Shown here: in pieces, positions 1 to 64,000 of the stretch
Layout: each line of letters opens with the position of its first letter
Position numbering within the stretch: the first letter of the stretch is position 1
Source of the DNA: Planoprotostelium fungivorum
Lineage: Eukaryota; Evosea; Variosea; Cavosteliida; Cavosteliaceae
Direction: 5' to 3'
NCBI GenBank assembly: GCA_003024175.1
Contig: MDYQ01000079.1
Coordinates: forward strand, 49,637-113,636
DNA: 64,000 nt
Program-made: the position numbers and the translations under genes
Notes under the pieces: model-generated
What the model was told of the DNA's origin: nothing
The model's input: the letters and a program-made list of their open reading frames with translations, nothing else
The model's database searches: none

Positions 1-1617
1 GAAAACTCAATATGACACATTCGAAATACGATCAACATGAAGATCGAATGATCAAGTGGGTGATCATCCATCACCCACCCCCTTGACCGAGGCTTCAGGT
101 GTCTTACAAGTGAATTGGAACACTTCATGAAGGAAAAATCGACAGAAAAAGCTGGCGATCTCTCCGTTGTCAGTGTCTACTTTGGAGGAGGCACACCCTC
201 TCTCGCGCGGCCCAAAATGGTCGGAGACATCTTGTCCACCGTCAAACGGCATGCCAACATGACATCCGATGTCGAGATCACATTGGAGGCCAACCCAAAG
301 GTGATCCGATGCAGTTGCATCATCTCGCCACCTTCGATCATCGAATCACGTTTCAGGTCATCAATTCTCATCTCACGTAGGATTGCCTCACGTCTCATTC
401 ATTAGAAGATTTCAAGACGGAAGGCATCAACCGTGTCTCTCTCGGCGTCCAATCCATCATCGATGATGATCTCAAACACCTCGGTCGCTTTCACTCTTCT
501 CAAGAGGTGAAATTCCACTGAAATCTCGCGACTGACACCATCAGTCTAGAGAAGCCATCGATACGTGTCAAAAATTGTTCGACAGCGTCAGCGTGGATCT
601 TATCTGTGGCAGACACCAGCAGAAGCCTTCTCAGTGGAGAGAAGAATTGAGACAAGTGTTGGATCTCCACTGTGACCACCTATCCATCTACAACTTGACG
701 ATCGAAAAAGGCACAAAATACGATCGAATGAAGCAAGAAGGAAAACGTGAGCCATCGTGCATGATGCATCACGACTGATCGTCAAGTCTCATTACCCGAC
801 GAAAATGAGTCACTCGAGATGTATAGAGACAGCCGCAGTATCTGCCAAGAGTTTGGACTGAAGCAGTACGAGGTCAGCAGTTACGGCCGCGACGGACACC
901 GATCCAAGTGATGATATCAGTCGTGATATCTCTGACGGTAAAGGCACAACTTGCACTATTGGAAGGGAGGGAGTTACATTGGAATTGGACCGGGAGCGTG
1001 TGGTAGATGGATCGACACAAGTGGAGAAGTCTACGAGATGAAACAAGTGAGACACCTTCACGATCATCATCCATCGCATGTCGTCATCATCATGATCATC
1101 ATTCTTCGCTGTGTCGTGATGGTGACCCGTGATCACGAGTCATCGTCATCATCATCAAAAGTCTTCACGAGCTGTCTATCTCCATCTTACCATTCCAACG
1201 ATACAAACGATCTCAAACAACAACAGATGAAACATCCAACCCAATGGATGAAGTCAGTCGAGTCCATTGGACACGGAACACAAGACAGAATTCGATTAGA
1301 ACCTTCCGAAATCATACAAGAATACATTCTATTCAACATGAGAAAAGTGATTTAAATCCGTCTACAACGAGACGAAAGACTGACGACGAGAAGGTGGAGG
1401 GAATCAAGAGGAGAGAGTTTGAAGAGAGATTTAAGAGGGAATTGAAAGACGTCTTTGGTGTGATGACAGAGGCCATGAGGGAAGAAGGTGAGGGAGAGGA
1501 TAGAAGAGGAACTGAAAGGGGGTAGGACTTATCGTTGTGGATGAAGAAGGTGTGAGGGCGACAGATAGAGGGAGGGAAGTGTTGGATGCCATCATGGACA
1601 GGATAAAGATCTCATGA
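1..1617 (+). CDS. RSAD1: RSAD1/HemW-like radical SAM protein (5' partial, multi-exon)
   Basis: This is the 3' part of a coproporphyrinogen-III-oxidase-like radical SAM protein of the HemN/HemW/RSAD1 family. HemW-type members act as haem chaperones, often mitochondrial, rather than true oxidases. Spliced exons give SVYFGGGTPSL and EITLEANP (about 175-300), then INRVSLGVQS (about 410-507). Next come VSVDLICG and CDHLSIYNLTIEKGT (about 550-749), and HNLHYWKGGSYIGIGPGACG (about 945-1010). A C-terminal winged-helix-like tail ends in GVGLIVVDEEGVRATDRG with TGA at 1615-1617. Six or so introns of roughly 35-110 nt are needed to keep frame. The cluster-binding CxxxCxxC region should lie upstream of base 1 and is not visible, so oxidase or chaperone activity cannot be judged. 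The first coding exon seen starts near 111. Family assignment is secure; the orthologue name is likely. Confidence 0.88.
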
Positions 1618-1726
1618 TGAGATCGTTCTGTATCCGTACAATTTATTTCATTTTATTGTTTCGGGCAGACTCAATTGTGATAAATAAAATAGATTCAATT
1701 GAATTTTGGGACTGTCATCATGTGCA

Positions 1727-3250
1727 TCACCAAGAGACGAGACAGCCCTTTACTCTCTTCTTTCCACTCGATAGAGGACCGTTTTTCGTTGGCGTGTGTG
1801 ACGTTACATCGTAGACGAATGCACTCATGCCACTCCAGCCACTCTCGGGGTTCTCGTAGCAGATGGCCATTCGACCTTGTGTGTCTATATCGATGCCGGT
1901 GATGCCTGATCCGTATTGCGAATGGGAGTGAAGATAGAAGGGTTGGTCTGATCTATAAAAGAGAGTCAGAGACTTGAGTGAGAATGATGACGATGTCATA
2001 CTTCAGATCATGGAAAGTGATATGTCCATAGACATCTGCATAAGTGACGGTCTCCAGCCGTTCCCAATAATTCATACATTTGATCCCATCTGAAACATCC
2101 ATCAGTAGATGCCACCGTCGAATTTTACCCCTAGAATCGATAACGGCCTTCACATCGTTGTCCATCTTCCTCACATCTCGAACGAAAATTTTACTGCGAT
2201 TCGCTGCAATGAACTGCATCACGTTCAAGATGAGATCGTCTGTGTTACTCGCGATCACCTCACGATCTGATCTCCAGGAGACATCACAAACGGGTGCTTG
2301 ATGTTCCGTGTTCGTTCGATCTGAGAAGGTGGGACTCTTTAGATGTCCATCGGGCTGTCGGCTGTCGAAGAGGAAACAATTTACAGAGCCCCGAGAACAC
2401 ATTGTGTCGGCTGGAATCACATCAGATCGGATCATGATGACTGATGGACATCACATCAGAAGGATACTGGGAGACTGCTCCCAATGATTCAGAAGAGGTC
2501 AAGGACTTCGACTGTGAGACTCTTTCGTTGGACACGTCGATGAGATTGATGGTTCCGCTGGCCGATGTCGCCCAGACATGATCGAGGGACCTCCAATCTA
2601 GTCCTAGAGAACCTTTCTGATATTCATAGCCTGATCCGGTGTATTCACCCTTCGATACTGAGAAGGTCAGTTGAGATCGATGGTGAGACGGTGTGATGGT
2701 CCATCAGATGATTGAGATCGGTAGACTGGAAATGCAACATGCTTTCGAAAAATCAGCATAGTGATAGAACTACCGGATGTTGAGCGATCGAATCGATCGT
2801 CACCATTCACTCTGATCTTGTCATCGCCGCAAGCGGCTGCGATAGTGTTTCCTTCATTGTTCTTTCTCAACTTGTTCACGGCTGCACCTGACTTGATCTC
2901 TTTTTTCCTCCTCTCTTTCAACGTGCGGAAGTCCGCAGGGTTAAGAATGGACCGCTTAATGGCTCATCCGCTAAGAACATCAGAAACGGCGTCAACATAT
3001 CGGCTCACTCAGAGAGTATTCCATGATGCCTCTAAGGACAGTTGAAGAGAATTTGTTGCGAGCTCCACATAAGATGGTGTTCTCATTCGTCCACAACACA
3101 CACTTGTATTCAGGGCTCTTGAACATCTCAGCCACATTCTTTTTGGCTGTTGTGCGAAAGGTAAATGGATGATTTCGAACAACATCACTCCTCACCTGAA
3201 GTATCCAACAAGATCCCGTATTGAGATGCAGTATCAAAGAGACTATCCAT
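1727..3250 (-). CDS. WD40-repeat-like protein, family not recognised
   Basis: A minus-strand gene of about seven exons. Segments look like degenerate WD40 blades: AAACGDDKIRV (near 2810), LDWRSLDHVWATSASGTINL (near 2560), CDVSWRSDREVIASN (near 2270) and ADVYGHITFHDLK (near 2010). The last exon carries GSGITGIDIDTQGRMAICYE and ends near 1727. The ATG at 3250 starts MDSLFDTASQYG in the frame that runs into the next exon; this is my choice because no earlier in-frame ATG is seen. It lies about 115 bp downstream of the RSPH4/6 stop on the same strand. WD40 propellers are protein-interaction scaffolds. I could not match this one to a named orthologue such as Nup43 or EIPR1, and the exon borders around 2660-2800 and 2940-3060 are uncertain. 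Confidence 0.6.
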
Positions 3251-3364
3251 GACTTCCCACTCCCCAAAATGTCCATCATCCGCGATCGTGTAACGTCCAT
3301 TCGCTGAATTGTCGTTGTAATACCCCACTTTCCCAAGTCATCGACACACACGTACACGTATTCT

Positions 3365-5131
3365 TTAATCCTCCTCAGATTCGTCCTGCTCTTCATCCTC
3401 TGAACCCTCTTGTTCTTCACTCTCCAATTTTGTCCTCTGTTCTATCTCTTCCTCCTCTTGTACGGAAGGGTCCACACACTCTTGAGGTTGTTTTGCTTCC
3501 TTCTGAATGGAAGAGGGTAGCTCCGGGGAGAATGGCTTGTCGCTGTATTTGAGACCGAAACCGATATAGAGGTTGGCGAAACGGTCGTCCTTGGCAAATG
3601 CATGAGCTCCAGGCCACCGATTAGATCTGAGAATGACGTGGGCGAATTTAGACGTGATGGTCGATGAGAGTTTGGCGGTCCATGCGTCGTGTCGGCCGAT
3701 CTGGTTGTCCTCACTGAGATCGGTGAGAAGTCTGGGGCCCATCTCGATCTCTTCTTCGTTCTCATCGTCTTCATCTTCGTTGGCGTTGGCTGTCTCATCA
3801 TCAGATCCGGCGTCTCACAAAACAATCATAGATCACCTTGAGAAGGTCTGAAGAAGGTGCATCTTCCTTGGTTAAGAATGAAAGGGTAGTGATGCACCCA
3901 GTTGTTCATTCGGAGGAGATCGGCGGGGTCCAAACCTTCGAATTCGTGGTTGACTTGGATCTGTGGTACTTCTAACGCATCGACCTCTTCTTCTTCCAAG
4001 TTGTAGTAACCTCTCGGACTGATCACGGTGGCGGCAGTGATGCGAGCGATGACGGCACGGAGGAGGTTGGCCTCGTTGCCGGGAAAGTGAGGAAACTTGT
4101 CTACGCTAGAGGTGAGGTCACCCGTGAAAAATCTTCTGATCTTTCTGGACGCCACGACCTGAGCGGGTGTAACGTCTGGAAGCAATTCCCATCCCTCCTC
4201 AGCTGTCTATGTCAGGTTTCCCGCGCTCACGATCATGACGATGGACTCACCTGACTGAACCCAGTAAGAGAAACGATTCGTACCACTTCTCTGCTCTGAT
4301 TCGATCTCGAGGTTGGTTGTCTGAGCGGGCGTCTCCTTCTCAGCGTTCTCGGTTTCACTTTCGCTGTCTTCGTGTTTGACCTCGTTCTCTTTCGGCTCTT
4401 CCTCTTTGGTCGCAGCACCTTCACCTTCCTTGAACTCGCTCTCGACGATGATGTAATCTCTCTTTCTACCGTAGATCTGATGCAATGATTGAGACACACA
4501 GATCGATGTTGATAGCCACCTTTCCAAACAAACGGACGTTCTTCAGAGGATTCGATTCAAGGAGACGCTTCATGGACAGCTGCAGTCGAACCGTCTCTTC
4601 TCTACCAAGGCCGACACCTCCCCATTCGAACATGGATGATTCTTCGAGCAAGTCCGGAAAGTCTCCCTCGTTAGGTAAAATGGTCGTGTCTTCACCCTCT
4701 AGCAGTTCCAAGGACTAGTGATCGTGTCAGAAGATGTAACAGGACAGCACTCGTCGGCACACCTTGAACAGATTGCTTCGTGTATTGGCGAGTTTGAGGT
4801 CTAACGTCTCCTCTTCGATGTGCTGCATGAGATCAGAATTGCTCACTCGATTTGAAAGAAATCTCACCTGCAGACCAGACAGCTCTTCCTTTGGAGCGAG
4901 TTTAGACGCTTTGACATCACTCGACAAAACCTCGAATTTCGAATAGGCATCGTCCGACTGTTGCTCTAAGACACGAAGGATGATGTCGGTGAGATGGTCG
5001 TAGACGTTGTTACCGTTGCTGTCTGACTTCATCAGAGCGGCTTTCGCGTCATCGATGGTGGAGGGCAGGGAGATGTTAACGATGGGTGGCCTGAGGCCTC
5101 CCGATTTATCGACTGTTTCCATCTGAACCAT
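3365..5131 (-). CDS. Radial spoke head protein 4/6-like (ciliary)
   Basis: RSPH4/6 proteins sit in the head of the axonemal radial spokes and pass signals between the central pair and dynein arms of motile cilia. Spliced exons give an N-terminal helical part (AKAALMKSDSNGNNVYDHLT) and a segment with FEWGGVGLGREE. A long Glu/Lys-rich insert (about 4270-4440) follows. The conserved core has SRKIRRFFTGDL, FPGNEANLLRAVIARI and GLDPADLLRMNNWVHHYPFI. The last exon has RSNRWPGAHAF and FANLYIGFGLKY, which match the family's C-terminal block, then an acidic tail ending at 3365. The ATG at 5131 (MVQMETVDK) is the only plausible start; the codon further upstream in frame is TTG. Introns are about 40-50 nt. 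Family confidence is high. RSPH4A and RSPH6A cannot be separated, as that split is vertebrate-specific. Confidence 0.9.
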
Positions 5132-5489
5132 GGTGGCTGATGTGTGTGAAGTTGAATTCAGACGGCAGTAGACCAAAATCTAAATATAGTCTCATGATTT
5201 TTTAAAAAGAAAAGAAAGATGGCTTCGTTGTAGATGATCAATATATTAGCCCAAATGTAACGGAAACTTGTTCTGATTGATGCCTTTGTGAAGCTTGGAG
5301 ATAGAGGCCCAATATCTATTCTATCAACATAGCATTGGAGTACATACGGTCAAATAGACGAAGAGATGAGAAGTATGTCTTACGACTGGAGTTTTCAATG
5401 CACATCAGATCTTATGAAAGTTTCGATCTCATCAGTCCCCTTGCGCTGGTCAGACATACGCATCTCATCACCTTCGAAATTGCATGTAT
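5132..5489. other. Intergenic spacer between RSPH4/6 and tRNA-Phe
   Basis: No coding exon recognised. AT-rich stretch next to the RSPH4/6 start (about 5180-5250), containing one copy of the CGTTGTAGAT half-motif at about 5226-5235. The second half lies directly upstream of the tRNA gene. Confidence 0.6.
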
Positions 5490-5562
5490 GCCGCAATAGC
5501 TCAGTTGGGAGAGCGTTAGACTGAAGATCTAAAGGTCACGTGTTCGATCCACGTTTGTGGCA
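5490..5562 (+). tRNA. tRNA-Phe (GAA)
   Basis: Full cloverleaf by eye. The acceptor GCCGCAA pairs with TTGTGGC (one G-U), followed by discriminator A. The D arm is GCTC/GAGC. The anticodon stem TTAGA/TCTAA encloses loop CTGAAGA with anticodon GAA at 5523-5525. The T arm is ACGTG-TTCGATC-CACGT. There is no intron. Internal A box (TAGCTCAGTTGG) and B box (GTTCGATCC) are present, so it should be transcribed by RNA polymerase III. CCA is not encoded, as usual for a nuclear gene. Confidence 0.95.
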
Positions 5563-5564
5563 TC

Positions 5565-5569
5565 TTTTT
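5565..5569 (+). terminator. Pol III T-run terminator of tRNA-Phe
   Basis: A run of five T residues starts three bases after the tRNA-Phe discriminator base, the usual RNA polymerase III stop signal. Confidence 0.75.
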
Positions 5570-5744
5570 ACATCACCACCATGCTGTTCTTTTTGAAGGT
5601 TGATCTAGCTCTCACAGTTGGCCGCCAGCCTCTAAGGTGAACACACCCATCGCTACCATGATTGACTCATCTGTTGTCTTCATCTGAAAAAATTGCGCTT
5701 TCATTTCAGTTATTTTATTCCGACTCGCAGATCCATCATCATCG

Positions 5745-7112
5745 ATGGGAAACGAGCAGAGCACACCTGCACAAGGTGGATCGAGTATAGGCGGATTCCA
5801 CGTCCTTCAGGTGCAAGATGGAAGCCCTGGAGCAGCCGCAGGTCTCGAATCGTATTTCGACTTCATCACAGGAGCCAACGGAAAGGCTTATGTAAGTAGA
5901 CGAGCTCTGTCATGATCTAAACGTGCGTCGTTGATTCAGATTGAATGATGGCAATACAGGAAAGAGAAGACCCTTCGTTTGTGGAGACGTTGAGACAAAA
6001 CATACACAAACCCGTCGATCTCACAGTATACAACAGTAAGAACGACACCATTCGCAGTGAGTCCATTTGCAACGTCATCCCTCTAACATATCATCACAAA
6101 ATGGTCGCCCGACACTCATTCGATTCGACTCAGATGTGACCCTCGTTCCAAACGACACGTGGGGTGGCAGCGGTCTCGCCGGCATCAGCATACGATACTG
6201 CACAGTTGAAGTTGCCACCGAATTCGTGTGGCACGTTCTAGAGGTGATTCCGTCTCATCCATCACCTGCCATCATGATGTTGACCTCTATCAGGTCCACG
6301 ATAAATCTCCCGCGTCGAAGGCGGGGCTCGTGGCCAACACAGATTACATCGTCGGCACACCCGATCAGCAGTTCAACAATTCGGAAGATTTTTACACTCT
6401 CATCCAGAACAACGAAGAGAAGTCCATCGTCCTCTACGTCTACTCGACTCAACAGGAGAGGATGAGACAGGTACGTCCATGCGAGAAGCATCCGATGATG
6501 ATCATCATGTCACCTCTCACCACCGATGATGATGCTGAGTGTCAACAGGTACAGATTACCCCCAATTCAGACTGGGGAGGTGAAGGCAGCATGGGCTGCG
6601 ACGTCGGTTTCGGTCTCTTACATCGAATTCCCGTTCACACCACCAGCACCGGCATCCAGCGGAGGAATTACAATTCGACGGTGAGCACAATGGCAGACGA
6701 GAGAAAAAACTGAATCGTAGGGCAGTCAGTCCTGGTACCCGAGTACCCGGCCATCATGCAGTCTCTTCCAAACAAGCCCGAAGCTTCCAATTCTGCACCG
6801 GGAACGCCCAGCCCCGTCGAAAACGGTCCCGCCGTGTTGCCCGTACAAGCCGTAGAGCCCGCAGAAGTTTTGGCGGGAACGGCCTCTCCCCCCCTGTCTT
6901 CACCCCCGCTGGCATCACCCCCCGTGATGTCATCTCCGACGCAACTTGCGTCTCCAGTCTTGCAAAAACAGGCCACACCAAAGAGAGATACACCTGCACC
7001 CCTTCACTCACCGTTTGCAAAGAAAGAAGAAGAGAAGACGGAGGATCGAATTGTATCGGAGGAGGAAGCAGTGGCCGCTGTGACACAATCACTGGAAGAG
7101 GTTGAACTGTAG
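5745..7112 (+). CDS. GRASP55/65 Golgi reassembly-stacking protein homologue
   Basis: GRASP proteins tether Golgi cisternae through two atypical PDZ domains and also work in unconventional secretion. The ATG at 5745 gives MGNEQSTPAQGGSSIGGFHV; Gly2 fits N-myristoylation, the usual membrane anchor. PDZ1 continues with LESYFDFITGANGKAY, EREDPSFVETLRQNIHKPV and VPNDTWGGSGLAGISIRYC. PDZ2 has SPASKAGLVANTDYIVGTPD, IVLYVYS and PNSDWGGEGSMGCDVGFGLL. The last exon (about 6720-7112) is a Pro/Ser-rich regulatory tail with repeated SPP-type motifs, the usual target of cell-cycle phosphorylation in this family. At least five introns with typical borders separate the exons. The stop is TAG at 7110-7112. 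Length of about 350 residues fits the family. Confidence 0.93.
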
Positions 7113-7530
7113 GATATAAAGTGTTCTGATGGAGATCTCTCTGTCTTCTCTTTTGGATACGTTGATGGATGATGAAGTTGACGCATCACGATGACAAATC
7201 ACACGGTGTGATCTACATTCATGTGAGATACGCGATGAGCATGATTTAGGACCACACGATGACTTTACTCAGACGAAAACAAATGCTGGAGTTTTCGCTC
7301 CTTCGTCTGACGTTCTTCGTGTCGCGACACGAACGGACACAAAATATCCTCCTTTGAAAGGTCACCTCTAAGTCCTTCACTGCCACAATGACTGCTGTAT
7401 TGACTCCCGAACGACAGCGCATAGAACTCCACTCGGACGATTCGATAAGGGCACCACCGAACCCTCTATCGACTCTTCCGCAGGCTCATGCTTCCATCTG
7501 TTCATTTTTCAGCCGACCAACATCTTTCAC
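7113..7530. other. Intergenic region upstream of the secreted DPBB gene
   Basis: No exon recognised. It holds an inverted repeat (CGAAAAC ... GTTTTCG, about 7273-7297) and an 18-bp perfect palindrome at 7316-7333. The 3' part is the promoter and 5' leader of the gene starting at 7531. Confidence 0.6.
7316..7333. promoter_or_regulatory. 18-bp perfect palindrome, candidate regulatory site
   Basis: TTCGTGTCGCGACACGAA reads the same on both strands. It lies about 200 bp upstream of the start codon of the secreted DPBB gene. A dimeric transcription-factor site is one reading; that role is inference. Confidence 0.35.
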
Positions 7531-7979
7531 ATGAAGTCAGTCGCCATTCTTCTCGCCTTGTTGGCTTTGGCTTATGCCGTCACCCCCGCCGTGCAGGAGG
7601 TCGCTAAGCGTGATGGTGGTGTCATCACTTACTACAACTGCGAGAGTGGACAGCAGGGATCTTGCGGTGACTGGCTCAGCAACAACGACTACGTCGCTGC
7701 CGTCGTGAGTCTCCCTCTCTTTATCATCACAACACATTGGACATCGGCAATGACAACATTCTGATTTGTCTAAAGGGAAACGCCATGTGGAACTCTGGAC
7801 AAGTCTGGTGTGGAAGACAAGTGACCATCCAAGGACCAAGAGGAACCATCACCGTCACCATTAAGGACAGCTGCGGAGACGCTTGCGAATGGGGACACTT
7901 CGATCTGTGCCAGAATGCCTTCGCCCAGGTCGCTAACCTCGACGACGGTTACGTCGGTATCAACTGGTGGTTCTCCTAA
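7531..7979 (+). CDS. Small secreted double-psi beta-barrel (expansin/RlpA/barwin-like) protein
   Basis: Two exons. MKSVAILLALLALAYA is a clear N-terminal signal peptide. The mature part has YYNCESGQQGSCGDW, then after a short intron (about 7706-7775) GNAMWNSGQVWCGRQVTIQG. A VTIKDSCGDACEWGHFDLC block follows, then FAQVANLDDGYVGINWWFS with TAA at the end. The Cys-rich pattern, the K-D-x-C motif and the closing G-x-x-x-IxW strand are typical of the DPBB fold shared by expansin domain 1, RlpA, EG45/plant natriuretic peptide-like and fungal small expansin-like proteins. There is no C-terminal CBM63, so this is a single-domain form of about 125 residues. It should be exported and could loosen or bind polysaccharide walls; its substrate cannot be told from sequence. 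Confidence 0.85.
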
Positions 7980-8165
7980 GTCACCACTCACATAGACACC
8001 GAACATGTTGAATAGACAATAGTGTAACATCATTGCATCTTCGATTCACACGTCTTTATCGTTCAAAGACGTTCGACACATCTAATGCACCGCTCTGACT
8101 CGTTTCCTCTTTAAACTTGATCATTCCTTCCATATTTCGACACGTACTGCCATCATCAGCCACCT

Positions 8166-11100
8166 CTATACTTCCAGCATCATCTTCACCTCTTTCGTAT
8201 CAGCCAAAGTCGTATACTCGTAACCTCTCGGGTTGTTTTCCTCCCAAAGAGGTCTCATCATCTGTCTCTGTCTGCGGTTGTGCTCGACAAACGATTGAAC
8301 CATGAAGAGGTGTCGCTTGAACATGTCGTTGCTGGCCAGAACAGCTGGAGCGTAAGCAGCTGTCTCCTGCAAAACTCTCGAAGCAGTGGCTTCTAAGATA
8401 TGCGGCTCTTGAAGATGAGACGATGATGGTTCGTATCGATTTAGAGGAGGCGCATGACGGTGTTGTTGATCCGAGAGATTCGAAGTCTCTCGATTGGACG
8501 TGGAGGTTGACGTGAAGTGAGCGAGCTCATCTGAAGAAGCGTTAGACTCATGCAACGATGGAACGTTACCTAATGAGAGTGGAGCCACGAGGCCACGAGG
8601 GGAAACCTGAACGTAACTCTCTTCTCTCTTCTCCATCGTAGAAGTGGGTCTATAGTGTGATGATGAGGGAGCCGATCGATCAATGTGGAATGAAGATGAT
8701 GGATGATGCTGATACGGCACTTCCATCGATGACCTCATCGCCTCAGTATGTCTTCCACTCTCTACAAATCGTAACAGAGGAGAAGGCATCAGACTGGGCA
8801 TCGACGTCAATTGCCGCGGCACCGCCGCGATACCTGCTGACGTCACCCAGTTGCAGTGACATCATCCCCTCACTCTTTATGGAGCCTATGGCCAAGCTGA
8901 GCGATGCAGACTGGGCCTCTCTCAATTGTGCGAGTTGTAGTTCGATCCGTTTGATGCCCTCGGTGAGAGAATCGACGTTGCTACGGTAACCGTCCAGGTC
9001 TTTGGACCGCTGGTTCATCTCTTCGTTTAGATCTCTGTTGGAGAGAAAGGGAAGAGAAGTCAAGCCTGGTTGGATTAGGAGGGACGCGATGAAGATGGAA
9101 GATGATGTCGCACTCGATGATGTGGAGTAGGACGAGTCTGTCGTGAGGGAGTTGTCTGAATCGAATGACTCTTGGAGTCTGTCTCTCCTCGGTGTCTTCT
9201 CTTTCTCTCCTCTCTTCTGTATCTTCTCTTTCTCTCCTCTCTCCTCTTCTCTCTTTTCTCGTCTCTCTTCTTTTTCCTTCTTTTGTACCTTCTGTACCTT
9301 CTTCTCTTCTCTTCCTCTCTCCTTGTTCTCCTTTCCTTTGCCAATCTGTTTCTTCTCCTCTTTTAACGGTGTGGACTGGATAGGCTTTGGAGTGACACCC
9401 TTCTTGACGTTCACGATAGGTTTTGAAGGTGTGACGTGTTTTGAGGGTGTGATGGGTTTAGGTGGGACCTTTGTCGGTGTCTTTTTCGGTGTCGCCTTCT
9501 TCTGTGGCTTCTTTGGTGAAGGCTCTTCATCGATCGATTCCTGACGGACGTCATCAGCTCACATCGACATGATGTTGTGATGGTCACCTCTTCGAAATCG
9601 TCAGAAACATCTACTTCTTCTTCTTCAAACTCTTCTTCGTACTCTTCCGACACCTCTCCATTCGATTCCGAACCTTCCACAGACTCTTCTTCGTATCCCT
9701 CCTCTACAGGCTCTTCAGACTCTTCAGAAGAATCTTCCTCTTCTGCAATGGACTTTTCCTCGATTGACTGAGAGGATGTGAATCACGTGTGACATCATTG
9801 TCTCCACCTCTTCTTGGACGGATTCTTCTTCAAAGTTTTCCTCCACAGCTTCTGTGTAGTGTCAGGTGTGAAAGGGGATGGTGCATCGTGTCGAGATGAA
9901 TGATGTACGACCTTCACTCTCTTCGCCCTCCTCCTCTACTTCTTTACTGTCTTCCTCCTCTTGGCTCTCCTCTTCTTCTTCCTCTTCTTCACTCTCTTCT
10001 TCTTCACTCTCTTCTTCTTCGCTCTCTTCTTCTTCACTTTCCTCTTCTTCACTCTCTTCCTCCGTCTCTTCTTCACTGCTCTCCCTCTCCTCCTTCTTCA
10101 CCGCCCGGCTGCTCTTCACCTCCCTCACCAACTCTCTCAGGACTTCCTCTATCTCTATCCTCTTCTTCTTCTCTTCCTCTAGCTCTTCCATCCTCTTCTT
10201 TTCCTTCTCCTTCCTTCTCCTTCTCCTCTTCTCTCGTCTCTCGTGTCTCCTCCTCCTCTTCCTCTCTCTTCTCATCTTTTCTTCTCTATCGCGCTCGTGT
10301 CTCTTGTCTTCGTCTACCTCTCTCACCACCTCTTTGATGGCGTCATCACACATTATAATTCGTCATGATGACGTCACACCTCTTCTAGGGTATAAGAAGT
10401 AGCCGCCCGAGTAGGAGAAGGGTTGAGGAGCCTCGGGGTGGGTGGAGAGTGTAGCGAGGGGATCGTCGGTCATAGTACCGGTGGTGCAGGATGTCTTTGT
10501 CAGCTCGGGTGGAAGTGTGTCGTTTCTCTCTCTCTGTGTCGCCTCTCCTACTTGGTGTTATGATGTGTTGCGTGTGCTCTTTCATATGCATTGTGTGATG
10601 TAATATCAGGTGAAGCAGTGAGATATATGATGCATGTGATGTGACGTATGTGATGTATATTATGATGTGATGTAATGTGATGTATGTTATGTGGTGTATG
10701 TTATGTGATGTATGTTATGTGATGTATGTAATGAGATGCAATCCACTGCTCACCCATGGTAGTGTGCTGGTTCTTCGGAACCTCTTGGAAGACTTCAAGA
10801 TGAGTTGAGGTGGGCTTGTCGGTCAAGACTTGAGACGCCAAGCTGAGAAGTGATGCGGTCGACTGATGAACGGAACTAGTGGACATCCTACGGGCAGGAG
10901 TATCTGATGGAGTCACCTCTGCTGGTGTTTCTGGTCAACATCAGTCGATGATCGTGATGTCGATGAGAGTGTCTCTCGTAGAGATCGCGCTCATGTTCAC
11001 CAGGACATTACCTTTATCATCTGGTTCACTCGCTTCCGAAGAGAATAGATTTACGTCACCCCCGGAAGCTCTGATTACTATCACCATGGATCTTCCTGGA

Positions 11101-13510
11101 ATTTTCCTCACCTCTCCAGGATCCCACTGCCAGAGTGGTAACGATCAGTAGACGATAGAGGTGAACTCTCCGGGGAAGAAGTGATGTCAGGTCTCTCCAC
11201 CTTTGGTTCCGTCTCAGATTTTCTATCGTGATGCCGTCCCACTTCACCTTTGATATGATGGGGTCTAAATTAAGCTTACCAGGTGCAGGTCGGGTGCTGA
11301 TGGATATCGTGTCGCTGTGATGCGACGATGATGGTTGTGATGACGGTGAAGGTGCCATCGCAGCGAGGTACTCTGCATAAGCAGAAGAGATCTGTGGCGC
11401 TCCGTTTGAATTTTGAATCTCAGTCGTCGAGTGGGAAGATGATCGCATAAAATCCGCCGCAGTAGATACTTTCTGTGAAGTTGAAAATCTTGAGCCACGT
11501 GATCAAATACTCACTGCCATTCTCGAATTTTCTATCCTCTTCCCCATGTCTAAACTGATGTCGAGCTCATCTGTTTCTCATCATCATCGTGATGATGACA
11601 TCATCGTCAAGGACGAAACGAAGGACGAAGATTCACCTTGATCGACACTGCTGCGATCGAGTGATAGATTGAAATCGTACTTGTCCAATTCTTTCTTCTT
11701 ATCCCGAACAAATTTCGGTTCCTCCACAGAGGAATAAAAATTTTCGAGATCATCATCTGATGTCTGAGAACGATCAATGGATTCTGCTGTATGTAATATT
11801 GTAGAGAAGAACGTGTGATCACCTTTTGATCGAAGCTGCCGCTCAGAGCAGCGAAGTCGATCTCGTCGGCTTCTAGACTGGCAATGAAATCGTCGTCGAT
11901 GATTGCTGTTGAATGCAGTGAGAAGAATTGGAAGGTAATGATCATGAGCCGGAGCTCATTATGAGCACCGCGTTGCGATTGTGATGGATGATGATCTCAC
12001 GTTTTGCAGGCTCTTCCTTCTTGTTCGTTTGATTATTGAGAGTCGACGAAGTGATAGTGGCTGCTTTGTTAAATACTAGCGGACTGGATGTCCTCTCTGG
12101 CTCTGAAGCATCAAAAGAAGAATGCAATACATCATCTTCAGAGCTATATCCAATCAGTCATCCTTCTATCATCTCAACTCGACTAATAATCATGACGCTA
12201 CTCTTTTCTTCGAGTGTAACATGTATGTATGTATGATATAGGAAGACATGAAGGAGACGAGTTACCTGTAATCTGCAGAGATTTTGGCCGGTTTTTTTGA
12301 GATTAAGAAATTCGTCGCTTTGAGGTGAGAGTATTCGTCAGATGAAGCCAAAGAGTTGTCATCTGCGAGTCATTTCACTCATCCCATTTTCCACGTGACA
12401 GAATGACACGAATACAGATGAAACATCTCATATCATGCATATTACTGACCTGATGATTTTGCATCGACTTGTGCTGGCTTTACAAATCGATTTACATTCT
12501 GGCCGATCGTAGTTGGAGCGACGGCGACACGCTTCATCACATCCGATGTCGCTGCTCTTCATCAGCATCATCCCTCTCATGAACGAACGTAAAACCATCC
12601 ATCCATATCATCTCACCCAAGCTGGCCGTCCGCGGTGGAGGTCGATGTATCGCCTCCTCTTCTTCACTGCTCGAAGGTGTCGTCTTCCTTACGAATCGAT
12701 CGACCGTCTTTGTCAGCTCGTCAGCAGGTGCCGCGGCTTTCTGTGGAGGCTTCGCTGGGCTGATGGTGCTGGGGGCAGGTTTGGAGAATCTCGAGCTCTG
12801 AGCTTGAGCGGCGGAGAAACGACCGGATGTGGTCTTTACGTCTGGAATTGGTGACGCTCTTTTGACTGGGATTGGTTCGTTCTTCTTCACCTGATGATGT
12901 GTCGGTGGATATGATGATGAATGGAGAGGTGTGGAAAGAGGGGATGAAGGAGGATGTTTCTCACTTGGTCTTTCGATTGTAAAGCCCTCTGAGCTTTCAC
13001 GGAGAAGGATTCGCCGTCGCTGGAGTCTACGAGACTGTCATCACTGTTCCTCCTCTGAAGAGTGGGCTTCGTCACGGTAGCCTTCTTCTTACTATCGTGA
13101 ATGTCAAGATGTGAAGCGGTGCTCATTGTCCAATGATCTCTCACGCGGCCGATGTCCTCCAATCATCGTCAGAATCAGAATCACTTCCAAAGGTGGGATT
13201 GATCGTCAGACCTCCAGTCGACGTGATGGTCTTTCGAGCTGGCTCAACCACCGGATTCGCATTCTTCTTTGTCATCACGGGAGATCTAAAAAGAGATGAG
13301 TGAAAGAGAAGAAGTCGCCTCTCACTGTGTAGGTTTGGGCGAATTGAGCCCGATTCGATCAGCCAACGTCATGGACAGCAAATCTTTTCCTCCTTTCGGT
13401 TTAGAAGCTGAGATAGACCGCGATTTGTTCGGTGCGGCGAGCTGATTGGAGAAGTCGATCTCGACATCGTCTAAATCATCAATGTCAAAGTTAACATTAA
13501 AGCGAGGCAT
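8166..13510 (-). CDS. Large DUF4614 (C19orf44-like) protein with charged coiled-coil core
   Basis: One minus-strand gene of about 16 exons. The ATG at 13510 gives MPRFNVNFDIDDLDDVEIDF. Low-complexity Ser/Pro/Lys segments follow. A middle exon (9862-10340) is extremely Lys/Arg- and Glu-rich with repeated SEEEE units. A further acidic stretch contains EVSEEYEEEFEEEEVDVSDD. The C-terminal exon has APAVLASNDMFKRHLFMVQ, FVEHNRRQRQMM and GYEYTTLADTKE. From memory this aligns with the C-terminal DUF4614 block of human C19orf44 (SPAVLALHDVLKQQL ... FHYHTLEEAKE). The join across the 205-nt intron at about 10548-10754 keeps frame (HTTM-VGEATQRER), which argues that the N- and C-terminal halves are one gene. 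Function is unknown in any organism I know; the highly charged middle suggests a long helix. The stop is at 8166. Confidence 0.72.
9880..10090 (-). repeat. Coding Glu/Ser repeat tract
   Basis: The plus strand reads as CTCTTCTTCTTCA-type tandem units of 15 bp. On the minus strand they encode SEEEE repeated about five times inside the DUF4614-type protein, followed by mixed Glu/Lys runs. The antisense frames appear as long poly-Ser/Leu open frames that I treat as shadows. Confidence 0.85.
10600..10740. repeat. Degenerate TGTGATGTATGT repeats inside an intron
   Basis: About 12-bp units (ATGTTATGTGATGT and variants) tandemly fill most of the 205-nt intron of the DUF4614-type gene. This intron is four to five times longer than its neighbours because of the repeat. 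Confidence 0.8.
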
Positions 13511-13812
13511 ATTGATACTCCTGGCCGCTGTTGGCCAAATGGCCGTCTCAAATTCGGCTGATCGTCTTTGGATGAGGGCGATGCGATTTTGGGCGGGAGA
13601 TTTTTTCGCCTCTCTTTACAAATGACAATTTTAGTCAACTGGACCATTAAGATGAATGAAATAGAAGCAAGTGAACTGGAAGCCCTGTGGACATGAGAGG
13701 AAGATGACGGCTACACTCATCTTATTGAGGCTTCATGCTGATAAATGACTCAGCCTTACGGCGTACGATGTCTTTATTAATTCAGACTACATCGACAAGT
13801 TTCCGTCTGTTT
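13511..13812. other. Intergenic spacer between DUF4614 start and PhzF stop
   Basis: No coding potential that I trust. It holds the 5' flank of the DUF4614-type gene and the 3' flank of the PhzF-like gene. Confidence 0.6.
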
Positions 13813-14948
13813 TCACTCGATCTTCATATCAGCAACCAAAAGAACTCGAGCTCCTCCCTCCAATAGCACTCGCCCTTCTTCTTCTCTCCATTCTACGTTA
13901 ATGCGACCTCCTCTCTCGCTCATCTGCCTCGCCTTGTGCTCCCTCTTGTTGAGAATGGGAGACCAATATACGGCAAGGACGCAGTGAGCTGAACCAGTGG
14001 CAGGATCTTCATCTACACCTGTGTAGATGATGGATATTGCACTTCATTCTGATTCATATCACCTGCCCACGGTAAAAAGTACCGGCTGACGTAGTCGTGA
14101 TCATCGTGATCGGATGATGCAAGTGACGTGATGATGATCCCTCTGACTTCGATTCCGTAATCGAGGCGTGTCATGAGAGAGAAGTTTGGCTTGGCGGCCA
14201 GAACATCGTCTGATGATCGCAACCTCACGAGGAGTTTATTAGATGAGGTGCAAGTCGATGTGTGCTCGATGTGATCTTCATCTACGCCCAACATCTGAAG
14301 AAGATGAGTGACATCGAGCTGGATACCTGATGTGGCCTCACTTCTCCTATGGAACGTAAAGTGGCACGACTCAATGGTTGCAGTTTTGGATGTCCTTTTA
14401 ATTTCTCATCTTCGAGGAAACCATCCATCTTACCTTGTGGAAAGTTCAATCGAAGGCCATTTTGCGTCTTTTCGACCAGGAGAAGACCACTTATGCTCCA
14501 GATGTGAAGAACTGGGGAGCTGACATACGTCACTCTGTGATGATGATGACGATCCGAGAGTTACCTCTCTCCCATCTCATTAAAGATGATCTGACTGGCT
14601 GCCAGTGTTCCGTGTCCGCACAGTGGCTCTCATTGGATGTCGGATTATGATGTGAAGTCGATCGCCTCACCTTCGTGTTGCCTAGCGGAAAACCAGCGCA
14701 TGTAATAGTGACCTCTCTCTTTCTTTGCGACGATGAATGCCGTCTCCACTTGATTCAACTACGATCATTCTGATCATGTTCCAACAAAGTGAACGTGATT
14801 CATTGGCACACACCTCTCGTGCGATGAGACCCAATCGGTGCGGTGGATACTGAAGGAAGTCGATCTCGATGTTGTCCAAGATGCAGACTCCCGCAGGATT
14901 GCCACTGAAGGGTTGATCTGTGAACGCATCGACTATGAACGTCCTCAT
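13813..14948 (-). CDS. PhzF/PBLD-like isomerase family protein
   Basis: PhzF-fold proteins share the diaminopimelate-epimerase fold. Members include PhzF of phenazine synthesis and the eukaryotic PBLD proteins of unsettled substrate. The ATG at 14948 gives MRTFIVDAFTDQPFSGNPAG, the hallmark N-terminus, followed by LGLIAREVCANES. Later exons give an AFIVAKKERGHYYMRWFS segment and then CGHGTLAASQIIF, the conserved CGHAT-like catalytic region. After that come LLVRLRSSDDVLAAKPNF and VDEDPATGSAHCVLAVYW. The ending INVEWREEEGRVLLEGGARV is typical of the second family lobe. The D-E-D-P-A-T-G-S-A-H motif and the early Glu are intact, so an active enzyme is expected. The real start is the ATG; the in-frame codon two residues upstream is TTG. 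About six short introns. Confidence 0.88.
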
Positions 14949-15045
14949 CTTCAATGGAATTTGTCGCCTGTCTGTCCTGAAAACATTTAATTTCTTTTAT
15001 TCTCGTATTGAACGCAATTAGGCCATTTTTTTTGGTGGAGATCAG
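14949..15045. promoter_or_regulatory. Short divergent (bidirectional) promoter region
   Basis: Only 97 bp separate the start codons of the PhzF-like gene (-) and TFIIF-alpha (+). The stretch is AT-rich with a T run (TTTTTTTTGG, near 15027-15036). Both promoters must fit here unless the 5' ends extend into the other gene. Confidence 0.6.
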
Positions 15046-17083
15046 ATGGAAGACAACACCAATCCTGCAGCATCTGAGAGTAAGAAGTTCACCTTCAAAT
15101 TATGGAGCGCTAATGATGACAAAAAGAGGGTGAGAATTCTGTTTGTTGAACACAAGATTATCTTCAGATACATCAGATGGAAGAGGTTGTGAGACTCACT
15201 GAATTGATTAGCGACACGTTGCCAAGTTTTCGGAGAGTGAAGAGATAGTTGATATGACAAAATGGGCTAAACCTGTGACGATGAATTTCGAAGTGGGTCT
15301 CATCTAATTATTTTATGCAAACGATTAAATGTACAATTGCAGGTTCTGAATGATAAAGGACAAGCACCAGTCATGCCCAACCTACCTCTGGACAAAGCCA
15401 AAATGATTCGTCGCAGAAGAATGGAACAATTCTACAAGGTGATGTCTCATCCCTTCATTCATTCTAACATATCTTCCAGAAAGTGAGTATCTTCCAACGA
15501 TCATTCTCCCATGACATTTTCACAGAGAACAGAAGCCAAACTCCAACAAGAGAAGGGCAACACGGTGAGTCATCTCCATCATAGTACACATGTACATCCG
15601 ACTCACGACGACAGATCGATAGAAAATGGCATTTAGAAGACGGTTCACAGTCCAACGCTTTCATCGGCACTCCCGAGATGGGTCAGACATCTCACTACGC
15701 CCTCTTCATGATGGACGTAAGTCATCGTCACCTGCTCTCATCTCATCTTCTCTCTTTAGGATAAAGGTTTTCAAGTCTTTCCAGTGGATGAATGGTACAA
15801 ATTTGACAAGAGACCTCATCATGTGCAGAGTAACAAGACAAGCGCGGAAGAGGCCGAATCAGCGGTGGGTCGATTCACTTCCACCCAACGTGTAGTCAAC
15901 ACGTCGCGATCGCGATCATCGCGATGCATCATCATGGCAATCCGACGTCGCGATCACCTCCATCGTCCACGTCTGACTCCTTCCAGCTGTACAACCGAGA
16001 GCACAAGTTGAACCAGAGACTGTCCAAGATGATCAAAGTCGAAGTGAAGAAGGAAGAAGATCGCGAAGACCCCGAAGACAATGTGGAAGAGTTTTCCATT
16101 CTGGGTCGCATGGACAGATCGAAGAAGAAGGCGATGAAGAGTCAGATCAAAACAGAAGAGAATGAGGACGTGAGTCATCTTACACAAGTCAGATCTGACT
16201 CGTTGTAGATCGACAACGCAGACGAGGACGATCACTTTGACAAGGAAGAGAAGGAAGAGGCACCCGATCTGGGAGAGGATCAGGTGGGCGTCTACAGCGT
16301 TGTAGATGGCTGATAAATCAGGCGAATGGTTTCTCCGACGATGAAGGTATTCAGATCGAGGAGGAGCCGGAGGAAGACAAGACGGCAGCTGATGAAGAAC
16401 CGAAAGAGCTGAACGACTACGGTAAAGAAGTGGTCAGGCTGCAGAAGGAGCACAAGGATGAAATGGAAGAAGACGTCGGTTCGGAGGAAGAGGTGGGGTC
16501 ATCGTCATCACACGTGCCATCTATATCATCATCATCGACATCATCACGTCCTTCATCATGAACATCAACAACTATCATCAATATCATCAACATCATCAAT
16601 ATCGTCAACATCATCAACACATCTGACAAACCAAAGGAAGAAGAAGAGTCCGACGCAGAAGATGAAGAAGACGAAGACCCCAACGCCGCCCGAGCCCTCA
16701 GAAGGCCAGTCAAGCGTGCAAAGACATCGCAGCCACAAGAGGACGTCACTCAGAGAAGTATCGCCCCCAGCGCCGCCCCCACCGGTGACATCACCGAAGA
16801 GGAAGTGAGCATCTACAACGTTGTAGACGGACGTCTGACTCGTTGTAGATACGCAGAGCCCTGCTTGGGGCGGGTAAGATAGGGGCGCAGCAGCTGCTGA
16901 ATAAATTCAAGAAGAGGCTGGTGGATGGTCCGACGAAGGTGGGGAGAGGTGGAGGTTGAGAGGTGACACGTGCAGGCGAGGTTCGCTGGCATGGTAAAGA
17001 AGCTGAGTCAGACGGTGGAGGAACATGCAGGGAAGTTCATCATGTTGAAGGATGAGTACAGAGGAGGACTCAAAGTCAAGTAG
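15046..17083 (+). CDS. GTF2F1: TFIIF alpha subunit (RAP74)
   Basis: TFIIF-alpha pairs with RAP30 to load RNA polymerase II at promoters and to stimulate elongation. The ATG at 15046 gives MEDNTNPAASESKKFTFKLW. The N-terminal dimerisation region includes HVAKFSESEEIVDMTKWAKP, IDRKWHLEDGSQSNAFIGTP, YALFMMDDKGFQVFPVDEWY and LYNREHKLNQRLSKMIK. The typical FSILGRMDRS motif follows. The centre is strongly acidic (GIQIEEEPEEDK, EEEESDAEDEEDEDPN). The C-terminal winged helix reads ITEEEIRRALLGAGKIGAQQ, LLNKFKKRL and FAGMVKKLSQTVEEHAGKF. About ten introns; two carry the ATCTACAACG palindrome. The stop is TAG at 17081-17083. Length and order of regions fit GTF2F1 well. Confidence 0.9.
16290..16307. repeat. 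Intronic short palindrome (TCTACA-GCGT-TGTAGA)
   Basis: A copy of the recurrent intronic inverted repeat with 6-bp arms and a 4-base centre, inside a TFIIF-alpha intron. See the finding on this motif family. Confidence 0.7.
16810..16829. repeat. Intronic short palindrome (CATCTACAACGTTGTAGACG)
   Basis: An almost perfect 20-bp palindrome immediately after the donor site of a TFIIF-alpha intron. The same intron ends with another half copy (CGTTGTAGAT at about 16841-16850) at its acceptor. Confidence 0.8.
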
Positions 17084-17584
17084 ACGTAATAAAGAAGTTG
17101 AGAGGGGACAGTTGAGAGGAGTTGATGTGATGTGATGGTGAGCACGATGAACGTGGCAGGCTCAAAACAAATATAGACAACGAAGAAAAATGAAGAGAAG
17201 TCGAGATGATATGATGAGATGTGATGTGATGGTGAACGATCTGTGAACGACCGTAAAGAGGACACACTGGAATGCCTCGGGGTCTGACTTCCCCTCTCAG
17301 AAGCTGCGGCTGTCACCTTATAGACATCCTTTCGTCTGTCGTGAATAAGAACCCCCGTGAGAAGTTGAATGGCTGTTCTGGGACACCGCAGGGGAAGCTC
17401 GAGCTCGATCGGTTTAGGAGGGACAATAACACTTCTACTTCTACCGAAATGTGGAAATATAGAGGGAATCTAGGCGTGCTGCTGTTGGGCTGCGATGTTT
17501 GGAGGATGATCATTTTCGAACGAACGAACAAGAGATACCCCAACTCATTACAAACAGAACACGTAACGACTATACGTTAGAAAG
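17084..17584. other. Intergenic region upstream of the GH72 gene
   Basis: No exon recognised on either strand. Open frames here have no signal, no splice partners and no family motif. The last part is the 5' leader of the GH72 gene. Confidence 0.6.
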
Positions 17585-19521
17585 ATGAAACACGTCTTCA
17601 TCTTATTAGCCATCTTATCCATCGCCTTTGCATTGAACCCCATCGTCGTGAAAGGCAACAAGTTCTTCGATAGCGTCACGGGAGAGCAGTTTTATGTGAG
17701 TCGAAGAGGTGCACCGTTTATAAGCTCATCATGTGAAGGTTGTCGGAGTCGATTACCAGCCCACAGGAAGCTTGCCCGATCCTCTTTCTGATCTGACTAG
17801 TCTGAGAAGGTGATGTCCCATCACACAATGAAGACACCTGAAAGTCATTCAGAGATATCGCCCTCTTCAAAGACTTGGGCATCAATTCCATCCGTATCTA
17901 TGCGTTAGACATGACCGCCGACCACGATGCAGGAATGAAGTTGTTGAATGACAACGGAATATATGTCATGTTCGACATCTCCAGCGCCCAATACAGGTGA
18001 CCACCTCTCCACCTCATCGCTTTCTCATCTTCTTCAGCATCGACTGGAACAACCCCCAATGGAACACCGTCATCTTCGCCGCATACAAACTCAAGATCGA
18101 TCGCTTCCAATCATACGACAACACCCTCGGTTTCTTAGCCGGAAACGAAGTCATGTTCGGATATGAGACGACCGGTGCCGCTGCATTCGTCAAGGCGTCC
18201 ATCCGCGACGTCAAGTCTTACATCAAGAGCAGAGGAAGAGCCGTTCCCGTCGGCTATGCCTCCACCGACGTCGACGCCAACGTCGAAGCTCAAGATTACC
18301 TCGACTGCCTCTCATTAGACACTTCGGTCGACTTCTATGGAGTCAACACGTACAGATGGTGCGGTGATGCCAGCTACGAGACTGCCAATTACGCCGGTTT
18401 CGTCTCGCAGTGGGAAGACTATGATGCACCTGTCATCTTCACAGAGTATGGATGCAATCAAGTCTCCCCGAGGATCTTTACAGAGGTCGGTGCTATCTAC
18501 GGCCCAGAGATGACTCCTGTCTTGTCCGGCGGTTTCGTCTACGAGTTCAGCCAAGAGGTGAACCTCCATCACCTCCTCCGAAATGCTGCCGAAATTCTTT
18601 TATTTCATTTTATTTATACTCATGCAGGTCAACGAGTTCGGACTCGTTCGCATCACCGACGGCGTCGCAGAGAAGTTGACCGACTATAACAACTTGAGAG
18701 AGCAGCTGCAGAAGATCAACCCACAGAAGACCTCCCTCTCATCTTACCCCGGCACATCATCTCAAGTCGTTCCCTGCCCTCCCACGAATGAAGACAAGTT
18801 CTTGTCCTCTTCCGCAGCTCTTCCCCCCACACCCAACACCGCCCAGTGTGCCTGTATGGTCAACCGTTTGAGTTGCGTCGTCGCCAACAACGATCCCGCC
18901 AAAATCGGAGAGACCATGGGTTTCATCTGCAAAGAGATGTCCTGCGATGACATCTCGACCAACTCATTCACGGCCGAATACGGAGTCTACTCTGGCTGCG
19001 GGGACTTGGATCGAACTTCTTACATGCTCAACGCTTATTATCTCGCACACAGAGAGCAGCAGGGAGACCAGGCTTGCCTCTTTGACGGTGTTGGCAAGAT
19101 CATCACGCCCAACAACAGATGTGACAACACCGTCACGGGCGCGACGAGATCGACTTCCACCTTCACGAGGCCGACGACGAGCAGCTCGACCAGCAGCACC
19201 AGCAGCACCAGCAGCACCAGCAGCAGCACGACCAGCAGCACGACCAGCAGCAGCACGAGCTCGAGCACCAGCAGCTCACCGATCACATCATCATCATCGG
19301 TGGTGGCACCGTCATCGACATCATCTGCTGTGGTCACATCATCGACTGTAGCTCCCTCTACAACTTCATCTGTTACTTCCATCAGCCAAGATGAGACGAT
19401 CAGCAACGATCCACAGAACTCTTCTGCGACACCTACAACGAACGAGAGAGACGAAGGAGGTGCCACGATGATGACACCCGCCGTGATGGGATTGTTCGTC
19501 TTAGCCGTGATGGTGTTGTAG
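17585..19521 (+). CDS. GH72 beta-1,3-glucanosyltransferase with X8 domain and GPI signal (GAS1-like)
   Basis: GAS/GEL enzymes cut internal beta-1,3-glucan bonds and re-join the chain to another glucan at the cell surface. MKHVFILLAILSIAFAL is a signal peptide. The GH72 domain covers about residues 20-330: VVGVDYQPTGSLPDPL, INSIRIYALDMTADHDAGMK, NGIYVMFDIS, FLAGNEVMFG (acid/base Glu in the N-E pair, about residue 148), YLDCLSLDTSVDFYGVNTYR, VIFTEYGCN (nucleophile Glu) and SGGFVYEFSQE. A Cys-rich X8/CBM43 module follows (TAQCACMVNRLSCVV ... FICKEMSCDDIS ... YGVYSGCGDLDRTSY). A long Thr/Ser linker with SSTSSTSS runs precedes a hydrophobic C-terminus, MMTPAVMGLFVLAVMVL, that fits GPI attachment. 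About five introns. Both catalytic Glu are intact. This layout is typical of fungi. Confidence 0.93.
19160..19280 (+). repeat. Coding AGCAGCACC/ACCAGCAGC repeats (Ser/Thr linker)
   Basis: Tandem AGC/ACC triplets encode the Ser/Thr-rich stalk between the X8 domain and the GPI signal of the GH72 enzyme. Such stalks are usually heavily O-glycosylated. Confidence 0.85.
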
Positions 19522-19661
19522 AGACATAAAGGAGAACGAGAGAGTGGATCATGATGTTTGCACGTGTCTTCGTGGGATGGTGATGAGATGATTACGTATA
19601 GTTCATCGTGTGGAATGAGTCGTAAGAGGTGCACGAGATTGAGATTCATCGTGATGCTTTA

Positions 19662-20015
19662 TCATTCTTTCGATTTCTGAAGGTTTCGGTAGTCGGACGA
19701 TGACAGTAAGAGACTCGACAGAGGATCTCGTGGATGTTTTAGACATTGGATGATGACAAAGATGCAGGTGGCGATGTTGCCAAAGGTGATGAGAGAGACG
19801 AGCCAAACGATGCGGGAGATCAAAGCGGGTTCTTTGTATGCGATCCAAATGTAGATGAAGAAGTGGCTGATGCCAATGTCTAATAGAAGTGCTTTTATCC
19901 CTGGAACTGTTGGATGTTGTGGACATTGCATTTTGAACTCACATGGCGTACGCAATGTCTCAGAGGAGAACGGTGATCCTTCAAAGAACCATGTATACAG
20001 CCAAGATAGAGACAT
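19662..20015 (-). CDS. DUF1475-like small membrane protein
   Basis: Two exons. The ATG at 20015 gives MSLSWLYTWFFEGSPFSSET. After a 42-nt intron the frame continues TPWIKALLLDIGISHFFIYI, then WIAYKEPALISRIVWLVSL and ITFGNIATCIFVIIQCL. Three hydrophobic stretches suggest a multi-pass membrane protein. The P-W-x-x-A-L-L-x-D and W-x-A-Y-K-E-x-x-x-x-S-R-I-x-W pattern matches the DUF1475 family known from plants and protists, whose function is unknown. At about 103 residues after splicing it is a short member. It is convergent with the GH72 gene, with 140 bp between stops. Confidence 0.7.
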   Translation of the reverse strand: MSLSWLYTWFFEGSPFSSETLRTPCEFKMQCPQHPTVPGIKALLLDIGISHFFIYIWIAYKEPALISRIVWLVSLITFGNIATCIFVIIQCLKHPRDPLSSLLLSSSDYRNLQKSKE

Positions 20016-20616
20016 AAATCCTCCTGCGTGTGGCTCGGCTAATCATCCAATCGATATGATGCAACACCCACCCAAAAAGAGAGACGCGATGATGATGGTC
20101 GTTCGTTGGCTCGACCATTCTTGTGGTTTGTTAGATGATGATGTTGCCGGCATGATTTCGATGCTTCTGACGCTCCTCTATCAGCTGCCCCCAAGTTTTC
20201 ACTCGATTTTCCATTCAAAGCGCAAACCAATTTCCCCTGAACAATAATACGCCATTTGCAATTCCTTTTAATTTTTCACAGAACGCTCTATCGAGCCAGC
20301 ACTAGCCTGCCCACGATGCACGATTGAACCACTACGAATACCTCTGACTCTTTAATAACAACAGCGTGATCCAGTTGTAGGTGCAGAGTCCAGGAAGGAT
20401 GGTTGAATCGCTCATCATGCACTGCTGGGCATGCACCGTTCGGTGTGCGTTGATTGACGTGCATTGCTCGGTTGAATCATCCGAGGGCAGTAGAATGGAC
20501 CTGTGCAATGACGGTTGATGTAATCTCAAGTTCTTGAATAGGCTCAATTTCATCTAGACCGAGATCAGAGACCATCGTATCACTCGTTTCAACCTTTCCC
20601 CTCCAAGAATATCTCC
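20016..20616. other. Intergenic region, 0.6 kb
   Basis: No recognisable exon. It contains the 5' flank of the DUF1475-like gene and a stretch with ATGCAC/GTGCAT words near 20415-20465 that I could not explain. Confidence 0.5.
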
Positions 20617-20817
20617 ATGGAATCATACACTCAAGCAACACCAGCAGTTTCAGTGGTGGGAATCGTTTATACCATCGTGGGCATCGTAATCAACACCTAA
20701 CTGGATGAAAACAACAGAGTTTCTCTCTAGTGGTTTCCATTGGTGTGTCAGGCGTCGTGACAAATAAGTCTCGCCGTAGTGACTGCTTTCCATCCTACGG
20801 GCTTTGATTTACCCTCA
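20617..20817 (+). CDS. Putative small membrane peptide (very tentative)
   Basis: The ATG at 20617 opens MESYTQATPAVSVVGIVYTI. Read straight through, it ends after 27 residues at 20700. If a 32-nt intron (GTAATC ... AACAG, about 20687-20718) is removed, the frame continues SFSLVVSIGVSGVV and ends in a basic tail near 20817, about 52 residues in all. Both versions hold a hydrophobic stretch able to span a membrane. No family is recognised and the intron would be unusually short for this window, so it may be chance. Confidence 0.25.
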
Positions 20818-20905
20818 ATGTAAACGATCATTGGATGAGAGCCATGCCAAGGAGGACCAATCCCCGATTACCCACGAAATGAAATAAAATCAGATTTTCC
20901 TTCTT

Positions 20906-22720
20906 TTAATCGTGGGAGACCAAGGTGGCCAGCAGCGCTTTCACTGTGCCGGCGCCAAACTTTTGGAAACAGATGTAAACGGGAACTTCATGGGCGTTGA
21001 ACTTCTTTCTAAAGTCTCCGCGATTGGTCAGGTGAAAGCTGCCTGGTTGGGTGTCAACTCGCTCGCACTCATTCTCTCTACTCACTTGCGATGGACTTGT
21101 ATGTCGTGGTCAAGAATTGAACCTGATGAAAGGTCGGCATCGATGATGTGATGAGGAAGGACGGTGAGGCATCGATGATGATGACGATCACGTCTGGTTC
21201 ACCTTGAGTCCGCTGAGGTTATGTACTGGAGTCAATTCATCTGCTGCCGAAACTCCGAACGTGAGTCGCTTGAACCCTAAATCCGTCAAGACCCGACTGT
21301 ACGCATCCGGCAACTCACCCTCCTTCGACAGGGCTTGGATCATGCTCCAGAGGAGAAGCTCGCTGGCGCCTGTAACGGTCACATCGGCCCGTTTGAAATT
21401 TGAATCTCACCTTTCGGCGCGTCGGGCTGGATGATGGCGTGCTCGACGGACCAGGTAGATTCGGGTAACTTGTGGAGTGTCGCAAATCCGACTACGTTCT
21501 CTTCCGTTTCCGTTTTCTCAGTAACCCAGTACCATCTATCACGATCAGCATCATGATGATCTCGATCAGCATCATGATGATCTCGATCAGCATCATGATG
21601 ATCTCGATCAGCATCGTCATCGTCATCAGGCTCTCGATCAGCATCACGATCTCGACGATGATGACATGATAGAAATCTCCTCGTGGTCGATTGACTCACC
21701 TCCTCCTCTCTTGACAATCCCACGGTTTGATGTTGGTGATGAACAGTTGATCTCCTTTCCTGTTCTTCTGCCACTTCTCCAAGCAATGTTCCACTTTGTC
21801 TCTCACCTGTTCGAGATGAACGAAATGTCATTCATTTCTATCCACCTCGACGGGAGGCAAGACCAGTGATTCGTGGTAGTCACATCCTGCCCTCTTGGCT
21901 CGATTGCACGACTGTCTGACCGATGCCACCTGTCGATCATCAATGATGTGATCGCGATCATCACATCATGATCGCGATCACGATCGATGGATGGTGTTGA
22001 CGGTGATGATGATCATCATGATGAACAAGATGAATATTCACTTACCTCTTTCAATAGAGTCAAATCGACTACATCTTCTTTTGCACAAGCGATGGCACTC
22101 CAATCGTATTTCGTCGACAGAATTTTCTGCGTTTTTTCCGTCGCGACCAGCCAGACCACTTTCAGCCCCTTCTTCTGCATAGATATTTCAACGGAAATTC
22201 AGGGAAATGTCGCGGAAATGTCACCTTGCAGTGTACATCGACAAAAGAAGCGATGACTTCTTCTAGATCAGACGTGCGGCACAGTGGATCAGACATAACG
22301 ATCGCATATTTACCGGAGGGTATGTAACCCACCACCCCTGGTCACGTGATCAGACGTAGTGTACGTACGTAACGGTACGTACCGGCGCCGCTGTAGTACC
22401 GAACGTATTCTGGCTCGAGTAGAGCGGTGTGTGAGGCTTCTCCGTGGTGTTCGATGAGAGTTAAGAGTTGTTCTGTGGTCACTTCACCTTCCGTAGGTCT
22501 GACGCATCATCAGGTGATGACGATGATGAGACGTGGTCGATGATCTCATCTGATCGCATGTGATGTGATGGTGATGTGATGATGATGCATGATGTGAAGG
22601 TGGAGGAACTTCACTCTTTCAGGTCTCGTCTTGATATAGCTCGGATGATTCCCTTTGGATGTGGTGTGGTATCTGCTCTCCTGGGAAGTTGTATCGATCT
22701 CCTCACTTCGACGATGTCAT
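20906..22720 (-). CDS. DUF2156-type (LPG-synthase C-terminal-like) protein
   Basis: Spliced exons give MTSSKRADTTPHPKGIIRAI at the start, then EQLLTLIEHHGEASHTALLE. GGYIPSGKYAIVMSDPLC and KGLKVVWLVATEKTQKIL follow. Next come GDQLFITNIKPWDC, LPESTWSVEHAIIQPDAPKG and ELLLWSMIQAL. The final exons give LTFGVSAADELTPVHNLSG and FRKKFNAHEVPVYICFQKFG. The W-S-x-E-H and L-x-F-G-x-x-x-A-x-E-L pattern matches the GNAT-like C-terminal domain of bacterial lysylphosphatidylglycerol synthases and related DUF2156 proteins. Those use aminoacyl-tRNA to modify lipids. No N-terminal flippase-type membrane part is present, so it is the soluble domain only; its acceptor is unknown. The TAA at 20906 is clear. The start (22720) rests on a 14-nt first exon that keeps frame. 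Confidence 0.7.
21540..21662. repeat. Intronic 21-bp tandem repeat (ATGATCTCGATCAGCATCATG type)
   Basis: About four near-perfect 21-bp units, then degenerate ones, fill an intron of the DUF2156-type gene. Words such as GATCAGCATCATGATGATC are partly self-complementary. Confidence 0.85.
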
Positions 22721-22763
22721 CTGTCCACCATCAACACCATGCGACGTGATCGAAAGATCATGA

Positions 22764-24129
22764 TCACTTTCGGTCATGCCAGACTTGGTCTTTGTCTCGT
22801 TTGAGTTTTGTTGGATGGCAGTCATAGCTACTGCAGCCTTTATGCTGGAAGCTTCTCTGAAATATCTTCAACTTTTTTGCGAAAATTTCTCCTCTCACCT
22901 CTGCGTACCGATCATCTCGTATTTCGGTGCATGATCCTGATGTCTTTAGATCATCTTCATGATGGTGCGTCACCAGCGATGCCTGTACGACCGATCTCTC
23001 TCTGTCGATCTCAGCCAATCTCGTCTTCAATCGCGCTGCCTCTTCGTCCAATTGAACGAGTTTACCCTCCAGCTGGTGGTAATGTGAGACGATGATGTTC
23101 ATACATGACGATATCACCATCTGTCTCTCGGTCAGTTGCTTGACTGTGGGTTCTGGGAGGCTTCCACGATTCGAAGAGTTATCGTTGGATGTAGAGGGGG
23201 TGGACGAGTCTCTGTGGACGTTCAGAGGATGATTGTCCGTGTGGGATGGTCTTCACGCTCTAGTGCCGGCGGAATTGCGTCTAGAATGGTGGTGCTGATC
23301 TTCTCCAACACTGTTTCGCAGCTAATCGGTGTTGAATGATACAATCAACTTACGTCATATCACCTTGTCTGATAGATGGCCCAGGATGTCTGCGGCGTGC
23401 TATCTTCTTCAGGTGAGATCTTCGATAGTGCCTCACCTCTTTCACACTTCCGATGGATAACTTCCTCCTCGATGGAGATTCTTGACGATCTTGCGATGGA
23501 TGCACGCTCAATCTACTCTCAGAGTGCTTCTCTTCGGTATGTGCGGAATGTGGAGACGATACTGAAGAACTGTGCGAAGAAGCTGATCCTGCATCTTCCT
23601 TTGTTCTCGACCAGTTCCCCGCCACGACGGGGGAATTAGCACCTCTCGACCAATCCATCTTCTTCGTATCGCCCGTGTTGATGTCTGACCCGGGTTGTTG
23701 TGGTTTTTCCACCGAAAGGCCAAAACCGGCCGACAGCGTGTCATATGATCTGCACGGAAATCTCGAACGATCACGCACCGCACTTCTCATGTGGATATGG
23801 ATGAAACTCAGCGAGTGAATAGAAGACAGCCAGTCAATCAAGGAATGGTGAAAGATGATCGACACGATGATGATCGGTATTCATGTAATCCTATTGAGTC
23901 CGCAGAACGATAGTGCGGCGCGCCGCGGTATGTGGTGATGACCTGACGAATAGAAGTGTAGTTTCACCTCAGTTCTCCCTTGTGGTGACGCCCGCCCGTC
24001 TACTTTTTTCGCGGTGCGTATTCTGGTAAGCCTTCGATTGTACGCGCGGTGCCAAGCAAGCCGCCATGCACCTCGTCGAATCGCATGTTCAGTGCTCATC
24101 GAATGCAATTGTCTCCTGGTGGTATTCAT
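22764..24129 (-). CDS. Coiled-coil protein of unknown family
   Basis: A minus-strand gene whose best exons give KMDWSRGANSPVVAGNWSRT and RLSVHPSQDRQESPSRRKL (23470-23760). A Ser-rich linker follows, then GSLPEPTVKQLTERQMVISS. A helix-forming block follows: LVQLDEEAARLKTRLAEIDR, near 22985-23095. Basic residues dominate the proposed first exon (MNTTRRQLHSMSTEHAIRRG, ATG at 24129), but the joins between 23760 and 24020 are uncertain and the first exon could belong elsewhere. The end at 22764 (VWHDRK-stop) leaves 43 bp to the start of the DUF2156-type gene on the same strand. No named family recognised. A cytoskeletal or scaffold role is possible only on the grounds of the coiled coil. Confidence 0.45.
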
Positions 24130-24353
24130 ATCACTGAGAAAATATTTGTGCAATCAATCATGTTGTGAAATCGTCTAGAGACGAGTGTCCCTGCGATGAA
24201 CGAGGTAGAATGTGCACCTCCTTTGAGCTGGCCTCGCTTGTTTTATTCGCCTTATCTTTGGGTGTAGTTTTACAATAGGGGCATCCCCTGTAGAAAACAA
24301 ACGTGCGATCATCAAGGTGAATTCGCAATTTGCTCCAGTTCAATTATACGACG

Positions 24354-26760
24354 ATGAACTGGACCTCATACATCACGTTGAGTCTACTGGCTACGGGTAT
24401 ATCTCTCTCCAGCATATACATCAACTCGCATGACATCAGGTCATTCAAAGCACAGCTGAGGAACTCCTCCCTGGCCATAGTGGTCAGTATTGACGTCGGG
24501 AGAATTCTTGATTGATCTGTAATAGTTGATAGCCAACACATTGTTCATAGCCCTCTTTGGATTATGGAAGACCATACAATTGATCGTGTTCGGTCAACTT
24601 CGCGATATAGAAGCCAAGGTGATATATTCACGAAGAATATACGTGAAGAGAGGGTTAATGGAGTGCAGAATGTGTATGATAGATTGTTACAGTGGGCAGT
24701 TCTAAAGTTCCTCTTCGTCACGGCAATGAATAGCACCGACGCGACGCAAGATACCATCTTTTGGGTTATATGGTTTACTTTCATCGGTTTCATCAAGTCC
24801 TTCTCGCTTCTATCCAGAGACCGTCTAGAATACGTGAGCCGTCCACTTGATCCGTGGAGAAGATGATTTACATTTTCAAATCAGATCACGACATTCAACC
24901 CCTCTACGCGGCCATTGGCTCATGCGAAGATCGTCATCCTTCTCTTCCTCATCTTGGCCTGTGGTGAGTTCCCCCCACTTGAACCCATTCATTCTAATGA
25001 TCTCAGACACTTATGCATCTTATTTCTGCCTCGTCACATTTAGACAGAAGGGCATACCTCTCATCATGCTTCTCACCTTCGAGGTGAACGACTCGTCTCC
25101 CAATCATCATCATCATCCATCCCATATCACACATACACAATGCAGATCTCGTCGATCATCTAACTCATGCAGTGCATCGCTCTCTTTCTAGACACCATCC
25201 AGACTCTCGTGAAGTATGGAATCCACATCGTTGACATCTCGACGTCTCAGACCTGGGAGTCACGAGGCGCTTGGATCTACTACACTGAATTTCTCACCGA
25301 CACACTCATCCTTGTTCTCACCCTGGGTCATTACATTCAGTTCTTCCTGCATCACGGCATACACGTGACGTTGATCGATGGTATACTCTTCCTCTATATG
25401 AAGAACGTGGCAACCAATCTGAGGTGATGACGACGATCTGATGATGACATGATGATCTGATGATTATGTGATGGTCGTATGATCCGATGATGATCATCAT
25501 GATACGATGACTGATGTCTTCAGATTGAAGATCAATACCTACAGAAACTACAGAAAACTGGCGGCAGACATGAAAGAGAAGTACCCAGACGTTCCTTCTG
25601 AAGAATTAGCCCAATTAGACGACGTCTGTGCCGTGTGTCACGATCGCATGCTGACTGCCAAGCGACTTCCCTGCTCCCACATATTCCACCAGTACGTAAC
25701 TCGAATTCTCGTCGAAATCTCCACCACTCACCCCCACAGCTCGTGCTTGCGATCTTGGCTCGAAAACCACCACAACTGTCCCACTTGTAGATATTCTCTC
25801 ATCGATAATGTACCTGCCCCCAACGGCAGCAACCAAGTCAGTGCCAGGCCAGACGAACAGCCGAGAGAGGGTAGAGAGGAATTGTTCCGATTCAGTGAGT
25901 TTTCAAAAATCGCGTTGTAGATTGAACGTCCCAGATGGTCCCAGGTGGAGCAGCTGGTTGCCTTCGATACAGATCGTATCGGAGAGGAGACACGTACATC
26001 CTGGCAACAGGGTGGTCCCCGGAGGTCAAGTGGCTGTGCCCGTTCAACTCATGCAGCAAGTGCAAGAGATATTTCCTCACTTACCGTTGAGAGTCATCGC
26101 TGAAGACTTATCTCACACGATGTCGGTCGAGGTAAGTGTTCCATCTTTTCATCATCACGATGTGATCATCGTCATCATCGACATCATGATGATCATGACA
26201 CTCTTTAGACGACGATCAACAATTTCGTCGAGGGAAGATATCCCCCGAGTTACTATCAGATCGAGAGGGAGACCGCTCAACAGCAGCAAGCCGCCGCCGC
26301 ACAGGCACAGGCAACACACAATGCATCCACCACTACAACAGCTCAGAATAATTTGGGAAGCACACAGAAGAATCGATTGATGGAAGAGATGATGAAGGAG
26401 AAGGAGAAGGAGGGCGGCGAGGCACAGATGCCTTCGGTCAGCAGCACGCAGTTTGGAGATACGTTCTTCAGCACGTCGCAGCAGAGACAGCAGAGTCTCG
26501 CAGAGAGGAGAAAGAAGATGTTAGAACACGCAAGAAGGTGGGTCAACACATCATCATCACATCACCATCATCACATCATCACATCATCATCACCATCATC
26601 ACATTATCATCACATCATCATCACATCATCATCACCATCATCACACAATAGACCAAACTGACCCCTCCATAGAGAATACGTCGAGAGAGAACACAAGAAG
26701 CTCCACGAGGGAGGAACCACTCCCCCCACACCAAATTCAGAAGACAAAAAGACAAACTAA
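24354..26760 (+). CDS. AMFR: AMFR/gp78-like ER membrane RING-CUE E3 ubiquitin ligase
   Basis: gp78 sits in the ER membrane and ubiquitinates misfolded or regulated proteins for ERAD. The ATG at 24354 gives MNWTSYITLSLLATGISLSS, the first of several membrane segments. Others are TLFIALFGLWKTIQLIVFGQ, FWVIWFTFIGFIKSF, IVILLFLILAC and LILVLTLGHYIQFFLHHGIH. An amphipathic stretch (LKINTYRNYRKLAADM) leads to the RING: CAVCHDRMLTAKRLPCSHIF, then H-x2-C and CPTC (C3H2C3). A CUE-type ubiquitin-binding domain follows (VQEIFPHLPLRVIAEDLSHT, NNFVEGRYP). The tail is Gln/Ala-rich and basic (RRKKMLEHARR) and ends in DKKTN. The order TM-RING-CUE separates it from HRD1, which lacks CUE. The TAA is at 26758-26760, only 10 bp from the RUVBL1 stop. 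Confidence 0.87.
26535..26655. repeat. ATC/CATCACA low-complexity repeat in an AMFR intron
   Basis: CATCATCACATCACC-type words fill this intron near the 3' end of the AMFR-like gene. Confidence 0.85.
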
Positions 26761-26770
26761 AGGACAATGT

Positions 26771-28902
<2,132 letters not shown>

Positions 28903-30492
28903 ATGAAGAGGAAAGTCACGTTCAGCGACGATATAGAGGATCAAATCGCCCAACAAGAAGAGTTCTTCAACTCGGGTGCCCGGCCGGCAGCTCATGCTCG
29001 TCGAGTGGGCGTCACCACATCTTCTAGTTATAACTTCAAAACAAATTATAACTTTGGCATTGAAGAACCAAAACCGGCATCTTTAATGGACACCGATGTC
29101 GATGATCCATTCGTGGAAGATCAGTGGATCGCGGGAGAAGATGAAGGCAGTAGTCGAGCTTTCACGGCGCCCGATTATTCAGAAGATGTGAAAGAGGCAT
29201 TGTCGAGTAAAGAGACTGCGATCAGTGCTGCACCGGTGAACATTGCACCTACAACTGCGAGAATGGAAGATACGAAACCACCGACAAAGACGAAACAACA
29301 GGTTGTATACGGTTGATGTCTCCGATCGATCTTCATTCCACTCGATGATCAAATGTCCATCTACCATCTTCTAACATGGACAGATGGAGTTGGAAGAGCT
29401 ATTGGAAACTTGTCGCTTTGATTTCAACGGAAACATCTTGTCTTTAGGTGATAATGTTGCATCAGGAATCACATACTGAACGAAGATCAGAGGAACAGCA
29501 AGATCTACCCACACATCTCGGACTGCATCATCACGGTAAAGACGCCGATAAAGCCGGTTACGCCTTCAGTGAGGAACTTCACCATCGTGTTCAGATCATG
29601 AATTCGATACTTTTATTTGTCTTTCACTCATGCTTCATCACAGGTGAACTCTTCCTCTTGATACGAAGCACTGTGCCCGCTCAGAGGACAGTCAGTTTAC
29701 GAACTCTCAACGCCATCATCTCAAAGTGCAAGACACCATACTATAAAGACATCGGTGGGTCACATGTTGCATGAGAGCTCCGTTCACTCTCTCACAGTGG
29801 GAGGGGGCATACAATTGGTCAATTTTCTGGTAGACAAGTACGATCTGCCCTTCCATGCGGTGATGTCGTTAGATGAGAGGAACTTTACGGCCGGTGTCTC
29901 TGCTATACATCTTATCCATAATCTAACCGTACCGAATCGAAGTGGGTGGACGTTCTATCCTCGGATAGAAAGATGTGATGTTCGTATGATGTTGATGGAA
30001 CATCAGAACATTGGACGGCACACATGATGGACCATATGGACACGGCAGAATGGGACGACTATTCGTTCAAATCGTTTTCAGAAGAAATCCTGCTCGTGAT
30101 GGACAAGTTGGAAGTATTCGAAAAACTGGGGTGAATGATGCATCCCAATCAGATGGCTCACATGTTCCCCTTAGAAATTACATCGCGTTCAACAACGTCG
30201 AAGTCAATGAGCTCATCTTATCCATCATCTCATTTTGGTCTTCCATCAGTGACAAGATGGCCGCACGAATCGCCACCGTGAGACCCTTCACCTTCTATCG
30301 ACCTATCTTCTGATATCTTTCAGTCCCCTCTCATCATGGCAGCCTTCGATGACGCCACCATTTTGACATCTCCTGTGGATCATCGGCAAGGTGTGACCTC
30401 AGCTGATCATATCATTCTCATCGCTTCCATCAGCCTTCGACACGCTGCGGTCACGTCTCAACGCTCTCGAGCCCATACCGTTCGACTTGTGA
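28903..30492 (+). CDS. RPAP1: Short RPAP1 (RNA polymerase II-associated protein 1) homologue
   Basis: RPAP1 binds RNA polymerase II and is needed for its assembly, nuclear import and Mediator contact. The ATG at 28903 gives MKRKVTFSDDIEDQIAQQEE, then FFNSGARPAAH, like the RPAP1 N-terminal domain. After a linker the signature block appears: MELEELLETCRFDFNGNILS, then DLPTHLGLHHHGKDADKAGY, LFLLIRSTVPAQRTVSLRTL and NAIISKCKTPYYKDIG. The DLPTHLGLHHHG string is the family hallmark. Later exons give GGGIQLVNFLVDKYDLPFH, EVNELILSIISFWSSISDKM and FDTLRSRLNALEPIPFDL with TGA at 30490-30492. The spliced product is roughly 400 residues, against about 1,400 in animals and plants, so most of the C-terminal helical part is absent. 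Internal exon borders between 29600 and 30140 are approximate. Confidence 0.85.
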
Positions 30493-30702
30493 GCTTGTGG
30501 ACCCTTCATGTTCAATAAAAGAGACCGACGTTTCATTACAATCCCCCTCTTTGTCTGGCGAATTGATAGAATTGACACCGGAGATATAGAACTCTCGTGA
30601 CCCTTCCACCACACAGGTCAGGTGACATTCACAATTACTCTACATGAGATCAGCCGACCAGGTGAGGAGGAGTAAAAGACATCTGACGCTGATCGGACGA
30701 CG

Positions 30703-33426
<2,724 letters not shown>

Positions 33427-33531
33427 TGAGATAAAGAGACGTGTGACTTTTTTTCGTCTTATTTTAAGAATACCGATTTTTAGGCTGCGCATCACCGCCC
33501 ACCTGGCACTCATTGCATATAGAAGAGAGAT

Positions 33532-34309
33532 ATGGGGCTGTTTTCAGACATCTTTTCGAGCTTGTTCAACAAGAAGAAGCTCAGGATGGTTTGTGTTGGT
33601 TTAGACAATAGTGGTAAGACGACCATCATCAATTGGTTCAAGCCAAAAAAGGTGGGAGGATCCCCCATCTGTTCGTGTCGGGGTCAAATGAACATCGGGC
33701 ATTTCGAAACATCGAAACATATGATGCACTGCTGACTTAAAACAGGCCGTCGAAATCGTCCCTACGGTTGGATATCAGGTAGATCTCTTTTGATGTACTT
33801 CATGTGACGGATCGGTTTGGAATGACTGATACAGGTCGAAGAGTTCAGCAAGCATGGAATCAATTTCACAGTTTTAGACATGTCGGGCCAGAACAAATAC
33901 AGAAACATGTGGGAGCACTACTACAATGATGCGGGAGCCATCATCTGGGTCATCGATGGAAGCGACAAGTTCAGATTAGTCGTAGTCAAAGACGAACTCA
34001 ACGCTCTCTTAGCTCATCCAGGTGAATGCGACGGACACATTGCATCTCATCTCAAGTGATTCAACAGCCGTCAAGAAGAACGCCGTCCCCGTTCTCCTCT
34101 ATGTCAACAAAGTGGACGTTCCAGAGTGCATGACAAACGATGAGATCACGGCAGGTTTAGAGCTCGAGAAGATCTCAGGGCACCCGTGGCATCTGAGGTG
34201 AGCCGACAGACGTAAAATGTGATGACACGATCGCAGCCGCAGCAACGGCATCACAGGAGAGGGAGTCGAGGAGGGTGTCAGCTGGTTGGTAAACAACATC
34301 AAGAAGTGA
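33532..34309 (+). CDS. ARL6: ARL6 (BBS3) small GTPase
   Basis: ARL6 is the Arf-like GTPase that recruits the BBSome to membranes for ciliary cargo transport. The ATG at 33532 gives MGLFSDIFSSLFNKKKLRMV; Gly2 and an amphipathic N-terminus fit membrane binding. Motifs: P-loop GLDNSGKT, IINWFKPKK, switch I VPTVGYQ, switch II DMSGQNKYRNMWEHYYND, then AIIWVIDGSDKFR and NKVD. The C-terminal part includes GHPWHLSRSNGITGEGVEEG and VSWLVNNIKK. DMSGQ-x-x-YRN-x-WEHYY and NSGKTTIIN are specific to ARL6 rather than ARF1 or SAR1. Four introns of about 50-75 nt. The stop is TGA at 34307-34309. Together with RSPH4/6 it supports a ciliated life stage. Confidence 0.93.
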
Positions 34310-34668
34310 TATTAAGAATATAAACCGATCTGATTTCACTCTCCATCTTAAAGTGGACGTTGATGCGAGTCTACAGTCTGCAAGCTTGCACGTCATGTTT
34401 TGCGTCCTTCATCGCGCACGCCGCAGATGAGGTCTACTGTGCTGCTGACGGTGTTGAGCTTATATGAAATGGTATGTTGAAGTGTCCTCATGCATCACGG
34501 CGGGACGTGATGGGCTCACCACTCGATTTAACCAGCTTCACCTTAATCTACAACGAATATGTCAGAATAGTTTTTGAAGAGAAGTTGTCACCCGCTGTCA
34601 TACTGGAAACCCACCACGAAGAGTTGAGAAGTTGAGTTTCACTCGTCGATCATTCTCCAAACGACAAC
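34310..34668. other. Intergenic spacer between ARL6 and the chitosanase gene
   Basis: No exon recognised. One ATCTACAACGAATA half-motif lies at about 34547-34560. The last 100 bp are promoter and leader of the chitosanase-like gene. Confidence 0.55.
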
Positions 34669-36354
34669 ATGAGCGTCAGAACTCTCTGTCTCTTCCTTGG
34701 ACTCTTCCTTCTGGTCGGATCGGCCATCGCACAGAACTGCGGATGTGAAGGATCGGAATGTTGCAGCCAATGGGGGTGAATGAACTTGTCATTGTTTGCA
34801 TCGACTCAACCTCTTTAGATATTGTGGATCTACCGCTGACTACTGTCAAAACGGTGCGACTTCACATCCATCAGATACACCTCACATACCGGACTTGAGC
34901 CTCTTCTGATCTTTCTATAGGCTGCCGTGAGAACTGTTGGGGATCAACTTCCACCTCCGGAGGTTCTTCATCCTCTTCCACTGGTAACAGTGACGACAAG
35001 GGAACCGTCGAGAAGGGAGATCGTGCCGGCAGCGACATCGAAACCACATCTGCATCTTCAGCTCAAGACTGTCAATCCAAATGCTTCGATAACTCGGCCT
35101 GTGGAGCTTGGGCTTTCGATTCGTGTGGAAAGAGGTGAGAAGTGATGATCTTGGAACGACCTCTGATGGAGTTCATCAGCAAGTGCTGGTTGAAGAGTGG
35201 ATCGCCCAAGAGAAACGCCACCATCAGCTGCAGACAGTCTGGACTCATCAAGAGATCATCCAGCTCGTCCTCCGGCTCTTCTTCTGGCTCCTCCACTGGC
35301 TCTTCCACTTCTGGCTTTACTTCGGGAAGCACCTCCGGCAACGGTGGAAACGGTAATGACCTCATCCTCCATATCACATCTGTGTCAACGTCCGTCACCT
35401 CTTCTCACCTCTTTACAGGCGTCCAGACCTCTTGCCAGAAGGAGATGAGTTTCCGTATCACCTCCATCTACGAGAACTCCACCCCGGACCTTCAATACTG
35501 CTTCTGCTCGTGGCAGAACGACAAGCACGGTATCACAGGTGAGCACCCCTCCATCACATCGATCGCATTCCATCCATCTCATCCTCTTTCTCATTCTCTT
35601 TCTCAGCCGGTTTCCCTGGCTTCACCACTCGCGACGGTGACGCCCTCGAGTTCTTAGAGAAATATCAAAAGGACAACGGAGACAACTCTTTCACCTCCCT
35701 CATGGGGGCCGTCAGAGCCGCAAAGGGCACGAACAACAACATCAACGGCTACTGCAACGCATGGAAGAAGGAGTGCCCGCTGGATCGTTTCAAGAGAGCC
35801 GAAGTTGCTTACGTGGACGTCAACTACTACGGAAACTCACAGACGGTGATGAGATGATGTCGCTGATGGCATGCTGAAGTGAGACAGGTGGCCAAGCAGT
35901 ACGGTATCACTTCTCCCCTCGTTCAGGCTCTGGTGAGTCCCAAAATTCACAAATAAATCGAGATAAAATACTGACCGCCACCCAGTTCTACGACACGAAC
36001 ATCATGCAAGGAGACGGAGGCAGCACTTACGATCTATCCGGTATCGCCAAGTGGACCAAGCAGCAGATGGGCACCCCAGACTCTTCCTCTGCTTCTCAAC
36101 TCGCTTGGGGCAAGAAGTTCTTAGACAGAAGATCCTGGGTGTTCCAAAACAGTCCAGAGGGTGGCTGGGAGGACTGCCAATACAGGTGACACACTCTCTC
36201 TCATGGCAATGATGGCTGAACGAGAGACAGAATCAACTCTTGGAAATACATTCTGAACAACAACGACGCCTCCATGCCTGGTACCTCCACGAAGATCTTA
36301 GAGAACGGAGGACAGCCCATGACCATCCGCTGCACCGGTGACGGCTTCAACTAA
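34669..36354 (+). CDS. Secreted hevein-tagged chitosanase (GH46-like)
   Basis: MSVRTLCLFLGLFLLVGSAI is a signal peptide. NCGCEGSECCSQWGYCGSTA with YCQNGC and NC is a type-1 chitin-binding (hevein) domain whose eight Cys are spread over three short exons. A second Cys-rich piece, SAQDCQSKCFDNSACGAWAF, then DSCGKRCWLKSG, looks like a PAN/apple module. A Ser/Gly/Thr-rich linker (about 35245-35355) leads to the catalytic part. This has MSFRITSIYENSTPDLQYCF, CSWQNDKHGITAGFPGFTTR, DGDALEFLEKY, VAYVDVNYYGNSQ, QYGITSPLVQALFYDTNI and VFQNSPEGGWEDCQYRI. The YEN ... D-x-H-G-I-T-A-G-F pattern matches GH46-type chitosanases, in which a Glu and an Asp catalyse hydrolysis of chitosan. The exact GH family (46, or a related lysozyme-like one) needs a profile search. 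The TAA is at 36352-36354. Confidence 0.82.
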
Positions 36355-36550
36355 AGTTGAATAAACGTCTGTTGTACCAACGCTCAGATTTTCTGAGACA
36401 CACAGCACGATGAACGAGATCTCGACCGACAACCCACTCTTTATCTAACACCCAAAGTCATCTCCCTCCTCTCTTCCCTCCGATGTCTAAAATCTCCCAC
36501 CGTGACTCTATACGTGAATGTCCTCCTGTAAATCAATAATTTTTACCATA

Positions 36551-36721
36551 TCAAGATGATTTCATGTCGTGACACGCCTCGTCACCGATGAGCGTTGAGA
36601 CTCTCTCCTCCTTCTCCCCTCCTCCTTCTTCGTTCAAGAGTCGAACGGCTTCCATCACGATCGCATCATCTAACGTCGTCCTCCCTTTCAAGACCGATCG
36701 AAAGCCTTCGAAGAAAGTCAT
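36551..36721 (-). CDS. Possible 56-residue acidic protein or 3' exon (tentative)
   Basis: The minus-strand ATG at 36721 gives MTFFEGFRSVLKGRTTLDDA, then IVMEAVRLLNEEGGGEKEER, and ends MKSS with TGA at 36551-36553. The frame has coding-like composition and a possible helix. It lies just downstream of the UNG stop (36795) on the same strand, so it could be a separate small gene or an alternative 3' exon. No family recognised. Confidence 0.3.
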   Translation of the reverse strand: MTFFEGFRSVLKGRTTLDDAIVMEAVRLLNEEGGGEKEERVSTLIGDEACHDMKSS

Positions 36722-36794
36722 GATGTCAAATCCACTTTTCTAGACGTTGCGAAATGATGACAACACCAACGTGCTCTTTTTATTCGTTCCATCA

Positions 36795-38015
36795 TCAGTC
36801 TTCTCTTATCGTCCAATCGATGGGCTCTTCTCCGAATTTTTCGAGCTCCTTGTTCGTCTTAGAGAAGCATTTGCATCCCCACCACTTCTTGACAGAAAGA
36901 GGAGAAGGATGAGCGGCCTCTATGACGGCATGCTTCGATCGGTTGATGTTCGCTCCCTTCTTCTGAGCAAATCCTCCCCAACTGTAGAGTCAAGGTTGAA
37001 ACGGAGAAAGAGAGAGGAGAAGAGGATACAGTAAGAAGACAACCCCGGACTTCTTCTCATTGACGATACGGATGATGGCATCGGTAAATGTGAGCCAACC
37101 GTATTTAGAGTGGCTGTTGGCCTCGTGGGCTCTTACGGTCAATCTTTTTCGTGAGATCAGATGGTGAAATGATGGATGTGTGGATGACTCACGATGCATT
37201 CAACAGTAAGACGCCACGCTCGGCCCACTGAGTTAGATCTCCTGATTTGGGGATCTTGAAGTCAGGGATATCGGTCGATAACTCTTTGTAGATGTTCCTA
37301 AAGACAATGAGCGAAGGTGGATGGATGGATGAATCACCTCAGAGAAGGTGGAACGGTGATGCCTTTTCTGACGGAGAAGGAAAGCCCATGCGCTTGGTTG
37401 TTGTCATGATATGGATCCTGATTGAATCAGTGGTGGATGATGGGACGTGATGCACCTGACCAATGATGACGACTTTGACGTCTTTGAGAGGAGTCAAGTT
37501 CATGGCGGCGAAGATGTCCTCTTCAGGTGGAAAGATCTGATGGAAATGTCGGTTCTGTGTCACGTGATGATATCGGTCGCACCTCTTTTCCATCCTTCTT
37601 CTCTTGTTCGATCTGAGAGATCAGCTTCTTGAAATAAGGCTTCTGCACTTCATCGGCCAACGCAGCTCTCCAATGGGGATCTTTCAGATGGTCGAAGAGG
37701 GTGCCGGTAGACTCTACGATGGTAGGTTCTTTCTCTTCTTCTTTGCCTCCGTTTGTCTCTTCTGTCTTCTTCTCTGGTGTCTCTGTGGTTGTATGAGCGA
37801 AAATGACAATGTGACACCTCACTCTTGATGATAAACGCATCTAATCCTCTCTGTTTCTTCGCAGGAGCCTCCTGTGCGGTCTCTTCCAACTTTTTCTTCG
37901 GCATGGATGTAGTTGTCAACTGGCGACTGAGTGTAATGCGATGTCTTTGTTGCTCAGGTAGACTTTTCAGTCGTTGGAGTGTACTGATCGAGCGTGTTCT
38001 GAGTAAACTGATCAT
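36795..38015 (-). CDS. UNG: Uracil-DNA glycosylase
   Basis: UNG removes uracil from DNA in base-excision repair. The ATG at 38015 gives [20 protein letters not shown], an Arg/Ser-rich leader typical of a mitochondrial presequence. A second ATG at 37904 gives [20 protein letters not shown], a Lys-rich nuclear-type N-terminus with GLDAFIIK resembling a PIP-box-like region. The catalytic domain has [14 protein letters not shown], the water-activating [18 protein letters not shown] (Asp), [31 protein letters not shown] and [15 protein letters not shown]. The Leu-loop is AAHPSPLS with the catalytic His. It ends [11 protein letters not shown] with TGA at 36795-36797. All catalytic residues are present. 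About six introns. The two starts suggest mitochondrial and nuclear forms from one gene, as known for UNG1/UNG2 elsewhere; that is inference. Confidence 0.93.
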
Positions 38016-38321
38016 GCACCGAATGCTCTCACCGAACCGAATTCCGCTAACTCGATTTACAACGTAACGTTTCAAATTTTGAATTTGAATAATTTTGAAT
38101 AAAGAGCAATCAACGAAAACTTGACGAAAACTTTTGATCGAAGAATCAACATTTGAAAAACCGAAGGAAAAAAGTAGAATTTTAATTTCAAATTTGATAT
38201 TTCATCGGAATTTCCGCGTATCTTCCCGCATCAAGAATAACGACTTTCATCTCTCCTCCATCAAATCGACGCAAGACACCAACACAACAAGCAAACGACA
38301 ACAACAAACACTTACCACACC
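38016..38321. promoter_or_regulatory. Divergent UNG/HSP20 promoter with heat-shock-element-like sequence
   Basis: An AT-rich 306-bp region between the UNG start (-) and the HSP20 start (+). TTCATCGGAATTTCC at 38201-38215 and a nearby TCTTCCCG give alternating TTC/GAA-type pentamers close to, but not exactly, the nGAAnnTTCn heat shock element. The CA-rich last 60 bp look like the HSP20 5' leader. An HSF site here is inference from the neighbour's function. Confidence 0.4.
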
Positions 38322-38759
38322 ATGCCCAAGGACAACGACACGAAGGCCTTAGCTTCCTTCCACCCCGAATCCCTGTTCGACTTCAGGGACATCTACTCAC
38401 CCTTCTTAGCTCTCCAGACCCTCAAGCCTTTCTTAGAAGACAAACAGAGGAGAGCCTTCCCCGGCATCCAGAAGACTGACGACGGCTACCTCATCGAGGC
38501 TGAGATGGCGGGAGTCCCGAAAGAGAACGTGTCGGTGGAGGTCAAGGATGGCTTGCTTCTCATCAGCGGCAAGCAGAAGATGGAAGAAGAGAAGGACGGA
38601 AGGAAGATGTACAGCCGCAGCGACTTCTACCAGTCCGTCAGACTTCCCAAAGATGCAGATCATGAGAGCGTCAAGGCGAGCTACGTGGATGGACTGCTTA
38701 AAATCCACATGAAGGGAACAGAGTGCAAGGATAACACGAAGAGGATTACCATCGAGTAA
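38322..38759 (+). CDS. Small heat shock protein (HSP20/alpha-crystallin family)
   Basis: An intronless 145-residue protein in an intron-rich window. It opens MPKDNDTKALASFHPESLFD. The alpha-crystallin domain runs from about residue 50: FPGIQKTDDGYLIEAEMAGV, PKENVSVEVKDGLLLISGKQ, SDFYQSVRLPKDADHESVKA and SYVDGLLKIHMKG. It ends with KRITIE, a C-terminal I-x-I/V-like motif that docks neighbouring subunits in sHSP oligomers. The A-x-Y-x-D-G-L-L core motif is conserved. Such proteins hold unfolding clients in an ATP-independent way during stress. Lack of introns is common for heat-induced genes, since splicing fails in heat. Confidence 0.95.
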   Translation: MPKDNDTKALASFHPESLFDFRDIYSPFLALQTLKPFLEDKQRRAFPGIQKTDDGYLIEAEMAGVPKENVSVEVKDGLLLISGKQKMEEEKDGRKMYSRSDFYQSVRLPKDADHESVKASYVDGLLKIHMKGTECKDNTKRITIE

Positions 38760-38964
38760 GGAGGCTGTACGAAGAGAAATAAAAGATAACTCTGAAACTG
38801 TGGCCTTGTGTCTTCTACTGATCCTGATTGGACGGTAAACTCTAACGGTGTTCGTGATGCAATCGTGTTCACAAATTCAGCGTACAGACGTCTATGTGGA
38901 GGAAGTCGGTTGTAGATGAATAATCAAAACCATTTCGCGATTACACATCACATCGGTCGATGAC

Positions 38965-41900
38965 ATGAGCGCAGCCTCGACATTGAAGGAAGATGGTATG
39001 AATACGATTCTATTACGAGAGCCTGACGAGATTTTAAGAAGAACAAGAGGAATCATTCGAGATTGAAGACAATGAAGATTTGAGCAGTGATTCCCTCAGC
39101 GCGACATTGAGAGATGTCCTGTTATTGGATACGTCCAGCTCGATGATCACTGCTTCTGGTCTAGAATTGCGTCTGCCCAGGCTCGTCAATCGACTGGCAG
39201 AATCAAAGGTATGTATTGGTTTCTCTAATCTGATGCTCTGACGAGAAGGATTTGCATCGTTCGATCGTAACACTCATATGATGCAGTCGAAATACTTTGA
39301 AGAGATGTCGCCTGTCGTATCAGAGATAGAGAAATATAAAGACACGGCGGAAGACATACAGAGACGCGCGCAGTCATTAGAAGAGAGAACCGACATCATC
39401 AAGAACAAATTTGACAATCCAGAGGTAATCATCATCACGAGAGACACGAATCATTGAAGAGATCCATTTCAGGACGGAATCAAATTACGTCTACTGTCTG
39501 TAGATGATAATCTGAGAGACGTTCAAGATCAGATGGAGTCGACTCAGAACGTCATCGACACACTCCAACACATGAGAAAGTTCTCAGAGGTGATGTCAGA
39601 TCACGATCGAGCGATGAGCGATGGAGATTGGAAGAAAGCTGCAACCTCTTACCGATGCATGGTGACGTGTCTCCATCTCTCGAGATGATGCCGACATCGA
39701 TCAGATCGCGGCCTTCGATGAAGTACCCGAGCGATTGCGAGATCGATCAGACGTGATCATCTTCCATCAGATGAAAGTGAGATCGTCCATCCTCTTGACA
39801 AATGTTTCCGTTCGAACGTGAGACAAGTGAATGACTCGACCGCAGGAGACTCTGTCGCAGAGAAAATCGGTTTTAAAATCGAAATTAAATTCACTGTGGA
39901 AGAGGTCCATCAAGATAGAGCCACACAGTCTCACCTTGTCTGACGAGGGTGAAGAGAAAATTGTTCGCGTCGATTGACATCTGAAATAGAGATCGATCTG
40001 GACGATCTGGTGCTGTGTTTGAACAATTATGATGTGGAATACCTCCGTGGAAAACTGGCGGAATTCTCATCGAACTTGATGACGCAGATATTGGAGCCGA
40101 TCTTGAGCGTTGTAGATCATGAGATACGGGTGGAAGACAAGGAGAATATCACTCTGATCCAATTCATCACGAAGGAGGGAGACAAGGTACGAATCATACA
40201 ATCACACATCAGTCATCATGTCACCACATCATGTACTTACATCATGTCATTACATCACATCATCACATCACATCATCACATCACATCATCACATCACATC
40301 ACATCATCACATCACATCATCACATCACATCATCACATCACAATACGACCACATCGATCCACGAGATTACAACATCACGATCCCATCAAGTCGAAACGAA
40401 TACACCCCACACGATCACACATCCAACGCTGAACGAAAAAAAGATTGAAAAAAAGACAAAAAACAAGAACAGAGCCGAATCCTTCACTCCAAACGACTGT
40501 GAGACACTTGCATTAGAAAAACTGACGCACAACAGTCACAACTGATCTGAAGCACATCGAAAGAGTTCTCACTCGCATCTACGCCAAGTTGAGAGACGAT
40601 GACGAGACGATGAGGAAGATCATGAGTGGACTGTGGGACCCTCTATCCACGTCCATTCTCTTTCGTCTGCACTCGATTCAATCGGACCTCCTCGAAGAGC
40701 TGGAGGCTATACCGGGTAGCGTCGGAGAATTAGACAGACAGATGAGAGATATGGGTGAAATTTCGGTGAAATTCCACGGCTGACGAATCAGGCTGCGGAG
40801 AATTCGGAGGTCTGTCTAATGTGGTGGGTGATGTACAAATCCTTTATGATTCAAAGAAGAGAGTTCAACTACTGGAGAAGACAAGAGAAGCAGCACTGAC
40901 CGACGATCACACGTTACTTACCGTGAGTCGTCTCGTTCGAAATTTCACCTTACGTTCGAAAAGGTGTCGGCCGTGGAATCGATTGTAGATCTACTCCACA
41001 CAGAAGAAGGCGACACTTCACCCTTTTGCATCGGTGCGAGAGAGACTTCCAATTCCACCGTTTCGAAGAGGTTCTCCTCTTTCATCACCCTCTTACGCTC
41101 CTCCCTCGATCGAGCCACGACTGGTCCCCCCGAGAGGTGTGATGACGTCATCACACGTCATCGTGACGTCATCACAGGTTCTCGAACGCATACGAGGCCG
41201 TGAGAAGTGCCATCGACCTCTATGTCTCTGTCGTTCCAACGGAGACACTTGTTCCTTCTTTAGGGATGGTGTTTGTCAACGAGTGCAACTGTCTCGCCTT
41301 CGTCTTACCTCTGTTGGCGGTGCTGTGCAGATTGAGGCGAGTTGTAGATGGTGGAGGGTCTGACGGGTGAATAGTTTACCCGAGACACTGTCGGAGGGGG
41401 TCAGCTTGGTGGATTATGTTCCTATTTTTAGAAACATGGCCGACAGACAATTGTCCGCTCAGCTCGTGAGGCCTCCCTCGACTATTTTAAGAACCAGACT
41501 GAACGAAAGGACAGGAGAGACAGAAGCATGTCTTATTACAAGTGTTCGATGGATGGTCCGGCCTGGCAGACACACACGACCCTTCTTCTTTCAATTCGGT
41601 AAAGAAGACGATACAGAGACTCCTGCACGAATTAGAATTGCTGTCTAAACTGTGGAAGGTGGGAGGGTGGGAAGGGTGGAACTGAATGGAGCAGGAGATC
41701 TGTACGGGACCGTTGTATCTGTTTTTGATGGGGAATATGGTCGATGCCGTATTGGAGCGTTTCACCAAAGAGGTGATCTCATCGTTTCATTTTATCATCA
41801 TGACGATCATCCACATCATCGACATCATCTACACATGAATATCATCATCTACACAAGAAACATCATCAACATCATCTCACAACATCCATCCGATCAATTC

Positions 41901-42320
41901 ACCGACGCACTTTCATCATCACCATCATCACATCAACTTCTGAACGATCCAGCTGTTATCTCTCAAAGACATCAGCGAAGAAGAGACACACTCCCTCCAC
42001 CGTCTCTTGACCTTGCTCTTCGATGTCAGGAAATTCTTCGTATCAAAGGGAGCCACCGTTGTGAGTCCCAAATCCTCTTTCATTTTATTTTATTCTCCCG
42101 CTGACGATATTAGGATATCAACCGATTCAGCTACAAGTTCCTACGCTTCTGGAAGGTGACAGAAGTCTTAGAGCTGTCTCTGTCTGACATCACGACCAAC
42201 TATAAGAACGGACACTATGTGGAGTTCACTCCGAAGGAGTTGAGAGAGCTCATCGTCAGCCTCTTCAGTGACTCTCCGAAGAGGAAGGACTTGGTGTATC
42301 TCATTAATAAAAACGCATGA
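38965..42320 (+). CDS. ZW10: ZW10-like RZZ/NRZ tethering-complex subunit
   Basis: ZW10 acts in the NRZ (Dsl1-type) complex that tethers Golgi-to-ER vesicles, and in the kinetochore RZZ complex of some lineages. The ATG at 38965 gives MSAASTLKED. Helical exons follow: LELRLPRLVNRLAESK, KYFEEMSPVVSEIEKYKDT, LLSVDDNLRDVQDQMEST, FDEVPERLRDRSDVIIFHQM and LVLCLNNYDVEYLRGKLAEF. Then come KIMSGLWDPLSTSILFRL and GLSNVVGDVQILYDSKKRVQ. Later exons give LDYVPIFRNMADRQLSAQL, CTGPLYLFLMGNMVDAVLER, FTKEDISEEETHSLHRLL and TPKELRELIVSLFSDSPKRK. The C-terminal block fits ZW10 best. Identification rests on the order of weakly conserved blocks, so another CATCHR-family subunit is a minor alternative. More than twelve introns, some with long CATCA repeats. 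The TGA is at 42318-42320. Confidence 0.75.
40200..40350. repeat. CATCACATCA repeat expansion in a ZW10 intron
   Basis: Near-perfect CATCACATCA-type repeats over about 130 bp. This is the most regular of the intronic repeats in the window. Confidence 0.88.
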
Positions 42321-42705
42321 TGTCTCACGCGCACATCATCTCAGACTGAGGACGTGTCGTCTTGATCTTCATAACTTGATCCCTTGCGGCTGTCACAGGT
42401 CTCCACTTCCAGAAGATAGGTGATGGTCGACATCGTCTGCATAGCAGGGAGGATGTCTCACGAGTTCACTTGGTTTGTGTCAGACACCTCTACACCCTTA
42501 CCAGTATCTCCGTTCAAACGTGTTGCCAATAAACCTGACGCCACCAACAGAAAAGATGATAATGCGACAGTCCCCACGTACGAATCAATTGCGCCGATAG
42601 AGTGCAAGACATTCTCCTGCGAGGTATCGTATGGTGACGAGGGTGTCAATTTAAGATGAGATAAAAATAGAGCCCATTGTTTCGTGCATCGACGCCGACT
42701 TCACG
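42321..42705. other. Intergenic spacer between ZW10 and the DnaJ-like gene
   Basis: An open frame (42420-42659) exists but has no motif and no splice partner. I looked here for a J-domain exon belonging to the next gene and found no HPD motif. Confidence 0.55.
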
Positions 42706-43365
42706 ATGGCCACTCAGACGGTAAAGAGATTACACTTCGGATGATCAGCTGAATCCAACAGTTATCATGCACATTAGAAGAATTATACACGGGCATCTTG
42801 AAGAAGGTCACAGTCACAAAGGTGATGCGTTCCAGCTGTAGTGATGCCAACGTAATGCAGGGTGATGGATCGTCGAAACAATTGAGTGTCGTCGTGAAAA
42901 AGGGATATAAAGACGGGACAAGTCTAAACTTTCCCAAAGAGGAGATCACACTGATCATCGAGGAACAGAAGCATTCTACCTTCGAGCGACGGAGAGACGA
43001 TCTGTATTATAAAGCCAACGTCTCTTTAGAAGAGGCACTGACCGGGACCACCATTAACCTCGTGAGGAGTAGGAGAGTGTATTTGGTCACTGATGTCTTT
43101 GCAGAAAACGTTAGACGGTCGAGCGTTGAGGATTGCCGTGAATGACATTGTCAAACCTGATTCCATCAAGAAGGTGAGGATGCGATCCAATTATTTCTAA
43201 AGACATCAGGTAGTCGGAGAAGGTATGCCCGTGTTGGCATCTAGTGTTAGCGTAGACAAGGAACAAGATGAGAGGGGCGATCTGTACATTCAGTTCTGCG
43301 TTGAGTTTCCGATCAGCTTGACGGCCGGGCAGAAGCAACTGATACACCAAGCTTTTAAACATTGA
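42706..43365 (+). CDS. DnaJ type-B C-terminal-domain protein lacking a J domain
   Basis: The ATG at 42706 gives MATQT. After a 57-nt intron the frame continues EELYTGILKKVTVTKVM, the start of DnaJ C-terminal domain I. Then come LSVVVKKGYKDGTSLNFP, FERRRDDLYYKANVSLEEAL and TGTTINL. The next exons give TLDGRALRIAVNDIVKPDS and VVGEGMPVLAS, then ERGDLYIQFCVEFPISLTAG and a stop at 43365. These are the two beta-sandwich peptide-binding domains and part of the dimerisation tail of DNAJB1/B4/B13-type Hsp40s. Family members usually have an N-terminal J domain of about 70 residues and a Gly/Phe linker; here the coding frame begins right at CTD I. It could bind unfolded clients but should not stimulate Hsp70. 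About 170 residues. Confidence 0.85.
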
Positions 43366-43597
43366 ACATTGTTCGCACCTTCTACCTTCTTCTCTTCATC
43401 GTCGTATCACCATCGTGATGGATACTAGCTCGACCTGCCTCGAATGATTTCGACGTGACTCATCGCATCGATTATGCCTACAGACGTTGCTGCCGCTGTG
43501 GTCTGTACGGATTTGGCGGGAAATTAATCTCCGGATAATACGTGGAAAACAACAAGGCTCAAATTTGACCCCCTTATCACTGACGCGAGTCTGTTAT

Positions 43598-45532
43598 ATG
43601 AGCGGCAAGAGGGCTTTGTTACGCAGGTTGAGGATGAAAAACAATGCACCACTCTCACCACAACATGGCGGACCACAACATACGAATCCGATCATGTATG
43701 GCCAATCTGCCCCATCATACTATGCACCACCCACCATTCCATACATGAACCACCCTATCAACATGCCTCATAATTATAACCTGAACCCGTATGGTTATTC
43801 ATACGGGCATTCTGCAATGCTGCCTCCACCCATGTCTTATCCCATCACCACTTCTTCTATATCTCCTTCTGGAGGTGAGCCATTCTCGGCCCATTTTAGA
43901 CCTCCGATTGATCACATTGAAGATTCGGCCAACCAACCGGCGCCGAACAACGACCCACAGAATCTTAAAGCGATAGAAGACTACATTGTGAGTCTCCTCA
44001 ATGGTGGAGCCAAGATATCAGAGCCAGAATCGAGACCAGTCGAACCCACTAATCAAGAAGAGATTCGCAAGTTAGAGTCGACGGTCGAGGCAGAACACAA
44101 TTTAGAACCTCCACCGGTGAGTTCATCATCGCATCACATAATCACATAGCGTAGGAGTCAGTCAAGCCGAAGCGAAACCTCAAAAACCTTCCCAAAAAGA
44201 CGACGCCCATCATAACAGACCCTCAATCTTTCATTCAACTCACCGGTGACTGTCCATCTTCACATATCATCTCACTCTGCTCAGATGAATGTGTCGCCCT
44301 CTTTAACGAATTGAAGCCCATCGCTGGTGAATATGCACGCAGGATGAAAGTACTCAAGAGGCTCAACAAATTGATTTACAATTATTTCTCTGGTGTGCAT
44401 CTTTCCTGATCGATGGAAGATCTGAAGACATCAGATGGTAAGCCACAGCTCCATTTGTTTGGGTCTTCTGCCAACAATTTTGGCATGAAGAACGCAGACA
44501 TGGACATTAGTCTTGTCATCGACGAGAAGCATGTGGGCTCTCCCAAGAGAATCGTCTTACGATTGGGAGACATTTTAAAGAGGAGTGAGTCCGACATCTC
44601 TCCTCCATCATCTCCATCATCATCATCGTCTAAACGTCCACAGAGAGGATGTTAGAAGTCGTCTGTCTTCCCAGAGCCAGAGTTCCCATTGTTAAATTCA
44701 AAGACGAGTTCTCCGAGCTGTCATGCGACATCTGCATCAACAACACCCTGGCCATACACAACACTCAACTCATTTCCACTTACTCCAAGTGAGCTCCATC
44801 TACAACGCTGTAGATTGCCGAATCCATTTTCTCACAATATCTCACAGGATCGACATACGAGCGAGACAGTTGGGCTACGTCATCAAGCATTGGGCCAAGT
44901 GCAGACAGATCAACGAACCCTATCAGGGCACCCTGTCCTCTTACGCTTGGATTGTCATGGCCTTGCACTATCTACAGACGCGAAATCCTCCCATCCTTCC
45001 TGTCTTACAAAACATGACTGCCCCGGGCGAAGAGAGGAAGAAGGTAGAAGTAGAAGGTCACGATGTTTATTTCTACTCCAATTGGGACTCTCTGAGAGAG
45101 TTTGGGACTCCGAACACGAGCAGCCTGGGGGAGCTGGTGACTGGCTTCTTTCGGTTGTATGCGGAAGAGTTTGATTGGAACGACTCGGTGGTGTCTCTTA
45201 GGACTGGTGATTCGAAAGACATGTAGTCTCATCTTCTCATGATGGGCAGGCGGTTACTTGACCAAAGAGGAGAAGCAGTGGGCCAAGCAGACCAACGACA
45301 GAGACAACATCTTGCTCACGATAGAGGACCCCTTCGAAGTGACGCACAATCTGGGGCGTCTGGTGGACAGAAGTAACTTGAAGGTGAAGAAGATGAGTCG
45401 GTGATGGCTGAACGAGAGGAGGTCATCAAGTACGAGTTCAAGAGGGCTTACAAACTGGCCGCCAGCGGCAAGCCTCTATCGAAGATTTGTGAGGAGTATG
45501 TAGCAGATACCAAGGAGGGCCAAACACAATGA
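43598..45532 (+). CDS. Cid1/TENT-type non-canonical nucleotidyltransferase
   Basis: Template-independent poly(A)/poly(U) transferases of this family tail RNAs. The ATG at 43598 gives MSGKRALLRRLRMKNNAPLS. A long Pro/Tyr/Ser-rich low-complexity region follows (to about 44110). The pol-beta-like palm has LHLFGSSANNFGMKNADMDI, with the G-S motif and the D-x-D metal ligands. LEVVCLPRARVPIVKFKDE and SCDICINNTLAIHNTQLIS complete it. The central domain has IDIRARQLGYVIKHWAKCRQ, INEPYQGTLSSYAWIVMALH and YLQTRNPPILPVLQ. The PAP-associated domain reads LGELVTGFFRLYAEEFDW and LLTIEDPFEVTHNLGR. The third catalytic Asp is expected in the VKFKDE region. No RNA-binding domain is evident beyond the disordered N-terminus. 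Nucleotide preference (A or U) cannot be read by eye. The TGA is at 45530-45532. Confidence 0.88.
44797..44816. repeat. Intronic short palindrome (CATCTACAACGCTGTAGAT)
   Basis: A 19-bp copy inside an intron of the nucleotidyltransferase gene. It is identical base for base to the copy at 59027-59045 in the aminopeptidase gene. Confidence 0.85.
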
Positions 45533-45737
45533 CATCACAATTCGCGCGCGAAGAGAGAAACAATTCACGGGGGAGAATGAAGAGGTCGTGATAAAGTCTC
45601 TATTTGCATCATCGGCGATTCATCGTTCATCTTCTGAAGCGATGTTCTTTGAAAGAATAAAAGAATTAAAAAAGGAAACTTCGTCGATTCATCACAAGGA
45701 AAACCGAACGCGATCGGTTATAACACAGACAGACACC

Positions 45738-46498
45738 ATGAAGCTATTCTCTATCATCGTATTCGACAACCGAAATGCAGAGAAACCACTGTCAATCGCC
45801 CGTGCCGAAGATCTATCCATGTTTGGGTTCTGGAAGAGAGGAACCATTCGAGAGCTGATCACCTTCGTTTCGAGACAATTGGCCTCCAAGACTGCACAAG
45901 GACAACGCCAAGTTGCCGCACACGATATGTCCGCCGAGCCACAGGACGGTATCTCCAAGTGAGTCGTCTTCTATTCACCTCTGAAATATTTTCTTAACGT
46001 CTATAGACTCCTGTGTCATGCGTATGTAAATGCAAGAAACGTCTCATATGTAGTCATCACGGACGGTGAATACCCCCAGCGTACGGCGTTCAATTTTGGA
46101 CAAAGAGCCGTAGAACTGTTGGAGAAGGAATATGGAGATAAGATGTTCAGCTCGAGCGGTGTCGATCAGCAGTTGACGGTGAATACCTTTCCATTCTCTC
46201 TTCCCCAATCGTCCATCGACTCGATCCAATGTGATGGACGTCTCATATCAAATGATAGGTCGCCGGACTGGATGAAGAGATCAAAAAGTATCAGAACCCA
46301 GCCGCCGTCGACTCCATCGCCAAGATCCACAACGACTTGAACGACACTCGTCAGATCATGGTGGAGAACATCGAGAAGGTCATTGCGAGAGGAGAGAAGC
46401 TGGATGACCTCCTGGCCAAGACGGATGATCTGTCTGAGAGCTCAAAGGTTTTTGTAACGCGTGCCAAGAAGATGAACAGCTGCTGCACCATACTGTAG
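45738..46498 (+). CDS. YKT6: YKT6 R-SNARE
   Basis: YKT6 is a lipidated R-SNARE used in ER-Golgi, endosomal and autophagosome fusion. The ATG at 45738 gives MKLFSIIVFDNRNAEKPLSI. The longin domain continues with FGFWKRGTIRELITFVSRQL and, after a short intron, LLCHAYVNARNVSYVVITDG and EYPQRTAFNFGQRAVELLE. The SNARE helix is LNDTRQIMVENIEKVIARGE, then KLDDLLAKTDDLSESSKVF, with the zero-layer Arg in VIARGE. The protein ends SCCTIL: the first Cys fits palmitoylation and CTIL is a CaaX prenylation box, as in the CCAIM-type end of human YKT6. There is no transmembrane helix, which confirms YKT6 rather than VAMP7. The TAG is at 46496-46498. Confidence 0.96.
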
Positions 46499-46795
46499 GA
46501 GAAATAAAGAGGAGAAAGGTACACAAGGATGATGGTGTCTTTGCATCGTGATGTGACGACAAACCGATCATCATCATGTAATTCTAAAGACTGTGTGTTG
46601 CCTTGTTCCTGTGTGACGCGGGCACAGTAGCCTCTAATCAAACTGTCCACCTCTACGCCAACACGATCCACTCTCAGCCCACGACATCTCCTCCACAAAC
46701 ATCCAGCACCCACAGCACATCCAAATCACATCCGCACCTCACGCAGATACTACTACACCCACTCCTTAGAGAATAGATCTCATCGCAGCGGCACA

Positions 46796-47326
46796 ATGTC
46801 TATAGAAGTGGCGTGCTGGTGTGGGAAGCTTCGTATAGATCTGAACAGTGAAGGACAAGGCGGGAGCAACCTGAGCGGAGATGTGGTCACGTGACTGTAT
46901 CCCTTACGACTTCTTAAGCGAGAGGAACAGACTGGATTCCATTTTGAAAAAGAGAGACACCAGAGAAGATGACCGCCCGAGAGAACACCGCTTTGAACCT
47001 GACCAAGTGAGATCCTCTTTGTGTGGAGCAGCCATGCTGATGATTCATACAGCTCTCCTCGTCTGAAAGAACCATCTCCATTGTTGTCTCGATCGTTGGA
47101 CAATCTGTTGGACCCGAACGCTCTGAGCTTGTCTCCCGGCGTCGTTAGAGGATTGACTCCGGCAATGGACATACAATCTCCTCCGAAGTCGTAAGTATCC
47201 TCAATGAGAGGTTCGAACGCCTCTGATCGTCTCTGCAGACCTATTACATCACCAACCTTGGGATTCAGAGTCCAAATCAAGACCCACACATTCAGCCCGA
47301 AGGCCTCACCCAGGATGAAGATTTAA
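46796..47326 (+). CDS. Hypothetical Ser/Pro-rich small protein
   Basis: Splicing by eye gives four exons. MSIEVACWCGKLRIDLNSEG starts at 46796. A second exon (about 46956-47006) reads TPEKMTARENTALNLT. A third has SPRLKEPSPLLSRSLDNLLD, then PNALSLSPGVVRGLTPAMDI. A fourth reads PITSPTLGFRVQIKTHTFSP and ends ASPRMKI at 47326. About 120 residues, largely disordered, with many S-P sites that a proline-directed kinase could use. No family is recognised. The frame holds through all three joins, which supports a real gene, but the second acceptor (after GAGAG) is unusual. Confidence 0.5.
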
Positions 47327-48024
47327 CTCTTCATCTCCCACCATCAATGGATCACACATATGTACTTTTTGAAGAATAGATAATATAAGACGAGACGAAA
47401 ATAGCTTTCCTCATCATGTTCTAATGGATGTTGGACACACCATGACATCGAAAGTCGAAAGAGTTTCTCTCGTTCACCAAATAGACAAATGCGTCGATCG
47501 TCCTGTCCAGACGATTCGAGCCCATTCACTGACTCCGACCGAATAGTATTCATCCAAGGGAGATGTGAACGATATCGCGCTCACTACATCATCCGTGACC
47601 GACGAGAAAGCTTTGGTCATTCACTCAATCAGGGGATGAAAAGGTTCAAGATCAGCGTTCGTCAGCTGTGTACATACATAGCTCTTCAATCCATTGTCTG
47701 AACTAGAGGGCAGATTAGCTGAACGAGTGACTGTACAACTTTGGGTGTGTTAACGTACCTATTTTCTACGAAATCTCCGTCTTTGACTTGACCATTGAAA
47801 ATCGAATTTGTATTCTTTTATTTTTTGTGGATCATCATCGGCCACAGTAACAGTATACCCTATCCGAGTAAGAGGTAGGGTTACGATCCATACTACAATC
47901 TCGCAAACTGCATACTATTCTATCACATACCTTCTATAGCGACTCTAGACTCATTCTGAAGAATCTCATTCGAGCATCGACCGAAGAAAGGGGAAGTTTC
48001 TCACGTATCGTTAGATTCTTTTAG
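47327..48024. other. Intergenic region, 0.7 kb
   Basis: No exon recognised on either strand. Short open frames (for example minus 47344-47553) lack motifs. AT-rich around 47780-47830. Confidence 0.5.
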
Positions 48025-48472
48025 ATGTCGGACGCCGATCTCGCAATCAAATCCTGTGTGGAGACCATTCCTCGTCCAATTCTCGGCAAGATATACAAAT
48101 GGAAGGTAGCCAGGTGTGTTCTCGATCCCTTCTCTCCATACTCTCTCCTCCCTCCTTCGGATCCTCCATTCTTCCGACGTATCATATCATATCACATGCG
48201 ACGCGAACCACCGACACATCCATCCTCTTCATCGAAACGGCCGAGCGTCCACGTCGTTCGAATCATCTGATCGAAACAATAGAGCTTCCATCATAAAGGG
48301 AGAGGACCTGCCTTCAACTTCCAAGATCCACACGTTCAAGCCTGTCGTTGAGATCCCCGAGGCCATCGCCTGGCTGCTGAAACACAAGAGCATAGACGGA
48401 GCCCTCATCTTTGAAAACGAGAACAGTCTCGTCTTCGTCGATGGAAAATTTGAGCAGCTGATCGAGCTATGA
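48025..48472 (+). CDS. Small protein of unknown function (about 92 residues)
   Basis: Two exons. The ATG at 48025 gives MSDADLAIKSCVETIPRPIL, then GKIYKWKVAR. After an intron of about 160 nt the frame continues ASIIKGEDLPSTSKIHTFKP, then VVEIPEAIAWLLKHKSIDGA and LIFENENSLVFVDGKFEQLI. It has an acidic/hydrophobic beta-rich C-terminal half and no signal peptide. The frame is retained across the join (AG|A, Arg). I do not recognise the family. The good composition and clean splice sites make it likely real. Confidence 0.6.
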
Positions 48473-48799
48473 ACACAGAGATGAACAACACCGTATATCG
48501 TTCTCCAGTGTATACACAATCCACTCTGTAATATCATCTCACATTCTATCGCTGTTCATTCTTCTTCAATGTGATCTCATTTTCGTATCGTGCATCGTAA
48601 GTCGTAAGAGGGACATATTGTCGAGCTTTGCGTGCATTCATAGAGCATCTCTGTCTGAGCGGACTTCCTCGAAGAGGATCGGGAGGTTTCGGTTCATGTG
48701 CATGTCACGCATCGGACGTTTCTCAGAGTTCTCTCATCAGAAAACTCGATCATAAGTAGTCTCCTCGCTTTCCATCCCATCATCGGTCGCAGGAGTAGA
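48473..48799. other. Intergenic spacer upstream of aquaporin
   Basis: No coding exon recognised. It holds the 5' flank of the aquaporin gene. Confidence 0.55.
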
Positions 48800-50078
48800 A
48801 TGAGTCATGCACTATCATACGGATCAGAGAAGGAGTCTCTTTTGAAATCATACATCCCCATTTCAGTCAACACAGAAGAGACGCCTTCTGATGGAGAGAA
48901 GAAGATCAGACGTTTCAGTTGCCGTCTGTCGGATCTCGCGGTATGTCTAACTACGATCAACGTGTGTCCTGAAAAATCAACAACAGTCTTGGGAGAATCT
49001 GTGGAAGGCGATCTTGGGAGAATTCATAGGAACATTCATCATGATGTATGTTGGCCTGGTACGTACATGGATGGTATTTGATGTATGACCGAGATCTGAT
49101 GTTATAATGCAGGGCGCCATCTTGGCACAAGACGAACTACTCTACGTCGCACTCACTTGGTCTCTCATCATGCCCGTTCTCATTTCCATCTTTGGAAAGA
49201 TCAGTCAAGCCCTCTTCAACCCCGCCGTGAGTCATCCCATCATCCACTCTTCTCATCAAAGACAGATCACCGTCGTCTTCTGGCTATTAGAAGACATCAC
49301 CCTCCTCCAGGCCATCTTCTCTGTCTTCGCCCAACTGTTGGGAAGCGCCGCCGCTTCTGCTCTTCAGTTGCAGCTGTGGCCGCTGGGTGAGCCAACCCAG
49401 ACTTTTATTTCAATTTATTCACGATGTGCCAGACACGAGGAAACCTTATTACGACGGTTGCACCTTCAACGTGCCGATAGGAGACAAGTCTGGCACTCAA
49501 AGAGGTCTCATCAATGAGGTGAAACTCTCATCGTGTGCATCTCTTAACGCGTGAAAGGTGGTGACGACGTGCATATTAGTCTTCCTACTCTTGTCTCTCA
49601 CCCACAGGGGCCCCACTGCCGAACTACAACACCCTCAGACGCTTTTAGTGGCCATGGCAGTGGGTGAGCTGAATCACTTCGTCATCACATTGACGGCTCA
49701 TCATCGCATCATCACACCATCACATCATTGTATTTCCTCTCATCACCATCAACTCGTCAGTTCATCCACGATCGAGACGAGACGATCGCGATGACGATGT
49801 TGACGATCGATCAGGTGCCACCATCTTCTGCATGGTGATGGTAGGTGCCCCCATATCCGGCGCCAGCGTGAGTCACCACACTCCATCTACAACCCGCCAT
49901 TTCTCACCTCCCTCAGCTCAACCCGGCCCGAAGTTTCGGTCCCTCCCTCGTCGCAAATTATTGGGACGACCACTGGGTATTCTGGGCCGGCCCAATTATT
50001 GGTGCCCTCCTCGGGATGTCCATCTGGTACACCTTTGTCAGGAAGGTCTACATCACAGAGGAGAAGAAGGACTCCTAA
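48800..50078 (+). CDS. Aquaporin / major intrinsic protein
   Basis: A membrane channel for water and possibly small solutes. The ATG at 48800 gives [20 protein letters not shown], a cytosolic N-terminus. Helix 1 starts [20 protein letters not shown]. Helix 2 is [20 protein letters not shown]. The first half-helix box reads ALFNPAI, so the NPA motif is intact. Helix 3 contains [20 protein letters not shown]. Helix 4 has [18 protein letters not shown] and helix 5 has [18 protein letters not shown]. The second box is [20 protein letters not shown] (NPA-R intact), and helix 6 has [20 protein letters not shown]. The residue after the second NPA is Arg, as in all MIPs. FGPS after NPAR and the short spacing favour a water-type aquaporin over an aquaglyceroporin. 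About six introns. The stop is at 50076-50078. Confidence 0.92.
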
Positions 50079-50091
50079 CTACAACGCGCCA

Positions 50092-51205
50092 TTATTTATC
50101 GAAATCGTCTGGCACCAGGAGGTTGAGGGACCAGCAGAGTTTCTTGTGAACGTCCCAATTGAGAGTCTGGCAGTGGGAGTCACAGTAATAACAAGCTTTG
50201 CATTCGGCGCATTTCTTTAATACCTGATGCAGATGAGATGAGATGAGATGGAGATCGTGTGAAGATAAGATCAGATGGAGATGTGATGAGATGGATGTGA
50301 GATGATGGATGGGGTGATGAAAATGATGATGATAGACTTGCTCACTCCAATGAGTCCGCACTGTGCACACACATGTTTCTTGTCTCCATCCAACGGCTGA
50401 GATGATGAGTCGACGGTGATGGTGTTCTCGTGACGATCACCTCGCTCTGTTTCGGTGTTCTACTCTGATTCGTTGCCGTCGTCTGTTTTTGTTTCGTAGG
50501 TGGTCGCAGCAGTGTCTCCATCTCATCAGCCATCGCTTTGTTCTGCGGATGTCAATCTCTGGTTTTAGGGTTTAAATTCAGCTCACTCTCGTGAGGCAGA
50601 TGTGATCCAATGCAATTCTTTCTGTTTTTAAAAATGAGTGAAAGAGGGACGATGCGAGGCACAATGATCATGATCATTACGATGTGACGATGAACTCACT
50701 CGAGTTATCTTCTAATGAAATGTCCGCTCCTCTCTTGACTAATGCCCTGTCACATTCAACAATCGAAACGTGCGATCGAATCTTCACTTGGCGATGTCTT
50801 CTCTCTCATATCTGCATGCATACATGAGAGGTGTCTCCCCGGTGGGGGATCTACAGTTCAGATTGATGTTGTTCTCTTTCAACAGACGGTTCACCGCAGG
50901 TAATGATCCCTTTTATCGTCAACATCAGAATGAGATGGACAGACTCACAGCTCGAACGGCATAATGTAACGGATATAACCCATGTTCATCCTTTTCGTTG
51001 GGTGAGAAGCCGCTGGTGAGAAGGTCGTGGACACTATCCGATTAAGAGGATGAAGAATCGATATCAACTCACTGGACGGCTGCATTAGGGTGATCGCAAG
51101 CTTCGAACAGGGAGGTTGGCTTCGTAGATCCTACGCATCGTGAGATGTCGAAGCAGAAATCAAACTCATTTAGAAAGAGAGATGATTACCTTTTTTCTTT
51201 GCCAT
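50092..51205 (-). CDS. Ankyrin-repeat MYND zinc-finger protein
   Basis: The ATG at 51205 gives MAKKK, then after an intron GSTKPTSLFEACDHPNAAVQ. Ankyrin repeats follow: DSVHDLLTSGFSPNEKDEHG, RLLKENNINLNCRSPTGETP and LMYACRYEREDIAK, then CDRALVKRGADISLEDN. A linker (KNCIGSHLPHENKAMADEME) leads to the MYND zinc finger: HVCAQCGLIG, then VLKKCAECKACYYCDSHCQT, LNWDVHKKLC. All eight MYND zinc ligands are present, with the His-x3-Cys end. It ends VPDDFDK at 50092. The layout resembles ANKMY2-type proteins, but the assignment to an orthologue is not secure. The gene is tail to tail with the aquaporin, 13 bp between stops. Confidence 0.85.
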
Positions 51206-51387
51206 GAGTCGTCGTATGTAGGAGGGGAGATGTGTCACTGACAGATGAGATCAGCTCAACGTTTTTATTCAAATAAGAAGATCTCCTGATCATTCATCCA
51301 TAATCTCCACATCTATGACGAACCCAACCCCGGCAACTATCGGGAATCTCTTCACCTCGAAGTTGGAACATCCCCACGCTTGGGGTG

Positions 51388-52808
51388 ATGACGTTCTTTA
51401 TAATGATCACACGATTAACTGAAACAGTATTCAATGTATTCATCCAACATCTAGAACGTGATATCAACATGGCTGCTGCAGTTGCAGCCGTCGGTGCACT
51501 GACAGAAGTCATTCGTGTCAGCAGAGGTGATCCGTCCATCTTCCAACTGTCCTCTCATCCTCTTTCAGCTCAGACGATGATGCAGCTCGAGAAAGAACTC
51601 AAATCGGCTTCTGAAGTCTTGAAAGATTACAGTGATGCACTCTCCGTCGCATCGGGTTGTGATCTCTTCACTCGTTTCGTTCTCAGAGCTTCCGGAGACT
51701 ATCCAGTGTGTCCATTCCATCCATATCGACATCTGATGTCACATCAGAACTTCGACGAATGCAAGAAGAAACTGATCGCCAAGGGACAAGAATACGTCAA
51801 GATTTCAGAAACGAGTCGAAACAAGATCGGAAGCCTCGCCGCCGCCTTCATTCGAGATGGAATGACAGTCCTCATACACGGCTACTCACGTGTCGTCATG
51901 TGAGAAGTCAACTTACCTCCATCGCCATCATCATCCACCATCATCTCACATGAAAAGGGCCGTCTTAGCAAGAGCAGTCAACGACGGAAAGAGGTTCAGT
52001 GTCTACGTTACAGAGGCGAGACCAAAGGTGGATGACACCACGACTGGCTCTGCCTCAGCTGCCAAACTGCAAGAGGTATATCCTCCATCACCGTCATCAT
52101 CGTCATCATCATCATCGTCTCGACTCACTCGACTCTGTAGATGGGCGTGCCTGTCACTCTCGTGTTGGATTCAGCCGTAGCTTACATCATGGACCACATC
52201 GATCTCGTATTCGTTGGAGCAGAAGGCATCGTTGAGAACGGTGGAATCATCAACAAGGTGAGCTAAACTCATGAGCTCCTCGCGATGATCCGATCGCGAT
52301 CACGATCGATCGACGATCATCACATGATCGATTGATGATCGTCACACGATGGATGACGATCATCGCACGGTCGATCATCACATGATTGACGATCATCAGG
52401 TTGGGACTTATCAAGTTTCCATCATCGCAAAGGCATGTGGCAAGCCATTCTACGTGGCCGCCGAGAGTTTCAAGTTCATGAGACTCTACCCTCTAAACCA
52501 GAAGGACATTGGAAAGATGACAAAAGACTCAAAGAGGTACAAGCCGACGGTCTGGTTTTAGGGTTTAACTCACGACTACACAGATCCACTGACGACATGT
52601 GGTCACAGAAGAGAGAGATTGCTTCCGAAGAAGAACACAACAAGATCAAGGTGAAGAGCTCCGTTGTATATGGAGGCTGAACGAGGAACAGATGGAGAGC
52701 CCGTCGCAAGACTACACGCCACCGCGGTACATTAACCTATTGTTCACTGAGTTGGGTGTGCTCACTCCGGCTGCTGTCTCTGACGAGTTGATAAAATTGC
52801 ACTACTGA
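51388..52808 (+). CDS. EIF2B1: Translation initiation factor eIF2B alpha subunit
   Basis: eIF2B is the guanine-exchange factor for eIF2; the alpha subunit is regulatory and senses phosphorylated eIF2. The frame opens at ATG 51388 ([20 protein letters not shown]) and reaches [20 protein letters not shown], which lines up with the family N-terminus. A later ATG at MAAAV is a second option. Then come [66 protein letters not shown] and [20 protein letters not shown]. The Rossmann-like core has [59 protein letters not shown] and [16 protein letters not shown]. It ends [23 protein letters not shown] at 52808. About nine introns, one of them (52262-52400) GATC-rich. Confidence 0.94.
52262..52400. 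repeat. GATC/CGATCATCA-rich inverted-repeat intron in eIF2B-alpha
   Basis: TCGATCATCACATGATCGA-like words occur in both orientations. The intron transcript could fold into several hairpins. Confidence 0.75.
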
Positions 52809-53664
52809 TGATGAAGTCAATTTGTTGGATGCATCAATGGATGTTGGATGATGTGATCGGACGGCCGTGAGAGTGATGACACGATCGATGCGCTTATGGT
52901 GATGATCGAGACGTCGTCTATCTTACCTCGATCTGAAAATCTCAACGCATCACAACACTGTATGAATTCAAAGCGAGCTGGATCAGCACCGCTCCGCCTT
53001 TGTCAATTATTTTTCACAACCGTTATACTTAGACTCTACTCAAAGTTGAAGCGTAGGGCGACCCTCTGAAGAAACGTCCCAATTTGACCTTCACGTCCAA
53101 CATCGCCACGCACAATCCGATCATCATGGACATTGGCAGAGATGAATGAACTTACTTCGCATTCTGGAAGTTCAGCGCTGACGATCATGATGAGGGCTTA
53201 CAATTTGAAATCACAAGAATCATATAACGTAGCGTTATTCTACTGTATTGAATGTCCAGCAATTTACTATCTTAACTGGCATTTCACCCCTGGGAATTCA
53301 ATACGAGATGAGGGACGTGATGCTTGGAGACGGTCTCACGGCCGAGGTCTTAGAAGAAAATCAGATGGGCAGGCGGTAGCACTCAAAAACTCATGCAACG
53401 AGAAGGAAGAACCTCTACAAGATAAAACCCTTACCATGCCGGACTGCTGGGGTCTACGGTGGATAAAAAGACAATTGAGCTCATAATCATAACGTCAGTT
53501 TTATTCTGAGTCTCTTCTCATACTCTCTTCTGCCATGGACACGTGTTTCTGTTCGTGTGACTGTCCATGAGTTTTGTTCACACGATGTGACATGACATCT
53601 AACTCCTACGAGTCTTGAATTATTCGACCTTATGTCTGTGTGTTATGACCGCTCCAAACACATT
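52809..53664. other. Intergenic region, 0.86 kb
   Basis: No exon recognised. A 117-codon open frame (53133-53486) lacks motifs, splice sites and homology signs. The last 100 bp flank tRNA-Ala. Confidence 0.5.
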
Positions 53665-53737
53665 GGGGATCTAGCTCAAATGGTAGAGCACTCGCTTAGC
53701 ATGCGAGGGGCACAGGGATCGATACCCTGGTTCTCCA
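53665..53737 (+). tRNA. tRNA-Ala (AGC)
   Basis: Cloverleaf by eye. The acceptor GGGGATC pairs with GTTCTCC, discriminator A. It has the G3-U70 pair that marks alanine and one T6-T67 mismatch. The D stem is GCTC/GAGC. The anticodon stem CTCGC/GCGAG holds loop TTAGCAT with anticodon AGC. The T stem is CAGGG/CCCTG with loop ATCGATA. No intron and no encoded CCA. Confidence 0.92.
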
Positions 53738-53743
53738 CTCACC

Positions 53744-53748
53744 TTTTT
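53744..53748 (+). terminator. Pol III T-run terminator of tRNA-Ala
   Basis: Five T residues begin six bases after the discriminator; a longer T run (about 53760-53769) follows as a backup. Confidence 0.7.
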
Positions 53749-54324
53749 GCCGGATCTGATTTTTTTTTTCATTGGTGTTCGGTAATTTCGCCGATTTTTA
53801 AATATACTGCCATTATCTTAGCCTCAGATATCCACGAATCTGCCAACTAAGAGATGATCGATGCAGAAACATCACGAACATCTGATAGTGGTCTCACCTC
53901 CCGATGATCGTCACCGAATCAAATGCGGAGATCTCTGAGGTTGATTTTCGAGCCCGCCAAACTAACCGCTAGTTTCCGAATGACAGCCGACCATATCGAT
54001 ACGGATTCCATCTTATCTCTTCCAATCGATCGTAGAATTCTCTCGTGCCATCGATCAGTATCTCATCTTTTATATCGCGCGAAATGGGTGACTTTCACTT
54101 GGCTTGATTCAAAAAAACCCCATAAAATGATGAGAACGGTACCCACGATGTGCCCTACTCATTCTCTCGTTCAAACATGAGGCGGCTGACCAGATGCATA
54201 TCGTATTGAAATTCCAATTCCAATATCACGGGTTGTATTCCCGGTGTTTCAAAACACCGGCGGCGCGGAGTTTCGGAGTTAAAAACTACGTACGTATTTC
54301 GTCTGCCTTCTCAGAGGATTCAAG
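53749..54324. other. Intergenic region between tRNA-Ala and the next gene
   Basis: No exon recognised. An 85-codon frame (53923-54180) has no motif. Confidence 0.5.
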
Positions 54325-55182
54325 ATGGCAGCGACCTCTCTGGGCGACCGATACAGAATCTACCTCACCTCTGGTGACATCGAATGGGACAACAGAGAGT
54401 GGACGGTATTCGTTCAACGTCTCCTGACTCTGGTAGCCTTCCCATCTGGTCCCATTCCTGAGACCTCCTACCGGTCCTCTCGAATGAAGGTATTCGGTGA
54501 ATAACGCTTCAGGAAGCCGATAACGCTAAACGTACTTACAGAGGACGATGGTACAACCATCCATTTTCCCTGCTGTTACCTCTACCGTGGTATCTTCACA
54601 CCCTCTGCCAACGCGGACGGTCTATACTGGAAACCGTCCAGAGGCGTCGTCAAGATGGGGCGTATGTTGAGAAGATATTCTTACGCTGAGCGAGGGCCGG
54701 AAAAGATGCGAAGGCAGGTGAGACCCACGTACGGTACGTCTGCCCACACTAACGTCTGAAAGGTCAGCTACTTGGAGACCTGTGATACGTGGCAGTTTAT
54801 CGAATACAGAACGAAGCAGCAGCAGACTTCGGGTACCCTCTTCAGTTCAATTCACACGGGAGAGACGCAATTGGACCTGTTGGTTACCATGGTCGCCATG
54901 GACTACCTGGGCATTTACCCATCGCAATTGGACAACCAACCGCTCAACATACAACCTGCCTTGCTTTTGGGCTATGACATCGCATCATCATCGTCTATAG
55001 ACGGATGTCTATCACCCCCCATAATGGATGGACATCCATCACCCCCCATAATGGATGGATATCCATCACCCCCCACGATGGATGGACATCCAAATGGACA
55101 CTCTGTACAGAATCAATTCGGTAGAAAGGAAGAAGCAACGGAAGAGGGACAGAACGACGGCCAAATGACGACGGAACGATAA
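54325..55182 (+). CDS. Hypothetical protein with a C-terminal SPPxMDGxP repeat
   Basis: Three exons. The ATG at 54325 gives MAATSLGDRYRIYLTSGDIE, then WDNREWTVFVQRLLTLVAFP. After a 50-nt intron the frame continues GTTIHFPCCYLYRGIFTPSA, then WKPSRGVVKMGRMLRRYSYA. The last exon reads VSYLETCDTWQFIEYRTKQQ and ETQLDLLVTMVAMDYLGIYP. It then has three copies of a ten-residue unit (SPPIMDGHP and variants) and a charged end. About 250 residues with no signal peptide or membrane segment. The first 180 residues look like a folded soluble domain, but I do not recognise the family. Confidence 0.65.
55001..55092 (+). repeat. 30-bp coding tandem repeat (three units)
   Basis: Units containing ATGGATGGACATCCATCACC repeat three times with few changes and stay in frame, encoding the ten-residue SPPxMDGxP repeat. 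Confidence 0.88.
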
Positions 55183-55193
55183 AGAAACCAGAT

Positions 55194-56652
55194 TTATGAT
55201 GTCTTCGTGATGACTGGCAGCGCGATCATCTCGTCCGTTGATTCTTTCAGCAATTGTTTCAGTTCTCCTCGTTTGTGTGCACGGTACACGATGGAGCCGA
55301 GTAGAGAGGGAACGATATATAAGAGGGCAGGTTGAGCGGCGCTGTACGTGTGAGTCGAGAGGATGAGTCGCTGGTGTCTCACTTGAAAATGTCAGCTATG
55401 TACATGGTTGAGATGAGACCGAAGAGGTAGCCAAAGAAGGAGACGCGAAAATATCTGGTGCCCCACTTGGTATCGACTCGGAGGCAGTACGCCACAACGG
55501 CCCCCGGTATCACCTGCGATGGTGTCATGTCTTTATGAGGCACGATCACGATCGTGATGATGATGATCGTGACGATCATCGCGAGGGATGATGTGATGAC
55601 GGTGTGATCGCGGTGGAGATGATGAGAAGATGGTTGATGTCATCATCATCGTGAGTTGGCATCGATGATGCGATGACGGACGTGAAAGAATTTCTCACCA
55701 CGTCACCGAGTCCCAACACCATCGGCGGGAACTCAAATTTGGCGGGAGGGCTCAATCTGTATGCGATCCAAGAGACTGGAACGTGGAGCATCTCTGCCGC
55801 AGCCACGGAAGGATTCTCTGCCGATTTCGAAGCTGCATCAACCCTATCCTGAACGTCACTTTTCCATCACGATCATCATCTCTATCATCATCTCTATCAT
55901 CATCTCGATCGTCTCACATCATGTTGCTGGCGAATACATAAGGAGACAGGAAGACCTGAACAAAGTCAGATCGTGACCAAGTGATGTGATCGAAAACGAA
56001 GACGTGAGAGACCGTGTGCGTTTCTCACCCAGAAGATATCGTACAGAAATAAACCAGCGAGGAGCAGAGATGTGGTCTTCAGGTGATTCAAACGGATGAA
56101 CAAGATGGAGGTGACACAGATGCCGAGTGCCATGACTGGAAGAGTGGTTAGAGAGACCTTCCACATCATCATCGTCCGGTCACCATTATTAAGAACCCAT
56201 GCTCCCGTGATCAACCATGATACTTCGAGTGTTGTGATGACAGTGATTCTGAGGATGTTCATCATCGAGAATCTCGATAGATCGTGACTGCAATCGCATG
56301 TCAGAGGGAACGGAACATATGATCATATCACCCTGGAGGAATGAGTGAGCCGGATAAGAGGTAGAGTCCAGTGGCTGCCGTGACCAGAGACGTGAGTAGA
56401 GCGATTTGTGCCACAAAATCGTAATAGACCATCAGGAGAAGCCCCACAGAGCTGATGAGGGGTAAAATGAGAGCTAATGAAGTGCTGATCGTCGTGTCTG
56501 CTTTCTGTCAGATCGATCGAGTGCCACAACTCACTATCATCGGGATCGCTCAGAAAAATGTGATCGAGTGAGACTGCCTTTTGTGAAGAATACCACACTG
56601 CAATAGCGGCAGTGACGACTGTGCACGTTATCTGTAGGTCAAAATACCACAT
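55194..56652 (-). CDS. Signal peptide peptidase-like intramembrane aspartyl protease
   Basis: SPP cleaves signal-peptide remnants inside the ER membrane. The ATG at 56652 gives MWYFDLQITCTVVTAAIAVW. Several hydrophobic exons follow (TSLALILPLISSVGLLLMVY, IALLTSLVTAATGLYLLSG and TLPVMALGICVTSILFI). The first catalytic motif is YD in LLAGLFLYDIFWV. The second is GLGD in FPPMVLGLGDV, continuing IPGAVVAYCLRVDTKWG. The PAL motif is in QPALLYIVPSLLGS. All three SPP/presenilin active-site motifs are therefore present in the right order. No protease-associated domain is seen, which favours SPP (HM13-type) over SPPL2. The C-terminus ends LPVITKTS without a KKxx signal. About seven introns. It is divergent from the M1 aminopeptidase with 41 bp between start codons. 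Confidence 0.9.
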
Positions 56653-56693
56653 GACCCCTGCCCGATGTGATATGTGTCTGTGGTGTTTTTAAA
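56653..56693. promoter_or_regulatory. 41-bp divergent promoter between SPP and M1 aminopeptidase
   Basis: Only 41 bp lie between the two start codons. It includes GTGTTTTTAAA next to the aminopeptidase ATG. Core promoters probably overlap the opposite gene's 5' end. Confidence 0.55.
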
Positions 56694-59600
56694 ATGCCGA
56701 GATCTCATTACGTTCAACAAACAAATCAGATCACGACGACAGAGGGAATCGAAAAAGATACAGGAGCGGGCGATACATTCGACAGAAATCTGCTGCCGAA
56801 AAATGTTCGCCCGCTTCGCTATGATCTCCATCTGGTGCCCAACATGCAGAAATCAACGTTTGCGGGATATCTCACTGTGACCATACAGATCTTGGAGCAA
56901 GTCGATTGCATCACGCTACATTGTATCGATCTTTCGGTTTGTTTTCCGTCCATCATCATAGACTCATGCGTCGAGCAGATCTCCTCCATATTACTCATCG
57001 CAAACAACGGAAAGATCGAGGCATGCGATTTGGTGGCTGACGCAGATACGGAGACGGTCAGCATATTCTTCGATTACCAATTAGAGGTGATCCTTACGTC
57101 GGAACATCACATAGTTATTCAAATAGGCTGGCGTCTTTCAGTTAGATATACGATACGAAGGGTTATTGAACACGAAGATGATGGGTTTTTACATTTCTCA
57201 CTATGTCACCAACGGTGCGATCTATAGTGTCGCTGTCACACAGATGGCTCCCACATCGGCAAGAAAGGTATCACGTTTCATCCATCACGAAAGAAGAGAA
57301 CCGAAACACTCCTTCACTTTAGAAATTGAACGAACGACAGGTCTTTCCGTGTTGGGATGAACCAGACATCAAAGCCATCTTCTGCATCACACTGACCGTC
57401 AGAAACAATCTAACCGCCCTCTCTAACATGGACTGCATCTCTCGCTCGGATGGTATTCTCACATCGTCCCCATCATCAGATCGTATCATCGAGATGAGAT
57501 GTCTGACACGAAACAGCCGGAGATGGACACGTGACTCTACACTTTGAACCGACACCCTTGATGTCTACTTATCTTGTGGCCGTTGTTGTTGGAAACTTGG
57601 AATACATGGAAGCGAGGACAACAGCCGGTGTGAGGGTGAGACTCTTCACTCCCATCGGCAGGAGAGATTCGGCAAAGTTTTCCCTCGAGTGTACCGGTGA
57701 GACTATTGTTCATCTTTAAGATGATCATCACATCGATCATCACATCGATCATCATCACATCGATCATCTGTGCATCGATCACCTGTGCATCGATCACCTC
57801 TCACCGATCGTCTCCTCATCGATCATCATCGTGTGTTCTTCTTCACACTTGAATTGCTGCGAGTATGATTGAGAACGAAAACACATGCATGTCGATGGAA
57901 GAACGAAACGGGGGACTGAAATCGATGCAGTGAAGATTTTGGATTATTTCAGTGAATATTACGGGATCGCTTACCCTCTGCCCAAATTAGATAGTGTGGC
58001 AATAGCTGACATGGCATTTGGGGCTATGGAGTGAGAGATGATACTTTTGTCCATCGGTTCATCCACTCCATATGAACCACTCACATCATCACGTCTGATC
58101 ATGTCTGATCACATCTGATCGCATCTGATCGCATCTCATTTCACCTCATCAACTCCATCGTTTTCATGACATCTCCTCACATCATAAGCTTTCATCATAC
58201 CTCACTTGTCTTCTGCAATCAGAGCACATACCGACCTAAGACAGACACTGGGGCCTCATCACCTACCGTGATGGACTCCTCCTCTTCGATCCAAAAGTCT
58301 CCAACACTTCTTCCAAGCTCCACTGCATCTCCACCGTGGCCCACGAACGTAAATTTCATCCACATCCACGCGAATTTTCTGACCGTAATACGAACAGTGG
58401 CCCACCAGTGGTTCGGTAATTTAGTTACGATGAAGGTGAAGTGAAGTGATGAGAGTGAAAATGAACGGAGACAGTGGTGGAAGGAGATCTGGCTGAACGA
58501 AGGATTCGCCACGTTCGCTGGAACACAGGCTGTAGATCATCTCTTTCCGGAGTGGCAGCCTTGGGTCAGTTTCGTCACGCACTATTTCAATACGGTGAGT
58601 CCATTCAGTTGCAATGAGATCGATGTAGAGGATGGATGATGATCGATCATTTATTCATTTATTAAAATAATCGATTCATCTACGCGATCATGTCATCACG
58701 TGATGAAAGATCATTTTAAAGTGTTTTATTTCTCAACGAAACGATTCAGGCACAGATACTCGATGGCTTAGAGAATTCACATCCAGTCGAAGTTGAAGTC
58801 GGAAGGCCAGAAGAAATCCACGAGATATTCGACGACATTTCATACAGTAAGGGTGCTTCTGTGAGTACCTCCACACGACAAAACGACGACAAATGGAGCA
58901 CGACGCTGATCGTTGTAGATCATTCGGATGCTGTCGGACCGTGTGGGGACGGACAATTTTCGAAGGGGCCTCAACCTCTACCTCAATCGATTTCGATATT
59001 CCAACGCGGTCACCCAGGTGATATCTCATCTACAACGCTGTAGATCGAACGTAACAGGACCTGTGGGATGCCATATCGGAGACGTGTGGAGAGGACGTGA
59101 AGAGCTTCATGGACCCGTACACTCTGAAGGCGGGTTATCCGCTGGTCACCGTTGAGACGACGCAAGAGAAGGGATTCTATCGGTTCACGCAGTCGCGCTT
59201 CGTTTCGTCGGGGAGAGAGGTGAGAGACGAGAATAAGATAAAATGTCATATAGATAAGGAGAGGATGAGATAGAGATAAGAATGATGAGATAAGAATAAT
59301 GAGATGAGAAGAATAAGATAGAGAGGATGAATAAGATAAGGATGATCAGATAAGAACGACAGGACGAGAAGAATAAGATAAGAATGATGAGATGAGGACA
59401 AGATAGAGATAACAACGATGATGATGCGGAACAAAGATTGAATAAGATCAGGATGAAGATGAAACAACGTGGAAGATCCAATTGAGCATCGTGACTGAGG
59501 GCTGTGAGCTTCCAGCGAGGTACGAACTGAGCGAGAGAGAGCAGACGATACACATCAGAGAGGTGATGATGATCGTTCTATAACTCCATCACTGAGGAGA

Positions 59601-61050
59601 AGAGGTGAAGGACGAAGCTTGGTTCAAGGTCAACGCCAGTCAGACCGGCTTTTATCGCGTTCGATATTCGGGTGAGCCATTTTACTATTTCGAATCAAAG
59701 AAAAAAACGAGAGACAAAAATAAGACAAAGATGATGACGATAAAATGAGAGAGACAGAAATAAGAACGATAAAGAGAGAATAAGACAGAGATAAGGATAA
59801 AATAAGAGAAATAACGAAACGCAGCACAACTACTGAGTCGACTATTGGACCCCATTCGCGAGAAGAAGTTGAACTCGATCGACCGAATTGGAATCCAAAA
59901 CGATTACTTTGCACTCTGTCGGGCAGGATTGGTTCCTCTATCTCAGGTGTCACCCCCATCCTCTACACCACCTCTCTCATCATCGCATGAGAGACTGATG
60001 CTGACCTCTACAGGCCCTGACGTTGGTTTCCGCTTATTCAGAAGAGACCGAGTATTCCGTGTGGTCCGATCTATCAGACAACTTTGAACGCGTGTGCACT
60101 CTGTGGGATGAAGAAGAGAACCACAGACAGCTGCGAGAATATTGTAATGGAGTCTATCGGCCATCTTACCTGCGTCTGGGGTGAGAGGGTGACACGTGAT
60201 GTGACGATGTTGAGACGATCAGATGGGATGCAAAGCCGGATGAGACGGATCTGCACAAACTCACTCGGACGGAGATACTGCTACGCATGGTGGGCTAGAC
60301 ATATAGACATGATGATGATGAGATGCAGGGTAACAACGGAGATGCGGCTGTGGTGGCCGAAGCGAGGAACAGGTTTTGGGGAGACATCGATGGGATTCCA
60401 TCAGATCTGAGATCGGTCGTCTTCAGTATCGTCGTGGGTCACGGCGGTCCTTCAGAGTACGATCGAGTCTTGTCCATCTTCAGGTTTGTTCCATCTCAGA
60501 TGAGATCGCCTCTGATGGAGACGACAGAAACACATCGGAGGCACAAGAGAGGAGATACGCTTTGGACGGACTCTTCAGTGCCACGCGCCCCGAACTCATC
60601 GCGAACACACTCAGTTTGGTGCAATCACCAGCTCTTCGATTACAAGAGGTGATGTGATGACTGAGGATGTGTAGAGACTGATGAAAATAGATACCACCAG
60701 CATTCAGAAGGCTATCGGCGTCACCTGCAGGAAGGATCGCAGGATGGAATCTGATTCGAGATCAATGGGATACCCTCTCTGAGAAGATGGGATCAAATTC
60801 GATCCTGTTGGAGAGGACGATATCTGGTGCTTGTTCTGTATTCCATGATAGAGCTACTGCAGATGAGGTGGGGAGATCATCCTCTTCGATGTGATCCTGA
60901 TGTGATTCTCAGGTCGAGGCATTCTTTAGAAAGCATGGAGGAGGATCGAATCGAGTGATAAGACAATCGATAGAAGCCATCAGAACGAACGCACAATGGC
61001 TGGAGAATAGCCGAGAAGAGGTAAAGAATTGGTTGAATAAACAGACGTAG
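56694..61050 (+). CDS. M1 metallo-aminopeptidase (puromycin-sensitive-like)
   Basis: M1 aminopeptidases remove N-terminal residues from peptides. The ATG at 56694 gives [40 protein letters not shown] starts the N-terminal beta domain. Then come [45 protein letters not shown] and [31 protein letters not shown] is followed after an intron by [15 protein letters not shown], so the exopeptidase motif reads GAMEH. The zinc site joins as [17 protein letters not shown], HExxH, with the third ligand in [18 protein letters not shown] supplies the transition-state Tyr. The C-terminal ERAP1-like helical part has [45 protein letters not shown] and a final VKNWLNKQT, with TAG at 61048-61050. No signal peptide, so it is probably cytosolic. 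Confidence 0.92.
57716..57835. repeat. ATCATCACATCG repeat in an aminopeptidase intron
   Basis: Tandem CATCGATCATCA and CATCGATCACCT units form most of this intron. Confidence 0.85.
59027..59046. repeat. Intronic short palindrome (CATCTACAACGCTGTAGAT)
   Basis: A copy just after a donor site in the aminopeptidase gene. The 19 bases are identical to the copy at 44797. Confidence 0.85.
59225..59475. repeat. Purine-rich GATAAGAATGATGA repeats in an aminopeptidase intron
   Basis: About 250 bp of GATAAGA/GATGAGA/AATAAGA words. A second, similar purine tract lies in the intron at about 59695-59820. Confidence 0.85.
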
Positions 61051-61727
61051 TTGATACTTTTACAATTTATTAAACAGAGAGAACAGAGAGAGGAACCTGA
61101 GAAAATATCAATCGTCTTGATCGAGTGATCGATGGATGATATGTTTTGAAATAAGATCAGGTAACAGCCATTGTATCGTCACAGCGTCGCTAAGACGGTA
61201 ATTCCATAAAGAACATCATGTCAACATGATTGATAACGGATAGATCGGATTGTTTTGTCTCACCTTTCTCTTTCCTCTGCCTCGTTTGAATGGGTTCGGT
61301 TATGTTGTAGTCTCGTTGTAGATGTCGTGTCATTTTCTTCACCTTTTCCTACATCCTTTTTTTGTTCCGATGTTTTATAAGATTTGCAACCGAGACGTCT
61401 CTGATGATGCATCATTTAATCTAATCTTGGGGATGATGGTGGACTAGTGTAGGGTGATGGTGGACTGTTGACCTCCTTCGGTGAGACTTTCTCGATTCCA
61501 CCGAACCTCGGAGGTGGGTGCATCATCACGACGGCTGTGCCGTAGCTGCTTTTGGATCGCATTTTGTGGGTATCCATCTGAGTGGGTGAATAGCAGTGTA
61601 AATGGGGTGTGGTGTTTCCGTGGCTTGACAGGTGTGTTTCCAACTTCTCGCACACAAAGAGGACAAAGATCATCGAGTGAGCAAAGCTTGCAGACAATTC
61701 ACGGACTTGAACTCGTTTGAAACAGAC
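61051..61727. other. Intergenic region, 0.68 kb
   Basis: No exon recognised. One CTCGTTGTAGATG half-motif lies at about 61311-61323. The open frame on the minus strand (61416-61733) has no motif. Confidence 0.5.
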
Positions 61728-63521
61728 ATGCAAGTCAAATTGTCTGTCGTCGCGAGGTTATTTGGTATATCCTCCATCTCTCCTCACATGAAATAGTTTC
61801 TTTCCTCCCACAGCCGATGAAGTCGATCCATCAGCTATACCGATGATCATTGTGTCCAAGATGAACCGAGATGGACTGAAGCAGATGGGGTCCCTGAAGT
61901 TCGAGAGGTGCGTCTTCTTCCATTCACCTGCACTCACGTTCAGCTCTGAGGAGAGTCTTCTGCTTCCTTTCCAAGTGGGAGAAGTTCAGAACCTCCATTT
62001 CTCTGCCCTGTTGTACGGCCGAGCGACACCCATTCACGGAACGAAGGTGAGATCGCCTCCTGATGTAGATGTTCATCCAAAAAGGAAGTGACGGTAGCCT
62101 TTCTATTGCGTGACTACGCGACTATCCCGCTCGATCAGGACATGGGAGAGCTTCACATTCGTCTGCAACCCGCCGTCGGTTCGTTCGACGCCCACTTCAA
62201 GGTGTGAAGACACCTCACATCATCTCATCCGTATATCAGATCAGAGGAGAGAAATTGGACAAGAAAGACTTTCTCGGTAAATCGGATCCTTATTTCAAGA
62301 TGAAGAGGACAGACGGAAAGAATTTGACCACCCTGTACACCTCTGAATTCATCAAGAACAATTTGAACCCGGAATGGTTTGTGATGCGCTTGACACTCAA
62401 CCACATCGGACCCAAAGACATCTTCCGTTTCACATGCAAGGACTTCGACCATCACGGCAAGCACGATCTGGTGCGGTCGTCCGTAACATCATGCACCTGA
62501 TCACCATTAAGATCGGTAAAGCGGAGGTGGATCGGTTCAAACTTTTACAACAATCGAAGACTGAATTGAAACTCATTCATCCAAAGAAGAAGGAGAAGAA
62601 AGGCTACGAGCATTCTGGAAAACTTCACATCACTTATTCTGAAGTACACCCTAAAACGTGAGACGATCGCGGTGATCACGATGCAAGAGCTGACGCCAGA
62701 CAGTCTCTTAAACATCTTCACTGCTGGTGGTAGAATCAAACCTATGGTCGCCTGCGACGTCAGCGGAGGAGAAGATTACAAAGACATTCTGAAAGACATC
62801 ACGAATATCGTACTGCAGCACGGCGAACCCTCTCAAAAGTTCCCAGCTTGGGGTTTAAAGCATGAAAAATTCTTCAACTTGAACGGCAGCGATGATGCGA
62901 GAATCGCATTCGATGAGCTCGTTCCTCTATACGAGTGAGAATCTCTTCGGTGTAAACGTCTGATGGACATCAGGGAGAAACGAGAGACGAGCGGTGGAGT
63001 CTGTGGAGATGAGATGGTGGAAGTTGTTGAAGCAGCGAACGCCCACGCATCCAATTTCATGCTTTCCGGTTTGGATATAGCTCTGTTGTTGATCGTGAGT
63101 CCGATCACCTGATCTCCATCATCGATCACTCACACACTGCAGTTCACGCAAAGAGACGTGAAAGGTGCCGCGTCACAGGATTCTTCGTCTTACCATTTTC
63201 ACAGGTGAATTGGAGAAGATAGGAAAAGCCCTACAACCAGAGACTATCCATCCATCGATGGCGGTGTGCATCATCAACTTGGGCACTCAGATCGCCGAGT
63301 CTAAATGGAATTATCCCTTCTGCATCTGCCAGAGGGCCAACGTCATGAACGTAAAGCTGAGCGACTTTCACAAGGCAAATAAGGTCTATCGAAAGGAGGT
63401 GAAGAAGAGGATCTCGCAGGCGGTCCACTTTGTGAGTCGATGGCGAGATGTAGATGGACGACTGAACTTGTTCAAGGCGGTTGAGGTTGTTCTGAGAAGA
63501 GAGACAATAGATTCCTACTGA
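61728..63521 (+). CDS. Copine-like protein (two C2 domains and VWA-like region)
   Basis: Copines are calcium-dependent phospholipid-binding proteins with two C2 domains and a von Willebrand A-like (copine) domain. The ATG at 61728 gives MQVKLSVVAR. C2A reads ADEVDPSAIPMIIVSKMNRD, ESLLLPFQVGEVQNLHFSAL and FLLRDYATIPLDQDMGELHI. C2B is clearer: IRGEKLDKKDFLGKSDPYFK, TSEFIKNNLNPEW, DIFRFTCKDFDHHGKHDL, with the usual Asp ligands present. KKKEKKGYEHSGKLHITYSE follows. The VWA-like part has LLNIFTAGGRIKPMVACDVS, KDILKDITNIVLQHGEPSQK, FPAWGLKHE and HPSMAVCIINLGTQ. C2A lacks most calcium-binding Asp. The VWA metal-ion site (D-x-S-x-S) is only partial (CDVSGGE), and exon joins between 62940 and 63190 are uncertain. 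It ends RRETIDSY at 63521. Confidence 0.72.
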
Positions 63522-63600
63522 TGATAAACGATTTCAATGTACGAATCATCGTCTCTTCTATTCTCAACAAAAGTCTTTACACGTGGAAAAGAGGTGTCTT

Positions 63601-64000
63601 CTACTCTTCCGTGTTCTCTGGCATCTTGACGTGCTTCTCTTCTCTCGACCATAGTGTATCCTCTCCGTTCTTGAAATACCTGATCCTATGCCATGGAATG
63701 AACACTTCTCCGGTGAGGTCTCTCATCTCTGCGAAAGAGTTGTATGGTACCTGCACGTCTCAGCTCGATCTCTTATCGTGTGTGATGCATCATGCATCGT
63801 GCGTCACCTCTTGAATTCCCAAGAAACGATCTTCGTATCCCACCACGATGGTCTCTTTGTCGAGTGAATTATCCCATTTGAGACGATTATACACATCCTC
63901 GGCCATCTTTCCCGCCTTCTTTGGTTTCTCTGGTTCCTCCTCGATCGGTTGAGCGGCCAACCTGGCCTTCTCTTTCGTCTCTCTCAGTTCGTTCAGCTTT
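63601..64000 (-). CDS. MJ1316 (DUF504) RNA-end-recognition-domain protein (5' partial)
   Basis: A minus-strand gene running off the right edge; the C-terminal part is seen. Exon 1 here (63814-64000) reads RETKEKARLAAQPIEEEPEK, then AEDVYNRLKWDNSLDKETIV and VGYEDRFLGIQE. After a 57-nt intron it continues VPYNSFAEMRDLTGEVFIPW, HRIRYFKNGEDTLWSRE, and ends in a short Lys/Glu tail with TAG at 63601-63603. The W-D ... VGYEDRF-x-G ... IPxHRIxYFK pattern is the MJ1316 / DUF504 domain. This small fold is found in archaea and, in eukaryotes, often at the end of RNA-processing or RNA-ligase-associated proteins. What lies N-terminal to it is outside the window. It converges on the copine-like gene with 79 bp between stops. 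Confidence 0.85.

Follow-up and report, generated by a model that had tools for sequence, protein, structure and literature searches.

Palindromic words in the short introns of Planoprotostelium fungivorum, their two intron slots and their position along genes

The introns of Planoprotostelium fungivorum carry a large set of palindromic words of several kinds that is mainly bound to introns, has a fixed architecture and follows a rule of position along the gene. The set was found through a window of 64,000 bp, the whole stretch of DNA analysed (bases 49,637–113,636 of contig 8), and was followed through the genome of 36.86 Mb in 471 contigs. The positional rule, by which the words are rare in the first few hundred coding bases, is a new finding beyond the earlier observation of the family. 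Neither chance nor a mobile element seems a likely source of the thousands of intronic words, which look like a selected signal carried by the introns. The best explanation, which is put forward tentatively, is that the palindrome and its halves are candidate sites of sequence-specific, probably dimeric, factors and are selected in very short introns far downstream in genes.

Abundance of the words and their concentration in introns

The half word ATCTACAACG is present 7,984 times (4,011 + 3,973) in the 36.9 Mb genome, compared to 62 times (35 + 27) for the reversed word used as a control, and the palindrome TCTACA-NCGN-TGTAGA is present 1,489 times compared to once. The sequence GATGACGTCATC has 993 copies genome-wide and 4 in its reversed form. 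In the window, which has a G+C content of 47.8% and genes with spliceosomal introns, there are 36 matches with up to one mismatch, against a mean of 3.94 and a maximum of 9 in shuffled sequence. The recurrent palindrome family described in the first-pass annotation is therefore present, and is more abundant than was claimed. All 19 of the places given for it (4 palindromes and 15 halves) hold the word or a half, with small mismatches and 0–3 bases off, and the copies at 44797 and 59027 do have 19 bp in common (CATCTACAACGCTGTAGAT). It is very improbable that chance, acting on base and splice-site composition, generates the words. The branch site CTGA is complementary to the acceptor TCAG, which favours some CTGA...TCAG palindromes; however, both genome-wide counts are far above those of the reversed-word controls, the window count is far above its shuffles, and for the main word chance is already refuted. 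No printed description of the word was found in a literature search that mostly lay outside subscription journals, so that its absence from the literature is not established.

Introns are those predicted by a self-written hidden-Markov gene finder that was trained on the data itself and has no motif term. Its splice models span 9 bases at the donor and 7 at the acceptor and admit GT-AG only, and introns emit as background. The annotated sample of 269 kb has 22 stretches: the window, 20 stretches of 10 kb chosen for palindromes and one of 5 kb not so chosen. It contains 1,072 predicted introns with a length mode of 40–44 nt, a donor consensus near AG/GTGAGT (the slash marking the splice junction) and the acceptor CAG. 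A presumed branch-site word, [CT]T[GA]A[CTA], is found in 688 introns, with its A 9–12 nt from the intron end in 434 of these. Boundaries were checked by homology for two window introns, 58861..58918 (+), which has an acceptor half, and 59018..59057 (+), which has a palindrome, both in the M1 aminopeptidase gene. Their boundaries are independently supported, since excision of the two leaves a product that aligns with puromycin-sensitive aminopeptidase over 93 residues without a gap (E 3e-28).

Pfam identifies TFIIF-alpha, where the palindrome was first noticed, a poly(A)-polymerase-like nucleotidyltransferase, an M1 aminopeptidase and synaptobrevin among the window genes. The TFIIF-alpha identity rests on Pfam, because the predicted C-terminal part of the protein had no match in PDB; nor did its first 60 residues match anything in a Pfam scan. 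A search of Rfam at gathering score in 144 kb (the window and 8 of the 21 genome stretches) matched the words to no family and found only three tRNAs, located at 5490–5562 and 53665–53737 in the window and at 4612–4684 in L016.

The 8-letter core TCTACAAC or its complement is found 205 times in 72 kb of introns in the 269 kb sample (2.84/kb), 14 times in 38 kb of spacers (0.37/kb, from a small spacer sample) and 47 times in 159 kb of coding sequence (0.30/kb). Introns are thus 7.7 times denser in the half-word core than spacers and 9.6 times denser than exons, so that equal density in exons is not seen. Within the window, the exact 10-mer is found 12 times in introns, once in spacers and once in coding sequence. 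The location claimed earlier, in introns and spacers, holds for the introns, with 18 of the 19 places in predicted introns on the + strand; the spacer part comes down to the half at 5226..5235 (-), the density in spacers being about that in early introns. One exact half, at 40108, was absent from the earlier list and is inside predicted coding sequence.

The half copies of the window lie in introns of various sizes. Reverse halves are found in the predicted introns 1347..1378 (+), where TCTACAACGAG is at 1361, and 49868..49916 (+, 49 nt, TCTACAACCCGCCA), and there are two in the 66-nt intron 32933..32998 (+). Forward halves are found in the 40-nt intron 25895..25934 (+, CGTTGTAGAT) and the 50-nt intron 41325..41374 (+), with two in the 51-nt intron 32791..32841 (+). 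Three further introns are long predictions that are possibly model errors: 34392..34679 (+), with a reverse half at 34546, 38756..38969 (+), with a forward half at 38908, and 61198..61452 (+), with a forward half at 61314. The gene models of the first and last of these are probably fused.

When all 256 palindromic 8-mers were scored in introns against a second-order expectation, three stood out. CAACGTTG has 35 copies in introns (0.9 expected), 2 in spacers (0.7) and 1 in exons (2.6); GAAATTTC has 38 (2.2), 3 (1.4) and 12 (3.2); and TGACGTCA has 54 (5.0), 1 (0.97) and 9 (2.8). The latter two are also 3–4 times over expectation in predicted exons, which counts against the explanation favoured here. 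In the window, TGACGTCA, the second family, is present in the predicted introns 8834..8873 (-), 10314..10379 (-) and 27279..27321 (-), and twice in 41137..41177 (+). GAAATTTC, the third family, is present in 40755..40791 (+) and 40923..40963 (+). Letter for letter, TGACGTCA is the CREB/ATF-type bZIP consensus palindrome; here it is at expectation in spacers and enriched in introns. Composite intronic palindromes combine it with CACGTG, for example TGACGTCACGTGACGTCA. A milder intron excess is seen for TCACGTGA (23 against 8.7) and ATCGCGAT (14 against 3.1).

Architecture of the palindrome and its two intron slots

The core of the main word is TCTACA-N-CG-N-TGTAGA, mostly preceded by A or G and followed by T or C. 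With gaps of up to 39 searched on both strands, 108 of 124 counts of the arms TCTACA/TGTAGA are at a gap of 4. Among 199 readings of an intronic arm with its CG, in which perfect palindromes are counted on both strands, the other arm is perfect in 97, has 1–2 mismatches in 5 and has at least 3 mismatches in 97. The fixed gap and the all-or-none state of the arms suggest a binding-site pattern rather than decay, and the core has the twofold symmetry and fixed spacing of a dimeric site.

The palindrome occupies a slot at the 5' end of introns. Allowing up to 3 mismatches, it starts 2–13 nt past the donor in 46 of 55 palindrome introns and stops 11 nt or more short of the intron end in 50 of the 55; in the remaining 5 it is itself the acceptor. 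Palindrome introns are no longer than word-free introns (median 43 compared to 47 nt). Four are present in the window. Two are in the TFIIF-alpha gene, where the 38-nt predicted intron 16284..16321 (+) has GTCTACAGCGTTGTAGAT 6 nt past the donor start and the 44-nt predicted intron 16805..16848 (+) has ATCTACAACGTTGTAGAC past the donor. The other two carry ATCTACAACGCTGTAGAT, one being the 59-nt predicted intron 44789..44847 (+) of the nucleotidyltransferase gene and the other the 40-nt homology-supported aminopeptidase intron 59018..59057.

A half of the palindrome occupies the second slot, at the 3' end. The half CGTTGTAG is the acceptor in 44 of the 1,072 introns and is written CGTTGTAG/A(T). 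In 19 of these 44 it takes the form GACTCGTTGTAG, which a branch-site-like TGAC overlaps or immediately precedes; TGACGTCATCAG (10) and GAAATTTCAG (5) are other intron ends. The first exon base past the acceptor half is A in 95% of 40 introns, compared to 35% of 391 word-free late introns, and the acceptor word therefore crosses the splice junction. That some half copies supply the acceptor of their own intron had been proposed before, and four window introns are predicted to end in this way. These are the 39-nt intron 16170..16208 (+) of TFIIF-alpha, where CTGACTCGTTGTAG/AT makes up branch site and acceptor, 16805..16848, which has the acceptor CTGACTCGTTGTAG/AT in addition to its palindrome, the 68-nt intron 27918..27985 (-), with the 3' end CTGACTCGTTGTAG, and the homology-supported 58-nt intron 58861..58918, with the 3' end CTGATCGTTGTAG/AT. 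The suggestion of a splicing-linked element stands in part, in that the word is largely intron-bound and one of its forms is the 3' splice site.

The suggestion of a hairpin that joins the donor and acceptor sides does not agree with this architecture, the palindrome being near the donor and well short of the intron end in most introns. There is also no preference for G-U over A-C type variants in the outer pair (14 against 10, p=0.54), and across the genome halves 100–130 bases apart are not preferentially opposed, with 12 convergent and 7 divergent pairs against 44 tandem pairs, some of the tandem counts stemming from local repeats. Pairing between neighbouring introns is rejected on the same genome-wide counts. 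Within the sample, neighbouring introns have 12 opposed against 4 same-direction pairs without acceptor halves and 19 against 9 with them, which is suggestive. No nucleosome-like periodicity of the sites was evident by eye.

Position along genes and the reading of the words

Introns with any of the three words are rare early in genes. In predicted genes starting with M, and with distance counted from that codon, such introns are 2 of 159 at 0–300 coding bases, compared to 80 of 216 at 900–1,800. By bin there are 12 of 133 at 300–600, 27 of 108 at 600–900, 31 of 89 at 900–1,200 and 49 of 127 at 1,200–1,800. In finer early bins there are 2 of 27 at 0–60, 0 of 45 at 60–150, 0 of 87 at 150–300, 5 of 73 at 300–450 and 7 of 60 at 450–600. 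Beyond 1,800 coding bases, where fused models mix genes, the fractions are 26 of 151 and then 25 of 98. Near the stop codon the words are also rarer, less markedly (7 of 88 introns at 150–300 bases against 156 of 648 beyond 600).

Each word shows the rule on its own. Between early (<450 coding bases, 232) and late (at least 600, 716) introns, main word A goes from 4 to 141 (p=2e-14), word B from 1 to 37 (p=4e-4) and word C from 4 to 43 (p=0.008); words B and C had no part in the choice of stretches. The acceptor CGTTGTAG is found in none of the early and 40 of the late introns. The window alone has the same sign for the main word, short of significance (1 of 52 early against 15 of 181 late, p=0.13), and for any word has 0 of 31 at 0–300, 6 of 74 at 300–900 and 16 of 143 beyond.

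Hairpins in general do not account for the words or for the positional rule. In short introns without the named words, stems of at least 7 are found in 10 of 333 late and 4 of 162 early introns, both near shuffles, and it is therefore the named words that make the early and late difference. A mild excess of stems of at least 6 (12% against 8–9% in shuffles) is seen in these word-free introns, early and late alike. The main word is spread unevenly over genes (p=0.006), and its share per gene goes with the share of the other two words (rho 0.44, p=0.002, 49 genes). Clustering per gene was rejected as a general trait, with p=0.30 for word B alone and p=0.82 for word C alone. Early introns have slightly enriched words of their own, such as ATTAAG/CTTAAT (8 of 212 against 1 of 626).

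At least three unrelated words (TCTACA-NCGN-TGTAGA, TGATGACGTCATCA and GAAATTTC) use two slots, one just after the donor and one at the branch site and acceptor. Since the three words use the same slots and avoid the first few hundred coding bases, the factors look interchangeable. Under the explanation favoured here, putative factors would bind introns at the level of double-stranded DNA and, once bound, might either mark them or slow the passage of RNA polymerase II, and introns of 40 nt that are far from the cap and promoter could then be recognised during transcription. A half word that ends in AG downstream of a branch site would double as the acceptor. The DNA reading, the dimeric protein, the polymerase pausing and the selection on all copies are each inferred. 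A stronger form may be stated more speculatively, and is on balance doubtful: a position-gated intron code, in which ultrashort introns more than a few hundred coding bases into a gene would need one of several unrelated, interchangeable dimer-type sites, the bound factors would pause polymerase II or mark the intron, and one half site would have become a class of 3' splice site that crosses the exon junction.

The orientation of the halves bears on whether the words are read in DNA or in RNA. Palindromes are symmetric by construction and were excluded as evidence on this point. Outside the acceptor slot there are 47 reverse and 41 forward non-palindromic halves, and near-equal orientations are expected if double-stranded DNA is read. 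The subclass of reverse halves TCTACAACNNGCCA, a half followed by NNGCCA (examples are at window 49885, L024 573, L015 3496 and L022 4328), is in sense in 14 of its 20 intronic copies (14 against 6, p=0.12), a lean that would suit an RNA reading. Such a reading is possible but unlikely. Under it, introns at a distance from the cap would need the words in their pre-mRNA, where these would either fold into short hairpins (AUCUACA-ACGU-UGUAGAU), bringing donor and branch site closer together, or be bound by RNA-binding proteins. It would agree with one form of the word serving as acceptor directly downstream of a branch site, and with the mild excess of six-base stems. The equal orientations speak against it, as do the equally common G-U and A-C variants, the hairpins of other sequence that are alike in early and late introns and the lack of favoured pairing between neighbouring halves.

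Intron length divides the two readings in the other direction. Main-word sites per kb of late introns fall from 6.6 at up to 60 nt to 0.38 at over 160 nt, which is the spacer level, in a comparison where the long predicted introns include model errors. DNA sites should populate long introns too, so this fall counts against the DNA-bound factors favoured here. The proportion of late introns that have the main word is steadier with rising length (22, 17, 10 and 8.5%), as though the intron were the unit, which suits the RNA reading.

Polymerase pausing is a mechanism by which CTCF acts in splicing regulation. If intragenic DNA-bound factors aid the recognition of splice units as proposed here, their working would be like that of CTCF, which the available part of PMC3794605 treats as a DNA-bound factor in splicing regulation. 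The difference, as far as that part of the source goes, is that there are three word families here with many thousands of sites in ultrashort introns, and the factor is putative. The words of intron-mediated enhancement, such as TTNGATYTG of Arabidopsis, are likewise short words enriched in introns according to gene position. In the accessible portions of PMC6760150 and PMC6374622 these belong to promoter-proximal introns in the first kilobase, whereas the palindromic words described here are missing from early introns, as counted from the predicted start codon. A function for the words would mean that introns of some 40 nt can depend on sequence-specific sites according to their position in the gene, a mirror image of intron-mediated enhancement. 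It would also offer a direct way to study how promoter distance influences the recognition of splice sites, and why some lineages have kept tiny introns at high density.

Paralogous introns and the mobile-element reading

Shared introns of related genes show that the acceptor form can be retained. Three acetylesterase-like genes (L012, L018 and L032, of which L018 has the Pfam SASA domain) are 48–59% identical, and one homologous intron ends in CGTTGTAG in all three while the remainder of the intron has diverged. Another of their introns has a palindrome in L018 (44 nt), has none in L032 (39 nt) and is missing in L012. In the related genes L016 and L025 (36% identity), one intron ends in AGTTGTAG in one and CGTTGTAG in the other, a near-match, and GATGACGTCATC is found in one intron of both.

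The paralog set is small, with 47 shared introns in 7 filtered pairs and the three esterases counted pairwise. On this basis the TTGTAG acceptor is in both partners at 4 shared introns and in one only at 3; by position, it is kept at 2 (one a near-match) and not kept at 2. Copies of the main word outside the acceptor slot are in both partners at none and in one only at 5 (5 intron pairs, 4 positions), which counts against the favoured explanation. For TGACGTCA, the corresponding counts are 1 and 1 outside the acceptor slot and 1 and 2 at the acceptor.

One gene family hints at a link between the word and intron gain, and speaks against reading the words as selected sites alone. The S53-type protease L019, which has a pro-kumamolisin domain, has 5 introns in about 200 residues with 4 exact words and 1 imperfect copy. 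Its paralogs L045, L046 and L047 have no introns in the stretch that matches these five, L044 has a single predicted intron of 286 nt at one of the five places, and L042 has the word in 4 of 6 introns, with 5 of the 6 at positions of its own. These genes are one reason to consider introners or MITEs as the source: short mobile elements bounded by the palindromes that would give rise to introns or insert into them, favour gene interiors and diverge rapidly outside the palindrome. It also fits that the word is present in 21 of 52 unshared against 23 of 94 shared intron instances (the paralog pairs overlap), and that late introns are more often followed by exon G when word-bearing (82 of 149) than when word-free (150 of 391, p=6e-4).

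Such an origin is nevertheless unlikely. No convincing target-site duplication was found for 49 palindromes with offsets of 0–4 and lengths of 3, 4, 5, 6 and 8 (25 combinations), the best combination giving 2 against 0.1 in permuted partners. An apparent 5-base duplication signal was due to overlapping copies, L030–L049 overlapping L018/L019, and 2 of 49 remain once these are removed. The 3' remainders of 36 palindrome introns have no common sequence above control (5-mer sharing of 0.211 against 0.207, sd 0.041, with 136 of 300 controls reaching this value), and in the bodies of 33 acceptor-half introns sharing is no higher than in controls. It is the lack of a convincing target duplication and of common flanks that makes a MITE or classical introner unlikely. 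The arms are either intact or random-like with few intermediates, palindrome introns are not longer than others, and the esterase intron exists with and without a palindrome. For a MITE, the copies in spacers are moreover sparse compared to those in introns, within the small spacer sample. The miniature mobile element that had been offered as one origin of the family is not supported on these points.

Known introners resemble these words in part. In the available text of Gozashti et al. 2022 (PMC9860276), introners are many short introns with common sequence throughout a genome, the similarity must extend near both intron ends, and inverted repeats are a trait of some families and target-site duplications are missing from some. 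As far as that text describes introners, the present case differs, since 8–18 nt are in common, the flanks are unrelated and a shared intron can be with or without the word. The introners of Amoebophrya are also a case of palindromic motifs in protist introns, and in the portion of Farhat et al. 2021 (PMC7789003) available they have inverted repeats of 8–20 nt that join the 5' and 3' ends of one intron, direct repeats at exon boundaries and mostly non-canonical introns. By comparison with that portion, the same few words are here inside one slot, and the introns are GT-AG, the gene finder admitting no others. If the words are remains of intron gain, the process that created the introns left only a palindromic core, and would fall outside present definitions of introners.

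A mutational origin, in which the word spreads without function by short-tract gene conversion or templated repair of palindromes, is improbable. Exact copies with dissimilar flanks are what such a process would give, but it leaves unexplained the gene-position rule common to three unrelated words, the fixed spacing and the acceptor half kept in three paralogs.

Among the S53-type genes, L046 (from 415) is without any intron, and L045 and L047 are intron-free in the aligned stretch. L044 and L045 are 99% identical over 2.2 kb and are in opposite orientation on one contig (C116:261270 and C116:274206). The receptor-like kinase segments (G000), a rich source for comparing paralogs, belong to a very large family, with at least 157 matches to a 78-residue piece.
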